DNA of 64,000 nt from Kiloniellaceae bacterium. GTDB taxonomy: Bacteria; Pseudomonadota; Alphaproteobacteria; Kiloniellales; J153. How positions within the stretch are numbered: position 1 is the stretch's first letter; each line of letters begins with the position of its first letter. The DNA is taken from assembly GCA_021776175.1 (NCBI GenBank), contig JAJFGJ010000018.1:1-64000 (forward strand). The letters are read 5' to 3'. The notes under the pieces were generated by a model. It was not told where the DNA came from and searched no databases. It saw only the letters and a list, made by a program, of their open reading frames with translations. Position numbers and translations under genes: made by a program. Below, in pieces: positions 1 through 64,000 of the stretch.

Positions 1-138
1 GTCGAGAGGTTCTTCAATAAACTCAAACATTTCCGCGCCGTCGCCACACGCTACGACAAACGAGACGACAACTATCTCGCTTCCGTTAAACTTGCTTCAC
101 TGCGAATATGGATTCGATTTAATGAGTCGGTGACCTAG
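1..138 (+). CDS. IS5-family transposase, C-terminal fragment (cut by window edge)
   Basis: The + strand is open from base 1 to TAG at 136-138 and encodes 45 residues. They include VERFFNKLKHFRAVATRYDK and end in RFNESVT, the typical C-terminus of IS5-family (IS427-like) DDE transposases, which carry this conserved Arg/Tyr-rich helix after the last catalytic Glu. The rest of the element lies upstream of the window. The end of the frame overlaps the 3' end of the desaturase gene on the other strand, so the insertion replaced that gene's last codons. Two shorter matches to the terminal bases occur at 39633 and 54077. Confidence 0.8.
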   Translation, partial: VERFFNKLKHFRAVATRYDKRDDNYLASVKLASLRIWIRFNESVT

Positions 139-1045
139 AGCGCTTTCCCGCGCCGATCAAGCCCGCGGCAATTTCGCGGTGCACAGCGAGGTAACCGGGG
201 GCCAGCACGCTAATACGGTCCTTGAGCACTTGGTGCGCCGCCGGCAGGGCGTGAAAGGGAATCCCGGGGTAGGCGTGATGCTCGACGTGGAACGGCATGT
301 TCCAGGCCAGAGCCCGCATGGCCCAGGCCGTGAGCGTCGTGCGCGTGTTAAAGAACATATCGCTCACCTGTGGGCAGCCCATGTGCTCCGACAGCAAGTA
401 CAGGCGCAGCGCCGGCTGGGCCACGGCGATGGGAACGACCCAGTACACAACCGCCGCCCAGGTTTCGAGAGCCAGCGAGACGGCGCCAAGGCCAAGATAG
501 AACGCGAGGTAAAGGCGCGCCTCGACCATGATGGCGCGGCGTTGAATCGGGGCGATGAAGGTTTCTCCGATCCGCCCGGCGGCGTGGCGGAGCAGGCCGG
601 GAATTTGCGCCCGCCAATAGTTCAAGCCGCTGGCATGACGCAGATAGGCGGCTAAGGCGTCAGGCTTGGGGGTTAAGAGCTCGGGGTCGCGTTCCGGATC
701 TTGGGTATGCCGGTGATGGGCGAAATGAAAGGCACGGAAATAAGCCGGGGGCAGGACCAGAACCGCGCCGCATAGCCAGGACACGAGATCGTTGAGCCAG
801 CGGGTTTTGAACGCGGTCCGGTGAATGGTCTCATGCAGGGGCGCGAACAGAAAAACCAGCAAGACTCCGTACACCGGCCAGGCCAGGATGAGCCAGAGCG
901 AGTCCATGGACAGCGCGACCAGCCAAGCCGCGGCGGCCATAACCGCCAAGTGCCCGGCGAGGTGCGAAAGCCCCTTGAAGTCGGAGCGGCGGGTGAGGGG
1001 CTTAAGCGCCTGCTTCGCGATCGCGCCGGAAAAGTTTGTATCCAT
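119..1045 (-). CDS. Membrane fatty acid desaturase family protein
   Basis: A 308-residue integral membrane di-iron enzyme. The three histidine boxes of the desaturase/hydroxylase superfamily are present: HETIH (about 71-75), HFAHHRH (107-113) and HVEHH (253-257). Hydrophobic segments lie before box 1 and between boxes 2 and 3. Family members insert double bonds or hydroxyl groups into acyl chains or carotenoids, and the substrate cannot be read from sequence. I chose ATG 1045 (MDTNF) because GGGGA lies just upstream; an in-frame ATG at 1069 adds 8 residues. The last codons (SRSPTH, then TAA) lie in IS5-derived sequence, so the natural C-terminus has been replaced, but all three boxes are intact. 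Confidence 0.8.
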   Translation of the reverse strand: MDTNFSGAIAKQALKPLTRRSDFKGLSHLAGHLAVMAAAAWLVALSMDSLWLILAWPVYGVLLVFLFAPLHETIHRTAFKTRWLNDLVSWLCGAVLVLPPAYFRAFHFAHHRHTQDPERDPELLTPKPDALAAYLRHASGLNYWRAQIPGLLRHAAGRIGETFIAPIQRRAIMVEARLYLAFYLGLGAVSLALETWAAVVYWVVPIAVAQPALRLYLLSEHMGCPQVSDMFFNTRTTLTAWAMRALAWNMPFHVEHHAYPGIPFHALPAAHQVLKDRISVLAPGYLAVHREIAAGLIGAGKRSRSPTH

Positions 1046-1105
1046 GGTGTCCCCATGACAGAAAATCAAAGTGCGTCAGGTTTGTTGGAACTCATCGCAC
1101 CCCGC

Positions 1106-1190
1106 AGTCATTGCCGGGCTTGACCCGGCAATCCATCGAGGTTCCAGCTCGGTTTTCCCATGGACCCTCGGGTCAAGCCCAAGGGTGACG
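1106..1190. repeat. Palindromic intergenic repeat pair (REP/BIME-like)
   Basis: Two related palindromic units lie between the desaturase and the esterase. The first is TTGCCGGG-CTTGA-CCCGGCAA (about 1111-1131). The second is a degenerate inverted copy around CCCTCGGGTCAAGCCCAAGGG (about 1164-1185). A unit of the same style occurs at 39545-39622. Such units are common between genes in alphaproteobacteria and may fold as RNA hairpins. No T-run follows, so I do not call a terminator. Confidence 0.6.
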
Positions 1191-1225
1191 CCGGGAGAAT
1201 TGCTTCTCGTCCTGGTGACTCCAGT

Positions 1226-2083
1226 TTAGGCCCCCAGCACGAGCGCGTGATGGCGCAAGTGGTCCTCCATGAAGCTTTGGATGAAGAAGTAGCTGTGATC
1301 GTAGCCGGGCTGCATGCGCAATTCGATGGCTTGGCCGGAGGACTCGCAGGCCGCGGCCAGCAACTCCGGTTTCAACTGCTCGTCCAGGAACTGATCGGCG
1401 CTGCCTTGATCTATAAGCAGCCTGGCCTTGCTGGGCCGGGCGCGTATCAACTCAGAGGCGTCGTGGCGGCGCCAAGTCTCTTCATCCGTGCCGAGATAGC
1501 CCGTGAACGCCTTGACGCCCCAGGGGCACTTGGCCGGCGCGCCGATGGGGGCGAAAGCGGAGACAGAGCGATAGGTATCCGGGTTCTTGAGGTGGATCGT
1601 CAAGGCGCCGTGGCCGCCCATGGAATGACCGAAGATGCCCTGCCGGCTCATATCGGCGGGAAAACGCGCTTCGATCGCCGCCGGCAGGTCGCGGGCGATA
1701 TAGCTATACATGTTGTAGTGCCGGTTCCACGGCGCTTGGCTGGCGTCGAGATAGAACCCGGCCCCGGTGCCGAAATCCGAATCGTCATCCTCGCCGGGCA
1801 GTCCGGCGCCGCGCGGCGAGGTATCGGGGGCGACCAGCATAAGGCCAAGCTCAGCCGCCATGCGTTGCGCGCCGGCCTTGATGACGAAGGTCTCCTCGGT
1901 GCAAGTCAGCCCCGCCAGATAGGTCAAAACTGGGACCTTGGCTCCGCCCATGGCCTGTGGTGGCTGGTAAACGGCGAAGCGCATGGCGCCGGCGCAGGCC
2001 TTGGACCGGTGCCGGTAATACCCTTGCAAGCCGTCGAAGCAGCGCTGTTCGCTCAATACCTCGATCGCGCCAGTTGGGGCCAA
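1226..2083 (-). CDS. fghA: S-formylglutathione hydrolase
   Basis: A cytosolic esterase-D-type alpha/beta hydrolase that splits S-formylglutathione into formate and glutathione, the last step of glutathione-dependent formaldehyde oxidation. Visible marks are LAGLTCTEE (family oxyanion region), the nucleophile elbow GHSMGGHG with Ser near 154, the acid in DQGSADQFL and His in PGYDHSYFF near the end. I start it at TTG 2083, seven bases after a good AAGGAG. This gives 285 residues, the family length, and a 22-bp gap to the upstream gene; an upstream ATG at 2218 would overlap that gene by more than 100 bp. It lies in one operon with the class III alcohol dehydrogenase that makes its substrate. Confidence 0.92.
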   Translation of the reverse strand: MAPTGAIEVLSEQRCFDGLQGYYRHRSKACAGAMRFAVYQPPQAMGGAKVPVLTYLAGLTCTEETFVIKAGAQRMAAELGLMLVAPDTSPRGAGLPGEDDDSDFGTGAGFYLDASQAPWNRHYNMYSYIARDLPAAIEARFPADMSRQGIFGHSMGGHGALTIHLKNPDTYRSVSAFAPIGAPAKCPWGVKAFTGYLGTDEETWRRHDASELIRARPSKARLLIDQGSADQFLDEQLKPELLAAACESSGQAIELRMQPGYDHSYFFIQSFMEDHLRHHALVLGA

Positions 2084-2105
2084 GATATTCTCCTTGTCTG
2101 CAGTC

Positions 2106-2819
2106 TTAGGATGGTTGGGGATTGTCCGCCGCCGGTTCCGGAAATGGCGAGCCCGGAACAAAGTGTTCATTGAGGTTCCAGGACAGGGTGATGCGCGGGC
2201 CGGGATGTTTGAAAACATCGACCATGTGAACGATCTTGCCCGGAAACATGATCATCATACCGTTGCGGGCCATGGGACCTCCCGGTGTCGTCATGGCGTG
2301 TTCCTCTTCCCGGCAACACACCTTGAAACGTGGGTCGGCGAACATGAAGCGGCCTTGCCCCGCGCCACCCGAGGCCGAGTCAGCGCCAGGTTCCAAGCCG
2401 AGCTCGAGGAAATAAACGATACCGGCGGTCGCGCGTACATGGCTGTGCGGCAGGCAGTAGTCGCCCTCGCGGTAAATATTGGCCCAGGAGAGGTCTACCG
2501 CCGCGTTCGGTGTGTTCAGAACGCGCTTGAACAACTCTTGCGCGCGCCGGTGGATGAGTTCGGCCTCGGGGTAATTCCAGCGATCCAGATGATAGACCTT
2601 GGCGCTGCCGGCATAGCCTGGAAACGCCTTTCCAAGAACCGGGTCGGTTTCCAAGGCCAGGGTGCGTTCGACTAAACGGGGGTGGTAGGCCTCGGTATCG
2701 TTAAAGACCGCGATCTTGACGTTCGGCTCGACCCAATCCAGAACCTCGACATCGTCGGGCCAGACGTCGATAGCGCGGTCCGCGAGCTGAATCTTCTCCG
2801 AGGTTCGCGCCGCCGTCAT
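2106..2819 (-). CDS. Putative 2OG-Fe(II) oxygenase
   Basis: A 237-residue protein resembling the 2OG-FeII_Oxy_5 (TIGR02466-type) family. Candidate iron ligands are the His pair in CLPHSH and the His in PGKIVHMVDVF, and the 2-oxoglutarate-binding Arg is in GPRITLSWN. The intervening GRFMFADPR strand is also typical. The gene sits between the formaldehyde dehydrogenase (34 bp upstream) and S-formylglutathione hydrolase (22 bp downstream), so the three are probably co-transcribed. Oxygenases of this fold often demethylate substrates and release formaldehyde, so a link to the flanking genes is plausible. That link is inference, and the substrate is unknown. Confidence 0.75.
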   Translation of the reverse strand: MTAARTSEKIQLADRAIDVWPDDVEVLDWVEPNVKIAVFNDTEAYHPRLVERTLALETDPVLGKAFPGYAGSAKVYHLDRWNYPEAELIHRRAQELFKRVLNTPNAAVDLSWANIYREGDYCLPHSHVRATAGIVYFLELGLEPGADSASGGAGQGRFMFADPRFKVCCREEEHAMTTPGGPMARNGMMIMFPGKIVHMVDVFKHPGPRITLSWNLNEHFVPGSPFPEPAADNPQPS

Positions 2820-2853
2820 CCGCCCAATCCTTGCCTCAGTACACGACCACGCC

Positions 2854-3963
<1,110 letters not shown>

Positions 3964-4088
3964 GCGGTTAACCTCTTCCTGGTTTCGCACGGGTTCACCC
4001 GTGCCCGCCGTATTTTTCCAGGCGGGCCGGGCAAAGGCAACCGTCGCGGCCCGCTAGAAGCGTCCGCGACCGGTCTCAATGAAGAGAG

Positions 4089-5060
4089 TTATTCGGCCGC
4101 GACCGCCGACACGGCGCTGCGGGTCTTGGCCAACTCGTCGCCCAGGAAGCGGGCGACCGCCTGCATCCCGGTCAGGGCGACGCCGGCTTCGGCCTCGGCC
4201 TGGGCGTTATAGTTGGTGTTGGTGTTGACGTCATAGGTGTAAACCTCGCCCGCCTCGTTGGCGATAAACTCGATGCCGGCGATCTCGATCTCGTTTTGAC
4301 GCAGGAAATAACCATAGCTGTCGAGGATCGGGTGCTGGAAATCGGGCAGCACGGTAAACTTGTTGCCGCTCGGCGCCTCGGCCGGGCAAATGTCGCCGTC
4401 TACCGCGCAAACATCCGCCGGGCACAGCTCGAATCCGCCGCTGGTATCGACACGCACGGCGTAGAGAAAGCGGCCGCCGACGAATTCGCAGCGGGTGATG
4501 AAAGGCCGCGGCGCGCGCAGATATTCCTGAACCAGCCACAAACCGTCGATCGGGGCTTCTTCCACCGACTGCGGGCTATCCAGGTAGTCGGCGATGGCAT
4601 CGGTGCTCTGAAACAAGCGCACACCCAGGCCCTTGCCGCCCCGGTTCGGTTTCAGAATGAAGGGGCCGTCGCCGAAATTCTTGGCGGCGGCCAGGACATG
4701 TTCCCGCCCGGTCGCGGCCACGGTCCGGGGAACCGCGATGCCGGCGCGGTTAAGGGCGGCGTATTGGGCCAGCTTACTGACCTCGAGATAGAGCGCCCGG
4801 CTGGAATTCACGACCCTGCGGCCGTGCGCCTCTAGCCAGTTGAGAACGCCATGAGTCAGCTCGGGGCCATAGCGATGCCCGCGCGTGTGGGACGACGCGC
4901 TCATGCGGTTATAGAACACCCCATGGGGCGGGGGCCGGTCGAAGGGAACCGATCCTTGGTCCAGAAACCATTCCTCATGGGGCAGGTCCAGGCCGGCGAG
5001 GGCTACGCGGAGCGGCTCGACCCAGGGGGCGTTCTCGTGCAAAATATGAATCTGGCTCAT
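4089..5060 (-). CDS. ATP-grasp ligase, RimK/glutathione-synthetase-like
   Basis: A 323-residue ATP-grasp enzyme. FILKPNRGGKGLGVRLF (about 155-171) is the glycine-rich nucleotide-binding loop. EYLRAPRP follows the adenine-contacting VQEY, and GIEFIANEAGEVYTYDVNTNTN (about 268-289) holds the acidic and Asn metal ligands. Family members join a carboxylate to an amine through an acyl phosphate, for example in glutathione synthesis or glutamylation. The acceptor here is not evident. It is not in tandem with the formaldehyde genes (125-bp gap), but a glutathione-related role would fit them. Expression probably starts in the AT-rich 5061-5180 stretch, which it shares divergently with the next hydrolase. 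Confidence 0.75.
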   Translation of the reverse strand: MSQIHILHENAPWVEPLRVALAGLDLPHEEWFLDQGSVPFDRPPPHGVFYNRMSASSHTRGHRYGPELTHGVLNWLEAHGRRVVNSSRALYLEVSKLAQYAALNRAGIAVPRTVAATGREHVLAAAKNFGDGPFILKPNRGGKGLGVRLFQSTDAIADYLDSPQSVEEAPIDGLWLVQEYLRAPRPFITRCEFVGGRFLYAVRVDTSGGFELCPADVCAVDGDICPAEAPSGNKFTVLPDFQHPILDSYGYFLRQNEIEIAGIEFIANEAGEVYTYDVNTNTNYNAQAEAEAGVALTGMQAVARFLGDELAKTRSAVSAVAAE

Positions 5061-5255
5061 TTAATTACCACATTACTTTGTGTTAATTTATTAGTTTTCT
5101 CATCCAGCAATGTTAAATTAATAATTTCTCCCGCGATTTGCAAGAGAATGCGGCAGCGGGTTTAGATTCCTCAGGTCACGGTGGGTTCCATCCGAAGGAA
5201 TCCAAGGGCCGGGGCGACGCCGCGCCAAGGGCGCGGTTACACGGAGCGAGTTGGC

Positions 5256-6056
5256 ATGCAAATCATAGGCACGACCCTTGGGGTTTATCTGCTCCTTGTC
5301 GGGGCCGTATTCGTTATGCAGCGGACGCTTCTCTACCCCGGGGCCAAGGATACCCCGGAGATCGCGATCCATGCCGGCCAGGGGATCGGGGAGGTAACGA
5401 CCCAAACCGCCGATGGTTTGACGCTCACGCACTGGTACCGGCCCCCGGACAGCCCCGAAAAGCCGGTGATCGTGGTCTTTCACGGCAATGCCGGACACCT
5501 AGGTGACCGCGTGCCGAAACTCACCCCCTTGATCGATGCGGGTTTCGGACTGCTATTCGCCGGCTACCGGGGATATAGCGGCAATCCGGGGAGCCCGACC
5601 GAAGACGACCTCACGGCCGATTCCAGCGGCCTGCTAGATTGGCTCGCGGGGCAGGGGGTGGGGCCGGAGCGGACGGTTCTCTATGGCGAATCCCTGGGCT
5701 CGGGGGTCGCGGTCAAGATGGCGGTTGAGCGGCGGGTGGCGGCGATGATCCTGGAATCGCCCTACACCTCGATCGCGGAGATGTCGCAGGTGCACTACTG
5801 GTATTTGCCGGCCCGTTGGATGATTTGGGATAAGTGGGATTCCTTGACCCGTATCGCCCGGATTTCAACCCCGTTGCTGGTTCTTCACGGCGATAAGGAC
5901 ACCGTCGTCCCTCGCCGTTTTGGCCAAACCCTCTTCGATACCGCGCTGGAGCCTAAGGAAATGATCGTGGTCGCCGAGGCCGCCCATGTTGAACTGTTCG
6001 ACTATGCTCGGGTCGTAGAGCGGGTTCTCGGATTTATCCGCGAGAACGTTCGTTAG
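5256..6056 (+). CDS. Alpha/beta hydrolase, membrane-anchored (Bem46/YfhR-like)
   Basis: A 266-residue serine hydrolase. An N-terminal hydrophobic helix (about 2-20, IIGTTLGVYLLLVGAVFV) probably anchors it to the membrane. Next come the oxyanion motif FHGNAG, GYRGYSGNPG, the nucleophile elbow GESLGSG, the acid in HGDKDTVVP and the catalytic His in EAAHVEL. This order matches the Bem46/YfhR group of esterase-like proteins with unknown substrates. I start at ATG 5256, which has GGAG ten bases upstream; the in-frame ATG at 5181 would add a charged, low-complexity leader before the membrane helix. It is transcribed away from the ATP-grasp gene and looks monocistronic. Confidence 0.8.
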   Translation: MQIIGTTLGVYLLLVGAVFVMQRTLLYPGAKDTPEIAIHAGQGIGEVTTQTADGLTLTHWYRPPDSPEKPVIVVFHGNAGHLGDRVPKLTPLIDAGFGLLFAGYRGYSGNPGSPTEDDLTADSSGLLDWLAGQGVGPERTVLYGESLGSGVAVKMAVERRVAAMILESPYTSIAEMSQVHYWYLPARWMIWDKWDSLTRIARISTPLLVLHGDKDTVVPRRFGQTLFDTALEPKEMIVVAEAAHVELFDYARVVERVLGFIRENVR

Positions 6057-6154
6057 CCTAAAAACGAAACATGCCCGCCCGGCAACGTGGTTAAGGAATT
6101 CCCAACCATTTACGACCTAAATTGCCCGCGATGAATGAAACGGGTGGGTTCAAC

Positions 6155-7300
6155 ATGAGCAGTATCGAAGAACTGCAGCACCGCGTCGTAGAGGCCGAGG
6201 AACGTTTCGGCCTGATCAACGCGGAGCGCGCCAAATACAGCGAACGCCTCATGGGTTTGATTGACGCAATCGAAACCCGACTCGGCGATCAGCAATCGGA
6301 GATAAAGCGCCAGGCGGAGGAGGCCGTATCTCAAGCCGAAGAGATGGTGACTCTGCGCCGGGATTCGGACGAGAATAAGCTGCTGCGCGGTATGCTCCAG
6401 TCGCTGCTAAACGCCATAGAGCTCGGTAACAACGTGGCCTTAAACGAAACCATGCAGGTCTTGGACACCAAGATCAGCGCCCTGATCGGCGAAGCGGGCG
6501 AGACAGAGGCGGCGACCAGCGAAACCGAAGCGCCAGTCATTGAAACGGCCGACACGCTTGAGGAAGAGAGCGCCGCTCCAGATCTTGAGACCGCCGAGGC
6601 CGCGGACCCGGAGCCCGAGGTGGAAACGGTTGAAGCCGAGATTGAAACGGTTGAAGCCGAGATGGAAACGGCTGAAGCCGTGGTGACGGAAGTTGAGGTA
6701 GCCGAAGTAGCCACTTCGCAAGAGGACGGCTCCAACCCGCCCGAGGAAGAATGCGCCGTGGAGGAGCCCGAGGCCGCCCCCGAGCCCGAGCACACCCCCG
6801 AGGCAATCGCCGATGTGGCCGATGAACAAGTGACGGCGGAGGAAGCACCCCTTGAGGCACAAGCCGAAGAAGCAAACCTTGAGGTACAAGCTGAAACCGA
6901 GACGGGCGCGCCTGAAATTTTGGAAATCCCCGACAGCGATGCGGACGTCACCATGATCGACGAGGAAATGGTGATAGGCGCGGCCAGTGGCGACGCGCCG
7001 GCGGCCGACGGTGCCCTTGAGGAAAACGACGATGCCCTCGAGGAACACGACGATACCCTTGAGGAAAACCTCGTCGACGAAGCCGACGTGGCTCAAGAAA
7101 TTCCGGCGGCCGATGACGACGAGCAACAGATGGAAGCTTCCAGCCTGGAAGACATCATGCGCCGGGTCAGCAAATTGGTTGAGGACGAAGGCGCCTTGGG
7201 GTCGCTTGCCGGCGGCGGCGAAATCGATGAAAGCGCGCCAAGCCCGGAGGCTGAAAGCCTGGAGCCTGCTGAAGTGCAAAAAACCGCGTCGGGCGGTTAA
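6155..7300 (+). CDS. Acidic coiled-coil protein with heptad-length repeats, function unknown
   Basis: I do not recognise the family. The first ~110 residues (MSSIEELQHRVVEAEERF onward) are strongly predicted coiled coil. A long Glu/Ala/Val-rich, very acidic middle follows, and the protein ends with a helical, more conserved-looking motif SLEDIMRRVSKLVEDEG near residue 340. Two stretches are built from 21-bp (7-residue) tandem units: three EVETVEA-like copies near 6618-6680 and three ALEENDD-like copies near 7012-7071. ATG 6155 is chosen by similarity of MSSIEEL to a clean coiled-coil start; ATG 6131 is equally possible. Its TAA overlaps the TAA of the convergent molybdenum gene (TTAA at 7297-7300). 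Confidence 0.6.
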   Translation: MSSIEELQHRVVEAEERFGLINAERAKYSERLMGLIDAIETRLGDQQSEIKRQAEEAVSQAEEMVTLRRDSDENKLLRGMLQSLLNAIELGNNVALNETMQVLDTKISALIGEAGETEAATSETEAPVIETADTLEEESAAPDLETAEAADPEPEVETVEAEIETVEAEMETAEAVVTEVEVAEVATSQEDGSNPPEEECAVEEPEAAPEPEHTPEAIADVADEQVTAEEAPLEAQAEEANLEVQAETETGAPEILEIPDSDADVTMIDEEMVIGAASGDAPAADGALEENDDALEEHDDTLEENLVDEADVAQEIPAADDDEQQMEASSLEDIMRRVSKLVEDEGALGSLAGGGEIDESAPSPEAESLEPAEVQKTASGG

Positions 7301-8955
7301 TCTTCAATCAAGGCGGAGAGAGCTTCCGGCGTATCGACGTCTAACAGGATACCCGTGCCGGCGCCGAGCCCATCCATCGCGACCTCGCATACCAATTCCG
7401 GGTACTCGCCCAGGAGATAGCGCGCGCCGACATCGCCCGCGATCTCCTGTATCTCGGCCGTGAAACGCGTGGCGAAAAGCACCGGGTTTCCCCGCTTGCC
7501 CTGCACGGTCGGGACGCAGATCGCCCGGCCCTCCAGCGGGTCGAAAGCGGCGATCAGGCGGTCGATCACGGCCGCTTCGATGCGCGGCATATCGCCAAGG
7601 CAAACGACCACGCCGTCCGTGCCCGAAGGCACGGCGCCCAGGCCCCGATGCAAAGATGTGCTGAGGCCGGCGGCATAGTCGGGGTTGTCGACATAGGCGA
7701 CATCCAATCCCGCCAAAACGCCCGCGACCTTATCGGCTTCGTGTCCGGTGACGACCGTGACCGGCGCCGCCTTGGAGGCGAGAACGCTGTCCACGACGCG
7801 CGCGACCATGGGGCGGCCGTCGACCTTGGCCAGTAGTTTGTTGCGAGGGCCCATGCGGCGCGATTGACCCGCCGCCAGGACCAGGGCCGCGATTTTTAGG
7901 GGCGCGCGGGGCGCCGTGCGCTCGCGGTGCTCGACCGCCTCGGCGCGGGGCAGGGGTCGCAATGCGATTTCCTTCAGCAAACCGCCCACGCCCATGCCCA
8001 TGATGTCTCGCCGGGTAACGGGAACGTCCGCGAGCAAGCGCCGCAAGACCCAATCGAAACCATTGAGCTTGGGCGATCGCGCGCAGCCGGGCAGGCCCAG
8101 CACCGGCGTCGTGTCGAGGTGCGCGAGCAAGATCAGATTGCCTGGATCGACCGGCATGCCGAAATGCTCGATGACACCGCCCGCCTCGACAATTCCGGCG
8201 GGCACCACATCGCGCCGGTCGACAACGGCGGAGGCCCCGGAAACGATTACGATCTCGCACCCGCGCCCGGTTAAATCGCGGATCGCGCGCGCGACCTCCG
8301 CTGGCGTGTGAGCGCATCGGATTTCCTCGGCCGGGGGGCAGTCCAGGGCCGCGAGGCGGCCGTCGAGGACGGTACGGGTCTTGTCGAGAATCGCTTCTTT
8401 CATGCCCGGCACGCGCGTCTGCGCCAGGCCGGCTTGGCGCGGCCGCAAGGGGGCGACCCGCAGCAAGGGTCCCGCGCCGCCGCGCGCGAGGCTCAAGCAT
8501 TGTTGCAACACATCGTTTGGGACCGCGAAGGGTATGATCTTGACCGTCGCGGCCATTTGGCGGGGTTCGACCAAGGCAAAAGGCTCCAGCGTGGCCACGG
8601 TGACAGCCTCGCCGATCAGGTTCAACGTGTCCAAGCCATCGCGGTCCACGAGCAGGACCCCACGCCGTCCGGCAAGGAGATTACTGCGCCCGGTGAAGGC
8701 GGCGCTGATGCTTAGGCCGTTATTCGGGGCCTCGCCTAAAATAGCTTCCGCCAGGGCGGCGGCGGCGGCGTCCTCGTGGACATCGCCGTCTTCCAAGCGG
8801 GCGGTGACTAAGTTTTCGGCCCCGGCTGCGCGCAGTTGATCTATATCCGCGGGCGAGAGAAAGCGGCCTTTCTTGAAGTGCAGGCCGCCGGCCTTGATCG
8901 AGTGGGCCAGGATCGCGCCTTCGGCTTCGCTCAGCGGTGTCGGGCCGAACTTCAC
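7297..8955 (-). CDS. Molybdopterin-binding / MobA-like nucleotidyltransferase fusion
   Basis: A 552-residue two-domain protein. Residues ~1-340 resemble the MoeA/MogA-type molybdopterin-binding fold (VIVSGASAVVDRRDVVPAGI, then LPGCARSPKLNGFDWVL). Residues ~355-552 are a MobA/MocA nucleotidyltransferase, with LAAGQSRRMG as the nucleotide loop, VTGHEADKV, and VVCLGDMPRI as the metal-binding Asp. MocA makes the cytosine dinucleotide form of the molybdenum cofactor used by xanthine and CO dehydrogenases. GTG 8955 overlaps the stop of the upstream XdhC gene (GTGA), which indicates translational coupling. It is the last gene of the coxD-coxE-xdhC cluster. Confidence 0.82.
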   Translation of the reverse strand: MKFGPTPLSEAEGAILAHSIKAGGLHFKKGRFLSPADIDQLRAAGAENLVTARLEDGDVHEDAAAAALAEAILGEAPNNGLSISAAFTGRSNLLAGRRGVLLVDRDGLDTLNLIGEAVTVATLEPFALVEPRQMAATVKIIPFAVPNDVLQQCLSLARGGAGPLLRVAPLRPRQAGLAQTRVPGMKEAILDKTRTVLDGRLAALDCPPAEEIRCAHTPAEVARAIRDLTGRGCEIVIVSGASAVVDRRDVVPAGIVEAGGVIEHFGMPVDPGNLILLAHLDTTPVLGLPGCARSPKLNGFDWVLRRLLADVPVTRRDIMGMGVGGLLKEIALRPLPRAEAVEHRERTAPRAPLKIAALVLAAGQSRRMGPRNKLLAKVDGRPMVARVVDSVLASKAAPVTVVTGHEADKVAGVLAGLDVAYVDNPDYAAGLSTSLHRGLGAVPSGTDGVVVCLGDMPRIEAAVIDRLIAAFDPLEGRAICVPTVQGKRGNPVLFATRFTAEIQEIAGDVGARYLLGEYPELVCEVAMDGLGAGTGILLDVDTPEALSALIED

Positions 8956-9668
8956 AAGCGCGCCCCGGCCTTGACCAGTGGCGTGGCGCCGTGAAGTTCC
9001 TGAGTCATCTGGGCCAGGATCGAGACCGAAATCTCGGCCGGGCTTTTGGCGCCGACCGCGAGTCCGATCGGGGCGTGAATGCGGGCCAAGGCAGGCTCGC
9101 CGATACCGGCCTCGCGCAGGCGGGTCAGCCGCTTCGCGTGGGTCCGCCTGCTGCCCAAGGCGCCGACATAGAACGCGGGCGAGTCCAGGGCGACCCCCAA
9201 CGCCGGATCGTCCAGCTTGGGATCGTGGGTCAGCACGGCGATGGCGGTGCGCCGGTCCGGTTTCAGATCGCGCAAGGCGTCGTCCGGCCACTCGGTCACC
9301 AAGCGCACATCGGGAAAACGCGCGCCGGTCGCCCAGGCTTGACGCGGATCGACAACCACGACCTCGTAGCCCGCCAAGGCGGCCATGGGAACTAAAGGCT
9401 GCGCGATGTGGACCGCGCCAACCACGATAAGGCGCAGCGGCGGATTGAAAACATGAACGAAGAGATTGGTTTCTTCCAGCGGCCCGCTGCGATCGTCGTC
9501 CAAAGCTTGCTTGGCTAAAACGAGTTCCGAGTCGCTTAAGGCGAGATCGCCGCTCGAAGTCCCACCATCGAGCAAAGCCTGCCGGCCGCTTTCCAGTTCG
9601 GTGATCAGCGCGGCCGGGCGCTTGCCGGCGCGGGCCGCTTGCAGGGCATCGAAAAGCGCGCGTTTCAT
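8952..9668 (-). CDS. XdhC/CoxF-type molybdenum hydroxylase maturation factor, Rossmann domain
   Basis: 238 residues. A ~70-residue N-terminal part is followed by the XdhC C-terminal Rossmann-like domain: LRLIVVGAVHIAQPL, VVDPRQAWA, AVLTHDPKLDDPAL and VGALGSRRTHAKR. XdhC-family proteins protect or insert the sulfurated molybdenum cofactor into xanthine or CO dehydrogenase-type apoenzymes. ATG 9668 has GAGG five bases upstream and leaves a 10-bp gap after the preceding small XdhC gene. The two domains usually fused in XdhC are here on two adjacent genes, as coxF/coxI genes often are. Confidence 0.85.
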   Translation of the reverse strand: MKRALFDALQAARAGKRPAALITELESGRQALLDGGTSSGDLALSDSELVLAKQALDDDRSGPLEETNLFVHVFNPPLRLIVVGAVHIAQPLVPMAALAGYEVVVVDPRQAWATGARFPDVRLVTEWPDDALRDLKPDRRTAIAVLTHDPKLDDPALGVALDSPAFYVGALGSRRTHAKRLTRLREAGIGEPALARIHAPIGLAVGAKSPAEISVSILAQMTQELHGATPLVKAGARL

Positions 9669-9678
9669 TTCGGCCTCG

Positions 9679-10002
9679 TCATTCCAAACGCTCGACGAAA
9701 ACCCGGACGGTGCCGCCGCAGGCCAAGCCAACCTCCCAGGCCATCTCGTCCGTCACACCGAATTCCAACAACTTGACCGTGCCCGAGTCCATGGCTTGCC
9801 GGGCTTCGAGGACGACCGCTCCCTCGATACAACCGCCCGAGACCGAGCCGACCATGTTGCCGGTCTCATCGACGGCGAGCTGGCTGCCGACCGGGCGGGG
9901 CGAGGATCCCCAAGTCGAGACCACGGTGGCTAGGGCGACCTTGCGGCCCTCATCGCGCCAACGTCCGGCTTGACCTAAAACGTCGTCGTGCTTCACGGTC
10001 AT
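9679..10002 (-). CDS. XdhC/CoxI N-terminal domain protein
   Basis: A 107-residue protein that consists only of the XdhC_CoxI domain: LATVVSTWGSSPRPVGSQLAV, the conserved VGSVSGGCIEGAVV with its Cys, and GLACGGTVRVFVE. It acts with the Rossmann-domain partner encoded just downstream in delivering cofactor to a molybdenum hydroxylase. Its ATG (10000-10002) shares one base with the TAA of the upstream VWA gene (TAATG), so translation is probably coupled. Short length is normal for this subfamily, so it is not a truncation. Confidence 0.85.
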   Translation of the reverse strand: MTVKHDDVLGQAGRWRDEGRKVALATVVSTWGSSPRPVGSQLAVDETGNMVGSVSGGCIEGAVVLEARQAMDSGTVKLLEFGVTDEMAWEVGLACGGTVRVFVERLE

Positions 10003-11207
10003 TAGCTCGCCTCCATGACTAGCCCCCGTGGGGGCCCGCGCCGGGCAACCGGTTGGCTCAACACCTGGGTAAGCTCGCTCAGGCTCTCCAGGTTGTGGAC
10101 GCTGCGGAAATCGTCCACGTGCGGCGCCAGGGCCCGCGCCCCTAAAGATTTTGGCTCGTAGCCATCGTAACGCAAGAGCGGATTGAGCCAGATCAGCCGG
10201 CGGCAGGATTTGTGCAGGCGTTCAACCTCCGCCGCCAAGTCGGAGGCGTTGTCCCGGTCCAGACCGTCGGAAATAAAGAGTACCAGGGCACCTTGGCCCA
10301 AGACGCGGCGCGACCACTTGGCGTTGAAGTCATGCAGGCAGGCCCCGATACGGGTGCCGCCGGACCAATCGACGACCGCGCCGGAGACCTTATCCAGGGC
10401 GACATCGACATCCTTTTGGCGTAAATGGCGGGTGATGTTGGTCAGGCGGGTCCCGAAAACGAAAGTAGAGACCCGGTCGCGGTCGTTGGTTATGGCGTGC
10501 ATGAAGTGCAGCAGCATGCGCGTATACCGGCCCATGGATCCGGAAACGTCGCAAATCACGACCAGGGGCGGATGACGGCGGCGCGGATTTTTCCAGCGTA
10601 GCGGTATCGCGTCGCTGCCGGAGCGCAGAGCCGCGCGCATGGTCGCCCGCAAATCGGCCCGCCGTCCAGCCGGCGCGGCCTGGAAGCGCCGGGTCGGCAC
10701 CTCCACGATCGGCAGGCGCATGGCGGCGATCGCGGCCTTGGCGCGCGCGGTTTCGTCGACCGACATTTTTTCGAAATCCATCTCGTGCAGAAGTTCTTTC
10801 GACGAAAAGGTCAAGGCGGCGTCGATCTCGATCTCGTCTTCTTTGCGTTCGCGTTGCGGCTCCTCCCCACCGGCCTGACTGGCGCGCAGCGCCTCCGCGA
10901 CGCGGCGGCTTAGTTCCTTTTCTTTATCTGAGCTGCTCTCTCCCGCGGCGCGCACTTCGGGCAATAAGAGGCCCATCATTTTTTCAAGAATGTTCGGGTT
11001 GCGCCAGAACACATGGAAAGCTTGATCGAAGAGTTCTTTTTGATCGCGCCGATTGACGAAGACCGCGTGCAGGGCCCAATAGAAATCGTCGCGCCGGCGC
11101 AAGCCGACCGCCTGAACCGCGCGCACGCCGGTAAGGACCTTACCCGGGCCAACCGGAATGCCGGCGGCGCGCAAGGTACGGGCGAAATACATGATATTTT
11201 CAGCCAT
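10002..11207 (-). CDS. coxE: CoxE-like VWA domain protein
   Basis: A ~401-residue CoxE-family protein. The N-terminal helical region contains RAAGIPVGPGKVL. The C-terminal von Willebrand A domain carries the MIDAS motif DVSGSMGRY (DxSxS) with a later ISDGLDRD. It pairs with the MoxR-type ATPase encoded upstream. In Oligotropha the equivalent CoxD/CoxE pair assembles the [CuSMoO2] centre of CO dehydrogenase. ATG 11207 (MAENIMYF) is preferred; a TTG at 11249 would add 14 residues without a good ribosome site. The flanking charged stretch (about 150-170, REDEIEID-like) is normal for the family. Confidence 0.88.
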   Translation of the reverse strand: MAENIMYFARTLRAAGIPVGPGKVLTGVRAVQAVGLRRRDDFYWALHAVFVNRRDQKELFDQAFHVFWRNPNILEKMMGLLLPEVRAAGESSSDKEKELSRRVAEALRASQAGGEEPQRERKEDEIEIDAALTFSSKELLHEMDFEKMSVDETARAKAAIAAMRLPIVEVPTRRFQAAPAGRRADLRATMRAALRSGSDAIPLRWKNPRRRHPPLVVICDVSGSMGRYTRMLLHFMHAITNDRDRVSTFVFGTRLTNITRHLRQKDVDVALDKVSGAVVDWSGGTRIGACLHDFNAKWSRRVLGQGALVLFISDGLDRDNASDLAAEVERLHKSCRRLIWLNPLLRYDGYEPKSLGARALAPHVDDFRSVHNLESLSELTQVLSQPVARRGPPRGLVMEAS

Positions 11208-11283
11208 GCGGCCTAATTCAGGCGGTGCGCTGTTTGTTCGCTCGCTCAAACTTAGGGCCTATCTCGATTCAGGTCCGGCGGCC

Positions 11284-12210
11284 CTAGACGCCACTGGCGG
11301 CCGCCGCGCGCTTGACTTCCTGTAATATTTTAGCCGCTTCGCTGCCCTGGATGCGGGCTATATCGTCCTGATATTTGAGCAGGACCCCCAGCGTCGTGTC
11401 GATGCTTTCCGGGTCGAGCGCGACCTTGTCGAGCTGGGTCAGGGCGTCGGCCCAATCGATGGTTTCGGCGATGCCGGGCAGCTTAAAAAGGTCCAGCTTG
11501 CGCAGCTCTTGGATGAAGGTGACGACCTCGCGTGCCAGGGCCTCGGGCGCATCCGGCGCCTTGAGGCGCAGGATTTCCAATTCGCGCTCGGCGTTCGGAT
11601 AATCGAGCCAGTGATAGAAGCAGCGCCGCTTCAAGGCATCGTGGATTTCGCGCGTGCGGTTCGAGGTGATGATCACGATGGGGGGCGAGGGCGCCTTGAT
11701 GGTGCCCAACTCCGGGATGGTCACTTGGTAATCCGATAGGATTTCCAGAAGGAAAGCCTCGAAGGGCTCGTCGCTGCGGTCCAACTCGTCGATCAGCAGG
11801 ACCGGCGGCCCGTCGAGTCCAGGCTTAAGGGCTTGAAGCAATGGCCGCTCGATCAAGAAACGTTCGTCGAATATGTCGCTCGCCAAGGTTTCCCGGTCCC
11901 GGTCGCCCGCCGCCTCGGTAACCCGGATTTCGATCATCTGGCGCGGATAGTTCCATTCGTAGACGGCGGCGCTGACGTCCAATCCCTCGTAGCACTGCAA
12001 ACGCAGCAGGCGGCGGCCCAGGGTCTCGGCCAGGACCTTGGCGATCTCGGTCTTTCCGACCCCGGCCTCGCCTTCCAGAAATAACGGGCGGCGTTGCTGG
12101 AGCGCGAGGAACAGGACCGTCGCCAAGCTGCGCTCGGCGACATAAGCGCCATCGCTCAGCAGTGTCATGGCTTCGTCTGGAGAAGCAGGTAAATCCTGCG
12201 GTGCGCTCAT
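11284..12210 (-). CDS. coxD: MoxR-type AAA+ ATPase (CoxD-like)
   Basis: A 308-residue AAA+ chaperone of the MoxR/CoxD group. Walker A is GEAGVGKTE (about 45-53), Walker B is VLLIDELDRSD, and sensor 1 is VIITSNRTREIHDALKRRC with its arginine finger. CoxD with CoxE drives maturation of the active site of molybdenum CO dehydrogenase. First gene of an operon that continues through coxE, two XdhC-like genes and the MocA-like fusion. The ~115-bp region upstream (12211-12327) must hold the promoter, but I see no clear -35/-10 pair. No large, medium or small dehydrogenase subunit gene lies in this window. Confidence 0.88.
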   Translation of the reverse strand: MSAPQDLPASPDEAMTLLSDGAYVAERSLATVLFLALQQRRPLFLEGEAGVGKTEIAKVLAETLGRRLLRLQCYEGLDVSAAVYEWNYPRQMIEIRVTEAAGDRDRETLASDIFDERFLIERPLLQALKPGLDGPPVLLIDELDRSDEPFEAFLLEILSDYQVTIPELGTIKAPSPPIVIITSNRTREIHDALKRRCFYHWLDYPNAERELEILRLKAPDAPEALAREVVTFIQELRKLDLFKLPGIAETIDWADALTQLDKVALDPESIDTTLGVLLKYQDDIARIQGSEAAKILQEVKRAAAASGV

Positions 12211-12327
12211 CGACCGGGCCCCACGAAAGTCAGTAAATCATTACCCCGCAAGCGGTTAGGCCGGCGCGGCAGGCTGACTATAGGGGCCGGGCGCGCAAAG
12301 GCAATGCGGCGGGAAAGGGGGCAAGAG

Positions 12328-12666
12328 TTACTTTTGGGCCCAACTTCCATCAGGCTTCAGCAACCAAGTCCCCGGGGCCACGTCGCCCATGATTTTCTGG
12401 GCAAAAACCTGCCCTACCTGGCTGGCGGGCACGCCCTGGGCCGCGGCGCGCTGTCCGTAGATTTTGCGCCTTTGGGCGTTCACTTGGTCGACGTATGACT
12501 GGGCGCTTGAATCGCGCGCCACGAGGAAACCGTCGAAACTCTCACCCACGGCACCGGAAGCACGCAGGGCATCGAGGGATTGAGCGTGAGCCGCGCCACC
12601 CATCGCCGCGAACACGGCGAGCGCCAGGACCAGTGGCCGCAAGAGGCGAATAAAACTGTGCAACAT
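12328..12666 (-). CDS. ydbL: YdbL-family periplasmic protein (DUF1318)
   Basis: 112 residues with a Sec signal peptide (hydrophobic ~9-28, cleavage after AAHA). The mature domain follows the DUF1318 pattern: LDALRASGAVGESFDGFLVA, then VNAQRRKIYGQRAA and conserved Gly/Trp positions near the end (PGTWLLKPDGSW). In E. coli ydbL ends the ydbH-ynbE-ydbL operon and is thought to modulate the YdbH-YnbE bridge. The same order is present here, 23 bp after the YnbE-like gene. Confidence 0.85.
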   Translation of the reverse strand: MLHSFIRLLRPLVLALAVFAAMGGAAHAQSLDALRASGAVGESFDGFLVARDSSAQSYVDQVNAQRRKIYGQRAAAQGVPASQVGQVFAQKIMGDVAPGTWLLKPDGSWAQK

Positions 12667-12689
12667 ACTGGGTCTCCTTTGAAGCCGGC

Positions 12690-12917
12690 TTAGAATATAT
12701 CCGGATTGGCTTGAATATCGTCTTCCGCCTGCTTCTCGAGTTTAATCCGCACGTCCGCGTCCAGCTTAATATTCAGGTTAATCGTAATGGGCTCTCGCGG
12801 GGCCTCAAGCTTCACCGTCGGTTGGCACGCGCCAATCGCCAAGGCCGCCGAAATAAGGCACATGCCCAGATAGGGGCGTCCCAGGGCGGGCCCATCGCCA
12901 GTCGTTAAATCTCTCAC
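12690..12917 (-). CDS. ynbE: YnbE-like outer-membrane lipoprotein
   Basis: A ~75-residue lipoprotein. The h-region LGMCLISAALAIGAC contains the lipobox with the acylated Cys. The short mature part has PREPITINLNIKLDADVRI, diagnostic of YnbE. YnbE multimers extend the periplasmic beta-groove of YdbH to the outer membrane for phospholipid transport. The start is uncertain: GTG 12917, with GGTGAGG just upstream, gives a normal signal peptide, and an in-frame start at 12989 would overlap ydbH. Lies between ydbH and ydbL on the same strand. Confidence 0.8.
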   Translation of the reverse strand: MRDLTTGDGPALGRPYLGMCLISAALAIGACQPTVKLEAPREPITINLNIKLDADVRIKLEKQAEDDIQANPDIF

Positions 12918-12978
12918 GGTCCTCACCCCCGATATGAATACGCTCGGATCACTCGTGTCATAAAAGCATATACGCGCC

Positions 12979-15735
12979 TTAGCGTCCAAACATCCACAAC
13001 CGGCCGATGGCCCGGTTGGAAATTAGAAACGCTTCCCGCAGGGTCGTTAGCAGCCTGCGCGGGTCGGTCTCCAGGTTGACGTTGAACCGGAATGGGTGAC
13101 CTTCCATGACATCCGGATTGTTGCCCAGCATACTCAAGCCGATCACGGCCAGGTCTTCCGCCGGCTGGTCGATGGTCAGGCTCAGTTCCTCATAGTGAAA
13201 TTCTTCCAGGGCCCGGAGCAGCAAGTCGGCCGATTCTCCCGCCTCCGCCAGGGCTTGTTCGGCCTGGTCCGACTTTACCCGAAGGATGCCGGGTCCTTGC
13301 GCGATCAAGCGGCCGTCCGCGATTTTTGGGGTGGTGCCGGTAACCGTCAAGGGAAGGGTGCCGGATAAGCGGCCGTCTCCCGACAATCCCTCGACTCCAA
13401 GCAAAGTAAACACCTCGGCCAGGTCGAGCCCCTCGACCCGAACCGGCAGATGTAGTTGCTCGCTATCGGGGTCGACCACCACATCCGCGACGGTAAAGCG
13501 CCCACCGGCGAGATGGAGGCCCGCGCTTTCAATCCCTATGGCCGGTGTATCGCCCGCCATGACTTGAAAGCGGACCATGAGATCGTCAATCGCGATACCA
13601 GGATCTATCCGCCTCGCGCGGAAGATTTGTCCGGGGGCGCTGACCGGTGGCTGAATCTCATTCAAAGCCAGATCGAGAGATAGCCCCTCGACCCTTGCCG
13701 CCGCGCTATCGAACGATAGGCCGTCGATCTTCAAGGCCGCGGTGCCGGCGAAGCCCTTTCGGGTCCAGGACAAAGCAGCCTCGGCCCGCGCCGCGCCATC
13801 GACGTTTCGCAAGTCCGATAGGGCAGGGAGCAGGGCATTCGGCTGGGCGCCTCCGGGTACGAAGACCAAGGGGTCGAGGCCGATTTTGGCCTCGCCCACA
13901 CCTTTGGAGACACCGTGCCGCCCGGACATCGTTACTTTACCGAGGCCGCCCGGCCCGCCCGCCTTGAGCGAGAAGGCGATGGCGTCCCCGGATTGGCGCG
14001 CCTCTCCCCGCACGCCGACGGGCACGACTCGCGGCGGATCGGCGGTGTGGCGCAGCGAATCGAGCTTAAAGCCAATGTCGAAATCCCCGGCGGGGGCGAG
14101 AGCAAGTTCCGCGTCCAAGCCCTCGGCCGCCAAATCGTATTCCGGCACCGCGATGTGGCCGCCGGTGAGCGTGATCTTCCCGGCGTATCCCGCCGCCGCG
14201 CTATAAGCACCTCGCGCGCGGAGCTCTTTGGCCCGAGCCTGGAGTTTCAGCCGCGCCGCGCCCGCGCGTGAGAGAGCGAAAGCCATGGCGCGCGGTGCCA
14301 GCGTGACGTCATGGATAAGACCGAAGCCCGCCTCATGACCTAAATCCACGCTGACCGTGGTTTTCGCCATTTGGGCCTTGAGCGCCCCTTTAGACCTTGC
14401 AATCGAGGCGTATTTGAAATCGCCAACCGATATTTCCCCAATATCTTTGGATGTTATAGAGATTTTCTGATTCGATACATCAAGCGTTGCCTTCTGCGTT
14501 GCCACGACCTCGCGGGCCTCGATATCGCCCCAATTCAGGCGCGCGGCGTCCAACGCCAGGTCCACATCGGCCGCCAAGTGGCTCGGAAAATCCGGGCCCG
14601 GCCGCGCGGCCAGGCGAAGCTCGCCGGATAGGCCTTGGATCAGGCCGGGATAGTCGATCCCGCTAAACCGCAACTTGGCGCGGCCAGTGAAATCGTCCGG
14701 TTTCAGGCGCCCTATTTCACCGCCGATCAGACCGGCCAGGGGCGGAAGACGGCCTTGCACCGTCAAGCTGGCGTCGGCGCGGCCCTTTGCCGGGGCCGGG
14801 ATGGCAAGCAGGGGCCACAGAATCGCTTGCGCCCCAATGTCCGCGTCGAGCTGTATTCGGCCGCTGGGACGCGCTGGGAAATCGGTTAGATCGGCCTTCG
14901 CACGGACCGCGAATTGGCCGTCTCCGGTCGCCATCCCGGCATCGATTTCGAGGCGTTCGCCGGCCAGGAACAGCGCCAAACCGGCTTGTTCGAAAGACAC
15001 ACCAGGCACCGTGACTTCACTTAGCGTGAGGTCGAGCCTCGCGGTCTCGACCGCGGCGCCGGCGGCGCTAAGCGTCCCGCCACCGCGCAGGCCGCGCAGT
15101 TCGGCGCCGGGCAGGGCGAGCGCGCCGTCCTCCAGGATCAAGCTCGCCAAGGTTTTTCCGCCGGACGCGCGAACCGCCTCCAACCCGCCCCTTAGCCGTC
15201 CTATCTCGCCTTGAAAATCGAATCGCAACGCCGCGTTAAGCGCTCCTTCCTCATCGGGGCGTAATTCGCCTTCGATCATCCCGGAGACAGGACCAAGCGG
15301 CGTCAAGGCCATGAGCCGCGCGTCGCGCAGGGAAACCGGAGGCAGGGCGGGGGCCGCCCGCGATTCGGATCCGCCTCCCGCCAACAGGAATTGGAGACTA
15401 CCCAGAGGCGGATCGTTACCGCGCAGATCGAGCTTCAGCCTGACACCGTCTAAAACCACGCTTTGTATTTGGCCCGCCAGAAGGCCGAGCGGGTCGTAGG
15501 CGACGATTACCTTGGCGGCCTTCACCTCTTGCACTAGTCCGAGCGTGAGACCGGAGATCGCGGTCTCGCTTGAAGTGACGCTTTCGACCTTTAGCTCAAC
15601 GCCTGGAACCTGCCGGTAGGTCAGGGCGGAGTGCAGCAATATCTCGAGCAGCGGCGCGCGAAAGGCTAGCGTCACCGCCGCCGCCCCAAGAATGAGGCCG
15701 CCTGTCAGAAGTCCCAACTTGGCGCCGCGTGTCAT
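12979..15735 (-). CDS. ydbH: YdbH-family AsmA-like inter-membrane lipid transport protein
   Basis: A 918-residue protein with an N-terminal signal anchor (about 7-28, LGLLTGGLILGAAAVTLAF). The long periplasmic part is made of repeated short beta segments, as expected for the AsmA/YdbH/TamB/YhdP superfamily of bridge-like lipid carriers. The C-terminal part, with LEEFHYEELSLTIDQPA and FRFNVNLETDPRRLLTTLR, matches the conserved YdbH end. In E. coli YdbH is redundant with TamB and YhdP for phospholipid export to the outer membrane and works with YnbE. First gene of the ydbH-ynbE-ydbL operon. Its length is close to that of E. coli YdbH. Confidence 0.85.
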   Translation of the reverse strand: MTRGAKLGLLTGGLILGAAAVTLAFRAPLLEILLHSALTYRQVPGVELKVESVTSSETAISGLTLGLVQEVKAAKVIVAYDPLGLLAGQIQSVVLDGVRLKLDLRGNDPPLGSLQFLLAGGGSESRAAPALPPVSLRDARLMALTPLGPVSGMIEGELRPDEEGALNAALRFDFQGEIGRLRGGLEAVRASGGKTLASLILEDGALALPGAELRGLRGGGTLSAAGAAVETARLDLTLSEVTVPGVSFEQAGLALFLAGERLEIDAGMATGDGQFAVRAKADLTDFPARPSGRIQLDADIGAQAILWPLLAIPAPAKGRADASLTVQGRLPPLAGLIGGEIGRLKPDDFTGRAKLRFSGIDYPGLIQGLSGELRLAARPGPDFPSHLAADVDLALDAARLNWGDIEAREVVATQKATLDVSNQKISITSKDIGEISVGDFKYASIARSKGALKAQMAKTTVSVDLGHEAGFGLIHDVTLAPRAMAFALSRAGAARLKLQARAKELRARGAYSAAAGYAGKITLTGGHIAVPEYDLAAEGLDAELALAPAGDFDIGFKLDSLRHTADPPRVVPVGVRGEARQSGDAIAFSLKAGGPGGLGKVTMSGRHGVSKGVGEAKIGLDPLVFVPGGAQPNALLPALSDLRNVDGAARAEAALSWTRKGFAGTAALKIDGLSFDSAAARVEGLSLDLALNEIQPPVSAPGQIFRARRIDPGIAIDDLMVRFQVMAGDTPAIGIESAGLHLAGGRFTVADVVVDPDSEQLHLPVRVEGLDLAEVFTLLGVEGLSGDGRLSGTLPLTVTGTTPKIADGRLIAQGPGILRVKSDQAEQALAEAGESADLLLRALEEFHYEELSLTIDQPAEDLAVIGLSMLGNNPDVMEGHPFRFNVNLETDPRRLLTTLREAFLISNRAIGRLWMFGR

Positions 15736-15768
15736 GGCTTAATGCTTCGCGGTTATGCCGCCTCTATC

Positions 15769-16596
15769 TCAGGTTTCGCCCGCCTTGGCGGCTTGCCAGG
15801 CGGACTCCAATTCCTCGAGGGATGCCTTCGTCAGCGCCTGTGGATCGCCGCCGAAGCGTTCCTCGATGGCCCGGAAGCGCCGCACGAATTTCTCATTGGT
15901 CCCGCGCAACGCCGCCTCCGGATCGATCCCGAAATGCCGGGCCAGATTCGCCACCGCGAAAAGAATATCGCCAAGCTCATCCTCGAGCCGGCCGCGGCCG
16001 GCGCCGGAGTCCACCTCGGCCCGCAGTTCGCCGATTTCCTCCTCGATCTTGTCCAGGACCTGAACCGCCTCGGGCCAATCGAAACCGACACGCGCCGCGC
16101 GCCGTTGCAGCTTCAGCGCCCGCGACAGCGCCGGAAGGCTCAGCGCCACCCCATCGAGAACACTTGGCGTTCTGCCGTCCGCCTTCGCCTTGGCGTGGCG
16201 TTCCTCCGATTTATGGTCTTCCCAAGCCCGGGTCTGCGCGGTGGCGTTTTCGACCGCGTTATCGGCGAAGACATGCGGATGGCGGCGGATCATCTTGGCG
16301 TTAATCGCCGCCGCCACGGCATCGAAGTCGAAAGCGCCCGCCTCCTCGGCCATGCGCGCGTGAAAGACGACCTGGAGCAATAAATCGCCCAACTCGTCCT
16401 TGAGGGCGGGCAGATCGCCCTGGGCGATAGCGTCGGCGACCTCATAGGCCTCTTCGATGGTGTAAGGCGCGATGCTGGCGAAGGTTTGCTCGGCATCCCA
16501 GGGACAGCCGTTCTCTGGGTCGCGCAGGCGCGCCATGATCCGGCGCAGCTCCGCCATGGGGCCGCCGCGCGGTGTGTGGGAGGGAGTATCGGCCAT
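15769..16596 (-). CDS. mazG: Nucleoside triphosphate pyrophosphohydrolase MazG
   Basis: A 275-residue cytosolic all-alpha NTP pyrophosphohydrolase that hydrolyses (d)NTPs to monophosphates and pyrophosphate. Tandem MazG domains are visible. The first has CPWDAEQTFASIAPYTIEEAYEV and the metal motif KDELGDLLLQVVFHARMAEE (ExxD-type). The second has KIEEEIGELRAEV and LEDELGDILFAVANLARH. ATG 16596 (MADTPSH) gives the family length; an in-frame start at 16647 would add a leader that the family lacks. The 33-bp gap to ydbH leaves co-transcription possible. Confidence 0.93.
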   Translation of the reverse strand: MADTPSHTPRGGPMAELRRIMARLRDPENGCPWDAEQTFASIAPYTIEEAYEVADAIAQGDLPALKDELGDLLLQVVFHARMAEEAGAFDFDAVAAAINAKMIRRHPHVFADNAVENATAQTRAWEDHKSEERHAKAKADGRTPSVLDGVALSLPALSRALKLQRRAARVGFDWPEAVQVLDKIEEEIGELRAEVDSGAGRGRLEDELGDILFAVANLARHFGIDPEAALRGTNEKFVRRFRAIEERFGGDPQALTKASLEELESAWQAAKAGET

Positions 16597-16978
16597 GCCT
16601 AGATTGTTTCCGGGAAAAGCGGTCGCCGGTTTTCCACCCGGAACCACGACAAGACAAAACTTGGGGTCCGGTTTCGATTCCTTGGAAACCGGAAGAACCC
16701 AGGGCGAGCATATATGAGCGGCTGGAACGGGGAAAGTTGCCGCGAAGCGGGGCCGGGAGGGGCAAAAGCGCGCTTTCCAACACCCCTATTAGGTGCAGGG
16801 AATTGGTTGCGCGCCTAAATCAGACACTTTAGGCTTCGCCGCGACCTGGATAACCTCGGTATTGTTGTACGGCACCGATGCAAAATTCGAGAATTGGCAC
16901 GCCCGATAGGATTTCGGGGCCGCGCGCAACCAGTGCATTCCAGCACGCGATTTTCGCGCGATTTCATGGAAACACCGC
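16597..16978. other. Intergenic region with two inverted repeats
   Basis: This 382-bp divergent region between mazG and the FtsZ-Sel1 gene has no convincing gene. It has two perfect inverted repeats. TCCGGTTTC and GAAACCGGA sit at 16667-16675 and 16685-16693 (9-bp stem, 9-nt loop). GCCTAAA and TTTAGGC sit at 16813-16819 and 16828-16834 (7-bp stem, 8-nt loop). Neither is followed by a T-run, so operators or mRNA leader hairpins are more likely than terminators. The ftsZ-like ATG at 16979 has only a weak GGA upstream. Confidence 0.55.
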
Positions 16979-19153
16979 ATGACCGATAAGACCGACCACC
17001 AGATGCCGGAATATGCGACAGGGCCACGCATTGTCGTTATCGGCGTCGGCGGGGCGGGCGGTAACGCCATCAACAACATGATCGACGCGAAACTTTCCGG
17101 TGTCGAGTTCGCCGCCGCGAATACCGACGCCCAGGCGCTGGGCATGTCGCTGAGCCAGAACCGGATTCAAATGGGGGGGGCTTTAACCCAGGGCTTGGGC
17201 GCCGGGTCCCGGCCCGACATCGGCCGTGCCGCCGCCGAGGAATCCCTGAGCGATGTTTTACGGGCGGTCGAAGATGCCAACATGGTGTTCATCACCGCCG
17301 GCATGGGCGGCGGCACCGGCACCGGCAGCGCCCCGGTCATCGCCAAGGCGGCGCGCGAGGCCGGCATTCTGACCGTCGGCGTCGTGACCAAGCCGTTCCA
17401 TTTCGAGGGCACCCGGCGCATGTCCCTGGCCGAGGCCGGAATCGAGGAAATGGCGGAACACGTCGATACCTTGATTGTGATTCCGAACCAGAACCTGTTT
17501 CGCGTCGCCAATGAGAAGACCACCTTCGCCGACGCCTTCAAGATGGCCGACGATGTGCTGCACGCGGGCGTTCGCGGGGTCACGGACCTGATGGTGACGC
17601 CGGGTCTGATCAATCTCGATTTCGCCGACGTGCGCGCCGTGATGACCGAAATGGGCAAGGCCATCATGGGCAGCGGCGAGGCCGAGGGAGAGAACCGGGC
17701 GCTGGAGGCGGCCGAGGCCGCGATCTCCAACCCCTTGCTCGACGAAATCTCCATGAAGGGCGCGCGCGGTGTTCTCATCAACATCACCGGCGGCATGGAT
17801 TTGACCTTGTTCGAGATCGACCAGGCGGCGAACCGCATCCGCGACGAGGTCGACCCCGACGCCAATATTATCTTCGGCTCTACCTTCAACGAGGACTTGG
17901 CCGGCCGCATGCGTGTATCGCTGGTCGCCGCCGGCATCGATGCGGAGGAGGGCGCGGAAGATCGCGACGGACGCTCCAAGCGCCCGATCGTCAGCCTCTA
18001 TTCGGACCGGGCCGAGGCCGGAGCGCGCGACATCGCCAGCGCGGCCGAGGTCGTGCATGCCGACCCTCCCGCCGAGGTTGAAGCCCCCGGCGACTCGACA
18101 GACGGCCAGGAGCCACACGCCGATGACCGGGACGGGGATACCGCACCGGCGCCACGGCCCTCCGCCCCCGTGTTTCCTTTCCGCGCCCGCGCGCGCGATC
18201 TCAAGGGCACGGAGTCGCCAAGCGCCACCATCGGCTCGGCTCAATCTTCGGTATCGCCCTCGCTGGTCGTGGACCGGGCACCCGAGGCCGAGCAAGCGGA
18301 CACGCGCGACGAGCTTCGGGTTTGGTCGGGCCCCAAGAGCGAGCCGGACCGCGACACCCGCCCCGAAGCCGAAACCGAAGATAGCTTCGATGAGGAGCCC
18401 GCGTTGGACGCCCCGGATCAAGGCGGGACCACCGCCGCGCGGGTATCCGAGGCCGATGCGGGGACGCCGCCCGCGGCCAACGGCCAAGACGGGGACTTGC
18501 CCAAGGGACCGGCGCTGGTTCTCGACACGCCCGTAGGGATTTCCCAGAAAAGTCCGGCGGTACCGGCGGGTGTTCAAGAAGGCACCCCCGCCAACACGCA
18601 TTCCGGCGGTGAGGAAAAGATTAAAAAATCCGGCGGCTTCTTTTCCTGGATCTCCAGCGGCGGGGGCGGTGCTCAATCGGAGGATCTGTTCAAGAAAGCG
18701 GACCGCTATTATCACGGCCAAGGGGTTCGCAAGAACCTGGAACTCGCTCTTAAATCCTACGTGAAGGCGGCGGAAGCCGGCCATCCAGGAGCGCAGAACC
18801 GTGTCGGCTGGATGTACGAGAAGGGCGAGGGCGTCAAGGTCGATCATAACGAGGCCGCCAAGTGGTACCTCAAGGCGGCCGAGCAGGGTTATGTCAACGC
18901 CATGAACGACCTCGGCTATATGTACCGTCAAGGTTGGGGGGTGGCGCAAAGCCACGAGGATGCCCTGCGCTGGTTCGAACGGGCGGCGGAGAAATACGAT
19001 AGTTACGCCGAGTACAATATGGGCCAGATGTACGAAAACGGCTGGGGCGTGGAACTAGATATGGAAGAGGCGGTGCGCTGGTTCCGCCGCTCCGCCGCGC
19101 GCGGCCACGAATGGGCCGCCAAGCGCCTAGAGGAACTCGGCGTCGCGACCTGA
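16979..19153 (+). CDS. FtsZ-like GTPase fused to C-terminal Sel1 repeats
   Basis: A 724-residue protein. Residues ~15-322 are a complete FtsZ tubulin-fold core: [13 protein letters not shown], the tubulin signature GMGGGTGTG at 108-116, and the catalytic T7 loop NLDFADVR starting at Asn212. A ~245-residue acidic, Pro/Ala-rich linker follows. At ~568-724 there are four 36-residue Sel1-like repeats ([19 protein letters not shown] is typical). I find no canonical FtsZ tail peptide (DIPAFLRRQ-like) that binds FtsA and ZipA. The linker ends with a short hydrophobic motif, [11 protein letters not shown]. It lies outside any dcw cluster. It is probably a second, specialised FtsZ that scaffolds partners through its Sel1 repeats, but it could be the only FtsZ. 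Its cellular role is unproven. Confidence 0.85.
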
Positions 19154-19219
19154 GAACGCGGCTGCCGGTCGGCGCCCGTATATCCCTACAGACAAGCTTT
19201 AGGAAATGGGAGGAAATCC

Positions 19220-19534
19220 ATGCCTAACTATATTATTGCCTATCACGGTGGAAATAAGCCCGACAGCCCCGAGGAGGGAGCCAAGCACATGGCGAAATGG
19301 AAAGCCTGGATTGGCGGCCTCGGCGATGCCGCGGTCAATCCCGGCACTCCCTTGGGTAAGTCCAAGACCGTAAGTTCCGATGGGGTGTCGGACGGCGGTG
19401 GGTCGAATCCCTTGTCCGGGTTTTCTATCGTGAAAGCCGGCGACATGGATGCCGTTCTCGAAATAGCGAAGGAATGCCCATTCCTCGACCTCGGCGGCAC
19501 ACTAGAAGTCGCGGAAGTGATGCAAATGCCGTGA
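19220..19534 (+). CDS. YCII-related domain protein
   Basis: A 104-residue ferredoxin-like-fold protein. It starts with the strand MPNYIIAYHGG and ends with LGGTLEVAEVMQMP. In between is SGFSIVKAGDMDAVLEIAKECPFL, the usual YCII/DGPF pattern (sigma-factor-associated or lactam-like small enzymes of mostly unknown function). A good ribosome site (GGGAGGAAA) precedes the ATG. It is the last host gene before the element at dif; its stop is 50 bp from the left XerC arm. Confidence 0.75.
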   Translation: MPNYIIAYHGGNKPDSPEEGAKHMAKWKAWIGGLGDAAVNPGTPLGKSKTVSSDGVSDGGGSNPLSGFSIVKAGDMDAVLEIAKECPFLDLGGTLEVAEVMQMP

Positions 19535-19584
19535 CCGGCATCTAGGCCCAGACAAGCCAGGGGGGCCCATTTGCCGCTATCTAT

Positions 19585-19612
19585 AATGCGCATAATTTAT
19601 ATAAAAACAAGG
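19585..19612 (+). other. attL: dif-like hybrid XerCD site
   Basis: XerC arm AATGCGCATAA (19585-19595) and centre TTTATA (19596-19601) match the dif pattern; E. coli has GGTGCGCATAA and TGTATA. The XerD-arm position reads TAAAAACAAGG and is degenerate. This is expected for a left junction where the host XerC arm joins the element's own divergent arm. The 15-bp core GCGCATAATTTATAT (19588-19602) is repeated exactly at 23829-23843. Confidence 0.75.
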
Positions 19613-19614
19613 GC

Positions 19615-20316
19615 TTATACTCCATTTCGGCTATTGGGCGTGGCTCGATGGCCGGATTGAGAAGGGGCCGGACTGGCGAAGTTTCCGAGTTCGGACATTG
19701 CCTGTTTCGCTCTTCTCGCGACGGTCTTGGAGGTCAAACCGACTTCATCGGCGATCTGCCCGTAGCTCGATCCTTCCGAGTAAAGGCGAATTATTCGGCG
19801 ATCTATGAAACGGTCGTACCGAACTTTCCGCCATCGTCGATGGTGTTGAACGAGTGCGAGGATGCTGGTTACCGGCTGCGCGAAATGCTCCGCAGCGGCA
19901 CGAACAGCGCCGCTATGAGTACGGTATTCGCTTTCGTGCGTTCGCAGCCAACGTTCCGCGAGGCGACCAAGATGGCGCATTTCAGTTGTTTGTTTTTTGA
20001 TCTGCGTTTTTTTGCTCGACTCGGGAGAGCTATCTTGCTTGGCATCGTTGGCGGCAACGCCAAGCCCCGTCGATTTTACGAAGCAAGCTGCGGTATTACA
20101 GAGGCTCAGTAGCTCGCTAGAGAACTTGGCTGCAAGGCGCTCCGGGTACGCCTCAAATGTGACACGCACCTTGCCGGAGGCTTTGACAGATAGATGTAGC
20201 GGGTCTCCAGGCGCGCCGCCTGACAAGCTGGAATAAGGCCGATCCGGCCGCTCCGATTGGTTTGGCGAGTCGGCGGAGTCGGTGTATCCTAGCTGCGCAG
20301 ATTCACTCCGGCTCAT
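19615..20316 (-). CDS. Helix-turn-helix protein of the dif-integrated element
   Basis: A ~233-residue protein whose C-terminal third is an HTH: RRIIRLYSEGSSYGQIADEVGLTSKTVARRAKQAM (about 180-214), like sigma-70 region 4 or resolvase-type recognition helices. The N-terminal part is low-complexity, and the middle contains a Lys-rich segment and a stretch compatible with DNA binding. I chose ATG 20316 (MSRSES), which has GAGGG just upstream and overlaps the preceding gene by 14 bp; the in-frame alternative at 20424 overlaps it more. It ends three bases from the left dif-like site, so it is the last gene of the element. Function unknown. Confidence 0.55.
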   Translation of the reverse strand: MSRSESAQLGYTDSADSPNQSERPDRPYSSLSGGAPGDPLHLSVKASGKVRVTFEAYPERLAAKFSSELLSLCNTAACFVKSTGLGVAANDAKQDSSPESSKKTQIKKQTTEMRHLGRLAERWLRTHESEYRTHSGAVRAAAEHFAQPVTSILALVQHHRRWRKVRYDRFIDRRIIRLYSEGSSYGQIADEVGLTSKTVARRAKQAMSELGNFASPAPSQSGHRATPNSRNGV

Positions 20317-20818
20317 CCCTCGATCCTTCTGTGGTCGGGTGATGATCGGAAGCTGTTGGTGCAGCTTCGGTGTGTTTGCTTGATGATGGGCGGCTCGGGT
20401 CAGATTGATCCGGGCCGCTTTCAAGTATTGCTCTAATTGCCGTCACATCCGCCCGTAGCTGGTCTTCTGGTTCGAGAAAACGCGGACCCATTGCGTCCGG
20501 CCAACCATGTTCCTTGGCAAGAAGAAAATCTTGCTGAAAAAAATGATTCGCAAATCGAAAATCAATGTCACTGTCAATGCTGTCGTTTAAGGGTAAGCTG
20601 TCGAAAGCTCTCCGAGGATCGATATCTAATAATCGGCAAATTGTTGCTGCCTTTATAAGCGACGGATACTTTCCACCTTCTTCGCCTGCCTTCTCGTATC
20701 GGATCAATGAATTGGAAGGGATGCCGGCAAACTCAGCCAACTTAGTGCGCGACAAGCCTTTCCGCTCTCGTGCCATCCGGATTTGTCTGCCGAAGGTTTG
20801 TTTTGGTGCGAATGTCAT
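20303..20818 (-). CDS. XRE-family regulator of the dif-integrated element
   Basis: A 171-residue protein with an N-terminal Cro/CI-type HTH: FGRQIRMARERKGLSRTKLAEFAGIPSNSLIRYEKAGEE (about 9-48), then ATICRLLDIDP. The rest is polar, with a Ser/Pro/His-rich tail and no recognised domain. ATG 20818 (MTFAPK) is preferred to an ATG at 20920, because the extra residues would run across the palindromic operator-like site at 20840-20857. It is a good candidate for the repressor that controls replication of the element, by analogy with RstR. That role is inference. Confidence 0.7.
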   Translation of the reverse strand: MTFAPKQTFGRQIRMARERKGLSRTKLAEFAGIPSNSLIRYEKAGEEGGKYPSLIKAATICRLLDIDPRRAFDSLPLNDSIDSDIDFRFANHFFQQDFLLAKEHGWPDAMGPRFLEPEDQLRADVTAIRAILESGPDQSDPSRPSSSKHTEAAPTASDHHPTTEGSRDEPE

Positions 20819-20830
20819 ATCCACAGCGTT

Positions 20831-20870
20831 CTTACGTCGGGTAAGAAAACCCTTACCGTATAATTGACGT
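20831..20870. promoter_or_regulatory. Palindromic operator-like site upstream of the XRE gene
   Basis: GGTAAG (20840-20845) and CTTACC (20852-20857) form a perfect 6-bp inverted repeat around AAAACC. A further half-site CTTAC lies at 20831-20835, and an AT-rich block TATAATTGACG lies at 20859-20869. The site is 22 bp upstream of the XRE start codon, as expected for autoregulation. I cannot assign a firm -35/-10 pair. Confidence 0.45.
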
Positions 20871-20968
20871 AACGTGCAAGAGAAATCGCTACATGTTGAG
20901 ATGGAGGTCAAGAGGGACACCAGCCGTTGGGTCGGCGTCCCTCCCTATGTAGCCCGAACATAGGAACC

Positions 20969-21784
20969 TCATCGGTTCGGAAACTTGCCTTCGTTCGCAA
21001 GGTCCGGGCCGCGTCCCGTAACAGCCAATTGCCGAAGGATCGGACGAATCTTCGGGACCAAGACCGCATGCTCGCCCCAGCCGGAAAAAAGTGGTGGTTC
21101 CTCAAGGTTGCGTTCCGACGCCAGACGATCCGCCAGCTTGTGGAGCGCCGAAAGGTCGATCTCGAATAGATCGCGACCTAAGATCGCGGTATCGACGATC
21201 CGGTTTCCAATTTCGACGCATTGGGCTTCGGCCTGGTCTGCCTTTTCCTCGAAGCCATCCTCGGCTTCCCGCGCGGTTGGAAGCGCCTTTCGGAACAGGT
21301 CGCGCTCACGTGCTGTCGTGACGAGCTCGTCAGGCTCCAGATTGCACAGAAGACGAGCGGCATCTTCGGCAAGCGCCAGGGGCCGCCGTACAACGCCCTC
21401 GAAATCTCCGACGCGCATTGTATCGAGTTGATCGAGAATCCTTCCCACTTGATCGATGGGATCGACTTCGGGCATCGCCACCGGCTGAGGTTCTGCCGAT
21501 TCCTGGACGGTACGAACGGGCCTCTCGGCAGACGGTGCCGGAAAGTTCTCGCCATCCATTCCGACCAACTCTTGAATTGGCAATTCTAGCGCTCGGCAGA
21601 GAACAACAAGCCGGGAAGCGGACGGTTCCTGTGTCCCGTATTCAAACTTCTCAATTGCCTTATGGGGGATCCCGGTATGTTTGGAGAGTTTTGCCCGTGA
21701 CAGCCCAGCGGACTCCCGGGCCTCGCGAATGTGCGCCCCGAGAACTTTTGGATTGATGGCTGTTTCTGAGGTGACGGTCTGCAT
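20969..21784 (-). CDS. Second XRE-family HTH protein of the dif-integrated element
   Basis: 271 residues. The N-terminal Cro/CI-type HTH spans about 14-72: LGAHIREARESAGLSRAKLSKHTGIPHKAIEKFEYGTQEPSASRL, then LCRALELPIQELVG. The C-terminal ~190 residues are helical and charged, with no domain I recognise. It begins 12 bp after the Rep stop on the same strand, so it is probably co-transcribed with rep and may set its copy number or block transcription. The 150-bp gap to the next XRE gene suggests a separate promoter there. Confidence 0.65.
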   Translation of the reverse strand: MQTVTSETAINPKVLGAHIREARESAGLSRAKLSKHTGIPHKAIEKFEYGTQEPSASRLVVLCRALELPIQELVGMDGENFPAPSAERPVRTVQESAEPQPVAMPEVDPIDQVGRILDQLDTMRVGDFEGVVRRPLALAEDAARLLCNLEPDELVTTARERDLFRKALPTAREAEDGFEEKADQAEAQCVEIGNRIVDTAILGRDLFEIDLSALHKLADRLASERNLEEPPLFSGWGEHAVLVPKIRPILRQLAVTGRGPDLANEGKFPNR

Positions 21785-21796
21785 TGTCTTTTCCTT

Positions 21797-23227
21797 TCAA
21801 GAAGAGAAATTGAACGTTTCCCAAGCCCTTGATTGGCAAGGGTAAGGGACATCCCAGGGAAGTTCCCTAGAAACTATTGGAACGTAACGTAAGGGCTCCA
21901 ATGAGGGGGCAGGGGAGACGCGGCAGCGGATGCCGAGCCCCCGCAACACGTCGAGAAGGCCTTGAAGGCCATTTTCCTCGTAAGCGGATATCACCTCTGC
22001 GGTTTTGCCGAGGCGAACAACCGCGTTGAACAGGTCGCGATCCATCGATGCGACGTGGGTTTCTTGTGGGGTAGGGGGCGTTGCTAGTTCCTCATCGGGA
22101 ACCTCTGGCTCTGCCAAGTAGCGTTCCCGAAGCCCCGGCTCCTGGACCGGCGCGCCGTCACCGTCGTTACCGGTCCAACCCCGGCTCCAGGTGAGTTGCC
22201 GTGCTCCCTTGAAGGCCCGTGCGTATTCCCGGAATAACTCCCGATCCGGCCGGGAGCCTGAACGAGCGAAGTCCTCAAGGATTTGCCAAGGCGTCCGGCC
22301 ACCATTCCCAGCGCGTTTGACGTGAGCCTTGGTAAGCTCCAGGGACACGCCCCATTTCGATACATAGTCCGCGGCTCCCGCCGCCATGTTGACGGGCGAG
22401 AACGTGAAAGCATCCTCGGAACATTGTCCGTAGCCGAGGCGTGCAATCGCTCTGGCCCATCGATCGAAAAGCCACGAACCGAAGGCCAGGCACGCCGGAT
22501 CGGTAACGCCAGGACGGAATAGAATCAGTATGTGCAGATGAGGGTGCCAACCGTTTTGGCCGTGGGTGACTTCCAAGGCGCGGATATCGCCGATCCAGCC
22601 GTAGCCCGCGCGCGCCGCGATCCAGGACTTGCCAGATTTAACCCGCCGCCAGGCCTCTGTGACGGCCCTGCGCAGATCGCGGCATTTCTGGAAGCGATGA
22701 TGAGGAATGGTGAGGGTGGCCATGTAGGCGCGTCCTACGGCATTCTCATGGCCGCTCAAGACCGTCTCGATATCAGCCCGCCGTCCTTCGGTGATGCGCA
22801 CGGCGCAGACAGGGCAGGTCCAAACGGAGCTACAGGTTTCGATCCCGCCAAGGTGAGCCTGGCCTTCGTGCATGTGGAAGGTGACAACCTGGCCCACGGC
22901 CTTTTGACCGCAGGTCGCCACGCGCTGCTCTGGGAGGATACAACCGGCCGCACGGCGTAGGCCGTGCCGGTGCTGCCGGGGTGAAACACTGCTTGCGTGT
23001 CTATCAAGGGAAGGGGACCGTTCGGGCTTGCCTGTAGGCGCCCTACCGGTTGAGAAAGCGGTTTCGCCTGACGGCGAGGTAGCATCGGCTTTGAGAGCGC
23101 GGACAGGGAGAAGGCGGGCCGAGGGCGGGATAGTACCCGAGGCCTCGGCTCCGCGCTCCCAAAGTCCCGCCGAGGCTACCACCTCTCGGCGGGCGAAACT
23201 CTCTTGCCCTCCGGCCCGAACTCTCAT
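21797..23227 (-). CDS. Rolling-circle replication initiator (Rep_1-like HUH endonuclease)
   Basis: A 476-residue initiator. After a ~100-residue low-complexity leader comes the zinc-like motif CSSVWTCPVC (131-140 region), typical of plasmid Rep of the pUB110/pC194 group. The HUH motif GWHPHLHILILF follows near 226, with the metal His residues, and then the nicking-tyrosine motif AADYVSKWG near 285. Such proteins nick the double-strand origin and stay linked to the 5' end. ATG 23227 overlaps the stop of the upstream gene (ATGA), which supports this long start. The last coding bases hold a CCCTTG-ATTGG-CAAGGG hairpin (21826-21842). The protein implies an episomal stage for the element. Confidence 0.78.
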   Translation of the reverse strand: MRVRAGGQESFARREVVASAGLWERGAEASGTIPPSARLLPVRALKADATSPSGETAFSTGRAPTGKPERSPSLDRHASSVSPRQHRHGLRRAAGCILPEQRVATCGQKAVGQVVTFHMHEGQAHLGGIETCSSVWTCPVCAVRITEGRRADIETVLSGHENAVGRAYMATLTIPHHRFQKCRDLRRAVTEAWRRVKSGKSWIAARAGYGWIGDIRALEVTHGQNGWHPHLHILILFRPGVTDPACLAFGSWLFDRWARAIARLGYGQCSEDAFTFSPVNMAAGAADYVSKWGVSLELTKAHVKRAGNGGRTPWQILEDFARSGSRPDRELFREYARAFKGARQLTWSRGWTGNDGDGAPVQEPGLRERYLAEPEVPDEELATPPTPQETHVASMDRDLFNAVVRLGKTAEVISAYEENGLQGLLDVLRGLGIRCRVSPAPSLEPLRYVPIVSRELPWDVPYPCQSRAWETFNFSS

Positions 23228-23751
23228 GATCGATCTCGCGAGTGAAGTTCGCGGGCCTGGTCGCGTAGTTGGCGGAGGACTTTGGCAACTGTCCCGGTTG
23301 AGACACCTTCGGCCTTGGCGATCTCGCGGTTCCGCTTACCGGCACGGGATGCCGCGAAAATACGTTTGTCGCGGGCCTTTCGTTCGGCTTTCGTAGCGAT
23401 CCGAGCATAGGTTTCGGCCATAAATGCCGAGAGGTTGCGAGAAGCTGCCTCAGCCCTGACAGCCTCGACACGAGACAGCCCCTCGGCTCGCCTTGCATTG
23501 ATTCCGGCGCTGATTTTGGAAGCGAGCGCACTTGACGCCTTGATCCGTTCTTCTGCATCGTTTCTCGCAGCTTTGGCCTGGCGCTTCCGCTGGGCCTCTG
23601 CGCGCTTGTAGGGTTCGATGTTACCAACGACGCTGCTGAGGAGTTCTTCGAGCGCGTCCCATGTGAGTCGGATCGTCAAACGGCACTGATTGCCGTCCGG
23701 CTCTGCAATTATGGAAACGCCTTCGGATATGGGGAGGTTCAGGTCATACAT
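23224..23751 (-). CDS. Basic HTH protein encoded upstream of rep
   Basis: A 175-residue protein that I do not assign to a family. The N-terminal ~45 residues form a short beta-rich part (RLTIRLTWDALEELL). A long Arg/Lys/Ala-rich helical segment follows, and the C-terminus is an HTH: AASRAGKRNREIAKAEGVSTGTVAKVLRQLR (about 132-162), like HTH_23/resolvase-type. It is translationally coupled to rep by an ATGA overlap, so it may be a replication accessory or copy-control protein. First gene of the element, 75 bp inside the right dif site. Confidence 0.6.
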   Translation of the reverse strand: MYDLNLPISEGVSIIAEPDGNQCRLTIRLTWDALEELLSSVVGNIEPYKRAEAQRKRQAKAARNDAEERIKASSALASKISAGINARRAEGLSRVEAVRAEAASRNLSAFMAETYARIATKAERKARDKRIFAASRAGKRNREIAKAEGVSTGTVAKVLRQLRDQARELHSRDRS

Positions 23752-23782
23752 GGCCCGAACCCCTTGAGAGTGCGCACACTTC

Positions 23783-23822
23783 GCGGCGGGGAGCCGCTAG
23801 GCTATGGGATCGAACATCCCAT
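23783..23822. other. Two hairpins between the element's first gene and dif
   Basis: GCGGC-GGGGA-GCCGC (23783-23797) and the perfect ATGGGAT-CGAAC-ATCCCAT (23804-23822) lie side by side within the 75 bp between the first gene and the right dif site. Adjacent hairpins are typical of rolling-circle double- or single-strand origins and of XerCD accessory regions. I see no pC194-type CTTGATA nick site here, so an origin role is only a suggestion. Confidence 0.4.
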
Positions 23823-23825
23823 GAA

Positions 23826-23853
23826 GGCGCGCATAATTTATATTATGGAAAAT
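23826..23853 (+). other. dif: dif / attR: XerCD recombination site
   Basis: XerC arm GGCGCGCATAA (23826-23836), centre TTTATA (23837-23842) and XerD arm TTATGGAAAAT (23843-23853) differ from E. coli dif at only four of 28 positions (my count). The CATAA and TTATG inner arms form the diagnostic palindrome around the 6-bp centre. XerC/XerD resolve chromosome dimers here under FtsK control at the terminus. As the junction of an IMEX, the XerD arm would be the host's and the XerC arm the element's. Confidence 0.82.
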
Positions 23854-23990
23854 ACTGACTATCGCGGGCAAAGGTATAAGCCAGGGCTTCGTTTGCGTTT
23901 TCTATAAGATTAGTAGCGCCATACCTGGTTTTCTTCGCGTGAGTGCGCGCCATGGCATCTATCCGGCATGCACCTTGCGTTTCCTCCCGC

Positions 23991-24773
23991 TCAGGTGTCG
24001 ATCACGACCGTCAGTCCGTCGTATCCGGGTTCGACACCTGGCGGACACTTGGCGCGGATGGTCTCATAGTCGGCTTGATGGTTCAGGTGGGTCAGGATCG
24101 CGCGCTTCGGTTTTACCCGGGCGATCCATTCCAATGCCAGGTCCAAGTGCGCATGAGTCGGATGCGGGGTTTCGCGCAGGCAATCCACGATCCAGACCTC
24201 GATGCCGGCGAGCGCGGCGAAGGCCGCTTCGTCCAGGCTCTTGACGTCGGTCGAATACGCCACGGGCCCGAAACGCAGGCCGAGCGAAGTCTCCGGCCCA
24301 TGACCCTGGATAAAAGGCACGACGTGGAGCGCGCCGGCATGGAAAGGCCCATCGATGATCCGGTCGCGCATTTGCGGCGTGTACAGGCTTTTGGGATCGC
24401 AGGTCGAGGCAAAGATATAGGGAAAGCGCCCGCTTAGATCGCCGTGGGTGCTGGCGTCCATATAGGCGTCGATGGGTCCGCCGTGGGTCCGGGCCATGGC
24501 CCGCAATTCATCGATTCCGTGGGCGTGGTCGGCATGGGCGTGGGTGTAGATCACGGCGTCGAGGTCGCGGACCCCGGCATCGAGAAGCTGCACCCGCAGG
24601 TCCGGCGAGGTATCGACCAGGGCGGTCGTGCCGCCGTCTTCAACCAGGATCGAGACCCGCCGGCGGCGGTTTTTCGGGTTTTCAGGGTCGCAGTCGCCCC
24701 AGTTACCGCCCGGTGTGCCATCGGCTAATGGAATCCCGCTGGAGCCGCCGCAGCCTAGAATGGTGACCTTCAT
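23991..24773 (-). CDS. MBL-fold metallohydrolase (PhnP-like)
   Basis: A 260-residue metallo-beta-lactamase-fold phosphodiesterase-like protein. MKVTILGCGGSSGIPLADG is the N-terminal signature of the group. THAHADHAHGIDELR (about 77-91) is the HxHxDH metal motif, and a later His lies in AILTHLNHQAD. PhnP-type relatives hydrolyse cyclic phosphodiesters; the substrate here is unknown. Lies downstream of tatD on the same strand, the usual alphaproteobacterial order, with a repeat-containing gap between. Confidence 0.82.
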   Translation of the reverse strand: MKVTILGCGGSSGIPLADGTPGGNWGDCDPENPKNRRRRVSILVEDGGTTALVDTSPDLRVQLLDAGVRDLDAVIYTHAHADHAHGIDELRAMARTHGGPIDAYMDASTHGDLSGRFPYIFASTCDPKSLYTPQMRDRIIDGPFHAGALHVVPFIQGHGPETSLGLRFGPVAYSTDVKSLDEAAFAALAGIEVWIVDCLRETPHPTHAHLDLALEWIARVKPKRAILTHLNHQADYETIRAKCPPGVEPGYDGLTVVIDT

Positions 24774-24806
24774 GGCGCGGCGGTCCTGAGTTTCCGGCGG
24801 CGCCGC

Positions 24807-24928
24807 TCACCCCTACCCCGGCCCTCCCCCCTCAAGGGGGAGGGAGAAGAAAGCGAGGGGAAGTGGCATGAAGAGCGTCCCATTCCTCTGTTCCCTCCCC
24901 CCTCGAGGGGGAGGGTTAGGGTGGGGGG
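24807..24928. repeat. GC-rich dispersed palindromic repeat
   Basis: Two copies of a CCCTCCCCCCTC-AAGGGGGAGGG-type palindrome (about 24822-24844 and 24893-24915) are separated by a 48-bp spacer. The outer arms ACCCCTACCCC (24808-24818) and TTAGGGTGGGG pair with each other. This whole block (CACCCCTACCCC…AGGGTGGGG) is a common intergenic repeat in many proteobacterial genomes. It lies between tatD and the MBL gene and would fold into a very stable RNA structure. Confidence 0.7.
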
Positions 24929-24955
24929 GCTGTCAGCCACGGGCTCTATTTCGCA

Positions 24956-25747
24956 TCAAGACGCACCGCCCGGCCGCCGCGCCTTGGCGAACAAGCGAAA
25001 GGCGTTGTCGCTGGTCGCCTGGGTGAGTTCCGCGACCGTGAGGTCCTTCAGCTTGGCGACGGCGGCGGCGGTGTGGGCGACGAAGGCGGGTTCGTTGCGC
25101 TTCCCGCGCTTGGGTACCGGCGCCAGGTAGGGCGCGTCGGTTTCGATCAAAAGACGGTCCAGGGGAACATCGCGCACGACGGCGCGCAGGCCGTCCGCCG
25201 TCTTGAAGGTCACGATGCCGGCGATGGAGATATAGAAGCCGATATCGAGGGCCGCCCGGGCTAGTTCGGGCCCGGCGGTGAAACAGTGGATCACGCCGCC
25301 GAAGGGTCCCTTGGCGTGTTCCTCCCGCAGAATCGCGATGGTGTCCTCGTCCGCGTCGCGGGCGTGAACAATAAGCGGCAGGCCGGTCTCGCGGGCGGCA
25401 TCGATGTGGGCGCGGAAACTGTCCCGCTGAGCCTGACGCGGCGAATGCTCATAGAAGTAGTCGAGGCCGGTTTCCCCAATGCCCACGACCTCGGCGGCTT
25501 GGGACATCTCGATCAGGCGCGCGGCGGTGCGCTGCCCCTCCTCCGCCGCCTCGTGCGGATGAACCCCCAGGGAGCACCAGATATCGTCGTGACCCGCCGC
25601 GATACCGCGCACCGTTTCGAACTCCGACAACTTGGTGCAAATGGTGATCATGGCGCCGACACCGGCGTCGCGGGCACGCGCGATCACTTCGTCGAGATCA
25701 CCGTCGCGCGCCAGGTAATCCAGGTGGCAGTGGGAATCGAACAACAT
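24956..25747 (-). CDS. tatD: TatD-family metal-dependent hydrolase
   Basis: A 263-residue TIM-barrel amidohydrolase-fold nuclease. Marks are MLFDSHCHLDYLA (metal His pair), GIGETGLDYFYE with the metal Glu, VHARDADEDT, and IETDAPYLAPVPKRGKRNEP. TatD/YcfH members act as 3'-5' DNA exonucleases or deacylases in repair. ATG 25747 is the start that begins with the conserved FDSHCH; an upstream in-frame start at 25840 lies inside metG. It starts 11 bp after metG, in the conserved tmk-holB-metG-tatD order. Confidence 0.92.
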   Translation of the reverse strand: MLFDSHCHLDYLARDGDLDEVIARARDAGVGAMITICTKLSEFETVRGIAAGHDDIWCSLGVHPHEAAEEGQRTAARLIEMSQAAEVVGIGETGLDYFYEHSPRQAQRDSFRAHIDAARETGLPLIVHARDADEDTIAILREEHAKGPFGGVIHCFTAGPELARAALDIGFYISIAGIVTFKTADGLRAVVRDVPLDRLLIETDAPYLAPVPKRGKRNEPAFVAHTAAAVAKLKDLTVAELTQATSDNAFRLFAKARRPGGAS

Positions 25748-25757
25748 GGCGCCGGCC

Positions 25758-27314
25758 TTAAGAATCCGCGCCCTCTTCCTCGACAAAACGAGGAAAGATG
25801 CCCTGGGGCTTGGGCAAGACGGTACCCGGTGCCAGGGCATCCGCCAGGGACGCGAAATCGCGTTTATCCGCCGCCACGCCCAATTGGTCCAGCATACGGC
25901 TCATGGCGCCGGGCATGATCGGTTGGGACAGGATCGCCAGATGGCGCAAGGTTTCGGCGACGACATAGAGAACCGTGCCCATGCGCGCCGGGTCGGCTTT
26001 GCGCAGAGCCCAAGGCGCCTGTTCGTCGATGTAGCGGTTGGCATCGGCGATCGCCGCCCAGGTCGCCTCCAGCGCCTTGTGAAAGGCTTGGATTTCGTAT
26101 TCGGCGTCCAGGCGGGCGTGTAAGTCCACCGCCGCTTTCAATAGGGCCTTGTCGGCGTTCGTGAAGGCGCCGGGTGTGGGCAGAACCCCGTCGCAGTTCT
26201 TGGCGATCATGGACAGGCTGCGCTGCGCCAAGTTGCCAAAATCGTTGGCCAGGTCGTTGTTCATGCGCCCGACCATGGCCCGGTGCGAAAAATCGCCGTC
26301 GCTGCCGAAGGGCACTTCGCGGAGCAGGAAATACCGCACTTGATCGAGGCCGTAACGCGCGACCAGATCGTGCGGGTCGATCACGTTGCCCAGGGACTTG
26401 GAGATCTTCTGACCCTCGTTGGTCCACCACCCGTGGGCATAAACCCGTTTGGGCGGCGCCACCCCCGCCCCCATGAGAAACGCCGGCCAGTAGACGGCGT
26501 GAAAGCGCAGGATGTCCTTGCCGACCATGTGAACGTCCGCCGGCCAGTAGGTCCGGAACGCATCGTCATCGGTATCGGGAAAGCCCACGGCCGTTATGTA
26601 GTTGGTCAGGGCATCCAGCCATACGTACATGATGTGGCCGGGGTCGTTGGGGACCGCTATGCCCCACTTGAACGTGGTCCGGCTGATGGACAGGTCTTTC
26701 AGGCCGCCCTTGACGAAGCTGAGGACTTCGTTGCGCCGCGTTTCGGGCAATATGAAGCCGGGGTTGGCGGCGTAGAAGTCGAGCAGCTTGTCCTGCCAGG
26801 CCGAAAGCCGGAAAAAGTACGACGGCTCCTCGACCCATTCGACCGGGGCGCCGCTGGGCGCTTCCTTGGTGCCATCTGGGCGCGTCTTCAGTTCGCTTTC
26901 GGTATGGAAGGCCTCATCGCGGACCGCGTACCAGCCGGCGTAGCTGCCCAGGTAAATCTCGCCGTTCGCCAACAGCTTTTCCCATAGGGCCTGGCATGAA
27001 CGCTTATGACGCGCCTCGGTGGTGCGGATGAAATCGTCGTTGGAGAAATCCAGGGCGCCGGAGAGCTCGCGGAAGTTTTGCGAGACCCGGTCGGTGAAGG
27101 TCTGGGGATCGACCCCCGCGGCTTGGGCCGAGGCCTCGACCTTTTGGCCGTGCTCGTCGGTGCCGGTCAGGAACTTCACGTCATACCCCGCCAGGCGCTT
27201 GAAGCGCGCCAGCGCGTCGCAGGCCAAGGTCGTGTAGGCATGGCCGATGTGCGGCACATCGTTGACGTAATAGATCGGCGTCGTGATGTAGTACGCGGAA
27301 GTTTTATCCGCCAT
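25758..27314 (-). CDS. metG: Methionyl-tRNA synthetase
   Basis: A 518-residue class I aminoacyl-tRNA synthetase that charges tRNA-Met. ITTPIYYVNDVPHIGHAYT carries the HIGH motif and KISKSLGNVIDP carries KMSKS. FLTGTDEHGQKVE is typical of MetRS, and the alpha-helical anticodon-binding domain (DLANDFGNLAQRSLSM onward) is complete. No C-terminal tRBD-like dimerisation domain is present, which is normal for this shorter form. Operon with holB (36 bp upstream) and tatD. Confidence 0.96.
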   Translation of the reverse strand: MADKTSAYYITTPIYYVNDVPHIGHAYTTLACDALARFKRLAGYDVKFLTGTDEHGQKVEASAQAAGVDPQTFTDRVSQNFRELSGALDFSNDDFIRTTEARHKRSCQALWEKLLANGEIYLGSYAGWYAVRDEAFHTESELKTRPDGTKEAPSGAPVEWVEEPSYFFRLSAWQDKLLDFYAANPGFILPETRRNEVLSFVKGGLKDLSISRTTFKWGIAVPNDPGHIMYVWLDALTNYITAVGFPDTDDDAFRTYWPADVHMVGKDILRFHAVYWPAFLMGAGVAPPKRVYAHGWWTNEGQKISKSLGNVIDPHDLVARYGLDQVRYFLLREVPFGSDGDFSHRAMVGRMNNDLANDFGNLAQRSLSMIAKNCDGVLPTPGAFTNADKALLKAAVDLHARLDAEYEIQAFHKALEATWAAIADANRYIDEQAPWALRKADPARMGTVLYVVAETLRHLAILSQPIMPGAMSRMLDQLGVAADKRDFASLADALAPGTVLPKPQGIFPRFVEEEGADS

Positions 27315-27350
27315 GGAAATGTCCCGTATAAGCCTTATACCGAGGATCGC

Positions 27351-28472
27351 TCACGGCCGTGTGGCCGTGGCCGCCTCAAGTTCCAGAAGAGCCGTGATGA
27401 CAACCTGCTTGCGATCCAGGCTGGCCGCGCCCGCCTGGGCGGACAAGCGGGTGATTTTGTCCCATAGCGATAACCATCGCGCAAGTCCGGGGCCCGCCGC
27501 CAGACGGGCGCCAAGGGCCCCCTCGCCCGCCAGGATCTCCGGCGGCGGCAGGCCTTCCGCCGCCCCCCTGATCGTGCGGGCCAGCCACCAGATCAACAAC
27601 TCCATGCCGGTGCGAAAGGCGGTCTCGTCGCCGCCCTTGGCCAAGCGGTCGCCCAGGGCGTGGACCTTGACGACATCGAGCCGGGGTAAGCTCTCCAGAA
27701 CACTCAGGAGCTCGCGGTAAAGCTCCAGCCCGCCCCCGGCGGCGAGGTCCAGGGTACGGCCGATACTGCCTTCGCCCATGCGGACCAAAGCGGCCCTATC
27801 CTCAGGTTTGAGGCCGGGCTCGAAACGTTCCATGAGGCGCGCGGCCGTGGCTTCGCTCAGGGGCGCAACGGGCAGGTGGCAACAGCGCGAGCGGACGGTC
27901 GCCAGCAGGCTTCCGGGGGCATGGCTGACCAGCATCAGGACGGCCCGCTCCGGCGGTTCTTCCAAAACCTTCAGCAGCGCGTTGGCGGCATTGCGGTTCA
28001 AGTTATCGATCGAATCGACGACCACGACGCGCCAACCGCCCTCGCTCGAGGTCATACGCAGGAAATGGCCGATCTTGCGAACGTCGTCGACCAGGATCTC
28101 CCGCCTTGGCCGTCCGGTGCGCGGGTCGGCGCCAATCTCGAGGCTGCGCAGGTCCGGGTGGCCGCCGGCGGCGACACGGCGGAAGACATCGCTGGAAGGG
28201 TCCAGATAAAGACCACCGCCGGCTGCCGGGGCATCGCCAAAGAGATCGGCCCCCTGCCCGTCCGCCACGGTCTCGGCCAGGATAAAACGGGCGAAGCGGT
28301 AAGCCAGCGTCGCCTTGCCGATTCCGCGCGGGCCGCTCAACAACCAAGCATGGGGCAAGCGGCCCGAGCGAAAGGCCCGCAACAGGGTCGCCTCCGCCGC
28401 CTCGCGGTCGAGCAGTTCCGGATTCGCGCGCGGCTCTGGCGGACCGGTGTCGTCGTTATCCAGCATGGTCAC
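27351..28472 (-). CDS. holB: DNA polymerase III subunit delta'
   Basis: A 373-residue clamp-loader subunit of the AAA+ fold. LLSGPRGIGKATLAYRFAR is the P-loop region, VVVVDSIDNLNRNAANALLKVLEEPP is the Walker B/sensor segment, and LVSHAPGSLLATVRSRC is the SRC motif. The usual zinc-binding cysteines are not obvious, as in many alphaproteobacteria. The GTG start at 28472 overlaps the tmk stop (GTGA); ATG 28466 is a close alternative. Translation is probably coupled to tmk. Confidence 0.93.
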   Translation of the reverse strand: MTMLDNDDTGPPEPRANPELLDREAAEATLLRAFRSGRLPHAWLLSGPRGIGKATLAYRFARFILAETVADGQGADLFGDAPAAGGGLYLDPSSDVFRRVAAGGHPDLRSLEIGADPRTGRPRREILVDDVRKIGHFLRMTSSEGGWRVVVVDSIDNLNRNAANALLKVLEEPPERAVLMLVSHAPGSLLATVRSRCCHLPVAPLSEATAARLMERFEPGLKPEDRAALVRMGEGSIGRTLDLAAGGGLELYRELLSVLESLPRLDVVKVHALGDRLAKGGDETAFRTGMELLIWWLARTIRGAAEGLPPPEILAGEGALGARLAAGPGLARWLSLWDKITRLSAQAGAASLDRKQVVITALLELEAATATRP

Positions 28473-29107
28473 GGCAGCGATATGCCCAAGTGCTTGGACA
28501 CCTTGTTACGTAAAGCGGCTTGAACCGCGTCGACGCCGCCGGAGGCATCAACGAGGACACGTCGTTCGGGGGCGCGTTTGGCCATATCGTGAAAGGCGTC
28601 CCGCAACTTTCGGTGGAAGGCCGCGCCCATGCGTTCGTAACGGTCCTCGCCGCCGTGCCGCGTGGCCGCGCGCGCCAGGCCGGCCTCCACCTCCAGGTCC
28701 AGTATCAAGGTCAGGTCGGGCGTGAAATCGCCGAGCGTCAGCTTGGCCAGGGTCTCTACCGCATCGCGGCCCAGTCCTTGGGCGTAGCCCTGATACGCCA
28801 TGGTCGAATCCACGAAACGATCGGACAGCACCCAAGTCCCCGCGTCGAGCTTGGGCAGAATCGTTTTCTGGACGTGATCGCGGCGGGCGGCGAAGTGCAG
28901 AAGCGCCTCGCTCATGGCGTCCCATCGATCCGCCGCGCCGGAAACCAGCAGCTTGCGGATCTCTTCGGCGCCGGGGCTGCCTCCGGGCTCGCGCGTCGTA
29001 TGAACGCTCAATCCGGTGCCGCGCAAAGCCTCGGCCAGCAGGGAAATCTGGGTCGACTTCCCCGCGCCCTCGCCGCCTTCCAGGGTTATGAATTTACCTC
29101 GTGTCAT
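28469..29107 (-). CDS. tmk: Thymidylate kinase
   Basis: A 212-residue dTMP kinase for dTTP synthesis. P-loop GGEGAGKSTQ (about 9-18), the dTMP-contacting TTREPGGSPGAEEIR, the DR motif in VLSDRFVDSTMAYQG, and a lid region containing ARAATRHGGEDRYERM. ATG 29107 (MTRGKF) is chosen because the family begins just before GKFITLEG; the in-frame ATG at 29143 adds a leader that the family lacks. Overlaps holB. Confidence 0.94.
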   Translation of the reverse strand: MTRGKFITLEGGEGAGKSTQISLLAEALRGTGLSVHTTREPGGSPGAEEIRKLLVSGAADRWDAMSEALLHFAARRDHVQKTILPKLDAGTWVLSDRFVDSTMAYQGYAQGLGRDAVETLAKLTLGDFTPDLTLILDLEVEAGLARAATRHGGEDRYERMGAAFHRKLRDAFHDMAKRAPERRVLVDASGGVDAVQAALRNKVSKHLGISLP

Positions 29108-29208
29108 GGCGTCACTTTGCCGGGCCGGCACACCTGCCGTCAAACAGAGAGAACGGGGCTAGGCATGGACCCAATTGACGCACCGGTCCGGCTGCTTCAG
29201 AAAGGGTC

Positions 29209-30369
29209 ATGAGCAAGTCCCCCAAGGCCATATCCGCCAACGGGCGAAACCTGTTTGCCGCCTTCGCCGCCATAAGCGTTTTCGGCTTCGCCTTCGGTAT
29301 GTCTTACCCATTGTTGTCGCTGATCCTGGAAGCGCGCGGCGTATCGCCGGAGCTGATCGGTATCAATTCGGCCATGGCGCCGATCGGCATCCTATTGTCG
29401 GCTTCGATTATTCCGATCGCGGCGCGCAAATTCGGAACCCGAAATCTGGCCGTCGTCGCCGCCCTGCTAACCGCGGTGTTGTTCATTTGCTTCAAGGCTT
29501 TCGACCGGCTCGATGTTTGGTTCATATTGCGGCTGTTGCAGGGCATGACGGTCGCGACTTTGTTTGTGCTCAGCGAAACCTGGATCGTTAAATTTTCCGA
29601 CAGCAAGCGGCGCGGCCGGATCGTCGCGGTTTACGGCAGCGTCATGTCGGCCAGTTTCGGTGCCGGACCGGCACTGATATCCTGGATCGGCATCGACGGC
29701 TGGCTGCCGTTCGTGGTCGGAACGACGGTGATCGTGCTTGGCATCGCCCCGCTGTTCCTGGTCAAGGACGATATGCAGCAGGCGCCCCATGAAACCCGAA
29801 CCTCGGGCGTGTTTTCGTTTATGGCAAAGGCACCCATGCTGCTGGCCGCGGTCGGCGTGTTCGCTATTTTCGATGCCGCGACGCTATCCCTGTTGCCGGT
29901 ATATGGGCTACTCATCGGGCTGGATGTGGTTACGGCAACCAACGCCCTGACCGCTTTGATCGTCGGCAATGTGATCTTGCAGTTTCCGATTGGCTGGCTG
30001 GCGGATAATTTTCCCAAACGTGGCGTGATGTTGACGCTGGCCTCGATCACGGCGGTTTTGTTGGCGCTCTTACCGCAAGTCATGGGCGAATGGACGATGT
30101 GGCCCGTGCTGCTGTTAGCGGGGACCAGCGGCTACGGCATCTATACAGTCGGGCTTGCCGCTCTCGGCGAACGATTCGAGGGCGATGAACTCATCGCGGG
30201 CAATGCCGCTTTCGCAAGCATGTGGGGCGTCGGCGCGCTGATTGGCTCGGTCATCGCGGGCTGGGCCATGGCCGGCTTCGGGCCTCATGGTTTCCCGTAC
30301 ATTTTGGCCGCATGTTTCCTGATGCTTGCGGCAGCCATGATTTGGCGCACCACGACATTGCGCGAGTAA
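29209..30369 (+). CDS. MFS transporter
   Basis: A 386-residue polytopic membrane protein with about 12 hydrophobic helices. The major-facilitator loop-2 signature is relaxed (IPIAARKFGTRNL). LLQGMTVATLFVLSETWIVKFSDSKRRGRIVAVYG, between helices 4 and 5, is typical of the YcaD/YfcJ-type drug or sugar efflux group. A central hydrophilic loop lies near 190-205. It is transcribed against its neighbours and splits the dac-tmk order common in alphaproteobacteria, so it may have been inserted there. Substrate unknown. Confidence 0.82.
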   Translation: MSKSPKAISANGRNLFAAFAAISVFGFAFGMSYPLLSLILEARGVSPELIGINSAMAPIGILLSASIIPIAARKFGTRNLAVVAALLTAVLFICFKAFDRLDVWFILRLLQGMTVATLFVLSETWIVKFSDSKRRGRIVAVYGSVMSASFGAGPALISWIGIDGWLPFVVGTTVIVLGIAPLFLVKDDMQQAPHETRTSGVFSFMAKAPMLLAAVGVFAIFDAATLSLLPVYGLLIGLDVVTATNALTALIVGNVILQFPIGWLADNFPKRGVMLTLASITAVLLALLPQVMGEWTMWPVLLLAGTSGYGIYTVGLAALGERFEGDELIAGNAAFASMWGVGALIGSVIAGWAMAGFGPHGFPYILAACFLMLAAAMIWRTTTLRE

Positions 30370-30391
30370 TGGCGGCTGAAAGACCGTGCCC

Positions 30392-31540
30392 CTACGAAGC
30401 GCCGAAAATGAGGAACTTGAGAGCCGCGGCCAGGCGGCCGAACATGCCGAGGCGCTCAACCGCCGCCCCTGCTTGAAGCGGAATTTCGACCGCCGCCGTG
30501 CCGGGCGCCGACACGACCAGTTTCGCGACCACCTGGCCGGCTTCTATCGGCGCCGGGATAGGCGATTCATAGACGACCTTTACCTTCATTTTATTGCGTG
30601 CGGCGCGCGATAACGTCACCGTCAAGCCATCCGGCGCGACCAGGGGAACGGTTGCTTTTTCACCCAGCCAAACCAGCGCTTCATCGACGGTCCCGCCCTT
30701 TTCGACGAGCGGGTAGTTCTCGAACTCGCGAAAGCCCCAAGCCATGATTCGCGCCGATTCCTCGGAACGCTCGCGCTGGCTCGACATGCCGTTCAAAACC
30801 ATGATAAGGCGGCGGCCGCCTTGGACCGCCGAGGCGGTGAGGCCATAGCCCGCTTCTTGCGTATGCCCGGTTTTAAGACCGTCGGCGCCGACCGATTTGA
30901 ATAGCAAGGGATTGCGATTCGATTGCCGGATATCGCTCCAAGTGAATTCGGTTTCGGAAAAATAGTCGTAGTATTCCGGAAACTCCTCGATAATTCGGCC
31001 GGCCAGGATCACTAGGTCGCGCGGCGTCATCCATTGGTTCGGATCGGGCCACCCGGTCGCATTGGCGAAGTGGCTGTTGGTCATCCCGATCTCGCGCGCG
31101 CGTTGGGTCATGGCCTCGGCGAAAGCTTCCTCGGTACCGGCGAGGCCTTCCGCCAGAACGATGCAGGCGTCGTTCCCCGACTGCACGATCACGCCGCGCA
31201 ACAGGTCTTCGACCCGAACCTTGGTGTTGACCCTCACGAACATTTTCGAGCCGCCCATCTTCCAGGCCTTCTTGCTGACCGGAAGCTCGTCGTCGAGCGA
31301 TAGACGCCCGTCTCTCAGCCTCTCGAAGACCATGAATACGGTCATGATCTTGCTCATGGAGGCCGGCGGCATGGGGGTGTCGGGATCCTTTTCCAGCAAG
31401 GATGTGCCGGTCGCCAGATCGATTAGCAGGGCCTCTCGCGCCTTGGTTTCCAAAGCCCCGGCCGGGTACGGCACGCCGATGAGCCATATGGCGGCGAGGA
31501 AAAGAACGCCGGCTGCAAGTCGCGGTAAAATTTTTATCAT
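30392..31540 (-). CDS. D-alanyl-D-alanine carboxypeptidase (PBP5/DacC type)
   Basis: A 382-residue periplasmic serine DD-peptidase that trims peptidoglycan stem peptides. A Sec signal (about 8-27) is followed by the penicillin-binding motifs: SMSK (SxxK, near 62), SGN (near 123) and KTG in GLKTGHTQEAGYG. The C-terminal PBP5_C beta domain and a final hydrophobic/amphipathic anchor (GRLAAALKFLIF) complete the family layout. ATG 31540 directly precedes the signal peptide; an upstream in-frame start at 31687 would overlap rlpA. Adjacent cell-wall genes (rlpA, an MltB-like gene) suggest a shared role. Confidence 0.92.
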   Translation of the reverse strand: MIKILPRLAAGVLFLAAIWLIGVPYPAGALETKAREALLIDLATGTSLLEKDPDTPMPPASMSKIMTVFMVFERLRDGRLSLDDELPVSKKAWKMGGSKMFVRVNTKVRVEDLLRGVIVQSGNDACIVLAEGLAGTEEAFAEAMTQRAREIGMTNSHFANATGWPDPNQWMTPRDLVILAGRIIEEFPEYYDYFSETEFTWSDIRQSNRNPLLFKSVGADGLKTGHTQEAGYGLTASAVQGGRRLIMVLNGMSSQRERSEESARIMAWGFREFENYPLVEKGGTVDEALVWLGEKATVPLVAPDGLTVTLSRAARNKMKVKVVYESPIPAPIEAGQVVAKLVVSAPGTAAVEIPLQAGAAVERLGMFGRLAAALKFLIFGAS

Positions 31541-31613
31541 GATGGGTGCGGGTCCGTGTCGGTCAGGCGGAATTGCGTGTGCGCGGGTGTACCGCCGCAC
31601 TAGGGTCTCGGTA

Positions 31614-32591
31614 TCAATCCACGACCACGGTGGCGGAAGAGTGGCCGTTGACAAGCAGAAGTTCCAGCAAGCGATCGGCGGATTCAACGGTGGCTACCGG
31701 TCCTAGCTGGACGCGGAAGAACTGCGTGTCCTCCACCATGGCGCTCGCGATGCGCACATTGCCTAGTTGCGAGAGCTGTGCGCGCAGGCGGTTGGCGTTG
31801 TTGAAATTCGTGAAAGCGCCCGCCTGAACGTAAATCTCGCTGCTCCCTATGGGCCGGCTTAAGGACACGGTTGAAACCGTGCCGTCCAATTTTAGCGCCA
31901 CGCCATTGCGATCCGGAAGCGCCAACGCGGTCTGGCTGGCGGAGGGATTGTCGGCCAAGGTCGGCGCCACGCTGCCCGGCAAGGGTTCCGCCGTGACCGC
32001 GATCGTGGGAACCGCATCCGGGGCGTCTTTCGCCGCTTCGTCCGACAGGGCCGCCGATGCGACGCGGCGGGTTTCATCGCCGACAATCTCGACCAGAACC
32101 TTTGCCGTTCCTTCGCGCACGAAGCCCAGCAGTTCGGCCCCGCGCCGGGTCAGATCGATAATTCGGCTGCGCGCGAAGGGCCCCCGGTCATTGATCCGCA
32201 CTTTGATCGAGCGGCCGGTATCCAGATTCGTGACCCGCACGATCGAAGGCATGGGCAAGGTTCTGTGCGCCGCGGTCAAGTCGTTTTGGTTGTAGACTTC
32301 GCCGTTGGCCGTGACTCTGCCGTTGAAACCGGGGCCGTACCACGAGGCGATGCCGGTTTCGCGGTAATCGGGATCTTCCTTGGGATAATACCAAGTTCCC
32401 GCGATCCGATACGGCGAGCCGATCTTGTAGATGCCTGAGGTCCCCGTCACCGGAGCCCCGGGCGTGGTGCTCCACGATACGTCACCGCCGCTCGCGCGCT
32501 TGGGAACGCTCGGCTCCGGCTGGGCACAGGCACCAAGGCCAAGGACCACCGCCGCGCAGGCTGCCGCGTGTTTAAAGTTCCAGTGAATCAT
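31614..32591 (-). CDS. rlpA: RlpA-family septal lytic transglycosylase/lipoprotein with SPOR domain
   Basis: A 325-residue outer-membrane lipoprotein. The lipobox LGLGAC (acylated Cys near 22) ends the signal peptide. The double-psi barrel follows with GIASWYGPGFNGRVTANGE (catalytic Glu), LPMPSIVRVTNL and VRINDRGPFARSRIIDL (catalytic Asp). A C-terminal SPOR domain (about 253-325, EIYVQAGAFTNFNNANRLRAQL) binds denuded septal glycans. ATG 32591 is the start beside the signal peptide. RlpA cleaves glycans that lack stem peptides, which suits the neighbouring carboxypeptidase gene. Confidence 0.92.
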   Translation of the reverse strand: MIHWNFKHAAACAAVVLGLGACAQPEPSVPKRASGGDVSWSTTPGAPVTGTSGIYKIGSPYRIAGTWYYPKEDPDYRETGIASWYGPGFNGRVTANGEVYNQNDLTAAHRTLPMPSIVRVTNLDTGRSIKVRINDRGPFARSRIIDLTRRGAELLGFVREGTAKVLVEIVGDETRRVASAALSDEAAKDAPDAVPTIAVTAEPLPGSVAPTLADNPSASQTALALPDRNGVALKLDGTVSTVSLSRPIGSSEIYVQAGAFTNFNNANRLRAQLSQLGNVRIASAMVEDTQFFRVQLGPVATVESADRLLELLLVNGHSSATVVVD

Positions 32592-32680
32592 TTTCTCGCA
32601 GGTGCCAACTCGAGTCGCGAAGAATACTGCCATTTTCTCGATATGTTTCCAAGGATCGGGGCTGTGATCGTTTCGGGCGA

Positions 32681-33964
32681 TCAATCGCCGCGCCCAGCGC
32701 CGGAAGCGGATTCGCGCAAGGCATCCAAAATCTCATAAGTGGGATATCCGTCCGCCGCCAAGCCGGACTTGCGCTGGTAACCTTTCAGGGCCGCACGGGT
32801 TTGGGCGCCGACCACGCCGTCCGGTGTGCCGGGGTCGAAGCCTAAGGAGGCCAGCAAGGTTTGCATGGTCTCGACATCGGCGCGGCGCAGTGGTTTTTCG
32901 GAGGCGGGCCGCGTCGCCGTCAGGCCCGGCGACCCCGCTATCCGGTCCGCCAAGTGGCCGACTGCAATGGCATATAGAATCGAACGATTCCAACGCATTA
33001 TTGAATGAAAGTTGCTGTAAATCATGAAGACCGGCCCCAGGTGGCCACCGGGAAGAATGATGGCCGCCTCCAGGTCCGCGAGCGGCAAATCGCCGCCGTC
33101 CGCGCGGCGCACGCCCAAGTCCTGCCAGGTCGCGATCCGCTTGCGTGTTTTCAAGTCCGCCAGATCGAAATCGAAACCCGCCGGCAGCCGCACCTCCCGG
33201 CCCCAGGTTTTGTCGCCGCGCCAGCCGATCGCGGCCAGATAGTTGGCGGCCGAGGCGAAGACATCGGGCAAGCTGTTCCAGAGATCCCGGCGCCCGTCGC
33301 CGTCGAAATCGACCGCGTGGCGCCTGAAGGTCGAGGGGATGAACTGGACCTGGCCCATGGCCCCGGCCCAGGAACCCTGCATGGCCTCGGCCGAGATGTG
33401 GCCTTTGTCGATAATGCGTAGCGCGTCCAGAAGCTGGGCCCGGAAGAATTTACCCCGCCGCTCGTCGAAGGCCAGAGTCACCAGGGCGCGGACCACGGAA
33501 AAGCCGCCCGTATAGTCGCCAAAGTTACTTTCCAAGGCCCAGAACGAGACCAGAAACCTGGGCTGCACGCCGTATCGCGCTTCGACCCGGGCCAACAGGT
33601 CGCCATGGGTGGCCAGCAGGCGGCGGGCACGCTTAACCCGTTCCGGCGTGACCCGCTTGTCGAAGTAGGCCCAGAAGGTCTGCGTGAACTCGGGCTGCTT
33701 GCGGTCGAGATCCGTCACCCGTTCAATCGGCTCGACGCCGGTCAGGGCGGTGTCGAGAGTCGCCTGGGAGATGCCAGCGCTCAGGGCCTCTTGCTTCAAC
33801 GCCCGCATCCAGGCCCCGAAATCGGGAGTTTGAGCACTGGCCGGAACCGCGATGGCGAGCGCGAAAGTCATCGCCACGGCCACGGTGCACCGCTGAATAA
33901 CATCAACGGCGAACCGCCGGATTAGATCAACGGCGCACCGCCGGATTAGGTCAACAAGATACAT
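32681..33964 (-). CDS. MltB-type lytic murein transglycosylase with peptidoglycan-binding domain
   Basis: A ~427-residue periplasmic enzyme. A signal sequence (AMTFALAIAVPASAQ, cleavage after ASA) precedes the SLT_2 domain, whose catalytic Glu is in ALESNFGDYTGGFSVV. Conserved AGAMGQVQFIPSTFRRHAVDFDGDGRRDLW follows. The C-terminal PG_binding_1 domain (about 365-420) has LLASLGFDPGTPDGVVGAQTRAALKGYQ. The n-region is odd: three 24-bp tandem units encode VDLIRRCA-like repeats before the hydrophobic core. ATG 33964 covers the repeats; ATG 33871 would skip them but leave a weak signal peptide. Confidence 0.88.
   Translation of the reverse strand: MYLVDLIRRCAVDLIRRFAVDVIQRCTVAVAMTFALAIAVPASAQTPDFGAWMRALKQEALSAGISQATLDTALTGVEPIERVTDLDRKQPEFTQTFWAYFDKRVTPERVKRARRLLATHGDLLARVEARYGVQPRFLVSFWALESNFGDYTGGFSVVRALVTLAFDERRGKFFRAQLLDALRIIDKGHISAEAMQGSWAGAMGQVQFIPSTFRRHAVDFDGDGRRDLWNSLPDVFASAANYLAAIGWRGDKTWGREVRLPAGFDFDLADLKTRKRIATWQDLGVRRADGGDLPLADLEAAIILPGGHLGPVFMIYSNFHSIMRWNRSILYAIAVGHLADRIAGSPGLTATRPASEKPLRRADVETMQTLLASLGFDPGTPDGVVGAQTRAALKGYQRKSGLAADGYPTYEILDALRESASGAGRGD
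33886..33957. repeat. Three 24-bp tandem repeats in the transglycosylase leader
   Basis: Units at 33886-33909, 33910-33933 and 33934-33957 differ at several positions but share CACCGC/AACCGC…ATCAACGG. On the minus strand they encode eight-residue copies reading VDLIRRCA, VDLIRRFA and VDVIQRCT. In-frame 24-bp units can expand or contract without a frameshift, so leader length may vary between strains. Confidence 0.8.
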
Positions 33965-34088
33965 TCGATCACTCGGGCTAGATTCTCGGAAATATGTGGC
34001 ACGGCAGCGGTTTAACGCGCAATGCCCATGCCGCCGCGCGGATGGTTGATTTTGCCTGCCCTCCCCCCAAGGATTCATTAACCGACTT

Positions 34089-34901
34089 TCAGGAGCCCGG
34101 CTTGGGGGCCGGATAAAGCGTGGCGGTCCAGCCCATGACCCGATAGGCGGCCAGTCCGGCCCATTCATGCAGACCCAGGCCGAGCCGGTGCAAGCCGCCG
34201 GCCAAGCTGAAACCGAGCCTGCCCCGCCCCGGCCCCGAGGTCTGGTAATCGACCGGGTATGGCGCCACGTTCCATCCGGCGGCGCGGAACACCCCCATCG
34301 CGCGCGGCATGTGAAAGGCCGACGTAACCAGGAGCCAGACCCCGCCCGGCGGCGCCCCGGCCAGGCGCTTCGAGTAGACGGCGTTTTCGTGGGTGTTGCG
34401 CGAATCGCGCTCGAGCAGCACGCGCCCGGGATCGATTCCCAAATCGGCCATGATCTCAGGCACGAAGTCGCTTTCCCGGATGTCCTGATCGCGCGGAGAG
34501 CCGGAACCGCCGGTGAAGATCAGACGCGCATCCGGGAAGCGGCGCGCCAAGTCGGCGAAGGCGATCATCCGCTCCGCGTATTCGCCGAGTTGCGCCGTGC
34601 CCCGGTCGGCGGAGCGGCGCAGATGAAGGGCGCCGCCAAGCGCAATAATACCCGCCACCCTTTCGGGCAAGACCGACGGCGCGGGAAACCGCTCCTCCAA
34701 AGGCACGGTCACCCACGACCCCATGGGCAGGATGGCCACGGCCAGCATAACGCCAAGCGCCGCTCCAAGAACAATCCGGCCAAGACGGCGAACCCGCGCC
34801 CAGGGCGCGAAGCCCGCCAGGTATCCGCTCAGCAAACCAAGCACCAGCAGATTGCCGGGGCTGAACAAGAACCAGAATATCTTCGACAAGATGAAGGCCA
34901 C
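34089..34901 (-). CDS. YdcF/ElyC-family DUF218 membrane protein
   Basis: A 270-residue protein with two N-terminal membrane helices (about 5-31 and 41-63), then a periplasmic DUF218 domain: GIIALGGALHLRRSADRG, LIFTGGSGSPRDQDI, ERDSRNTHENAVYS and VTSAFHMPRAMGVFR. ElyC/YdcF proteins influence envelope polysaccharide or lipid-carrier metabolism, consistent with the nearby murein genes; biochemical activity is not settled. ATG 34901 opens just before the first helix. It ends 124 bp before the transglycosylase start on the same strand. Confidence 0.82.
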   Translation of the reverse strand: MAFILSKIFWFLFSPGNLLVLGLLSGYLAGFAPWARVRRLGRIVLGAALGVMLAVAILPMGSWVTVPLEERFPAPSVLPERVAGIIALGGALHLRRSADRGTAQLGEYAERMIAFADLARRFPDARLIFTGGSGSPRDQDIRESDFVPEIMADLGIDPGRVLLERDSRNTHENAVYSKRLAGAPPGGVWLLVTSAFHMPRAMGVFRAAGWNVAPYPVDYQTSGPGRGRLGFSLAGGLHRLGLGLHEWAGLAAYRVMGWTATLYPAPKPGS

Positions 34902-35041
34902 CCACGGATTCTAGAATTACCCCGCGAGTCGGAACAACGCCCGCGCCACCGATTGGCGGGCGGCGGTCTTTGAGCTATTCCCTAATTTCTGGACTGATTC
35001 TCACCTAGATTAAGCTACTCACCGGGCCTGCCGATCGGGTT

Positions 35042-35480
35042 TCATGTTCCACTCGTTACGCTATCGGTCCCGCCGCGAGTGTGCGCGAGATAGGCCAAGC
35101 GCCCAGAGGCGATGTCGTAACTCGCAGCCGTGCCGACGCCGTTGGGGAAAGTAATCCCGGCCGGGCGGTCGGCGGCGGCGTAGGTCAGATCGATGTCCCC
35201 ACCCACCGGCGGGGTCAACTTGGTCAAGCGCCCAAGCGGATCGTAGGCATAGCCGTTGGTGCCGCCCCAAGGCCCGGCATCGTCGCAGAGGATAACGCGG
35301 TCGCCAAGAGGCGCGGGCTACGTCCAAACAGTCTCTAATCGTGTGCCGTATTGCAAGACCTGACCCCGCTATCGCGCAGGCCGTAGTAGCCATAGGCGAA
35401 GCTGGCGAGATCGGCCCCGCCGCGAGTGTGGGCGAGGTTGGCCAGGCGCTCGAGATTGGCGATCGTCTATCGGTACGAGC
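35042..35480 (-). pseudogene. RHS/YD-repeat protein remnants
   Basis: Two decayed pieces. At 35042-35311 the minus strand reads DRVILCDDAGPWGG, then GYAYDPLGRLTKLTPPVGG and SYDIASGRLAYLAHTRGG, and stops. At 35369-35480 it reads IANLERLANLAHTRGGADL and then FAYGYYGLRDSG. These are YD/RHS repeats. Both contain the same LAHTRGG segment, so they are duplicated parts of one ancestor. The second piece ends exactly at the repeat at 35348-35365. They are remnants of an RHS gene related to the one at 37.6-38.9 kb. Confidence 0.75.
35348..35365. repeat. 18-bp breakpoint repeat, copy 1
   Basis: ATTGCAAGACCTGACCCC lies at the exact edge of the RHS fragment. A copy with one mismatch (ATTGCAAGACATGACCCC) is at 38878-38895, at the N-terminal break of the other RHS remnant. 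Motifs of this kind are often found next to RAYT and IS200-like elements. Confidence 0.7.
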
Positions 35481-35490
35481 GGACTCTCAG

Positions 35491-35946
35491 TTATCTATGA
35501 GATTTCAGCAAACTCTCGAAATTCTCAGAAAGGCGAAGATTGAATTTGGCCCTATCAAGAGAAACAGTATTCAACTCTGAAGAAAGAGGAATGCCGTTCG
35601 GCGATACAAGGCGATACTCAACCTGGTCGAACGGCTCCTGGTCTGTGGAAAGCGCGTGAAAGACACATACGCTGGGGCCTCTATGCTCAAGCACTTCAAT
35701 CCAAGAATAGGAGCCGTAGTCCTCAAGTAACATGTCATAGGCTGGGATCTTGAACTCATCCAAAAAACCTTCTGGGAATTCCCAACGTAAGCTCTCTATC
35801 ACCAGCGCGTCATATAACGCCGTCGCAATATTGTCCCAATCATCGTAAGCATCTGGCCTTCGCCATGGAATGTCTGCCGCTTGAACCGCAGGCAAGACTC
35901 CTAGGAGTGCGTCGCGAAAATTTCCTATAACACTTGCTGCAGTCAT
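35491..35946 (-). CDS. Orphan protein in the RHS region, possible immunity protein
   Basis: A 151-residue protein of no family I recognise, acidic and soluble-looking (WDNIATALYDALVIESLRWEF, LLEDYGSYSWIEVLEHRG). It is visibly AT-richer than the flanking housekeeping genes. It lies between RHS remnants on the same strand, which is where polymorphic-toxin loci keep cognate or orphan immunity genes. ATG 35946 has a purine-rich AAGTGAAGA upstream; GTG 35955 adds three residues. The immunity role is inference from position only. Confidence 0.5.
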   Translation of the reverse strand: MTAASVIGNFRDALLGVLPAVQAADIPWRRPDAYDDWDNIATALYDALVIESLRWEFPEGFLDEFKIPAYDMLLEDYGSYSWIEVLEHRGPSVCVFHALSTDQEPFDQVEYRLVSPNGIPLSSELNTVSLDRAKFNLRLSENFESLLKSHR

Positions 35947-36083
35947 TTTCTTCACTTGAGTACCTCATTGAGTAGATCAAGTTCCTCGGGAGTTGGTGGC
36001 CGGTCTGGATCGCGGCCTCGACCGGGTCTGATGGGTACCGTTCTTTTTTTAGTTATGTCAAGAATCACTCGGCCCCTATTGGT

Positions 36084-36374
36084 AAAAGGGGACGCTACCC
36101 TTTTTGATTATGCTGCTTTTTCGGGCGTCCAGGCGGCCGGTACCGGAGCGCACGCCCCGTCAGCTTCTCCAGCGTCCGGATGAATTTCTCCGCGTAGTCC
36201 TTCAGCCATGCCAGATAGGCGTGGCGGTCGTCATCGGTAAAGAACACCTGGTCGCGGCGATTGCCCCGCTGGGTGACATGATGGGGCACACCGGCGAAGA
36301 CGGTTCGGGCCAAGCGGGGCATGCGCGGAAGCTACACGGAGGGCATCGAAAAATAATGGGTAGCGTCCCCTTTT
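36084..36374. mobile_element. 291-bp RAYT-derived mini-element with 17-bp inverted ends
   Basis: AAAAGGGGACGCTACCC (36084-36100) and its exact reverse complement GGGTAGCGTCCCCTTTT (36358-36374) bound the segment. Inside is an internally deleted REP-associated tyrosine transposase frame. The GGGGACGCTACCC motif is commonly found beside such transposases. The unit looks like a non-autonomous derivative that a full-length RAYT elsewhere could mobilise. Confidence 0.7.
36095..36322 (-). pseudogene. RAYT (Y1_Tnp, IS200-like) transposase with internal deletion
   Basis: A 75-residue frame. Residues 1-47 are a typical RAYT N-terminus (MPRLARTVFAGVPHHVTQRG, then the segment after the HUH-type strand, TDDDRHAYLAWLKDYAEKF). 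Residues 48-75 are its C-terminal tail (LEKLTGRALRYRPPGRPKKQ). A normal protein is about 200-300 residues, so the catalytic Tyr region is missing and the two ends are joined in frame. It cannot transpose by itself. Confidence 0.75.
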
Positions 36375-36420
36375 TTCCAAGTCGATTTAGTCAGACACTG
36401 CCCGCTGGAGTGTGACTGCT

Positions 36421-37425
36421 TCAATGCCAAAGCCAAGACACCACCAGGAGTCCAGCAAGGATACCCCTTTTCGCGACCCTTCTACCCAACAGTGCGCGAG
36501 CGGTACGCTCCCATGTACTCGAAGTAGTATTGGAAGTTGTTTTCTTGTTTTTTCTCGCTTTCGAAGAGAGTAAAGATAAATATCTCTTGGATAAGAACTG
36601 TGTTGCGCTTAACAGATAGAGGCCCATGAAAAATAAATCAAAAATCTTTGGTTGAAACGACAATTCAACAATATTGATATCGAGAATAGCCCAACGAGCA
36701 TCCCACGCGAAGATGTTAGCTGCCACCGAAATCAAAAGTCCATAAATCATTCCCAGAGTACCGACAAACTCTGCAAAAAGTAGAATGATAAACTTAGACG
36801 CATCAAAATATGATCCACCTACAAGAGCCCGACGCGTTTTCTTTTCGTAAATTGCCATTTCATTGTCCGAGACAGGCTTTTTTGCGGGATCATCCACGAG
36901 CTCACCTGGACGCAGTCCACCAGTAATCTCATACACATGCCGCGCCGTTTCCGGCACTTGTTCGACTTCGACGGCCAGGTAGCGTAGCAAGCGAAACGCC
37001 TTATCAATATCGGGGCCGCAATCCAATCCGAGATTTGTCTGTTCATCGGACGGCGCCTCGGACACCGGCCAAGAAATTGCCTGGTCCCGGCAGAACGATT
37101 CTAACAATTTGAGCTTGGGGCTGTTGAGATAGTCATCGGGCATCATGAAACTTATCCCGATACTTCCTTTCGCTCGAATGTATTTGTCGAATCGAATCAC
37201 CCAATCGTATTTCGGAAACGAGGCGATTAGACTTGCACCATTGACTCCGGACCTGAGTAGGAATCGAAGAGAAGGCTTGAGTTCCGAGATATCGCCTTCC
37301 TGAATCAATTCGCGGTTTGGCTTCCCAGTGACCTTATCCACTCTAAACAAGAACATTGCTGTCATTGACAGGGCAATGAAAACGGCAAAATACGCATATA
37401 AATCTGCATCATAGATAGTGATCAT
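36421..37425 (-). CDS. Membrane protein of unknown function in the RHS region
   Basis: A 334-residue protein that I do not recognise. An N-terminal helix (about 8-27, FAVFIALSMTAMFLFRV) precedes a ~180-residue soluble part containing ASFPKYDWVIRFDKYIRAKG and GISFMMPDDYLNS. Two or three helices follow (about 212-245 FIILLFAEFVGTLGMIYGLL, about 262-285) and a final short one. AT-richer than its neighbours. It lies 223 bp after the RHS C-terminal domain on the same strand, where an immunity protein to a membrane-acting toxin would sit; that is a guess. ATG 37425 is preferred over TTG 37455. Confidence 0.5.
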   Translation of the reverse strand: MITIYDADLYAYFAVFIALSMTAMFLFRVDKVTGKPNRELIQEGDISELKPSLRFLLRSGVNGASLIASFPKYDWVIRFDKYIRAKGSIGISFMMPDDYLNSPKLKLLESFCRDQAISWPVSEAPSDEQTNLGLDCGPDIDKAFRLLRYLAVEVEQVPETARHVYEITGGLRPGELVDDPAKKPVSDNEMAIYEKKTRRALVGGSYFDASKFIILLFAEFVGTLGMIYGLLISVAANIFAWDARWAILDINIVELSFQPKIFDLFFMGLYLLSATQFLSKRYLSLLSSKARKNKKTTSNTTSSTWERTARALLGRRVAKRGILAGLLVVSWLWH

Positions 37426-37648
37426 GATTTCAGCACCATGTTGATTTGCCCTCAAGTCACAAATTTGATAACGATTTCACATTGCATTTCTTGCCGGAAG
37501 AAAGCCAGTCCAAGTTACGTTGTAAGTCAAATATCCCGCTGTATGCGCACCAAAGTATGTTTGCGCCTCCGTCGATACTAATCTACATCTGAATTGGAAT
37601 CGCGTTTAGAGCGCAGCGCAATTCAACACTCTGCAATCTTTGTTTCCA

Positions 37649-37977
37649 TTATAATCCAATAGCAATCTTAAAGGCCTGTGCTGTTAACTGACCGTTAAAA
37701 AATGCTTTAGTTCTCTTAGGAATGCCTCTGACATCGTCTATTGTATCTCCTTTGTCAGGGATGAACTCGAGCGCGAAACCAAGAGCGAAATCCGACACAT
37801 CTTTAAAATCTTTCTTCTCCGCAAATTTCTGGAATTTCTGAAAATTAATCTGAGCCTGGACAATTTTTTTGTTGATAAAGGAGAATATGGAGCGGGTCGC
37901 AAGGCCTACGGTGGCGGCTCCTGGAATTGCTTTCAGAAAGGCGCCACCAGCGGCGAGAAATCTCTCTAAGGAGGGGG
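37649..37977 (-). pseudogene. RHS C-terminal variable (toxin-like) domain, out of frame
   Basis: Downstream of the RHS core stop, the minus strand is open for ~109 codons in another frame. It starts SLERFLAAGGAFLKAIPGAA, continues with VGLATRSIFSFINKKIVQAQ and FAEKKDFKDVSDFALGFALE, and ends LTAQAFKIAIGL, TAA at 37649-37651. No start codon of its own is evident. The core frame joins this one if one C is added to the C6 run at 37973-37978 (G6 on +). It looks like the variable tip domain of a polymorphic toxin. I recognise no known toxin fold. Confidence 0.6.
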
Positions 37978-38423
37978 GAGTTTTCCGCTAGGATCGGTAA
38001 GATTTACCGGACTGTTGAACACATACCGATACGCATTGGCATCACCGCTCTCCAATCCAATCGGATCCTCGCTCAAGAACCGCCCGGTCGCCGGGTTGTA
38101 ATACCGTGCGCGGTAAAAATGCAGCCCGCTTTCGGGATCGAATTCGCGGGCGGTGTAGGTGTAGGGATTGGCGACGGTTTCCGAACGCACTTCGAAGTTG
38201 CCGAAGGCATCGTAGTCGTAGCTGTTGACCACGGTCCCGGCGGCGTTGGTGAGCTTGCGCACCGAGCCCAGGAAATCCGTTTGATAGAAATAACTCTGGC
38301 CGCTGCGTTCCATGGCCAGGGGCTGATCGACATTTTCGCCGTGGCTGTAGCGCGCGGTCAGGGCATTTATGCCGTCGTACTCCAGGACGATATTGTCATC
38401 GTCGTAGACGTAGCGGACTATGT
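37966..38423 (-). pseudogene. RHS core domain, frameshifted at both ends
   Basis: Reads VRYVYDDDNIVLEYDG, then FYQTDFLGSVRKLTNAAG, YDYDAFGNFEVRSETV and the RHS core signature ARYYNPATGRFLSEDPIGL, to NSPVNLTDPSGKLPPP and TAG. The N-terminal frame (EKDVT*) is off by one base: adding one G in the GTGACATAG stretch near 38424 gives EKDVDIVRYVYDDDN, the expected RHS sequence. The C-terminal end is off by one C at 37973-37978. An ATG at 38313 could start a 115-residue fragment, but the real gene is longer. Confidence 0.75.
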
Positions 38424-38872
38424 CACGTCCTTCTCGATCCGGCGTCCATCGGCATCGTAGCGATAGGTGGCGGAACCGCCGCCGGGCATGTCGATGCGCA
38501 CCAGGCGGTTACGTACATCCCAAGTGTAGGTGGTGATGTCGGTGGGGGTCGCCCGGTCGGCCTTGGTTTTGAGGTTGCCGTTGGCGTCGTAATCGTAAGA
38601 GAAGGTATCGTCTTCGAGCAGACGGTTGGCGGCGTCGGTCAAGTGCGCGCCCGAGAGGTGGGAGACGGTGCGGTTGCCTTCTTCGTCGTAAGCATAACTC
38701 TCGGGCGCGCCCGCGAAGCCGCCTGCGGCCTTGACGGTCTTATCGATCAGGTTGCCGTTGGTGTCGTAGCCATAGCAGAAGCTATCGTCCTCGGTGAGGC
38801 GGTTGGCCGCGCTGATGCGGACCGGGCGACCTTTCTCGATCTTTACGTCGGAGCTGCGGCGCCAGCATAAGT
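38418..38872 (-). pseudogene. RHS YD-repeat region, 5'-truncated
   Basis: Four or more YD repeats (CYGYDTNGNLIDKTV, YAYDEEGNRTVSHLSG, YDYDANGNLKTKAD, YRYDADGRRIEKDV), then TGA/TAG by frameshift. Homology starts at about VRISAANRLTEDDSF. Upstream the frame continues to a weak start at 39014 through sequence that is not RHS, directly after the repeat at 38878-38895. The bulk of the large RHS shell is therefore gone, and what remains is the last repeats, the core and the tip domain. Confidence 0.75.
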
Positions 38873-38877
38873 GCATG

Positions 38878-38895
38878 ATTGCAAGACATGACCCC
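38878..38895. repeat. 18-bp breakpoint repeat, copy 2
   Basis: ATTGCAAGACATGACCCC, differing by one base from 35348-35365. It sits at the 5' break of the RHS remnant. Another GACCTG-like partial copy follows near 38921-38926. The pair suggests that a mobile unit or recombination between copies removed the rest of the RHS gene. Confidence 0.65.
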
Positions 38896-39351
38896 AAGAG
38901 TGCAAGAGTGCCAAGAGTAAGACCTGCGTGGGCCTGGATCTGAGCCTGGGTCTCGATGCCGAACCCTGTACTCTTGCTCCTCACCCCTCGCGGCGCGGAG
39001 GGCATAAATATCAATATCCGGAATCATATTCGCGGGTGTGGAAATTCATAGTATCCCGCGTGGGAATTATACGAATCGCATACTTTACCATGTGGAAAAT
39101 CCCCGGCGCGGGGTCCGGCAATTCCGCGGCTTCGTTTTCCACCGCCTTTGCATTGCGTGCGCCGCGCCGGGCGCTAGTCTTGAACCGCTTAGGGTGCGGG
39201 CGCTTGGCTTCGCGCCGGTGTTTGGGAAAAGGGAGGTCCGCCATGTCCCGGCCCGGCTTGGTTACATGGATGCCCGCTTGGCAGGTAAAAGACCGGCTCG
39301 CACGCGGCCCTTCCAAGGCGCGCGCCGGGCCGTCTCGCGGCCGTCCTGTAA

Positions 39352-39382
39352 ATTCCCTGCTCGGCAGGGAATAACAGGGAAT
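39352..39382. repeat. AGGGAAT palindrome
   Basis: ATTCCCTGC and GCAGGGAAT flank TCG (39352-39372), and a third half-unit AACAGGGAAT follows at 39373-39382. This type of CAGGGAAT repeat recurs between genes in alphaproteobacterial genomes near tRNA-linked insertions. Function unknown. Confidence 0.6.
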
Positions 39383-39544
39383 GCGATGGACTCCAGCGCC
39401 AGGCAAGGGAACGGATGGGAAACGATGTTTGCACCCTCACCAAAGTCTAGGTCACATACCCATTAAACCGTCGTCCCGGGCACGACGTTCCTCCAAGCCA
39501 CTTGCCCCACGAAGGCGGGGGATGGCTTGGCAAGGAAAGTCAGT

Positions 39545-39622
39545 GATCCGGGATCCATCGTGCCCCATGCTGGGCTTTGGACACGCGGATAAATGGATCC
39601 CGGATCAAGTCCGGGATGACGA
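39545..39622. repeat. REP-like palindromic block
   Basis: GATCCGGGATCCA (39545-39557) and, in inverted form, TGGATCCCGGATCAAGTCC followed by GGGATGACG (39594-39622) form a palindromic block of the widespread alphaproteobacterial type, similar in style to 1106-1190. Confidence 0.65.
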
Positions 39623-39632
39623 TTTTTTGCTT

Positions 39633-39649
39633 ATGAGTCGGTGTCCTAG
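39633..39649. repeat. IS5-terminus-like remnant
   Basis: ATGAGTCGGTGTCCTAG differs from the transposase 3' end at 122-138 (ATGAGTCGGTGACCTAG) at one base. In frame it would read YESVS-stop, like the transposase terminus. No other part of an IS is visible here, so it may be a solo end left by excision or deletion. Confidence 0.5.
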
Positions 39650-39720
39650 GGTGGCGATTGGGTGGCAATTCGGACTTTGCTACCCAGCCCGGATTTGCTA
39701 AGTGCTTGATTCTCTATGCC

Positions 39721-39810
39721 GGATGGGTGCCCGAGCGGTTGAAGGGACCGGTCTTGAAAACCGGCAGGCGTTAACGCGTCTCGTGGGTTCGAATCCCACC
39801 CCATCCGCCA
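39721..39810 (+). tRNA. tRNA-Ser (anticodon UGA)
   Basis: A 90-nt class II tRNA. Acceptor GGATGGG (39721-39727) pairs with CCCATCC (39800-39806), followed by G and encoded CCA (39808-39810). Anticodon stem CCGGT/ACCGG encloses loop CTTGAAA with TGA at 39755-39757. A variable arm (GGCGTTAACGCGTC) of serine type and the T-loop GGTTCGAATCC are present. It decodes UCA and related serine codons. Confidence 0.97.
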
Positions 39811-39941
39811 TCCTGTTTCGTGCGCAAAGAGCCGGTACGATGCCATCTGGGCGGCCGGCATTCACGCGGTGCTCGACGAAATCGTCGGCGCCGCCAGTGA
39901 CGCTCTTTAGCGCCTAGCCACCCGCGAAGCGTCAGGGCCCG

Positions 39942-40697
39942 TCACGAGCGCCCGCCATCGACCGATAATATTTGCCCCGTTACCCAGGCGCTGGCTTCGC
40001 CGGCGAAGAACAGCGTGGCGTTCGCGATGTCCTCGGGGGCGCCAAGGCGCTTCGTGTGGATTGAGGTCAGGAGTTGCTTTTGGCCCTCCGGCCCCAAGGT
40101 CTCCCACTGTCGTTGGGTCGCCGGATTCGAAAGAATGAAGCCGGGCGCGACGGCGTTGACGGTGATGCCATAGGGGCCAAGCTCCCAGGATATTTGCTTG
40201 GTCAGGCCGACCAGGGCGTGCTTGGCCGAGGTATAGGCCTGGATGCCGGTCAGGCTGGGCCGCAGTCCGGCGCTGGACGCGATGTTGACGATGCGGCCGA
40301 ACCCGGCCTCTTTCATGCCCGGCGCGACGGCCTGGGTCAGCCAGAACGCGCCGTCCAAGTTGGCCTGGAAAATGGTGAACCAATCGTCCGGCGTGATTTC
40401 CTCCAAGGGGCGGCCGGTCTGGCCCTGAACGCCGCCGGCGCCATTGACCAGGATATCGATTCGCCCGTGGCGTTCGAGAATTTCGTCCACGGTTTCGCGG
40501 GTGCGGTCCCGGTCGGAAAGGTCCAAGACGTGAGGTTCAACGTCGAGAGTCCGGCCACGGGCTTCGACCCCTTGGGCATCGATATCCGCGATCTGAACCT
40601 GAGCCCCGGCGGCCCGAAATGCCTTGGCGATCCCGGCGCCGATACCCTGGGCGGCGCCGGTGACTAGAACCACACGGTTGTCGAAGCGGCGATCCAT
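39942..40697 (-). CDS. SDR-family oxidoreductase
   Basis: A 251-residue classical short-chain dehydrogenase. NAD(P)-binding TGAAQGIGAGIA, then NGAGG, the catalytic Ser in NIASSAGLRPS, and the YxxxK motif in YTSAKHALVG, with VDGGRS at the C-terminus. An Asp after strand 2 (ADIDAQG) suggests an NAD preference. It lies 31 bp downstream of a ketopantoate-reductase-like gene and near a creatininase-family gene on the same strand, so it probably belongs to one catabolic pathway. Substrate unknown. Confidence 0.88.
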   Translation of the reverse strand: MDRRFDNRVVLVTGAAQGIGAGIAKAFRAAGAQVQIADIDAQGVEARGRTLDVEPHVLDLSDRDRTRETVDEILERHGRIDILVNGAGGVQGQTGRPLEEITPDDWFTIFQANLDGAFWLTQAVAPGMKEAGFGRIVNIASSAGLRPSLTGIQAYTSAKHALVGLTKQISWELGPYGITVNAVAPGFILSNPATQRQWETLGPEGQKQLLTSIHTKRLGAPEDIANATLFFAGEASAWVTGQILSVDGGRS

Positions 40698-40728
40698 GCG
40701 TTTGGCGACTCCTCTGTTCCGTCCGGGA

Positions 40729-41757
40729 TCAGACCATAGTGGCCTTGAGCGCGTCCAGGCTTTGCCACGATTGCCGGCGCTTGCCGTCCTCGACTTCGTG
40801 TATCAACTCGGTCAGGCGGGCGCACAGCGGGGCGGCCAAGCCCTTTTCCCGTGCCAGGGCCACGACCGCGCCGGGCAAGGCGTCGACTTCAGTCTTGCGC
40901 TTGCGGACCGCGATGTCACGCCAGATACCGCTATGAGTCTTCGCCGAGCGGCGGTTAAAGGCCGCCATGGTGGCGAGGGATTCCAGCGCCGCCCGGTCGC
41001 CGCCTCCGGGCAGGAAGGCCTCCGGGTCGAAGCCGTTAAACGACTCAAGCGTCACGCCGTGAGCCTGGGCGACGGCCAGGACTTCGCGCGCCAAGGCTAT
41101 GAACAGCCCGCGGTAGCCGGGATGATCGAGGCAGTCGGCGATGGAGGCCTCGGTCAGGGCTTCGGCGAAGAGCATGGCGCCGTAAGCCATCTTGCTCCAC
41201 AGATAGCCGAAGATATTGGCGCTGGATATGGCCTTGGGCTCGAAGTCATGAAGCAGAGTCTCCAACGCCCTCACCCGCTCCGTGATCCGGCCGTCGATCT
41301 CGCCCACGACCACGGCGCCCCGCCCGCCGTACAGGATTTCCCCCGGCGCTCGATAGTCGGCGCCGAAATTGACGAAGCAGCCCAGGGTGCGGGCGCCTCC
41401 CACCGCCACGGCGATCAAGGGTTCGTTCAGCCCGTTTTGGGCCGACACGACGTATCCTCCGGGTGCCAAATGGGGCGCGAGGGCGCGTGCCGCCGCCCGC
41501 GTCGCCGGGGTTTTCACCGCCAGAACGATGCGCTCGAAGATACCGTCCAGAGATTCCGGGGTCACTGCTTTGGCCGGCACCGTGAAGCACTCGATGGGGC
41601 CCGAGATCGTCAGGCCCCCTTCGTTGATCCGCGCGACATGGTCCGGGTCGGTATCCACGAACAGAACGCCGTGGCCGGCACGGGCCAGATAAGCGCCGAT
41701 AGTGCCGCCTATGGCGCCCGCGCCCCAGATTAGAAGAGGCGGTTCGCTTACCGCCAT
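40729..41757 (-). CDS. 2-dehydropantoate 2-reductase (PanE/ApbA)-like protein
   Basis: A 342-residue NAD(P)-dependent ketopantoate-reductase-fold protein. N-terminal LIWGAGAIGGTIGAYLARAG is the nucleotide motif, AVKTPATRAAARAL follows, and the C-terminal domain has LWSKMAYGAMLFAEALTEAS. The catalytic Lys is kept, but the usual Asn positions that follow it in PanE are replaced (Y/G/E), so the substrate is probably not ketopantoate. ATG 41757 (MAVSEPP) is chosen; it overlaps the creatininase-like gene by 10 bp. Likely a catabolic reductase/dehydrogenase. Confidence 0.75.
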   Translation of the reverse strand: MAVSEPPLLIWGAGAIGGTIGAYLARAGHGVLFVDTDPDHVARINEGGLTISGPIECFTVPAKAVTPESLDGIFERIVLAVKTPATRAAARALAPHLAPGGYVVSAQNGLNEPLIAVAVGGARTLGCFVNFGADYRAPGEILYGGRGAVVVGEIDGRITERVRALETLLHDFEPKAISSANIFGYLWSKMAYGAMLFAEALTEASIADCLDHPGYRGLFIALAREVLAVAQAHGVTLESFNGFDPEAFLPGGGDRAALESLATMAAFNRRSAKTHSGIWRDIAVRKRKTEVDALPGAVVALAREKGLAAPLCARLTELIHEVEDGKRRQSWQSLDALKATMV

Positions 41758-42449
41758 CCGTCGGTCAAAAGCGCACGGGTCTCGGCGACCCCCACGGCCC
41801 AAACCGCCTCCATATCTTTATCGGAGCGCTGGTAACGCCCGCCCATGTTGCCATCGCCCGCTATGGCCCGAATTTGTTCCGGATTGAGACTCTGCAGGCT
41901 GCCCATATCGACCAGGTCCTTGGCGCCATCAGGCATGTCGGCCCCGTCCAGCCGGTTCCAGGCGAAGTTTTCAAGCCAGGACGCGTGGGAAGCGATCTTG
42001 TCGATCTCACGGATAGCGGCGGCGAATTTTGGGGCGGCATACCAGTTGTGAAACAGGATCCGAATGTCTGGCTTGGTCATCATCCATTGGCGCGCGTAGT
42101 TGGCCGCCGGCATGTTGCCGCCGTGGCCGTTGACCATGAGAATGCGCCGGAACCCGGCATGGGCGAGGCTGTCGAGAATATCGCCGATCACCCCCAGATA
42201 GGTCTCCATGCGCAAGGTGACGGTGCCGGGGAACGCGGTCCAGTGATGGGCTAGTCCATAGGACACGGCGGGGAACACCGGAATGCCCAGGGGCGCGGCG
42301 GCGTCCACGGCTACCTTTTCAGACAGAATGCTGTCGGTCGATAGGCTCAAATAGGCGTGTTGCTCGGTCGATCCCAGCGGCACGACGCAGCGATCGTCCG
42401 ATTTCAGGTACTCTTCGACCTGCATCCAGCTTGTGTCCGAGATCTTCAA
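41748..42449 (-). CDS. Creatininase-family amidohydrolase
   Basis: A 233-residue member of the creatininase/MftE/FAPy-deformylase family. Visible are VPLGSTEQHAYLSLSTDSI (metal Glu and His), HHWTAFPGTVTL and VNGHGGN. The third metal region reads SHASWLENFAW, where most relatives have HAGE(x)ETS, so the site is partly altered. It is divergent from the ABC importer at 42.6-48.3 kb (174 bp apart), and its product may act on the imported compound. Substrate unknown. Confidence 0.82.
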   Translation of the reverse strand: MKISDTSWMQVEEYLKSDDRCVVPLGSTEQHAYLSLSTDSILSEKVAVDAAAPLGIPVFPAVSYGLAHHWTAFPGTVTLRMETYLGVIGDILDSLAHAGFRRILMVNGHGGNMPAANYARQWMMTKPDIRILFHNWYAAPKFAAAIREIDKIASHASWLENFAWNRLDGADMPDGAKDLVDMGSLQSLNPEQIRAIAGDGNMGGRYQRSDKDMEAVWAVGVAETRALLTDGWR

Positions 42450-42547
42450 ATCCTGGCCCTTTCAGCATTGGCGAGAGGGCTTAAAACCGCCCTAATCAGC
42501 CATGTTGGCACGGATATCTCGCCTCCGCCACCGGCCGGGCGGTTGAG

Positions 42548-42576
42548 TTGACACCTGTTAGGGCCTTGGATACGCT
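42548..42576 (+). promoter_or_regulatory. Candidate sigma-70 promoter for the ABC importer
   Basis: A perfect -35 TTGACA (42548-42553), a 17-bp spacer and a weak -10 TACGCT (42571-42576), 48 bp before the substrate-binding protein ATG. A second AT-rich stretch CTTATAAC (42594-42601) could be an alternative -10. It lies in the divergent region shared with the creatininase-like gene. Confidence 0.45.
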
Positions 42577-42623
42577 TCCAGGTAATTTCGATACTTATAA
42601 CAAGTGCAGGGTAGGATAGAACT

Positions 42624-44207
42624 ATGCATAAAATCATCAAGTTAACTGGGGCACTGGCCGTTGCCGCCGGTATTACGGCCGCGGCCGCCGCGCAGGCGGA
42701 AACTTTCAGATTTTCGTTCCAGGGCGACGTCGCTTCCATGGACCCCTATGCCTTGGCGGAAAACTTCTCGAACGCCTTTCATAGCAATATTCACGAACCT
42801 CTGGTTCGCTACGACGATAATCTGCAACTGGAGCCGGGGCTCGCGGTTAGCTGGGAACTGGTCAACCCGACGACTTGGCGCTTCAAGCTGCGCGAAGGCG
42901 TGAAGTTCCACAACGGAAATTCCTTCGACGCCGACGATGTGGTGTTCTCCTTCAAGCGCGCGCAGAGCGAAGGCGCCGACATGGGCAGCTTCGTCGGCGG
43001 CATCGCGGACGTGAAAGCGGTCGATGCTCGGACGGTCGATATCCTGACCGACGGCGTCAATCCTATCCTGCTTAACACCATCGCCCCCCTGGTGATGATG
43101 GATTTGCAATGGGCGGAAGCCAATGGCGCGGTCGAGCCCGTCAACATCAGCGAGAATAAGGAAAACTATTCAACCCTGAACGCCAACGGAACCGGTCCCT
43201 TTAAGCTTGTCAGCCGCGAGCCCGGTGTGAAAACCGTGCTCACGCTCAATAAGGACTGGTGGGACATGGGCAACCAGAACTTCAACGTCACGGATGTTAT
43301 CCTGACCCCGATCGGGTCAGACGCGACGCGCACCGCGGCCCTGCTCTCCGGCGAACTCGATCTGATGTTCCCGGCGCCGGTCCAGGATGTCAATCGTATC
43401 AACAGCTCCGGCGTCGCTTCGGTCCTGCAAGGGCCGGAGTTGCGGACGATCTTCCTGGGCATGGATCAGGAGCGCGACGAGCTTCTCTATTCCTCCGTGA
43501 AGGGCAAGAACCCGCTTAAGGACCAAAGGGTCCGGCAGGCGCTCTATCAGGCGATCGATATCGAAGCCATCAAGTCCAAGGTCATGCGCGGTGCCTCGAC
43601 ACCCGCCGCCTTGCTTCTGGCACCGAAGCTGGGCGGTTTCAACGAAGCCCTTAATGGCCGCCTGCCTCTCGATATCGCGGCATCGAAAAAATTGCTCAGC
43701 GATGCCGGCTACGCGGACGGTTTCGACATCCAACTCGATTGCCCGAACAACCGCTACGTCAACGATGAGCAGATCTGCCAAGCCGTCGCGGGCATGTTCG
43801 CGCGTGTTGGCGTCAACGTGACCCTGCTGGCTCAGCCCAAGAGCAAGTTCTTCTCCAAGCTCAAGGAGCACGATATCAGCATGTATCTGCTGGGCTGGAT
43901 TCCCGACGATCAGGACGCCGGTTCGGTGATCGCGCATCTGATGGTGCCCCCGGCCGACGGCGGCCTCGCTTGGAATGGCGGCGGTTACGGCAATGCGCGG
44001 GTGACCGAGCTTTCGAGGAAGATCACATCGGAAACCGACGCCAAGAAGCGCCAAGACATGATCGACGAGGCCTTCGGTATCGTGAAGGATGAAGTCGGCT
44101 ATATCCCGCTTCATCAGCAGGCATTGTCCTGGGGCGTGCGCAACGGCGTCACCGTGGCACAGCGTGCCGATAACGCCTTGCAGTTCTGGTACATCAACAT
44201 GAAATAA
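42624..44207 (+). CDS. ABC transporter substrate-binding protein, family 5 (peptide-type)
   Basis: A 527-residue periplasmic solute-binding protein. A signal peptide (about 1-27, cleavage after AQA) leads to SBP_bac_5 marks: LAENFSNAFHSNIHEPLVRYD, WRFKLREGVKFHNGNSFDADDVVFSFKRA, KDQRVRQALYQAIDIEAIK and GYADGFDIQLDCPNN. Family 5 binds di/oligopeptides, nickel, opines or glutathione; the cargo here is unknown. It is separated from the permease genes by a strong terminator, so it is probably made in excess over them. Confidence 0.93.
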   Translation: MHKIIKLTGALAVAAGITAAAAAQAETFRFSFQGDVASMDPYALAENFSNAFHSNIHEPLVRYDDNLQLEPGLAVSWELVNPTTWRFKLREGVKFHNGNSFDADDVVFSFKRAQSEGADMGSFVGGIADVKAVDARTVDILTDGVNPILLNTIAPLVMMDLQWAEANGAVEPVNISENKENYSTLNANGTGPFKLVSREPGVKTVLTLNKDWWDMGNQNFNVTDVILTPIGSDATRTAALLSGELDLMFPAPVQDVNRINSSGVASVLQGPELRTIFLGMDQERDELLYSSVKGKNPLKDQRVRQALYQAIDIEAIKSKVMRGASTPAALLLAPKLGGFNEALNGRLPLDIAASKKLLSDAGYADGFDIQLDCPNNRYVNDEQICQAVAGMFARVGVNVTLLAQPKSKFFSKLKEHDISMYLLGWIPDDQDAGSVIAHLMVPPADGGLAWNGGGYGNARVTELSRKITSETDAKKRQDMIDEAFGIVKDEVGYIPLHQQALSWGVRNGVTVAQRADNALQFWYINMK

Positions 44208-44224
44208 GTGCGGCCCTATAAGAA

Positions 44225-44267
44225 AAAGAGGCTCGGAAGTCTTACTCCCGGGCCTCTTTCGTTTTTT
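44225..44267 (+). terminator. Rho-independent terminator after the substrate-binding protein gene
   Basis: AAAGAGGC (44225-44232) and GCCTCTTT (44252-44259) form an 8-bp stem, with a possible inner CGG/CCG pair, followed by CGTTTTTT. It separates the binding-protein gene from the permease genes and probably gives partial readthrough, a common way to make more binding protein than permease. Confidence 0.75.
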
Positions 44268-44296
44268 CAACTCCAGAACTTTTTACGGGGGTCGCC

Positions 44297-45277
44297 TTGA
44301 TTTCATATATCTTGGCGCGTGTTTTACAGTCCTTTGTCGTGATGCTGTGCGTGGCGGCGATCTCGTTTTCGTTGTTCACTTATGTCGGCGATCCGATCGC
44401 CAATCTGGTCGGTATCCAGTCTTCCGATGAAAAGCGCGAAGAACTAAGAGAATCGCTGGGCCTGAACGACGCCGTACCGGTTCAGTTCGCGCGCTTCGTC
44501 GGCCGGGCCGTGCGAATGGAATTCGGTATATCGTATCAGCAGAAGCGTAGCGTCGCCTCCATCATCGCGGAGCGCCTTCCCGCGACGCTTGAGTTGAGTA
44601 TCCTGTCGGCGCTGATCGCCCTTGGAATTGGGATTCCGGCTGGGATTTACACGGCGCTTCGCCGCGAGTCCTGGTTTTCGCACTTCTTTCTATCGGCTTC
44701 CCTGGTCGGCGTTTCCTTGCCTACGTTCCTGATCGGGATCTTGTTGATTTTTACTTTTTCCGTTCATTTCCATCTTCTGCCATCTTTTGGCCGGGGCGAG
44801 GTCGTGCAACTCGGTTTTTGGAGTACCGGGCTCTTGACGGCGAGCGGGCTAAAGGCCCTCATCATGCCGGCGATCACCCTGGCCCTGTTTCAGATGACCT
44901 TGATCATGCGTCTGGTGCGCTCGGAGATGCTGGAAGTCCTGCGCACCGATTACATCAAGTTCGCGCGCGCGCGCGGCCTTTCCAATCGCACCGTTCATTT
45001 CGGTTACGCGCTCATGAACACCCTGGTCCCGGTTATCACCATCACCGGCTTACAGCTTGGATCGATTATCGCCTTCGCGATTATCACCGAGACGGTCTTT
45101 CAATGGCCGGGCGTCGGTCTGATGTTCATTCAGGCGATTAGCGAAGTCGATATTCCGGTTATGTCGACCTATCTACTTTTGATCGCGAGCTTCTTCGTCA
45201 TCATAAATTTGACGGTCGATCTGTTGTATTACTTTGTCGATCCGCGCCTGCGGGTCGGGCGCGACGTGCGGGCATGA
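44297..45277 (+). CDS. ABC transporter permease, DppB type
   Basis: A 326-residue inner-membrane subunit with about six helices. The N-terminal MISYILARVLQSFVVMLCVA and the EAA loop (ARGLSNRTVHFGYALMNTLVPVITITG, about 225-252) mark the DppB/OppB family, and a final FQWPGVGLM precedes the last helices. It pairs with the DppC-type subunit through an ATGA overlap at 45274. The start is TTG 44297, eight bases after GGGGG. Confidence 0.92.
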   Translation: MISYILARVLQSFVVMLCVAAISFSLFTYVGDPIANLVGIQSSDEKREELRESLGLNDAVPVQFARFVGRAVRMEFGISYQQKRSVASIIAERLPATLELSILSALIALGIGIPAGIYTALRRESWFSHFFLSASLVGVSLPTFLIGILLIFTFSVHFHLLPSFGRGEVVQLGFWSTGLLTASGLKALIMPAITLALFQMTLIMRLVRSEMLEVLRTDYIKFARARGLSNRTVHFGYALMNTLVPVITITGLQLGSIIAFAIITETVFQWPGVGLMFIQAISEVDIPVMSTYLLLIASFFVIINLTVDLLYYFVDPRLRVGRDVRA

Positions 45278-46224
45278 GTCAGTCGCCGCCGACAACGGAT
45301 TCGTTTTTCGCCGCCGATTTGGCGCGGCGCGCCTGGAACAGCGATCTCTCCTATAGCTTCCGGCGTTCCAAGGTGACGGTCGTTGCCGGCATCATCACCT
45401 TGATTTACCTGCTGAGCGCCCTATTCGCGCCCTGGGTCGCGCCCCACGATCCCTATGACTTGGTGAATGTGAATATCCTCGATTCTTTCCTGCCGCCGGC
45501 CTGGATCGAGGGCGGGGACAGCCGTTTCCTCCTGGGCACGGACAATGCCGGGCGCGATGTGTTGTCGACGATCATCCATGGCTCTCGTATTTCCCTGGGC
45601 GTCGGATTCGCCAGCGTCTTTCTGGCCGCGTCCATGGGGGTCACACTCGGCCTTATCAGCGGCTTTGTCGGCGGCCGCCTCGACGCCGTGATCATGCGCA
45701 TCGCCGAGGTACAGCTTAGCTTTCCCGACATCCTGATCGCCCTGCTCATCGACGGCGTCATCCGCAGCATCCTGGGACCGGGCGCCCATGGAAACATTGC
45801 CTTTGTCGTCGTGATCGCGGCGATATCCCTGGCGTATTGGGTGCAATTCGCCCGCACCGTGCGGGCCACCACCATGGTCGAGAAAAGCAAGGACTATGTC
45901 CAGGCCGCCAGGGTCGCCGGGAAAGGCACCGCCTATATCATGTTCCGGCATCTGCTGCCGAACGTCATGGGGCCGGTTCTGGTGATCGCGACCATTAGCC
46001 TGGCGCTGGCCATCGTTACCGAGGCGACACTGTCTTTCCTCGGTGTCGGCGTGCCTCCGACGCAGCCCTCCTTGGGAACCTTGATTCGCGTTGGCAACGA
46101 TTTCCTGTTCTCGGGCGAGTGGTGGATCACCCTGTTCCCCGGCGTCGCCCTGGCGATCATGGGATTGTCGGTCAATTTGCTCGGCGACTGGCTGCGCGAC
46201 GCCTTGAACCCGAAGTTGCGGTAG
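45274..46224 (+). CDS. ABC transporter permease, DppC type
   Basis: A 316-residue inner-membrane subunit. The soluble N-terminus (DDLARRAWNSDLSYSFRR-like) is usual for DppC/OppC. LLGTDNAGRDVLSTIIHGSRISLGVGF is the family signature, and the EAA loop ARVAGKGTAYIMFRHLLPNVMGPV contacts the ATPase. It forms a heterodimeric channel with the upstream permease; the 4-bp overlap suggests coupled translation. Confidence 0.92.
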   Translation: MSQSPPTTDSFFAADLARRAWNSDLSYSFRRSKVTVVAGIITLIYLLSALFAPWVAPHDPYDLVNVNILDSFLPPAWIEGGDSRFLLGTDNAGRDVLSTIIHGSRISLGVGFASVFLAASMGVTLGLISGFVGGRLDAVIMRIAEVQLSFPDILIALLIDGVIRSILGPGAHGNIAFVVVIAAISLAYWVQFARTVRATTMVEKSKDYVQAARVAGKGTAYIMFRHLLPNVMGPVLVIATISLALAIVTEATLSFLGVGVPPTQPSLGTLIRVGNDFLFSGEWWITLFPGVALAIMGLSVNLLGDWLRDALNPKLR

Positions 46225-46234
46225 GGGGCGGGCC

Positions 46235-48295
46235 ATGTCCAAACCGCCATTATTGGAGATCAAGAACCTCCGGGTCGAATTTCCCACGCGCCATGGAACT
46301 TTGGTCGCGATCGACGATCTGTCGTTACATATCGCCCCGGGCGAGGTCTTGGGTGTCGTCGGCGAATCCGGTGCGGGAAAGTCCATGACTGGCGCCGCGA
46401 TTATTGGACTCTTGGAACCGCCAGGCAGAATCGCGGGCGGCGAAATAATCTTCGACGGACAGCGGATCGACAACCTGCCGGACGAAAAAATCCGCCAGAT
46501 ACGCGGCCGCCACATCGGGGCGATTTTTCAAGACCCCCTCACCAGCCTCAATCCCCTGCACACGGTCGGGCGCCAGATCACGGATACCATCGCGGCCCAC
46601 TTGCCGCTTACCGCCCGTCAGGCCCGGACGCGGGCATTGGACCTTCTCGGAGAAGTCGGTATTCCCGCGGCGTCGGAGCGCATCGATCATTACCCGCACC
46701 AGTTTTCAGGCGGCATGCGGCAGCGCGTCGTCATAGCCCTGGCCCTATGCGCCGACCCGAAACTGATTATCGCGGACGAACCGACCACCGCTCTCGATGT
46801 TTCGATCCAAGCGCAGATCATTGTCCTCTTGAAGCGGCTGTGTTCCCAACATGGCAGCGCGATCATGCTGATCACCCATGACATGGGCGTGATCGCGGAG
46901 ACCGCCGACCGCGTGGCGGTGATGTACGCGGGCCGGGTCGGGGAAGTCGGCCCGGTTTCCGAAATTATTCACAATGCCCGCCTGCCCTACACGATCGGTT
47001 TGATGGGATCGATTCCCTCGATCGGGGAGGAGGTCGACCGGCTGGTTCAGATCGACGGATCCATGCCGCGCCTGAACGAAACGCCGCCCGGCTGCCGCTA
47101 TCATCCACGCTGTCCGAAGGTCTTCGATCGCTGCAAGACCGAGCGCCCGGAACTGATCCCGGCCGGACCCTCGCGCGTGGCTTGCTGGCTCTATGAAGAC
47201 CCAACTGAGGTGCCGGCTCTAGATCTTGTTCATTCGGCGGCGGCAAGAAAAGCCGGCGACAGCCCGCATAGCCGTGGCGGCGCGCCGGCGGCAACGCTGA
47301 TCGAGGCCAAGGGACTCAAGCAATATTTCGACGTGTCGCCGCCCCTGCTCACGCGGATACTGGAACGGACGGGGCGCCGGATCGTGCAAGCGGTCGATGG
47401 GCTGGATATATCCATAAAACGTGGGGAAACTTTTGGGCTGGTGGGCGAATCCGGATGTGGGAAGTCCACCGTCGCCCGGACCATCGTCGGCCTTTTCAAT
47501 GCCACTGCGGGCACCATTAGCTATAACGGCGCCTCTTTGAGCACGCGCGAAGAGCGTGCCCGCAATCTCTCCGTTCAGCACAAGATACAGATGATTTTTC
47601 AGGACCCGCAGGCGTCGCTGAACCCGCGCTGGCGGGTTTTCGATATTGTCGCCGAGTCTATTCCCAAATCGCGCCGGTCCCTGGCCGGCGGGGTGAAGGA
47701 GCGGGTCGGCGAGCTCTTACGGCAAGTCGGCATGTCGCCTCTGGATGGGGACAAATTCCCGCACGAATTCTCCGGCGGTCAGAGGCAGCGGATATCCATC
47801 GCCCGGGCCCTTGGCGGCGAGCCGGAATTCCTGGTCTGCGATGAGCCGACGTCGGCGCTCGACGTTTCGGTCCAGGCGCAGATTCTGAATTTGATGGTGG
47901 AATTACAACGCACGCTTGGTTTGACCTACCTGTTCATCAGTCACGACCTGGCGGTGGTTCATCACATCTCGACCAAGGTCGGCGTTATGTACCTTGGCCG
48001 GATCGTGGAGTGGTCCGCGACTCAACAACTCTTCACCCGCCCCTTGCATCCTTATACGCGCATGTTGCTCGATGCTGTGCCCGACATATCCAAGACCGGA
48101 ACCATGCGCTCGCAGGTCGAGGGCGAGGTGCCAAGTCCCATCGATCCACCGGCCGGCTGTTCCTTCCATCCGCGCTGTCCCTTCGCCCAGGACCGCTGCC
48201 GCGCCGAGGTGCCGGAATCTATCATGGCGGAAGGCACCGCGATCGCATGCCATGCCGTGCAGGAGGGGCGCCTGCCGGCTTGGCGAGCGCCCTAA
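46235..48295 (+). CDS. ABC transporter ATP-binding protein with two fused ATPase domains (DppD-DppF)
   Basis: A 686-residue fused ATPase. Domain 1 (about 5-330): Walker A GESGAGKSMTG, signature FSGGMRQRVVIALAL, Walker B LIIADEPTTALD, and an oligopeptide C-terminal extension with CRYHPRCPKVFDRCK. Domain 2 (about 350-675): Walker A GESGCGKSTVA, signature FSGGQRQRISIARAL, Walker B LVCDEPTSALD, and an extension ending in SFHPRCPFAQDRC. The Cys/His-rich tails are usual and may bind Fe-S. The fusion replaces the separate DppD and DppF subunits and completes the importer. Confidence 0.93.
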   Translation: MSKPPLLEIKNLRVEFPTRHGTLVAIDDLSLHIAPGEVLGVVGESGAGKSMTGAAIIGLLEPPGRIAGGEIIFDGQRIDNLPDEKIRQIRGRHIGAIFQDPLTSLNPLHTVGRQITDTIAAHLPLTARQARTRALDLLGEVGIPAASERIDHYPHQFSGGMRQRVVIALALCADPKLIIADEPTTALDVSIQAQIIVLLKRLCSQHGSAIMLITHDMGVIAETADRVAVMYAGRVGEVGPVSEIIHNARLPYTIGLMGSIPSIGEEVDRLVQIDGSMPRLNETPPGCRYHPRCPKVFDRCKTERPELIPAGPSRVACWLYEDPTEVPALDLVHSAAARKAGDSPHSRGGAPAATLIEAKGLKQYFDVSPPLLTRILERTGRRIVQAVDGLDISIKRGETFGLVGESGCGKSTVARTIVGLFNATAGTISYNGASLSTREERARNLSVQHKIQMIFQDPQASLNPRWRVFDIVAESIPKSRRSLAGGVKERVGELLRQVGMSPLDGDKFPHEFSGGQRQRISIARALGGEPEFLVCDEPTSALDVSVQAQILNLMVELQRTLGLTYLFISHDLAVVHHISTKVGVMYLGRIVEWSATQQLFTRPLHPYTRMLLDAVPDISKTGTMRSQVEGEVPSPIDPPAGCSFHPRCPFAQDRCRAEVPESIMAEGTAIACHAVQEGRLPAWRAP

Positions 48296-48301
48296 GAAAG
48301 C

Positions 48302-48325
48302 GGCCACGCGAAGCTGTGCGTGGCC
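48302..48325 (+). terminator. Hairpin after the ABC operon
   Basis: A perfect 8-bp stem GGCCACGC/GCGTGGCC (48302-48309 and 48318-48325) with an 8-nt loop, 7 bp after the stop codon. There is no T-run (CCTCCCCC follows), so it is a weak intrinsic terminator or an RNA-stability hairpin. Confidence 0.5.
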
Positions 48326-48359
48326 CCTCCCCCAGTTATTCCGTGAACGCGGATTCTCC

Positions 48360-48980
48360 CTAGCGAACGATCTCCCAGGTCCCGTCTTCCTGCCGGCAAG
48401 CTTGCCCAAAGACCTGGCGGGTCTGACCGCCCACTGTCGCCGTGTTCAGATATTCCCGGCAATAGCGGCCATTGTCGGTTCGATAGGTTTGGGTTGGCAC
48501 GATCTCGTAGCGGGCCTGTTTGCGTGAATCGTTCCAGATTATGGATTGGCCGTCGGCGGCCTTCTCCAGTGTCCGCGCGACATAGCGCGGTTGCGCGGTA
48601 TAGACGGCTCCATGGCGGTCATAGCCGCCTGAACGGCGGGGATAATAGTCCCGGCTCCGGCAACGAATACCATGGTTGGTTAATTTGTAGGCGGTCCGGC
48701 AATAGCCGTGATCGAATACATAATTCTGGAAGCCCCGGTGGTGATGACGCCGCCCGGAATGGCGCCGCGCGTGACGGGGGCGTTCGCGGTGATGCCTGAA
48801 ATCCCTCCGGCGGTCGTTGCGATGGCCACCGCGTTCAAATCCACCCTTGTTGTGGTTGTTCTGGTAGCCCCGGTCCTTGCCGTGGCCACGATGTCCATCG
48901 CCCGCCAATGCGGCGTTTGGCGTCCAAGCCCAGAAAGCGAGGGCGAATATGGCGGGTATCAACATGAATCTGCGTAGCAT
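48360..48980 (-). CDS. Surface-antigen-like secreted protein, His/Arg-rich
   Basis: A 206-residue secreted protein. A Sec signal (about 6-26, cleavage after ALA) is followed by a His/Arg/Gly-rich, low-complexity middle (HHRERPRHARRHSGRRHHHR). A C-terminal domain (about 140-206) has DGQSIIWNDSRKQARYEIVP, NGRYCREYLNTATVGG and QACRQEDGTWEI. The same C-domain occurs in the protein at 51283-52053, on the other side of the chemoreceptor gene. The domain resembles the 16/17-kDa surface-antigen family (RT0821/Lpp0805). A metal-binding role of the His-rich part is possible but unproven. Confidence 0.75.
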   Translation of the reverse strand: MLRRFMLIPAIFALAFWAWTPNAALAGDGHRGHGKDRGYQNNHNKGGFERGGHRNDRRRDFRHHRERPRHARRHSGRRHHHRGFQNYVFDHGYCRTAYKLTNHGIRCRSRDYYPRRSGGYDRHGAVYTAQPRYVARTLEKAADGQSIIWNDSRKQARYEIVPTQTYRTDNGRYCREYLNTATVGGQTRQVFGQACRQEDGTWEIVR

Positions 48981-49386
48981 GGCTTTCCTCCTCCGTCACG
49001 ATCTTGACGACCGGCTAGATTCTCCCGGCCCTGATCTATGTTACGAAGGTTATGCTCGAACATCCCCGAGGCCATGTGCCGAGGTTTGGGCAATACTAGT
49101 GCAGGTTGTATTACAGTTGATGTCATATATCTATAGTTGTTTTCTATCTCCTCTTTGGAAAGATACCCGAATAGGAAAGCAGGAGAGCAATCCTCCTAAT
49201 AACAAGCGAGTCAGTACTCCAGGTTTTATATAATTTTTACAGATTACAATTACTTTTTGTATGGGAATAACCAGATCGATTCTTTTTCGGTCCGGTTTAC
49301 GCATTGATTTTTAGATGGCCAACACCGTGTTGGACACATACGCGGTTAACCGCCATGGGCGGTCATAGACCCATCACAAGGGGACG
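48981..49386. other. Divergent intergenic region upstream of the chemoreceptor
   Basis: 406 bp with no gene. It is clearly AT-richer than its flanks, especially 49100-49300, and should hold promoters for the divergent surface-protein and chemoreceptor genes. A 15-bp palindrome at 49319-49333 is the only clear site. I see no confident -35/-10 pair. Confidence 0.6.
49319..49333. promoter_or_regulatory. Perfect 15-bp palindrome upstream of the chemoreceptor gene
   Basis: CCAACAC-C-GTGTTGG is a perfect inverted repeat 53 bp before the chemoreceptor ATG. The position suits an operator for a dimeric regulator; the regulator is unknown. Confidence 0.45.
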
Positions 49387-51195
49387 ATGATGTTGTTGAA
49401 TCGGAAAAGCGAAAATACGAACACGGACAGTACGAAACAATCCATGTTCGGGCTCAAGAAGAGTATCGTCTGGCAATTGGTTTTGCCCATCCCGATCATG
49501 CTCGGCATCGCCTTGGCTGCTATCTGGTTTCTCCTACCGCCGTTACTGGCTGACAACGTTCGTGAAGGCGCGATTCGCAACGCCCAACAAACCGTAGGTC
49601 AATTCAAAACCCTGCGCGGCTATTACGCGAAGAACGTCGTTAAAAAAGTTCTAGGGATGGGCGGCCAGGGGGCTATCGATCACGCCAATGATCCGAACTC
49701 GATACCTCTTCCCGCGACCTTGATCCAAGACATGAGCGCGTTGCTTGCCGAGGAGGACACGACCCTCCAGCTTTTCAGCGCTTTCCCCTTTCCCAATCGT
49801 GCCAAACGTCAACTCGATAGTTTTCAGCAACAGGCTTGGGATTTCCTTAGCGCGAACCCGGATGAGGTCTTCGCGCGCCAGGAAACCAGCGCGGACGGCA
49901 AGGAGGTGGTCCGTGTGGCCATGGCCGACAAGATGGTGGCTCAAGGTTGCGTGAACTGCCACAACAGCCGCGCCGACACTCCCAAGGACGACTGGAAGCT
50001 GGGCGACGTGCGTGGTATTCTCGAAATCGACGCCGTGATCGACGAGCAACTCGCGACGGGCGCAGCCCTCAGTAACAAAATTGTTATCGTCGCCGCTCTC
50101 GGCGGTCTGTTGCTTGTTTTGGTCTCGGTGCTCTTCGGGCGGCGCATGGCTAGTTCCATTTCGGCAATGACAACCGCCATGGACGGCCTCGCCAAAGGAA
50201 ACACGGACACCGAGATTCCGGCCCTGGAACGTGGCGACGAAGTCGGCCACATGGCCAAAGCCGTCGAGGTTTTCAAGCGAAACGCCATTGAGATGGAGAG
50301 CTTGAGGAAGGAAAGCGAAACGGCGGACCTCAAGGCCAAGGAAGATAAGAAACAGGCCATGAACGATCTAGCCAACAGCTTCGAGTCCAGCGTTTCGGGC
50401 ATTATTGACACGGTGGGAACTGCTTCGAGCGAACTGCAATCCACGGCCCAATCAATGACGACAATGGCCGAAAGCGCCAGCGTCAAGTCGACGGCGGTGG
50501 CCAGTGCCTCCGAGGAGGCCAGTACCAATGTACAAATCGTGGCGGCGGCCGCCGAAGAGATGGCATCGACCATCGACGAAATTACCCGTCAGGTGACACA
50601 ATCCAACGAGATTACCAAGAAAGCGGTCGTCGACGCCGAACACACCAACGAGACGGTGCAAGGTTTGGCCGAGGCGGCGCAGAAGATCGGCGATGTCCTG
50701 AGCCTGATCTCCGACATCGCCGAGCAAACCAATTTATTGGCCCTGAATGCCACCATCGAGGCGGCCCGGGCGGGCGACGCCGGCAAGGGCTTCGCGGTGG
50801 TGGCTTCGGAGGTCAAGAGCCTCGCCAACCAAACAGCCAAGGCTACCGAGGAAATCGCCAGTCAGATCAACTCGATGCAGAACGTGACCGGCGAGGCCGT
50901 GGGCGCCATCGAGGGTATCGGCGGCACGATCGGTCAGATCAACGAGATCGCAACCACCATCGCCGCCGCGGTTGAAGAGCAAAGCGCCGCGACTCAGGAG
51001 ATCGCCCGTAACGTACAAGAGGCATCCAGAGGCACGGCCGAGGTGAACTCGAATATATCGGGAGTCACCGAAGTCGTCTCCCAAACCGGGTCAGCGTCCA
51101 ATCAGGTGCTCGATTCCGCCAGCCAGCTCTCACAGGAGGCCGTGAATCTCAAGACCGAGGTGGCTAAATTCCTGGACGAAGTCCGCGTGGCGTAA
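49387..51195 (+). CDS. Methyl-accepting chemotaxis protein with c-heme (DUF3365/Tll0287-like) sensor
   Basis: A 602-residue inner-membrane receptor. TM1 (about 28-50) is followed by a periplasmic DUF3365/Tll0287-type domain (about 50-230), with [14 protein letters not shown] and [14 protein letters not shown], and a c-type heme motif CVNCH at 188-192. TM2 is near 230-252. The HAMP domain starts about [17 protein letters not shown] (255-310) and is followed by the cytoplasmic signalling domain with the hairpin tip [23 protein letters not shown]. It probably senses a redox or gas cue through heme and signals CheA. The RBS is AAGGGGACG before ATG 49387. Confidence 0.88.
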
Positions 51196-51216
51196 ATACC
51201 GCGAAGCACATAAGAC

Positions 51217-51253
51217 ACGGGCGGTAGAGGGTCATCCTCTCCGCCCGTTTTCT
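51217..51253 (+). terminator. Rho-independent terminator after the chemoreceptor gene
   Basis: ACGGGCGG (51217-51224) pairs with CCGCCCGT (51241-51248). An inner AGAGG/CCTCT stem and a GTCAT loop lie between, and TTTTCTT follows. Located 21 bp after the stop codon. Confidence 0.82.
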
Positions 51254-51282
51254 TATCGTTTCGGCGGCCATCGGAAAGTGCT

Positions 51283-52053
51283 CTAGCTCTGGATCTGCCA
51301 GGAACCGTCCGCTTGGCGGCAGGCCATGCCATAGGTTTTTTGTTGCTGGCCACCGACGGTCGCGGTCGCTGTGTATTCCCGGCAATACCGGCCATCGTTC
51401 GTTTGGATGGTCTTGACAGGCGCGACCTGATATTGGGCCCCCGATTGCGTGTCGTTCCACATGATAGCCTGGCCGTCCGGGGCGTGTTCGAGCGCCTGGC
51501 CAACGCAATTCTGGTCGAGATCGTCCATCATTTGACCGATGTTGCCGCCAACTAGCATCCCAAGGATCGTCCCGCCCAAGATAGCCACGGTACGGCCGTC
51601 GCCTTTGCCAATCTGCGACCCGATCGCGGCACCGGCACCGGCGCCGAGAACCGCGCCCAGCGCCGTACGGTTGCACTTGCCCACGCTGAGGTCGAACGGC
51701 GGCACATAGGGGCCTCGTACCGTACTCGTACTCGTTCTCGTGTTCCTTCTTTTGGCGCGGTAACCGTGAGCCGGTGCCCAGGGCGGCGGGCCGCTGCTAT
51801 AGCGTGCGTCATCGCGGCACTTCCCCTTCTTGCCATGGCGCTTGCTCTTCTTGCCATGGTGCTTGCCCTTCCTGTCTCGGTCCTTTTTGTGGGACCTGAA
51901 CCTGTCGTCGCAATCGCGGGCTTCGTGGTGTTCTTCGTATCTTCCCTTGGACTTGCCTTTTTTCGATTTCCAGGAAGCGGCCAAGTCTTGTCCGGAGCCC
52001 AGGACGAAGGCGGCGGCCATTATCGTGGCCAACAGTATGGTAAAACGGCGCAA
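51283..52053 (-). CDS. RT0821/Lpp0805-type surface protein with glycine zipper
   Basis: A 256-residue envelope protein. A signal peptide (about 1-27) is followed by a Lys/His/Arg-rich segment (KHHGKKSKRHGKKGKC), then a glycine-zipper 2TM segment (about 130-170, LGAVLGAGAGAAIGSQIGKG, then ILGGTILGMLVGGNIG). A C-terminal surface-antigen domain follows with DGQAIMWNDTQSGAQYQVAP, GRYCREYTATATVGG and ACRQADGSWQIQ. The C-domain is paralogous to that of 48360-48980. Likely outer-membrane associated; function unknown. Confidence 0.82.
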   Translation of the reverse strand: MRRFTILLATIMAAAFVLGSGQDLAASWKSKKGKSKGRYEEHHEARDCDDRFRSHKKDRDRKGKHHGKKSKRHGKKGKCRDDARYSSGPPPWAPAHGYRAKRRNTRTSTSTVRGPYVPPFDLSVGKCNRTALGAVLGAGAGAAIGSQIGKGDGRTVAILGGTILGMLVGGNIGQMMDDLDQNCVGQALEHAPDGQAIMWNDTQSGAQYQVAPVKTIQTNDGRYCREYTATATVGGQQQKTYGMACRQADGSWQIQS

Positions 52054-52134
52054 ATCGATTCTCCTTAAAGAATGACAGTTGTCGGAGCCGGGCTTCGCCC
52101 AAAGATTAGGGTCATGTTTTCGTACCCGGCCTTT

Positions 52135-52569
52135 CTAGACCCGCCCCGCGACGTAGTCGCGAAGTGCGTTGGCTTCCGTCTCCAGTTCCTCGAGGCGGTT
52201 CTTCACCACATCGCCGATGCTGATCATACCGCGCAACGCGCCGTTTTCGACGGCAGGGAGATGGCGGATACGGCTCCGTGTCATTTGCGACATGATGTCC
52301 TGAATGTTGTCGCCCAAACCGCAGGTCTTGACATTGGTGGTCATGAAATCCGCGACTCGCATATCGAGCATGGAAGCACCGTGGCCCACCAAGCCGCGCA
52401 CGACATCGCGTTCGGACAATATACCTTGAACCTTGGCGCCGTCATCGCTGACAACCAAAGCGCCAACCTTTTCCGACTTTAGGATTTCGACCGCCGCCTT
52501 GATCGTGGCGTCCCCAGGAACGGTTAGGACCCTATCGCCCTTAAGGGCGAGCATGGCTTGGACCTTCAT
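52135..52569 (-). CDS. CBS-domain protein
   Basis: A 144-residue protein made of two CBS motifs (Bateman module): VPGDATIKAAVEILKSEKVGALVVSDDG and GLGDNIQDIMSQMTRSRIRHLPAVENG. Stand-alone CBS proteins bind adenine nucleotides and regulate partner enzymes or transporters, and this one lacks any effector domain. AGGAG lies upstream of the ATG. Partner unknown. Confidence 0.9.
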   Translation of the reverse strand: MKVQAMLALKGDRVLTVPGDATIKAAVEILKSEKVGALVVSDDGAKVQGILSERDVVRGLVGHGASMLDMRVADFMTTNVKTCGLGDNIQDIMSQMTRSRIRHLPAVENGALRGMISIGDVVKNRLEELETEANALRDYVAGRV

Positions 52570-52732
52570 CGTATTGCCCTCTCCTCATCGGATTGGCAGG
52601 GCCCGTGAGAATAGTTTTCAACGGACTGCGCAATCTCGGTGTTGCCGGGCCGGGCTATGTATCAGTCGTGGGGGTTTGGCCACGGCGATACTTGCCATCA
52701 TAACCGAAATGGGGCGCCACGGGGAAGTATGC

Positions 52733-53140
52733 TCAGCCGATCCCTTTTTCGCGCGCGATCTTCTCTCTGCTTAGACGGTCATCGAGTTCGCGGATAACCT
52801 TCGGCACGGCCCAGGGCTTGTAGCCCGCCACTTCGCATTCTTCCAGAAGCCACTTCAGGCGCAGGCGGTTTCGCCGCAGTTCCATGATCCTTCTCAATCC
52901 GAAGGCCGCGCCAAGCACGCACATTCCCCCAATAAGCAAGGCAAAGCTCAAGGGCCATGTCAGAATCCAATTCACCAAGTCGTCGGTAATTGGATTCGCC
53001 AGTCTTGGAGTTCCGAAGAAACCTTCCCAAGCTCGGCTAACCGGGAACGGCGTCCACATACCCGCGCTCAGCCACCCGTATATCTGATACAGGAACAGCG
53101 CTATGCTGTAGTAAATTAGACAAATACCCAAGGTAATCAT
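52733..53140 (-). CDS. Small membrane protein, function unknown
   Basis: A 135-residue protein. Helix 1 (about 2-24, ITLGICLIYYSIALFLYQIYGWL) and helix 2 (about 58-80, WPLSFALLIGGMCVLGAAFGL) are clear, and the rest is a positively charged cytoplasmic helix (RRIMELRRNRLRLKWLLEE). I do not recognise a family. The start has GGAG nine bases upstream. It lies between the CBS and retropepsin-like genes, with no sign of a shared operon. Confidence 0.55.
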   Translation of the reverse strand: MITLGICLIYYSIALFLYQIYGWLSAGMWTPFPVSRAWEGFFGTPRLANPITDDLVNWILTWPLSFALLIGGMCVLGAAFGLRRIMELRRNRLRLKWLLEECEVAGYKPWAVPKVIRELDDRLSREKIAREKGIG

Positions 53141-53299
53141 GTAGGTTTTCTCCAGACCTATGCATGATTTACCGGATAAAGATCAATAACTTGTTACATA
53201 ATGAATAAGAGATAAAATAACGAATTATTTTGAAACAACTTATTCTGTGTAAAATTTGTGACCGTGCCCGCCAAAACACGGCCACGGACCAATCGGCGG

Positions 53300-53929
53300 C
53301 TAAAACCGCAGAATCAATCCCTCGGGACGTACCTCATAGCTGGAAAGCCGGTTGAGAAAGCTCATGCCCAGGAGAGAGATGTTCAGTTGGGCCTGCGTCA
53401 CGGTCGCTTTCACGTCCCGGATTTCCAGATTGCCGAACCGCATGTCACGCAAAGTCACCGGCGCGACTTTGACCACACCATTCGCGGTATGGGCCCTTAT
53501 GTTGTAATCCAGGGCATACACCGGCAGGCCAGCCCGCTGCGCATCTTCCTTCGTCAAGCTGACCGAGGTGGCACCGGTATCGACTAGGAAGCGCACGGGC
53601 GTCCCATTGACATCGACCATGACCACGAAGTGCCCGCGCGGGCCCGGGGCCACGACAATTTCATCCGGTGCGTAGGCGGCCCTTTGCTCCGATTCGGCTT
53701 CGTCTTCCTCGAACTCGATATGGCGCCCGTCATTGGCCGTGGGCGGCGATCCATCGGCCAGCAATGGACTTGTCTCGCCGGTCTCCAATCCGCCCGTCAC
53801 CCAGGCTATACCCAGGCCCAAGGCGATGATTATGCCAGCGTTGCGGAGCGTTGCGCCGAGCAAACCGGTCCCCGCCACATCGTCGTATTCGGCGGCGTTG
53901 TAGTCATCGCCACCTGGATCGTCGTACAT
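53300..53929 (-). CDS. Retropepsin-like aspartic protease, TIGR02281 family
   Basis: A 209-residue protein with one N-terminal membrane helix (about 30-48, IIIALGLGIAWVTGG) and a periplasmic clan AA domain. VVMVDVNGTPVRFLVDTGATSVSLTKEDAQ carries the catalytic DTGA, and NISLLGMSFLNRLSSYEV is the C-terminal flap/ILGM-like motif. The layout matches TIGR02281, single-domain dimeric proteases of alphaproteobacteria with unknown targets. Short acidic linker at about 60-100. Confidence 0.85.
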   Translation of the reverse strand: MYDDPGGDDYNAAEYDDVAGTGLLGATLRNAGIIIALGLGIAWVTGGLETGETSPLLADGSPPTANDGRHIEFEEDEAESEQRAAYAPDEIVVAPGPRGHFVVMVDVNGTPVRFLVDTGATSVSLTKEDAQRAGLPVYALDYNIRAHTANGVVKVAPVTLRDMRFGNLEIRDVKATVTQAQLNISLLGMSFLNRLSSYEVRPEGLILRF

Positions 53930-54076
53930 GAAACCGGCCCTCCATCTGCGTGCCTGGCCTGGTTGTCGGTGGCTAAATGATCGGCGATATTACCTAAGGC
54001 ATCGCTAAACGGCGCATTTGTGAGAGATTATGGTCAAGGGGCGCTTAACCATAAGCGCATCTTGGAACCGCGCTGG

Positions 54077-54093
54077 TGAGTCGGTGTATTAGG
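54077..54093. repeat. Weak IS5-terminus-like match
   Basis: TGAGTCGGTGTATTAGG shares TGAGTCGGTG with the IS5 end at 123-132 and with 39634-39643. It overlaps the 3' end of the GMC oxidoreductase gene on the other strand. The match is short, and chance is not excluded. Confidence 0.3.
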
Positions 54094-55705
54094 AGGCGTC
54101 CGCCAAAATCATATCGGCGGCCTTCTCGGCAATCATGATGATGGCGGCGTTACAGTTTCCCGAGACCAGGCGTGGCATGACCGCGCCGTCGACGACCCGT
54201 AATCCCTCGACTCCGATCACTTTCAGCCCCGGCGTCACCACCGCCGACTCATCGGTTCCCATGGTGCAGGTGCTGGAGGGATGATAAATCGTGGAGGAAA
54301 CACGGCGGCAAAAGGCGAGAATGTCGTCGTCGCTCACGACACCGGGGCCGGGTTCTATCTCTTCGGCGAGATAGGGTTCCATTGCCGCCGCCTTGAGGAT
54401 CTCTCGGGTTTTCTTCACCGCTTCGACAAGTGTTTTCCGATCGGTTTCGGCCGAAAGGTAATTCGCGCGGATTTCCGGCGCCGCGAAGGGGTCGGCCGAA
54501 TTGATGTGGATCGAGCCCCGGCTCTCGGGGCGCAGTTGGCAGATCGAGGTGGTGAAGCCGGAGAACCGGTGCAGCGATTCCCCCATCTTGTCGGTGCTGA
54601 AGAGAATGAAAAGAATACCGGCATCGGGCGAGGCCAACTCCGGGCGGGTCTTGAAGAACGATCCCGCGTAACCGGCGCTTACGGTCATGGGGCCCTTGCG
54701 TCTCAATATATAATTCAGGCCCATGCCCAGCCTGCCGGACAGGCTGTGATACTGGTCGTTAAGGGTGATCGGCAGTTTCGAGCGCATGAACATGCGGGCC
54801 TGCAGGTGATCTTGAAAATTCTCGCCGACCCTGGGCGCGTCGTGGACAACGGGGATACCAAGACCTCGCAACAAATCGCCGCCGCCGACACCCGACAATT
54901 CCAAAAGTTGCGGCGAGTTGATGGCGCCGCCGCAGAGAATGACCTCGCCCGAAGCCTGTGCGCTTCTGGTCTGCCCGCCTTGGCGGAATTCCACTCCCTT
55001 GGCGGTCTTGCCGTCGAAAAGAACGCGGGTCGCATGAGCATGAGTCTCGATGCGTAGATTCGCGCGCTTCTTCGCCGGGTTCAGATAACCGACAGCGGTG
55101 CTGCAGCGGCGCCCGTTGCGAGAAGTGGTCTGGAAGTACCCCATCCCCTCCTGGCTTTCGCCGTTGAAATCGTCGTTGCGGGCAATGCCTTCCGCGACGC
55201 CGGCCTCGATAAAGGCGTCGCACATCCGGTGGGTTTCGGTCTGGTCCGAAACGGCGAGCGGCCCCCCTGCCCCATGAAAATCGTCCGCGCCCCTTTGCTG
55301 ATCCTCGCAGCGGCGGAAATACGGCAGAACATCTTCGAACGACCAGCCGGTGTTCCCCAACTGACGCCAGAGATCGAAATCTTCCTTCTGGCCTCGGATA
55401 TACACCAGTCCATTGATAGAGCTGGAGCCGCCGAGAACCTTGCCCCGCGGCTGATATATCCGGCGATCGTTGAGTTCGGGTTCGGGTTGGGTTTCGTACA
55501 TCCAGTTAACGCGGCTGTTGCGAAACAGCCTCGCGTACCCAATCGGCACGTGAATCCATAAGTTGGTGTCGCGGCCCCCGGCCTCCAGCAAAAGCACTTT
55601 GTGCCTGCCCGATGCCGTTAAGCGATTTGCCAGAACGCAGCCGGCCGATCCCGCGCCGACAATAATATAATCGAAGGTGCCTAAAGAGGCGCCCTGTTCA
55701 CGCAT
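54089..55705 (-). CDS. GMC-family FAD-dependent oxidoreductase (choline/alcohol dehydrogenase-like)
   Basis: A 538-residue flavoprotein that oxidises an alcohol to an aldehyde or acid. N-terminal FAD fold YIIVGAGSAGCVLANRL, GMC signature 1 region GGSSSINGLVYIRG, signature 2 AINSPQLLELSG, and C-terminal YHPSSTCTMG with the catalytic His and SGNCNAAIIMIAE. ATG 55705 follows GGGAG and overlaps the DUF6285-like gene by 8 bp; a longer frame upstream (to 56134) is only that gene's antiframe. Last gene of the 4-hydroxyacid-like operon, where it probably feeds oxidised substrate into the acyl-CoA steps. Confidence 0.9.
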   Translation of the reverse strand: MREQGASLGTFDYIIVGAGSAGCVLANRLTASGRHKVLLLEAGGRDTNLWIHVPIGYARLFRNSRVNWMYETQPEPELNDRRIYQPRGKVLGGSSSINGLVYIRGQKEDFDLWRQLGNTGWSFEDVLPYFRRCEDQQRGADDFHGAGGPLAVSDQTETHRMCDAFIEAGVAEGIARNDDFNGESQEGMGYFQTTSRNGRRCSTAVGYLNPAKKRANLRIETHAHATRVLFDGKTAKGVEFRQGGQTRSAQASGEVILCGGAINSPQLLELSGVGGGDLLRGLGIPVVHDAPRVGENFQDHLQARMFMRSKLPITLNDQYHSLSGRLGMGLNYILRRKGPMTVSAGYAGSFFKTRPELASPDAGILFILFSTDKMGESLHRFSGFTTSICQLRPESRGSIHINSADPFAAPEIRANYLSAETDRKTLVEAVKKTREILKAAAMEPYLAEEIEPGPGVVSDDDILAFCRRVSSTIYHPSSTCTMGTDESAVVTPGLKVIGVEGLRVVDGAVMPRLVSGNCNAAIIMIAEKAADMILADAS

Positions 55706-56105
55706 CTTTCCCGCTCCCTGAAAGGGCGCGCGGATTGGCGATCTTGAGGCGGGCGCGGGCACTCTCCCGCAACATCGCGAACACCTCTGGGTCGCCATCG
55801 CGTCCGCCCGCGCGTATCTCGGCCGCGATCCGCCAGGTAAGGCGTTGCAAGGCCTCGTCCAAGGTTTCGGTGTCGGCGAGGCCCGGCAAGCCTTCCTTAT
55901 CCTCGCCCAGCAGGCGCGCCAGAGCTTTGCGCTCGGCTTGGCGCGGCGCGGCACCCGTTTCCAACTCACGCGCCGCGATCGCCATGGCGTTGGCGGCCAA
56001 GCGCGCGGAATAAGATAGATCCCGCGGCAAGGCGGGCAACAACTCGTCGAGCAAGGCCGCGCGGGCCAATTCCAATAGCCGCACGCCATCGGGACGCTCA
56101 CGCAT
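55698..56105 (-). CDS. DUF6285-like small protein (LvaB-like)
   Basis: A 135-residue helical protein (LLELARAALLDELLPALP, LTWRIAAEIRAGGRD). By size, sequence style and position next to an APH-like kinase it matches DUF6285 proteins such as LvaB, which the Pseudomonas kinase LvaA needs for activity. I recall this link and cannot check it here. It overlaps the kinase gene (8 bp) and the GMC gene (8 bp), so the three are translationally linked. Confidence 0.7.
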   Translation of the reverse strand: MRERPDGVRLLELARAALLDELLPALPRDLSYSARLAANAMAIAARELETGAAPRQAERKALARLLGEDKEGLPGLADTETLDEALQRLTWRIAAEIRAGGRDGDPEVFAMLRESARARLKIANPRALSGSGKDA

Positions 56106-57162
56106 GGGCCTGGCTCCCCGGTGCCTGCCGCCATTGTTCGGGCGCGGTCATGACCAGGATGTCACGTTCCAATTCCGGCGGATAGACTCTGCCGGTCAAG
56201 GCCAGCTCAAGCGAAGATTCAGATCCGCTCATGGCGCGCCGGCCTTGCTGCAAGGCGATCACGGCCCAGCGGATATGCGCCATGACTTCCCAGAACGCCA
56301 CACGGGCCGGGTCGATGCGGCGTCCCGAAGCCTGCTCATAGGCCCGGTAAAAAGCCGCGCGCGGCGCGATGCCGCCGGCTTCGAGATCGTCGCGCCCAAA
56401 TCGCCAGCATTTGGCGCAGAACCATCCAATATCGCTCATGGGATCGTTCCAGGCGGAAAACTCCCAGTCCAGAATGCCGGTCAATCCGCTCTCGTCGACC
56501 ATGTAATTTCCGGTCCTGAAATCCTGGTGAGTGAGCACGACATCGCCGGGCTGCGGGGCGTGGGTTTCGCACCATCGCAGGCCCCATTCCAAGGCCGGGC
56601 GCGCCAGCCCCAGAAGGTCCAAGTGCTTGCGATACTGGATCACGGATTCAGATCCGGGATCGCGAGGCGGCGGGTCGAGGAAATCCAGATCGGGCCTTGG
56701 TGGAACGATGGTATGGATCTTCGCCAGTTCCCGCCCCAGACGCTCGCTCAAGGCATCGCGGTTGCCGCCGAGGGAAGTGTCCTTGACGACCCGCCGGGCC
56801 AAGGCCGTGCCCGCGACCCGGCGCATGATGTAGAAGGGTTTGCCGAGCACGCTTTCATCCTCGCAAAGCCACAGCGGTTCGGGCACCGTCACCTCGGCTT
56901 GCCAAGCGGCGCGCAGTACCGCGAACTCCCGTGGCCGGGTCAGGCTGACCGCTACGCCGCTTGGCGAATCGGTTCGCAAAACCAGCTCCTGTAAACCGGC
57001 GAAAGGGCCGTCGGGAATATCGGCGTCCAGGAGCCAGTTCTCTTGAATCGCGCCACCGCTAAGCGGCCGCATCTCGGTCAGGCGGAGGGAACCGGCTCCG
57101 GCCCGTTCGGCAAGGAAAGCTTCGAGCGCCTGCTTGGCCTCGGCGGTGATCGTCACGGCCAT
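56098..57162 (-). CDS. APH-like phosphotransferase, probable hydroxyacyl-CoA kinase (LvaA-like)
   Basis: A 354-residue aminoglycoside-phosphotransferase-fold kinase. LTHQDFRTGNYMV is the Brenner motif (catalytic Asp, metal Asn), GILDWEFSAWNDP carries the DxD-like metal Asp, and an N-lobe with LVLRTDSP and FYIMRRVAG provides the hinge. Neighbours (acyl-CoA dehydrogenase, acyl-CoA synthetase, DUF6285-like) argue against drug resistance. They argue for phosphorylating 4-hydroxyacyl-CoA, as LvaA and the kinase domain of human ACAD10/11 do. It overlaps the dehydrogenase gene by 10 bp. Confidence 0.82.
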   Translation of the reverse strand: MAVTITAEAKQALEAFLAERAGAGSLRLTEMRPLSGGAIQENWLLDADIPDGPFAGLQELVLRTDSPSGVAVSLTRPREFAVLRAAWQAEVTVPEPLWLCEDESVLGKPFYIMRRVAGTALARRVVKDTSLGGNRDALSERLGRELAKIHTIVPPRPDLDFLDPPPRDPGSESVIQYRKHLDLLGLARPALEWGLRWCETHAPQPGDVVLTHQDFRTGNYMVDESGLTGILDWEFSAWNDPMSDIGWFCAKCWRFGRDDLEAGGIAPRAAFYRAYEQASGRRIDPARVAFWEVMAHIRWAVIALQQGRRAMSGSESSLELALTGRVYPPELERDILVMTAPEQWRQAPGSQAHA

Positions 57163-58349
57163 CCCCAGAAGTCGATCCCCTCGGCCAGGAAAGTCCGCGC
57201 AAGTACCATCTTATGGATCTCCGAGGCGCCATCGACCAGACGCGCCTGGCGTGCGTAGCGGTACATCCACTCCAAGGGGGTGTCTTTGGAATAGCCCTTG
57301 GCCCCGCAAAGTTGGATCGCGGTATCGATTGCCTTGTGCAGGGTGTCGGCCACTTGAACCTTGGCCATGGACACTTCCTTGCGGGCGAAATCGCCGCTGT
57401 CGAGCTTCACCGCCGCCTTCATGGTCAGCAGGCGGCCAACCTCGATGTCCATGGCCGCCTCGCCGAGCAGCCATTGCACGCCCTCGTGATCCTGGAGCTT
57501 GCTGCCGAAGCTGTCGCGCTCCGCGACATAACCGGCGGCGATTTCCAGCGCCCGCTTGGCCATGCCGAGCCAACGCATGCAATGGGTCAGGCGCGCGGTT
57601 CCCAAGCGGATTTGAGTCACCTTCAAACCGTCGCCGATTTCCATCAGACGGTTTTCGTCGGGCACCTCCAGGTTCTCGATCTCGATTTCACAATGCCCGC
57701 CGTGTTCTTCCGGCCCCATGATGGGGATCCGCCGCGCGATGTTCCATCCGGGCTGATCCCGGTCCACCAGGAAGGCCGTCAGGCCCTTGCGGGCGTCGTC
57801 CGAGGTGCGGGCGATCAAAATGTTTTGCCGCGCGGTGCCGGCGCCGGTGATGAACCACTTGCGCCCATTGATCACCCAGGTATCGCCGCGGCGTTCCGCG
57901 TGGGTGAGCATCGCCGAGGGATCGGACCCGGCGCCCGGCGCGGGTTCGGTCATGGCGAAGGCCGAGCGCGATTTGCCGTCTATGATCGGCTGCAGCCACT
58001 TTTCCTTCTGCGCCTCGCTCGCGACCTTGTTGAGCAGGATCATATTGCCGTCGTCCGGCGCGGCGCTGTTGAACGCCGCCGGGCCAAAGATCGAACGCCC
58101 CATTTCCTCGTAGCAGACGGCCATGGCGGCGATGGATAAACCCAATCCGCCGCGTTCGGCCGGCATCTGCGGCGCCCACAACCCTAGCGCCTTTACTTCG
58201 CCGCGAAGTTCGTCGAGCAGATCCAGATCGATATTCTCATGTTCATCGAAGGATTCGGGCTTGGCCTCCAGAGTTATGACCCGGGTTTCGACGAAGGCAC
58301 GGATGCGCCGGCGAATATCCTCGGTTTCCGGTGCGAGATTGAAGTCCAT
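57153..58349 (-). CDS. Acyl-CoA dehydrogenase family protein (LvaC-like)
   Basis: A 398-residue FAD enzyme of the acyl-CoA dehydrogenase fold. FAMTEPAPGAGSDPSAMLTHAERRGD is the FAD/substrate strand, KWFITGAG follows, AIQLCGAKGYSKDTPLEWMYRYARQARLVDGASEIHKMVLAR lies near the C-terminus, and the usual catalytic Glu position falls in VDGASEIH. In the lva pathway such an enzyme converts phospho-4-hydroxyacyl-CoA to an enoyl-type intermediate without net oxidation. Here that role is inferred from context. 24-bp gap to the upstream SDR. Confidence 0.88.
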   Translation of the reverse strand: MDFNLAPETEDIRRRIRAFVETRVITLEAKPESFDEHENIDLDLLDELRGEVKALGLWAPQMPAERGGLGLSIAAMAVCYEEMGRSIFGPAAFNSAAPDDGNMILLNKVASEAQKEKWLQPIIDGKSRSAFAMTEPAPGAGSDPSAMLTHAERRGDTWVINGRKWFITGAGTARQNILIARTSDDARKGLTAFLVDRDQPGWNIARRIPIMGPEEHGGHCEIEIENLEVPDENRLMEIGDGLKVTQIRLGTARLTHCMRWLGMAKRALEIAAGYVAERDSFGSKLQDHEGVQWLLGEAAMDIEVGRLLTMKAAVKLDSGDFARKEVSMAKVQVADTLHKAIDTAIQLCGAKGYSKDTPLEWMYRYARQARLVDGASEIHKMVLARTFLAEGIDFWGWP

Positions 58350-58373
58350 TTTCGTTAGCGGTCCTTAAGCTTT

Positions 58374-59147
58374 CTAAAGCCGGGAACTGAGGCCCCCGTC
58401 CACGACCAAGACACTGCCGGTCATGTAGCGCGAAGCCTCGGAGGAGAGTAGAAGCAAGGCGCCGTCCAAGTCTTCCGGCTTACCGAAGCGGCGCTGTGGG
58501 ACGCGCTTGACGATGGCGCCGCCGGCGGCGCTGGCGCGGAAGTCGCGGTTGATCTCGGTTTCGAAATAACCGGGGGCGAGCGCGTTGACCCGGATATCGT
58601 GGCGCGCCAATTCGATCGCCAGGGCCCGGGTCAAGTTGATCAGCCCGGCCTTGGAGGCGCAATAGCTGGCGACCCCGCTTGCCGCGGAAAAACTCAAGAC
58701 GGACGCGATATTGACGATGGTGCCGCCATGGCCCAGAGCCATCATGTGCCGCGCGACTTCCTGGGCCATGAGCCAGGAGCCCTTCAAGTTGGTGTCGAGA
58801 ACCCGGTCCCAATCGGACTCGTCCTGATCGAGCGCGGGTTTATCGATCGCCATCCCCGCATTATTGATCAGGATGGAAATCGGACCCAGTTCGGTTTCAG
58901 CCTCGGCAACGCAGGTCCGCACGGACTCCGCGTCGGTGACATCGAGGAGCAAGGGCAAGGCGCGGCCATCGAAGGCCTCGATCTCGCGTGCCGTCTCGGC
59001 CAAGGCTTCCATCCGCCGGGCCGCCACCGCGACCTTGGCGCCGGCCCGGGCCAAGGTAATGGCGAAGTGGCGGCCCAAGCCGCTGGAAGCGCCGGTGACG
59101 ATGGCGACTTTGCCTTCGAGGTCGAAGCCGGCGGAGTTCCCGGTCAC
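58374..59147 (-). CDS. SDR-family oxidoreductase (LvaD-like)
   Basis: A 257-residue short-chain dehydrogenase. TGASSGLGRHFA is the nucleotide loop. NNAG, the catalytic Ser in NIASVLSFSAASG and YCASKAGLINLTRAL supply the catalytic set, and VDGGLSSRL ends the protein. In an LvaD-like step it would oxidise a 3-hydroxyacyl-CoA. ATG 59147 overlaps the TGA of the acyl-CoA synthetase gene (ATGA). Confidence 0.88.
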   Translation of the reverse strand: MTGNSAGFDLEGKVAIVTGASSGLGRHFAITLARAGAKVAVAARRMEALAETAREIEAFDGRALPLLLDVTDAESVRTCVAEAETELGPISILINNAGMAIDKPALDQDESDWDRVLDTNLKGSWLMAQEVARHMMALGHGGTIVNIASVLSFSAASGVASYCASKAGLINLTRALAIELARHDIRVNALAPGYFETEINRDFRASAAGGAIVKRVPQRRFGKPEDLDGALLLLSSEASRYMTGSVLVVDGGLSSRL

Positions 59148-60790
59148 GAGCCTAGCGCCTTGGCTTGCTCACGCAGCACGAATTTTTGGATTTTCCCGGT
59201 CGAGGTTTTAGGCAAAGGACAGAACACGACCGATTCAGGCACCTTGAAACCCGCCATGTGTTCCCGGCAAAAGGCCTGAATGTCGTTGGAGCTGGCTACC
59301 TGCCCATCCTTCAAGGTGACGAAAGCGCAGGGGCGTTCGCCCCATTTCTCGTCGGGCCGTGCCACCACGGCGGCTTCCAGAACACTTGGATGGCGATAGA
59401 GGATTTCCTCGATCTCGAGGCTAGAGATGTTCTCGCCACCGGAGATGATCACGTCCTTGGAACGGTCCTTGACCTCGATATAGCCATCGGTATGGCGCAC
59501 CGCCAAATCGCCGGTCCAGAACCAGCCGTCGCGGAACACGGCCTGCGTCGCTGCGGCGTTCTTCAAATAGCCCTTCATGACCGTGTTGCCGGCAAGGACG
59601 ATCTCGCCCAAGCTTTGCCCGTCCCAAGGCACTTCCTTGGAAGTTTCCGGGTCGGCGACCGTGGCTTGTTCCAGGGTCAAGAGCCGGAAGCCCTGACGCG
59701 CGGTCTTGGCCGACCGGGCCCGCACATCAAGACCGGACCAGTCGTCTTGCCAGGCGCAGACGGCCGAGGGCCCATAGCTTTCAGTCAAGCCGTACATGTG
59801 GAGCACGCGAAATCCGTTCGATTCCATGGCTTCAATAACCGCGCTGGGCGGCGCCGCGCCGCCGGTGACTATATCGACAATCTGCGGGAACTTGACCTTC
59901 GCGGCCTCGGGCGCGTGCGAAAGGACTGTTAGCACGATCGGCGCACCGCACATGTGGGTGACGCCGTGCTCGGCGATGAGTCCGTAGATCAAGGCCGGAT
60001 CGACCTTGCGCAGGCAGACGTGGGTGGCGCAGGCGGCGGTGACGCCCCAGGTAAAGGTCCAGCCGTCGCAGTGGAACATCGGCAGGGTCCAGAGGTAGAC
60101 CGAATCCTGGCCCAGGCCGATGGTTATCATGTTGCCGAAGGCGTTCAGATAGGCGCCCCGGTGGCTATAGACGCAGCCCTTGGGATTGCCGGTGGTGCCG
60201 GAGGTGTACAGCAGCGAGATCGACTGCCATTCATCCGCCGGTTCCGAAACCGGATCCTCGGACTCTCCTTCGGCCAGGAAGTCTTCGTACTCGATTTCGC
60301 CGATCAGGCCGCCGCCTTCGGCCAGGGCATCGTCGATATCGATGACCAGAGGCCGGTTTTCGAGCCGCTCCAGGGCCACCCGCGCCACGGGCGAAAGTTC
60401 GCGGTCGACGATCAGAACCTTGGCCTCCCCGTGTTCCAGCATGAAGGCGATGCTGGCCGCGTCGAGCCTGATGTTCATTGAGTTTAGCACCGCGCCGGCC
60501 ATGGGAACCCCGTAGTGCGCTTCCAGCATCGCCGGGATGTTCGGCGCCAGGATCGCCACCGTATCGCCACGGCCGATACCCCGGCCGCGCAGCGCGCTGG
60601 CCAGGCGGCAGGACCGCTCCCACATTTCGCGGTAAGACGTGCGGGCGCGGCCATGGACGATGGCGGTTTTGTCCGGATAGACCGCCGCCGCCCGGCGCAG
60701 GAAGGTAATCGGGGTCAGCGGCGCGAAGTTCGCCGCCGTCTGTTCCAGGTCCAGATCGTATATGGAGGCCTGCTTTTCGGTCGCTGTCAT
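59144..60790 (-). CDS. Acyl-CoA synthetase, AMP-forming (LvaE-like)
   Basis: A 548-residue adenylate-forming ligase that activates a carboxylic acid to its CoA ester. LLYTSGTTGNPKGCVYSHRG is the P-loop-like motif, YGLTESYGP is the A5 region, DGWFWTGDLAVRHTDGYIEVKDRSKDVIISGGENISS contains the A7/A8 hinge, and the catalytic Lys is in KTSTGKIQKFVL. First gene of the operon. The upstream 145 bp is shared with the divergent DsbA-like gene, and GAGAGG precedes the ATG. In an lva-like pathway it would act first on a 4-hydroxy or 4-keto acid. Confidence 0.93.
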   Translation of the reverse strand: MTATEKQASIYDLDLEQTAANFAPLTPITFLRRAAAVYPDKTAIVHGRARTSYREMWERSCRLASALRGRGIGRGDTVAILAPNIPAMLEAHYGVPMAGAVLNSMNIRLDAASIAFMLEHGEAKVLIVDRELSPVARVALERLENRPLVIDIDDALAEGGGLIGEIEYEDFLAEGESEDPVSEPADEWQSISLLYTSGTTGNPKGCVYSHRGAYLNAFGNMITIGLGQDSVYLWTLPMFHCDGWTFTWGVTAACATHVCLRKVDPALIYGLIAEHGVTHMCGAPIVLTVLSHAPEAAKVKFPQIVDIVTGGAAPPSAVIEAMESNGFRVLHMYGLTESYGPSAVCAWQDDWSGLDVRARSAKTARQGFRLLTLEQATVADPETSKEVPWDGQSLGEIVLAGNTVMKGYLKNAAATQAVFRDGWFWTGDLAVRHTDGYIEVKDRSKDVIISGGENISSLEIEEILYRHPSVLEAAVVARPDEKWGERPCAFVTLKDGQVASSNDIQAFCREHMAGFKVPESVVFCPLPKTSTGKIQKFVLREQAKALGS

Positions 60791-60935
60791 GGCCTCTCAC
60801 GTCCTATCAAAATCATTTTACTGCCCGGACCTTATACTCAGTGCCGGTTTCGCGCTATGGTCCAGGCGGGGCCGGGATAGGTCAAGCCCCGGGGAACGGT
60901 TACAGTCGGCCCCAGCCTCGTGAAAGGCCATAAAT

Positions 60936-61595
60936 ATGGAAATAGACATCTTCTCCGACACCATCTGTCCTTGGTGTTATATCGGCAAGCGGCGTCTGGA
61001 GCGTGCCCTGCGCGACCGGCCGCGAACGGACCTGATCATTCGCTGGCGCGCCTTTCAACTCAACCCCGATATGCCGGCCGAGGGCATGGATCGGACCCAG
61101 TACCTGGAGACCAAGTTCGGTGGAACGGAGAATGCCAAGTCGGTCTACGCCCAGGTCAGCGCGGCGGGAGATACAGAGGATATTCCCTTCGCCTTCGACA
61201 AGATCGCCCGCACACCCAACACCGTGGATTCGCACCGCCTGATCCGCTACGCCCGCGAGCTTGGACACCAGGACGAAACGGTGCAGGCGCTATTCGACGC
61301 CTATTTCCTGCGCGGCGAGGATATCGGAAACCACGACGTCCTGGCCGCGGCGGCGGGCGTGGCGGGCCTCGACGGCGATGCGGCCCGCGCCTTTCTGGCC
61401 AGCGGCACCGAGGCCGAGGTGATCCGCGACGAGGATGCCCAGGCCCGCCAGGCCGGTATCAACGGAGTCCCCTGCTTTATCTTCAACGGCAAGTACGCGC
61501 TGTCGGGCGCGCAATCGCCGGAGGTTCTGCTCCAGCTTTTCGATCTGGCACTCCAGGAAGAAGAAAAAGAGGCCCAGGTAGAAACCGGGGCCTGA
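60936..61595 (+). CDS. DsbA-family oxidoreductase (FrnE-like)
   Basis: A 219-residue thioredoxin-fold protein. MEIDIFSDTICPWCYIGKRR holds the active-site CPWC (about 11-14); no signal peptide is seen, so it is cytosolic, as FrnE is. NTVDSHRLIRYA and INGVPCFIFNGKYALSGAQ (cis-Pro) complete the FrnE/2-hydroxychromene-isomerase-like group. It is convergent with mfd and divergent from the acyl-CoA synthetase operon. Role in that pathway is not evident. Confidence 0.88.
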   Translation: MEIDIFSDTICPWCYIGKRRLERALRDRPRTDLIIRWRAFQLNPDMPAEGMDRTQYLETKFGGTENAKSVYAQVSAAGDTEDIPFAFDKIARTPNTVDSHRLIRYARELGHQDETVQALFDAYFLRGEDIGNHDVLAAAAGVAGLDGDAARAFLASGTEAEVIRDEDAQARQAGINGVPCFIFNGKYALSGAQSPEVLLQLFDLALQEEEKEAQVETGA

Positions 61596-61630
61596 CGAAA
61601 CCGGCACGGCCGCTCCGGGATTTGCCGCCC

Positions 61631-64000
61631 TCACGCCGCCAGGCCGGCCAATTCGTCCATCAGTTCGCGCACGCCCTTGACCCGGGTGCGTGGGTCGTCC
61701 CAGGCGCGGCGGAAGACCAGCTTGTGGTCCGGGCGCAGCTTGACCATGCCGGCCTGGCGGCCGATGAAGTGGACCAAGGCTTCCGGCTTGGCGAAGCGGT
61801 CCTGGAAGAAACTCACGACCGCGCCCTTGGGCCCGGCATCGACCTTCTCGACCCCGGCATCGCGGCACAGGCGTTTGATCGCCATGATTTGCAGCAGGTT
61901 CTCGACCTCGGCTGGAAGCGTCCCGAAACGGTCGATAAGCTCGGCGGCGAAGCCTTCGATCTCGGCCCGGTCAACCAGGTTCGACAGGCGCCGGTAGAGG
62001 CCGAGGCGTAGATGAAGGTCGGCGACGTAGGTATCGGGGATCAAGACCGGGCTGCCGACATTGATCTGCGGGGTGAAGGGTTCCGGCACCGCCTCGGCCT
62101 CCCGGCCGCCGCCCCGCGCGACCGCGACCGCTTCTTCCAGCATCTGCTGGTAAAGTTCGATCCCGACCTCGCGAATGTGGCCGGACTGCTCCTCGCCCAG
62201 CAGGTTTCCCGCACCTCGTATATCCATATCGTGACTGGCCAGCGTGAAGCCCGCGCCCAGGGTATCGAGAGTTTGCATCACCTCCAGGCGTTTTTCCGCC
62301 GCCGGTTTCAACATCCGCCCCGGCGGCAGGGTCAGGTAGGCATAGCCGCGCACCTTCGAACGCCCGATACGCCCGCGTAGCTGATACAACTGCGCCAGGC
62401 CGAACATGTCGGCGCGGTGTACGATGATGGTGTTCGCGGCCGGGATATCGAGGCCGGATTCGATGATCTGGGTCGAGAGAAGGATATCGTAGCGCCCGTC
62501 GTAGAAGGCGGTCATGACATCTTCCAGTTGACCCGCCGCCATGCGCCCGTGGGCGACCGCGACCTTGCACTCGGGTACCAGCTTGCCCAGGCGCTCGCTG
62601 AGTCCGTCCAGATCCTCGATGCGCGGACAGACGTAGAACACCTGCCCACCGCGGAATTTCTCGCGCTGGATAGCTTCGCGCACGATTACCGGATCGTAAG
62701 GCATGACGAAGGTGCGCACCGCCAGGCGGTCGACCGGCGGGGTCGCGATCAGGCTCATCTCCTTCACCCCCGACATGGCCAACTGCAAGGTGCGCGGGAT
62801 CGGCGTGGCGGTCAGGGTCAGAACATGCACCGCTTCGCGCAACTCCTTCAGGCGCTCCTTCTGCTTGACGCCGAAATGCTGTTCCTCGTCCACGACCAGG
62901 AGGCCCAGGTCGCGAAAGGCGATCGACTTGCTTAAAAGCGCATGAGTGCCGATGACGATATCGGCCTGCCCGTTCGCCAGGGCCATCTTGGCCTCGCTTG
63001 CTTCCTTGGCGCCGACCAGGCGCGACAACTGAACGATTCTGATCGGCAGGCCCTTGAAGCGGTCGTGAAAGGTCATGGCGTGCTGGCGGCACAAAAGCGT
63101 TGTCGGAACCACGATGGCGACCTGCTTGCCGCTCATCGCGGTCACGAAAGCGGCCCGCAGGGCGACCTCGGTCTTGCCGAAACCGACGTCGCCGCAAACC
63201 AGCCGGTCCATGGGTTGCCCCGATGCCAGATCGTCCAAGGTATCCTCGATGGCGCGAAGCTGGTCCTCGGTCTCGGGATAGGGAAAGCGGGCCGCGAACT
63301 CGTCGTAGATCCCGGCCGGCGGCGCGATCGCCTCTGACTCGTGGGTCGCGCGCGCGGCGGCGATCTCGATCAGCTTATCGGCCATATCCTTCAGCCGCTT
63401 TTTCACCCGCGCCTTGCGGGCTTGCCAGTTGACGCCGCCCAGCCGGTCGAGATCGACACTGGCGTCTTCCGAACCGAAGCGCGAGAGAACTTCGATATTC
63501 TCGACCGGCACGAACAGGCGGTCGCCGCCGTGATAGACCACCTTGAGGCAATCGTGCGGCGCCGCGCCGACATCGATGGCCACCAAGCCCTCGAAGCGCC
63601 CGATCCCGTGATCGACATGAACGACCAGGTCGCTTTCGCGCAGGGCGGAGACTTCGGTCAAGAAATTATCGGGCCGGCGGCGCTTGGCCGCGGGGCGGAC
63701 AATACGCTCGCCAAGAATGTCTTGTTCGGTGATAAAACTGAGGCCCGGTGCCGTGAAGCCCGCGTCCAGGCCTAGTGTGACGAGCCCGGCCGTGGCGGGA
63801 TCCAGCGCCCGCGCCTCCGCCCAGGTCTCGATCGGCGTTAAATCGCGCAAGCCGTGCTCGGCCAGGAGGGCGCCCAGGCGGTCGCGGGCACCCGCGCTCG
63901 TGCCGGCGACCATGACTCGCCGCCCGGCGGCCCGTTCCGCCGCGATGTGGGCATCGACGCTGTCGAATACATTGGCGTCCGAACGCGCCCGCGCTTCCGC
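61631..64000 (-). CDS. mfd: Transcription-repair coupling factor Mfd (N-terminus beyond the window)
   Basis: The minus strand is open to base 64000, giving at least 789 residues of a normally ~1150-residue protein. Visible are the RNA-polymerase-binding domain (NFLTEVSALRESDLVVHVDHGIGRFEGL), helicase Walker A CGDVGFGKTEVALRAAF, DEEQHFGVKQKERLK, TATPIPRTLQ, the translocation region RGRIGRSKVRGYAYL, and the C-terminal UvrA-binding/TRCF module. Mfd removes stalled RNA polymerase and recruits UvrA for transcription-coupled repair. Its stop lies 36 bp from the convergent DsbA-like gene. Confidence 0.96.
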   Translation of the reverse strand, partial: AEARARSDANVFDSVDAHIAAERAAGRRVMVAGTSAGARDRLGALLAEHGLRDLTPIETWAEARALDPATAGLVTLGLDAGFTAPGLSFITEQDILGERIVRPAAKRRRPDNFLTEVSALRESDLVVHVDHGIGRFEGLVAIDVGAAPHDCLKVVYHGGDRLFVPVENIEVLSRFGSEDASVDLDRLGGVNWQARKARVKKRLKDMADKLIEIAAARATHESEAIAPPAGIYDEFAARFPYPETEDQLRAIEDTLDDLASGQPMDRLVCGDVGFGKTEVALRAAFVTAMSGKQVAIVVPTTLLCRQHAMTFHDRFKGLPIRIVQLSRLVGAKEASEAKMALANGQADIVIGTHALLSKSIAFRDLGLLVVDEEQHFGVKQKERLKELREAVHVLTLTATPIPRTLQLAMSGVKEMSLIATPPVDRLAVRTFVMPYDPVIVREAIQREKFRGGQVFYVCPRIEDLDGLSERLGKLVPECKVAVAHGRMAAGQLEDVMTAFYDGRYDILLSTQIIESGLDIPAANTIIVHRADMFGLAQLYQLRGRIGRSKVRGYAYLTLPPGRMLKPAAEKRLEVMQTLDTLGAGFTLASHDMDIRGAGNLLGEEQSGHIREVGIELYQQMLEEAVAVARGGGREAEAVPEPFTPQINVGSPVLIPDTYVADLHLRLGLYRRLSNLVDRAEIEGFAAELIDRFGTLPAEVENLLQIMAIKRLCRDAGVEKVDAGPKGAVVSFFQDRFAKPEALVHFIGRQAGMVKLRPDHKLVFRRAWDDPRTRVKGVRELMDELAGLAA

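What the first reader, a model, noticed from the sequence alone, without database searches (positions are those of the whole stretch)
19585..23853. A rolling-circle element integrated at the chromosomal dif site
A 15-bp direct repeat (GCGCATAATTTATAT) at 19588 and 23829 flanks a 4,241-bp unit. The right copy extends into a full dif match (XerC arm GGCGCGCATAA, centre TTTATA, XerD arm TTATGGAAAAT; 4 differences from E. coli dif by my count). The left copy has the XerC arm and centre only. The unit encodes an HUH Rep, two XRE regulators and two HTH proteins, and no integrase. This is the structure expected of an IMEX, known from CTX/TLC/RS1 in Vibrio, here in an alphaproteobacterium with a plasmid-type Rep. 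I know of no described example of this exact kind.
Basis: partly seen in the sequence, partly recalled or inferred. Interest (0 to 1): 0.93.

Follow-up and report, generated by a model that had tools for sequence, protein, structure and literature searches.

The report
Integrase-free mini-element docked at dif
A 4.2-kb DNA element with a predicted rolling-circle replication gene and no integrase gene sits inside the chromosome dimer-resolution site (dif) of an alphaproteobacterium, likely put there by the host's own XerC/XerD enzymes, and in a gene tree its replication gene groups with those of tailless-virus prophages found at dif or dif-like sites of related bacteria.

Summary
A half-dif (19585-19601) and the genome's only full dif (23826-23853) flank 4,241 bp carrying a five-gene operon, HTH-R, Rep_1 (HUH), XRE1, XRE2, HTH-L, with no integrase. 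Two of three same-genus genomes show the unoccupied site. The same operon sits in the same half-dif/full-dif arrangement in a second alphaproteobacterial family: complete in two genomes, right end only in a third, with a sister genome empty. Four other relatives carry a tyrosine integrase instead, three of them beside a tRNA with duplicated att. The anatomy (XerC arm and centre kept, XerD arm missing on the element side, no virion genes) is that of TLC-type IMEX. Xer catalysis, excision and the circular form are inferred. Best filed as a new variant of the IMEX kind; the bold reading, a TLC-like satellite of tailless dif phages, is not excluded.

The parts
19585..19601 (+). left half-dif: XerC arm AATGCGCATAA plus centre TTTATA; no XerD arm follows (attL)
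19615..20316 (-). HTH-L: 233-aa protein with C-terminal HTH, next to the half-dif; occupies the position of xis+integrase in tRNA-integrated relatives; candidate Xer accessory factor (inference)
   Evidence: (only itself found, 636 candidates scored)
20303..20920 (-). XRE2, Cro/CI-type HTH regulator
   Evidence: 43% to Denitrobaculum L039
20969..21784 (-). XRE1, 271-aa XRE regulator, marker of the element family
21797..23227 (-). Rep, PF01446 Rep_1; HUH motif HPHLH and conserved YVxKW tyrosine motif; first ~80 codons overlap a conserved structured DNA block
22980..23010 (-). candidate double-strand origin: CCCTTGATAGACACGCAAGCAGTGTTTCACC; CTTGATAnACACGCAA shared by five elements of the family (lies inside the rep frame)
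   Evidence: 5 of 13 loci searched; likeness to pC194/pUB110-type nick core recalled
23060..23202 (-). conserved DNA block with large imperfect inverted repeat (origin-type structure, inference)
   Evidence: z -3.3
23224..23751 (-). HTH-R: 175-aa protein with weak C-terminal HTH matches, first gene of the operon, next to the full dif; PM2-like prophages L034, L053 and L086 also have an HTH gene within 0.3 kb of their dif or dif-like site
23804..23822 (.). palindrome ATGGGATCGAACATCCCAT, element side, 3 bp from the XerC arm; a 10-bp-arm repeat at the same place in L108, a shorter one in L077 by eye; likely operator (inference)
23826..23853 (+). full dif GGCGCGCATAA TTTATA TTATGGAAAAT (attR; the only dif found in the genome)

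Best explanation
The 4.2-kb unit is an integrase-free element that most likely integrates into dif with the host's XerC/XerD recombinases in the TLC manner and is predicted to replicate as a rolling circle with its own HUH Rep. Shown: its ends joined as a circle would carry a XerC arm and the dif centre but no XerD arm; joining the chromosome flanks gives one dif; the integrated form has a half-dif at one end and a full dif at the other; the site is unoccupied in sister genomes; the same operon in the same arrangement occurs at dif in a second family. Inferred: XerCD carry out the reaction, probably XerD first because the centre is fully shared; the restored dif keeps dimer resolution working so the insertion is tolerated; excision by the reverse reaction gives a circle that Rep nicks at the CTTGATA site; XRE1/XRE2 repress the operon; an HTH protein, most likely HTH-L, may help Xer act without FtsK.
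For: Repeat, full dif and half-dif. Flank comparison: the FtsZ-like gene, dif and the MBL gene lie together without the element in 6 of 8 same-family genomes (G002, G003, G004, G005, G007, G008); in G006 the contig ends just past dif; in G001 a prophage lies on the XerD side; the 8 loci as first fetched gave no Rep, XRE1, XRE2 or HTH-L hit at E<=0.01 (the G001 prophage Rep lies just outside that stretch). Joined flanks read AATGCGCATAATTTATATTATGGAAAAT. Independent replicates: G433 (L077, half-dif 11014, full dif 6041, 4,973 bp) and G462 (L100, half-dif 7979, full dif 13351) carry HTH-R, Rep (51-52% to the window's), XRE1, XRE2, HTH-L and no hit to two related integrases; G464 shows the right end; G463 is empty. 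Integrase-bearing relatives: L039 at tRNA-Pro (42-bp att), L076 at tRNA-Ala (51 bp), L078 at tRNA-Val (19 bp), L079 with an integrase match but no tRNA found. Rep HUH and Tyr motifs; shared origin-like motif. TLC and GGI att polarity in reviews PMC4246890 and PMC5357621 (passages).
Against: No reads, no circular form and no Xer assay were available. XerC, XerD and FtsK genes were not looked for in this genome. GC skew is not informative at dif. The outer XerC-arm bases do not tell which arm is the host's. HTH-L of the window found only itself, its likeness to HTH-L of L077 is weak, its confident fold is a generic LuxR/NarL-type HTH with no match at E<=0.001, and extra HTH parts also occur in integrase-bearing relatives (L078, L079). 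The origin motif was found in 5 of 13 loci; it is absent from L040, L076, L079 and from the prophages L034, L053, L086, L101, and it lies in coding sequence, so protein conservation could explain part of it. The family is rare: 6 of 385 class genomes for XRE1, own included.
Confidence: 0.85

Rival explanations
1. A capsid-less satellite of PM2-like tailless phages: same dif-hijacking trick and kindred Rep, mobilised inside virions of a helper prophage at the other side of dif. Compatible with the main explanation but adds helper-dependent transfer.
For: Rep clade with Reps of prophages at dif or dif-like sites 99/98; sister G001 carries a PM2-like prophage (P2_N/P2_C coat, ATPase, Rep_1 44.5% identical) on the XerD side of the same dif; genus g130 has both kinds in different species, G432 and G161; HTH genes near dif in both kinds.
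Against: No genome with both at one dif was seen; no packaging signal known; Rep identity is only 44%; the origin motif of the mini-elements is not in the prophages; no search for a coat gene elsewhere in G000 was run; integrase-bearing relatives sit at tRNAs.
Confidence: 0.3
2. A former integrase-type element (like L039) that lost xis and integrase and is now a fixed passenger at dif.
For: XRE1 groups with L039 (91/95) and 91 bp at the start of rep are 87% identical to L039 in DNA.
Against: One end is a full dif and the other an exact half-dif; all five ORFs are open; the same dif form recurs in another family with 80-96% identical HTH-R, Rep, XRE1 and HTH-L between two species; a tRNA integrase would not be expected to target dif.
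Confidence: 0.1
3. Assembly artefact or chance half-dif.
For: Draft genome of 39 contigs.
Against: 0 matches in 100 shuffles; one contig spans it; the same arrangement occurs in L077, from a 5.46-Mb contig, and in L100.
Confidence: 0.02

Closest known systems
TLC-type IMEX (TLC satellite phage of Vibrio cholerae)
   Same: attP with XerC arm and centre but degenerate XerD arm; replication module without morphogenesis genes (PMC4246890 passages)
   Different: Alphaproteobacterial host; Rep_1 Rep kin to those of PM2-like prophages; two XRE and two HTH genes; relation to the TLC replication protein and to XafT not tested
Gonococcal genomic island (GGI)
   Same: IMEX whose own site keeps XerC arm and centre and diverges at the XerD arm (PMC5357621 passages)
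   Different: 57 kb with type IV secretion genes; no such genes here
PM2-like / Jorvik-like tailless prophages using dif or dif-like sites
   Same: Dif or dif-like att site; HTH gene near the site in L034, L053 and L086; three of the four I found (L034, L086, L101; not L053) have a Rep_1 of the same clade
   Different: They have coat genes, and those checked have ATPase and cell-wall hydrolase genes; in L086 the repeated part is centre plus XerD arm, so the prophage lies on the other side of dif
Denitrobaculum-type tRNA elements (L039, L076, L078)
   Same: Same operon order HTH-R, Rep, XRE1, XRE2; CTTGATA origin motif in L039 and L078 (not in L076)
   Different: xis plus tyrosine integrase and tRNA att sites instead of HTH-L and dif sites

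Membership tests
IMEX | dif-like site at the ends | tested here: met
IMEX | no integrase of its own | tested here: met
IMEX | insertion at the chromosome's dif, unoccupied site in relatives | tested here: met
IMEX | integration depends on host XerC and XerD | not testable with these tools
   needs mutants or an in vitro assay
TLC-type IMEX | XerC arm and centre shared with dif, XerD arm degenerate | tested here: met
   definition from PMC4246890 passages
TLC-type IMEX | replication module but no morphogenesis genes | tested here: met
TLC-type IMEX | XerD-first strand exchange, own activating factor XafT | not testable with these tools
   the XafT paper is not held; HTH-L is only a candidate
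TLC-type IMEX | packaged by a helper phage | not tested
   no helper search in G000
PF01446 Rep_1 rolling-circle Rep | HUH motif, catalytic Tyr region, score over cut-off | tested here: met
PF01446 Rep_1 rolling-circle Rep | double-strand origin with nick site | tested here: inconclusive
   motif conserved in 5 of 13 loci searched, inside a coding frame; nick core recalled
PM2-like tailless phage | double-jelly-roll coat protein and packaging ATPase | tested here: not met
   absent from the unit
Rolling-circle plasmid integrated by chance | Rep nearest to plasmid Reps | tested here: not met
   (5 plasmid-record rows, chosen from the hits)

The most novel reading that the evidence does not exclude
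Alphaproteobacteria have their own TLC/CTX-like partnership at dif, built on tailless double-jelly-roll viruses instead of filamentous ones: mini-elements dock on the XerC side (XerC arm plus centre), PM2-like helper prophages dock on the XerD side (centre plus XerD arm) with mirror-image half sites, both leave one working dif, share a Rep lineage and dif-adjacent HTH switches, and the mini-element is a satellite packaged by the virus.
Probability: 0.3. Interest if true: 0.86.

Novelty: new variant of a known kind. Interest (0 to 1): 0.64.

Why it matters
It extends TLC-type Xer hijacking to a rolling-circle mini-element of Alphaproteobacteria, in two families, and shows kindred elements using either a tRNA integrase or dif. 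That makes it testable what an element needs to swap its integrase for the host's dimer-resolution machinery. The Rep clade, and the mirror-image half site of a PM2-like prophage at the same dif in a sister species, point to a possible satellite-helper system around tailless viruses.

Tried and rejected
Rejected: plasmid-type Rep; CTX-type attP (a CTX attP needs two inverted sites in folded single-stranded DNA; here one direct half site); defence island (PADLOC gave HTH-part matches to regulators such as RmrA, capH and control proteins for XRE1 and XRE2, one weak CARF match for HTH-R, and no effector); HTH-L as an FtsK-gamma-like activator by fold (only generic LuxR/NarL HTH, none at E<=0.001 in the PDB or viral libraries). 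One origin of the dif mode could not be decided: the XRE1 tree needs two changes, but shuffles were as low in 218 of 500.

Led nowhere: dif pattern in viral contigs, 0 hits; HTH-R against plasmids, no match; tblastn viral scans with Reps gave 3, 1 and 5 remote Reps; a survey for paired GCGCATAATNTATAT found a pair only in G000 among 28 genomes with a match of 372 examined, but the exact pattern misses other dif spellings; a further paper search and one of its papers (no whole-word hit). The frame first taken for the L078 integrase was the wrong one and gave no family; the integrase there rests on tblastn. Likewise L079: Pfam gave no integrase for the frame tested, tblastn did.

Dropped or partial: Rep tree rows were chosen from hits (26 rows), and its output flags long branches, with L034 and L101 meeting; of 158 plasmid records (181 places) 5 were fetched, of 15 phage records one. 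The XRE1 tree left out L040 and L108, whose XRE1 is not held. XRE1 protein search: 13 hits among the 7,999 best candidates, 3 of them used besides those already known; no hit there could be tied to G433, so it is not a full census. Not all dif loci were scanned for a second site: of the 47 relatives with a dif, 19 were fetched as longer stretches and scanned together with 8 short loci, one of them from a genome already counted.
Full report
WHAT IS THERE. Window 19585-19601 reads AATGCGCATAA TTTATA and then TAAAAACAAGG; window 23826-23853 reads GGCGCGCATAA TTTATA TTATGGAAAAT. The 15-mer of the finding occurs twice in the 3.76-Mb genome, both times here, and GCGCATAATNTATA is never found in 100 shuffles of the window. 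The full site is the genome's only match at up to 3 mismatches of the 25-mer; 48 of 58 genomes examined have it, once each except G034. Between the sites five open frames run leftward as one operon: HTH-R 23751-23224, Rep 23227-21797, XRE1 21784-20969, XRE2 20920-20303, HTH-L 20316-19615; hthR/rep and xre2/hthL overlap. GC is 58.2% against 63% in the flanks. Rep is over the Pfam cut-off for Rep_1 and carries HPHLH and YVxKW.

IS IT THE TERMINUS dif? GGGNAGGG octamers (KOPS, recalled) run 8+/0- left and 3+/10- right, and the orientation score over the contig peaks at 23050-24800, which holds dif (Fisher p 0.001; 0.0065 without three inside the element). GC skew is weak and its cumulative maximum is at 41,258. 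So the octamers agree with the claim and the skew is not informative.

EMPTY SITES. The left flank (FtsZ-like gene fused to Sel1 repeats) and right flank (MBL-fold gene) are conserved around dif in the family. Of eight same-family genomes, six show both flanks with a dif and no element (G002, G003, G004, G005, G007, G008), G006 ends just past dif, and G001 has another insertion. The YCII gene 19220-19534 recurs between the FtsZ-like gene and dif in G008 and is taken as host DNA. The joined flanks give one dif.

INDEPENDENT EXAMPLES. XRE1 hits 6 of 385 class genomes at E<=1e-12, own included, 2 of 61 in the window's order at 1e-15, and 2 of 36 in the order of G433 at 1e-10. G433 (L077) has the full dif and, 4,973 bp away, a half-dif AACGCGCATAA TGTATA TTGCTCAGAGG; between them HTH-R, Rep (51% to ours), XRE1, XRE2, HTH-L. 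G462 (L100) has the same, 96% in Rep, 92% in XRE1, 89% in HTH-L and 80% in HTH-R to L077 but only 44% over part of XRE2; G464 starts inside the right end; G463 is empty.

TWO INTEGRATION STRATEGIES. Four relatives carry a tyrosine integrase: L039 (Denitrobaculum tricleocarpae; G018 has it at the same coordinates), L076, L078 and L079. L039 and L076 are integrases by Pfam; L078 and L079 by tblastn to these (49% and 33%). The first three lie at or beside tRNA-Pro, -Ala and -Val with 42-, 51- and 19-bp duplicated att. L079 (its contig length equals that of a Sneathiella record) has no tRNA found and a stop inside XRE1. L040 is a broken cousin. XRE1 and 91 bp at the start of rep of the window are nearest L039, whereas the Rep core is nearest L077/L100, so modules seem to have been exchanged; how often the dif mode arose is open.

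REP AND ORIGIN. In a 26-row tree the Reps of window, L077, L100 and L078 (99/99) join L086, L034 and L101 (99/98), apart from the plasmid, inovirus and other viral Reps included; some rows are long-branched and the output warns about L034 with L101. L034, L053, L086 and L101 encode PM2-type coat proteins (P2_N and P2_C). L053 and L086 lie at the dif of their genomes. L034 lies beside a dif-like site, its far end off the contig; L101 lies between two sites with centre and XerD arm, neither with a consensus XerC arm, in a genome where no dif was found at <=3 mismatches. L053 has another kind of Rep (no Pfam match). G001, in the window's own genus, has its prophage on the XerD side: full dif near the FtsZ-like gene, and at the far end centre plus XerD arm without XerC arm; L053 shows the same order. 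HTH genes lie within 0.3 kb of the site in L034, L053 and L086; the small frame at that place in L101 had no Pfam match. CTTGATAnACACGCAA is conserved in window, L039, L077, L078 and L100, across two Rep cores, as expected of a rolling-circle nick region, but not in the other 8 of 13 loci searched, the prophages among them, and it lies in coding sequence (the core recalled). A conserved block just upstream folds better than all but 1 of 200 shuffles (z -3.3); of 385 class genomes 6 had a match to it, only own and G018 over more than 30 bp.

MECHANISM. By comparison with TLC (PMC4246890 passages) and GGI (PMC5357621 passages), an attP with XerC arm and centre recombines with dif to leave a half-dif and a full dif, which is the anatomy here. 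Xer catalysis, XerD-first order, excision, repression by XRE proteins and an accessory role of HTH-L are inference. The window's HTH-L found only itself in the protein database (636 candidates scored), and its confident fold is a generic HTH, so its role is only suggested by its position.

NOVELTY. IMEX are known, and Xer use by tailless phages has been proposed in print, Alphaproteobacteria included (PMC10589892 passages; PMC9966536 passages; PMC9719478 passages; PMC11630473 passages, which leaves it open because such prophages regularly carry integrase genes). The listings showed no half-dif mini-element of this make-up; they cover open papers only and show at most the top 20. The TLC integration and XafT papers themselves are not held. 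I call it a new variant of a known kind.

Noticed in passing
L086 8395-19264 (G001): PM2-like prophage of about 10.8 kb at the same dif in the window's own genus, on the XerD side, with mirror-image half site (centre plus XerD arm).
   Followed up: partly
L053 3826-14947 (G034), L101 7606-18211 (G161), L034 904-9362: Further PM2-type (P2_N/P2_C) prophages: L053 between two dif copies, L101 between two dif-like sites, L034 beside one; HTH gene near the site in L053 and L034.
   Followed up: partly
window 16979-19153: FtsZ-like protein fused to Sel1 repeats (724 aa), conserved beside dif through the family.
   Followed up: no
L053 14557-14952: A 131-aa frame reads through the second dif of the prophage, so the att site may be part of a coding sequence.
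   Followed up: no
L100 8758-9396 versus L077 9588-10307: XRE2 differs strongly between two otherwise 80-96%-alike elements, as if immunity specificity was swapped.
   Followed up: no
window 34000-40000 and 42000-56000: Stretches of lower GC (about 54% and 58-60%), the first reaching tRNA-Ser 39721-39810; possible further acquired DNA.
   Followed up: no
L078 11213-12262: The HTH-R of this integrase-type element appears to contain two HTH-like modules, as if HTH-R and a second copy were fused.
   Followed up: no
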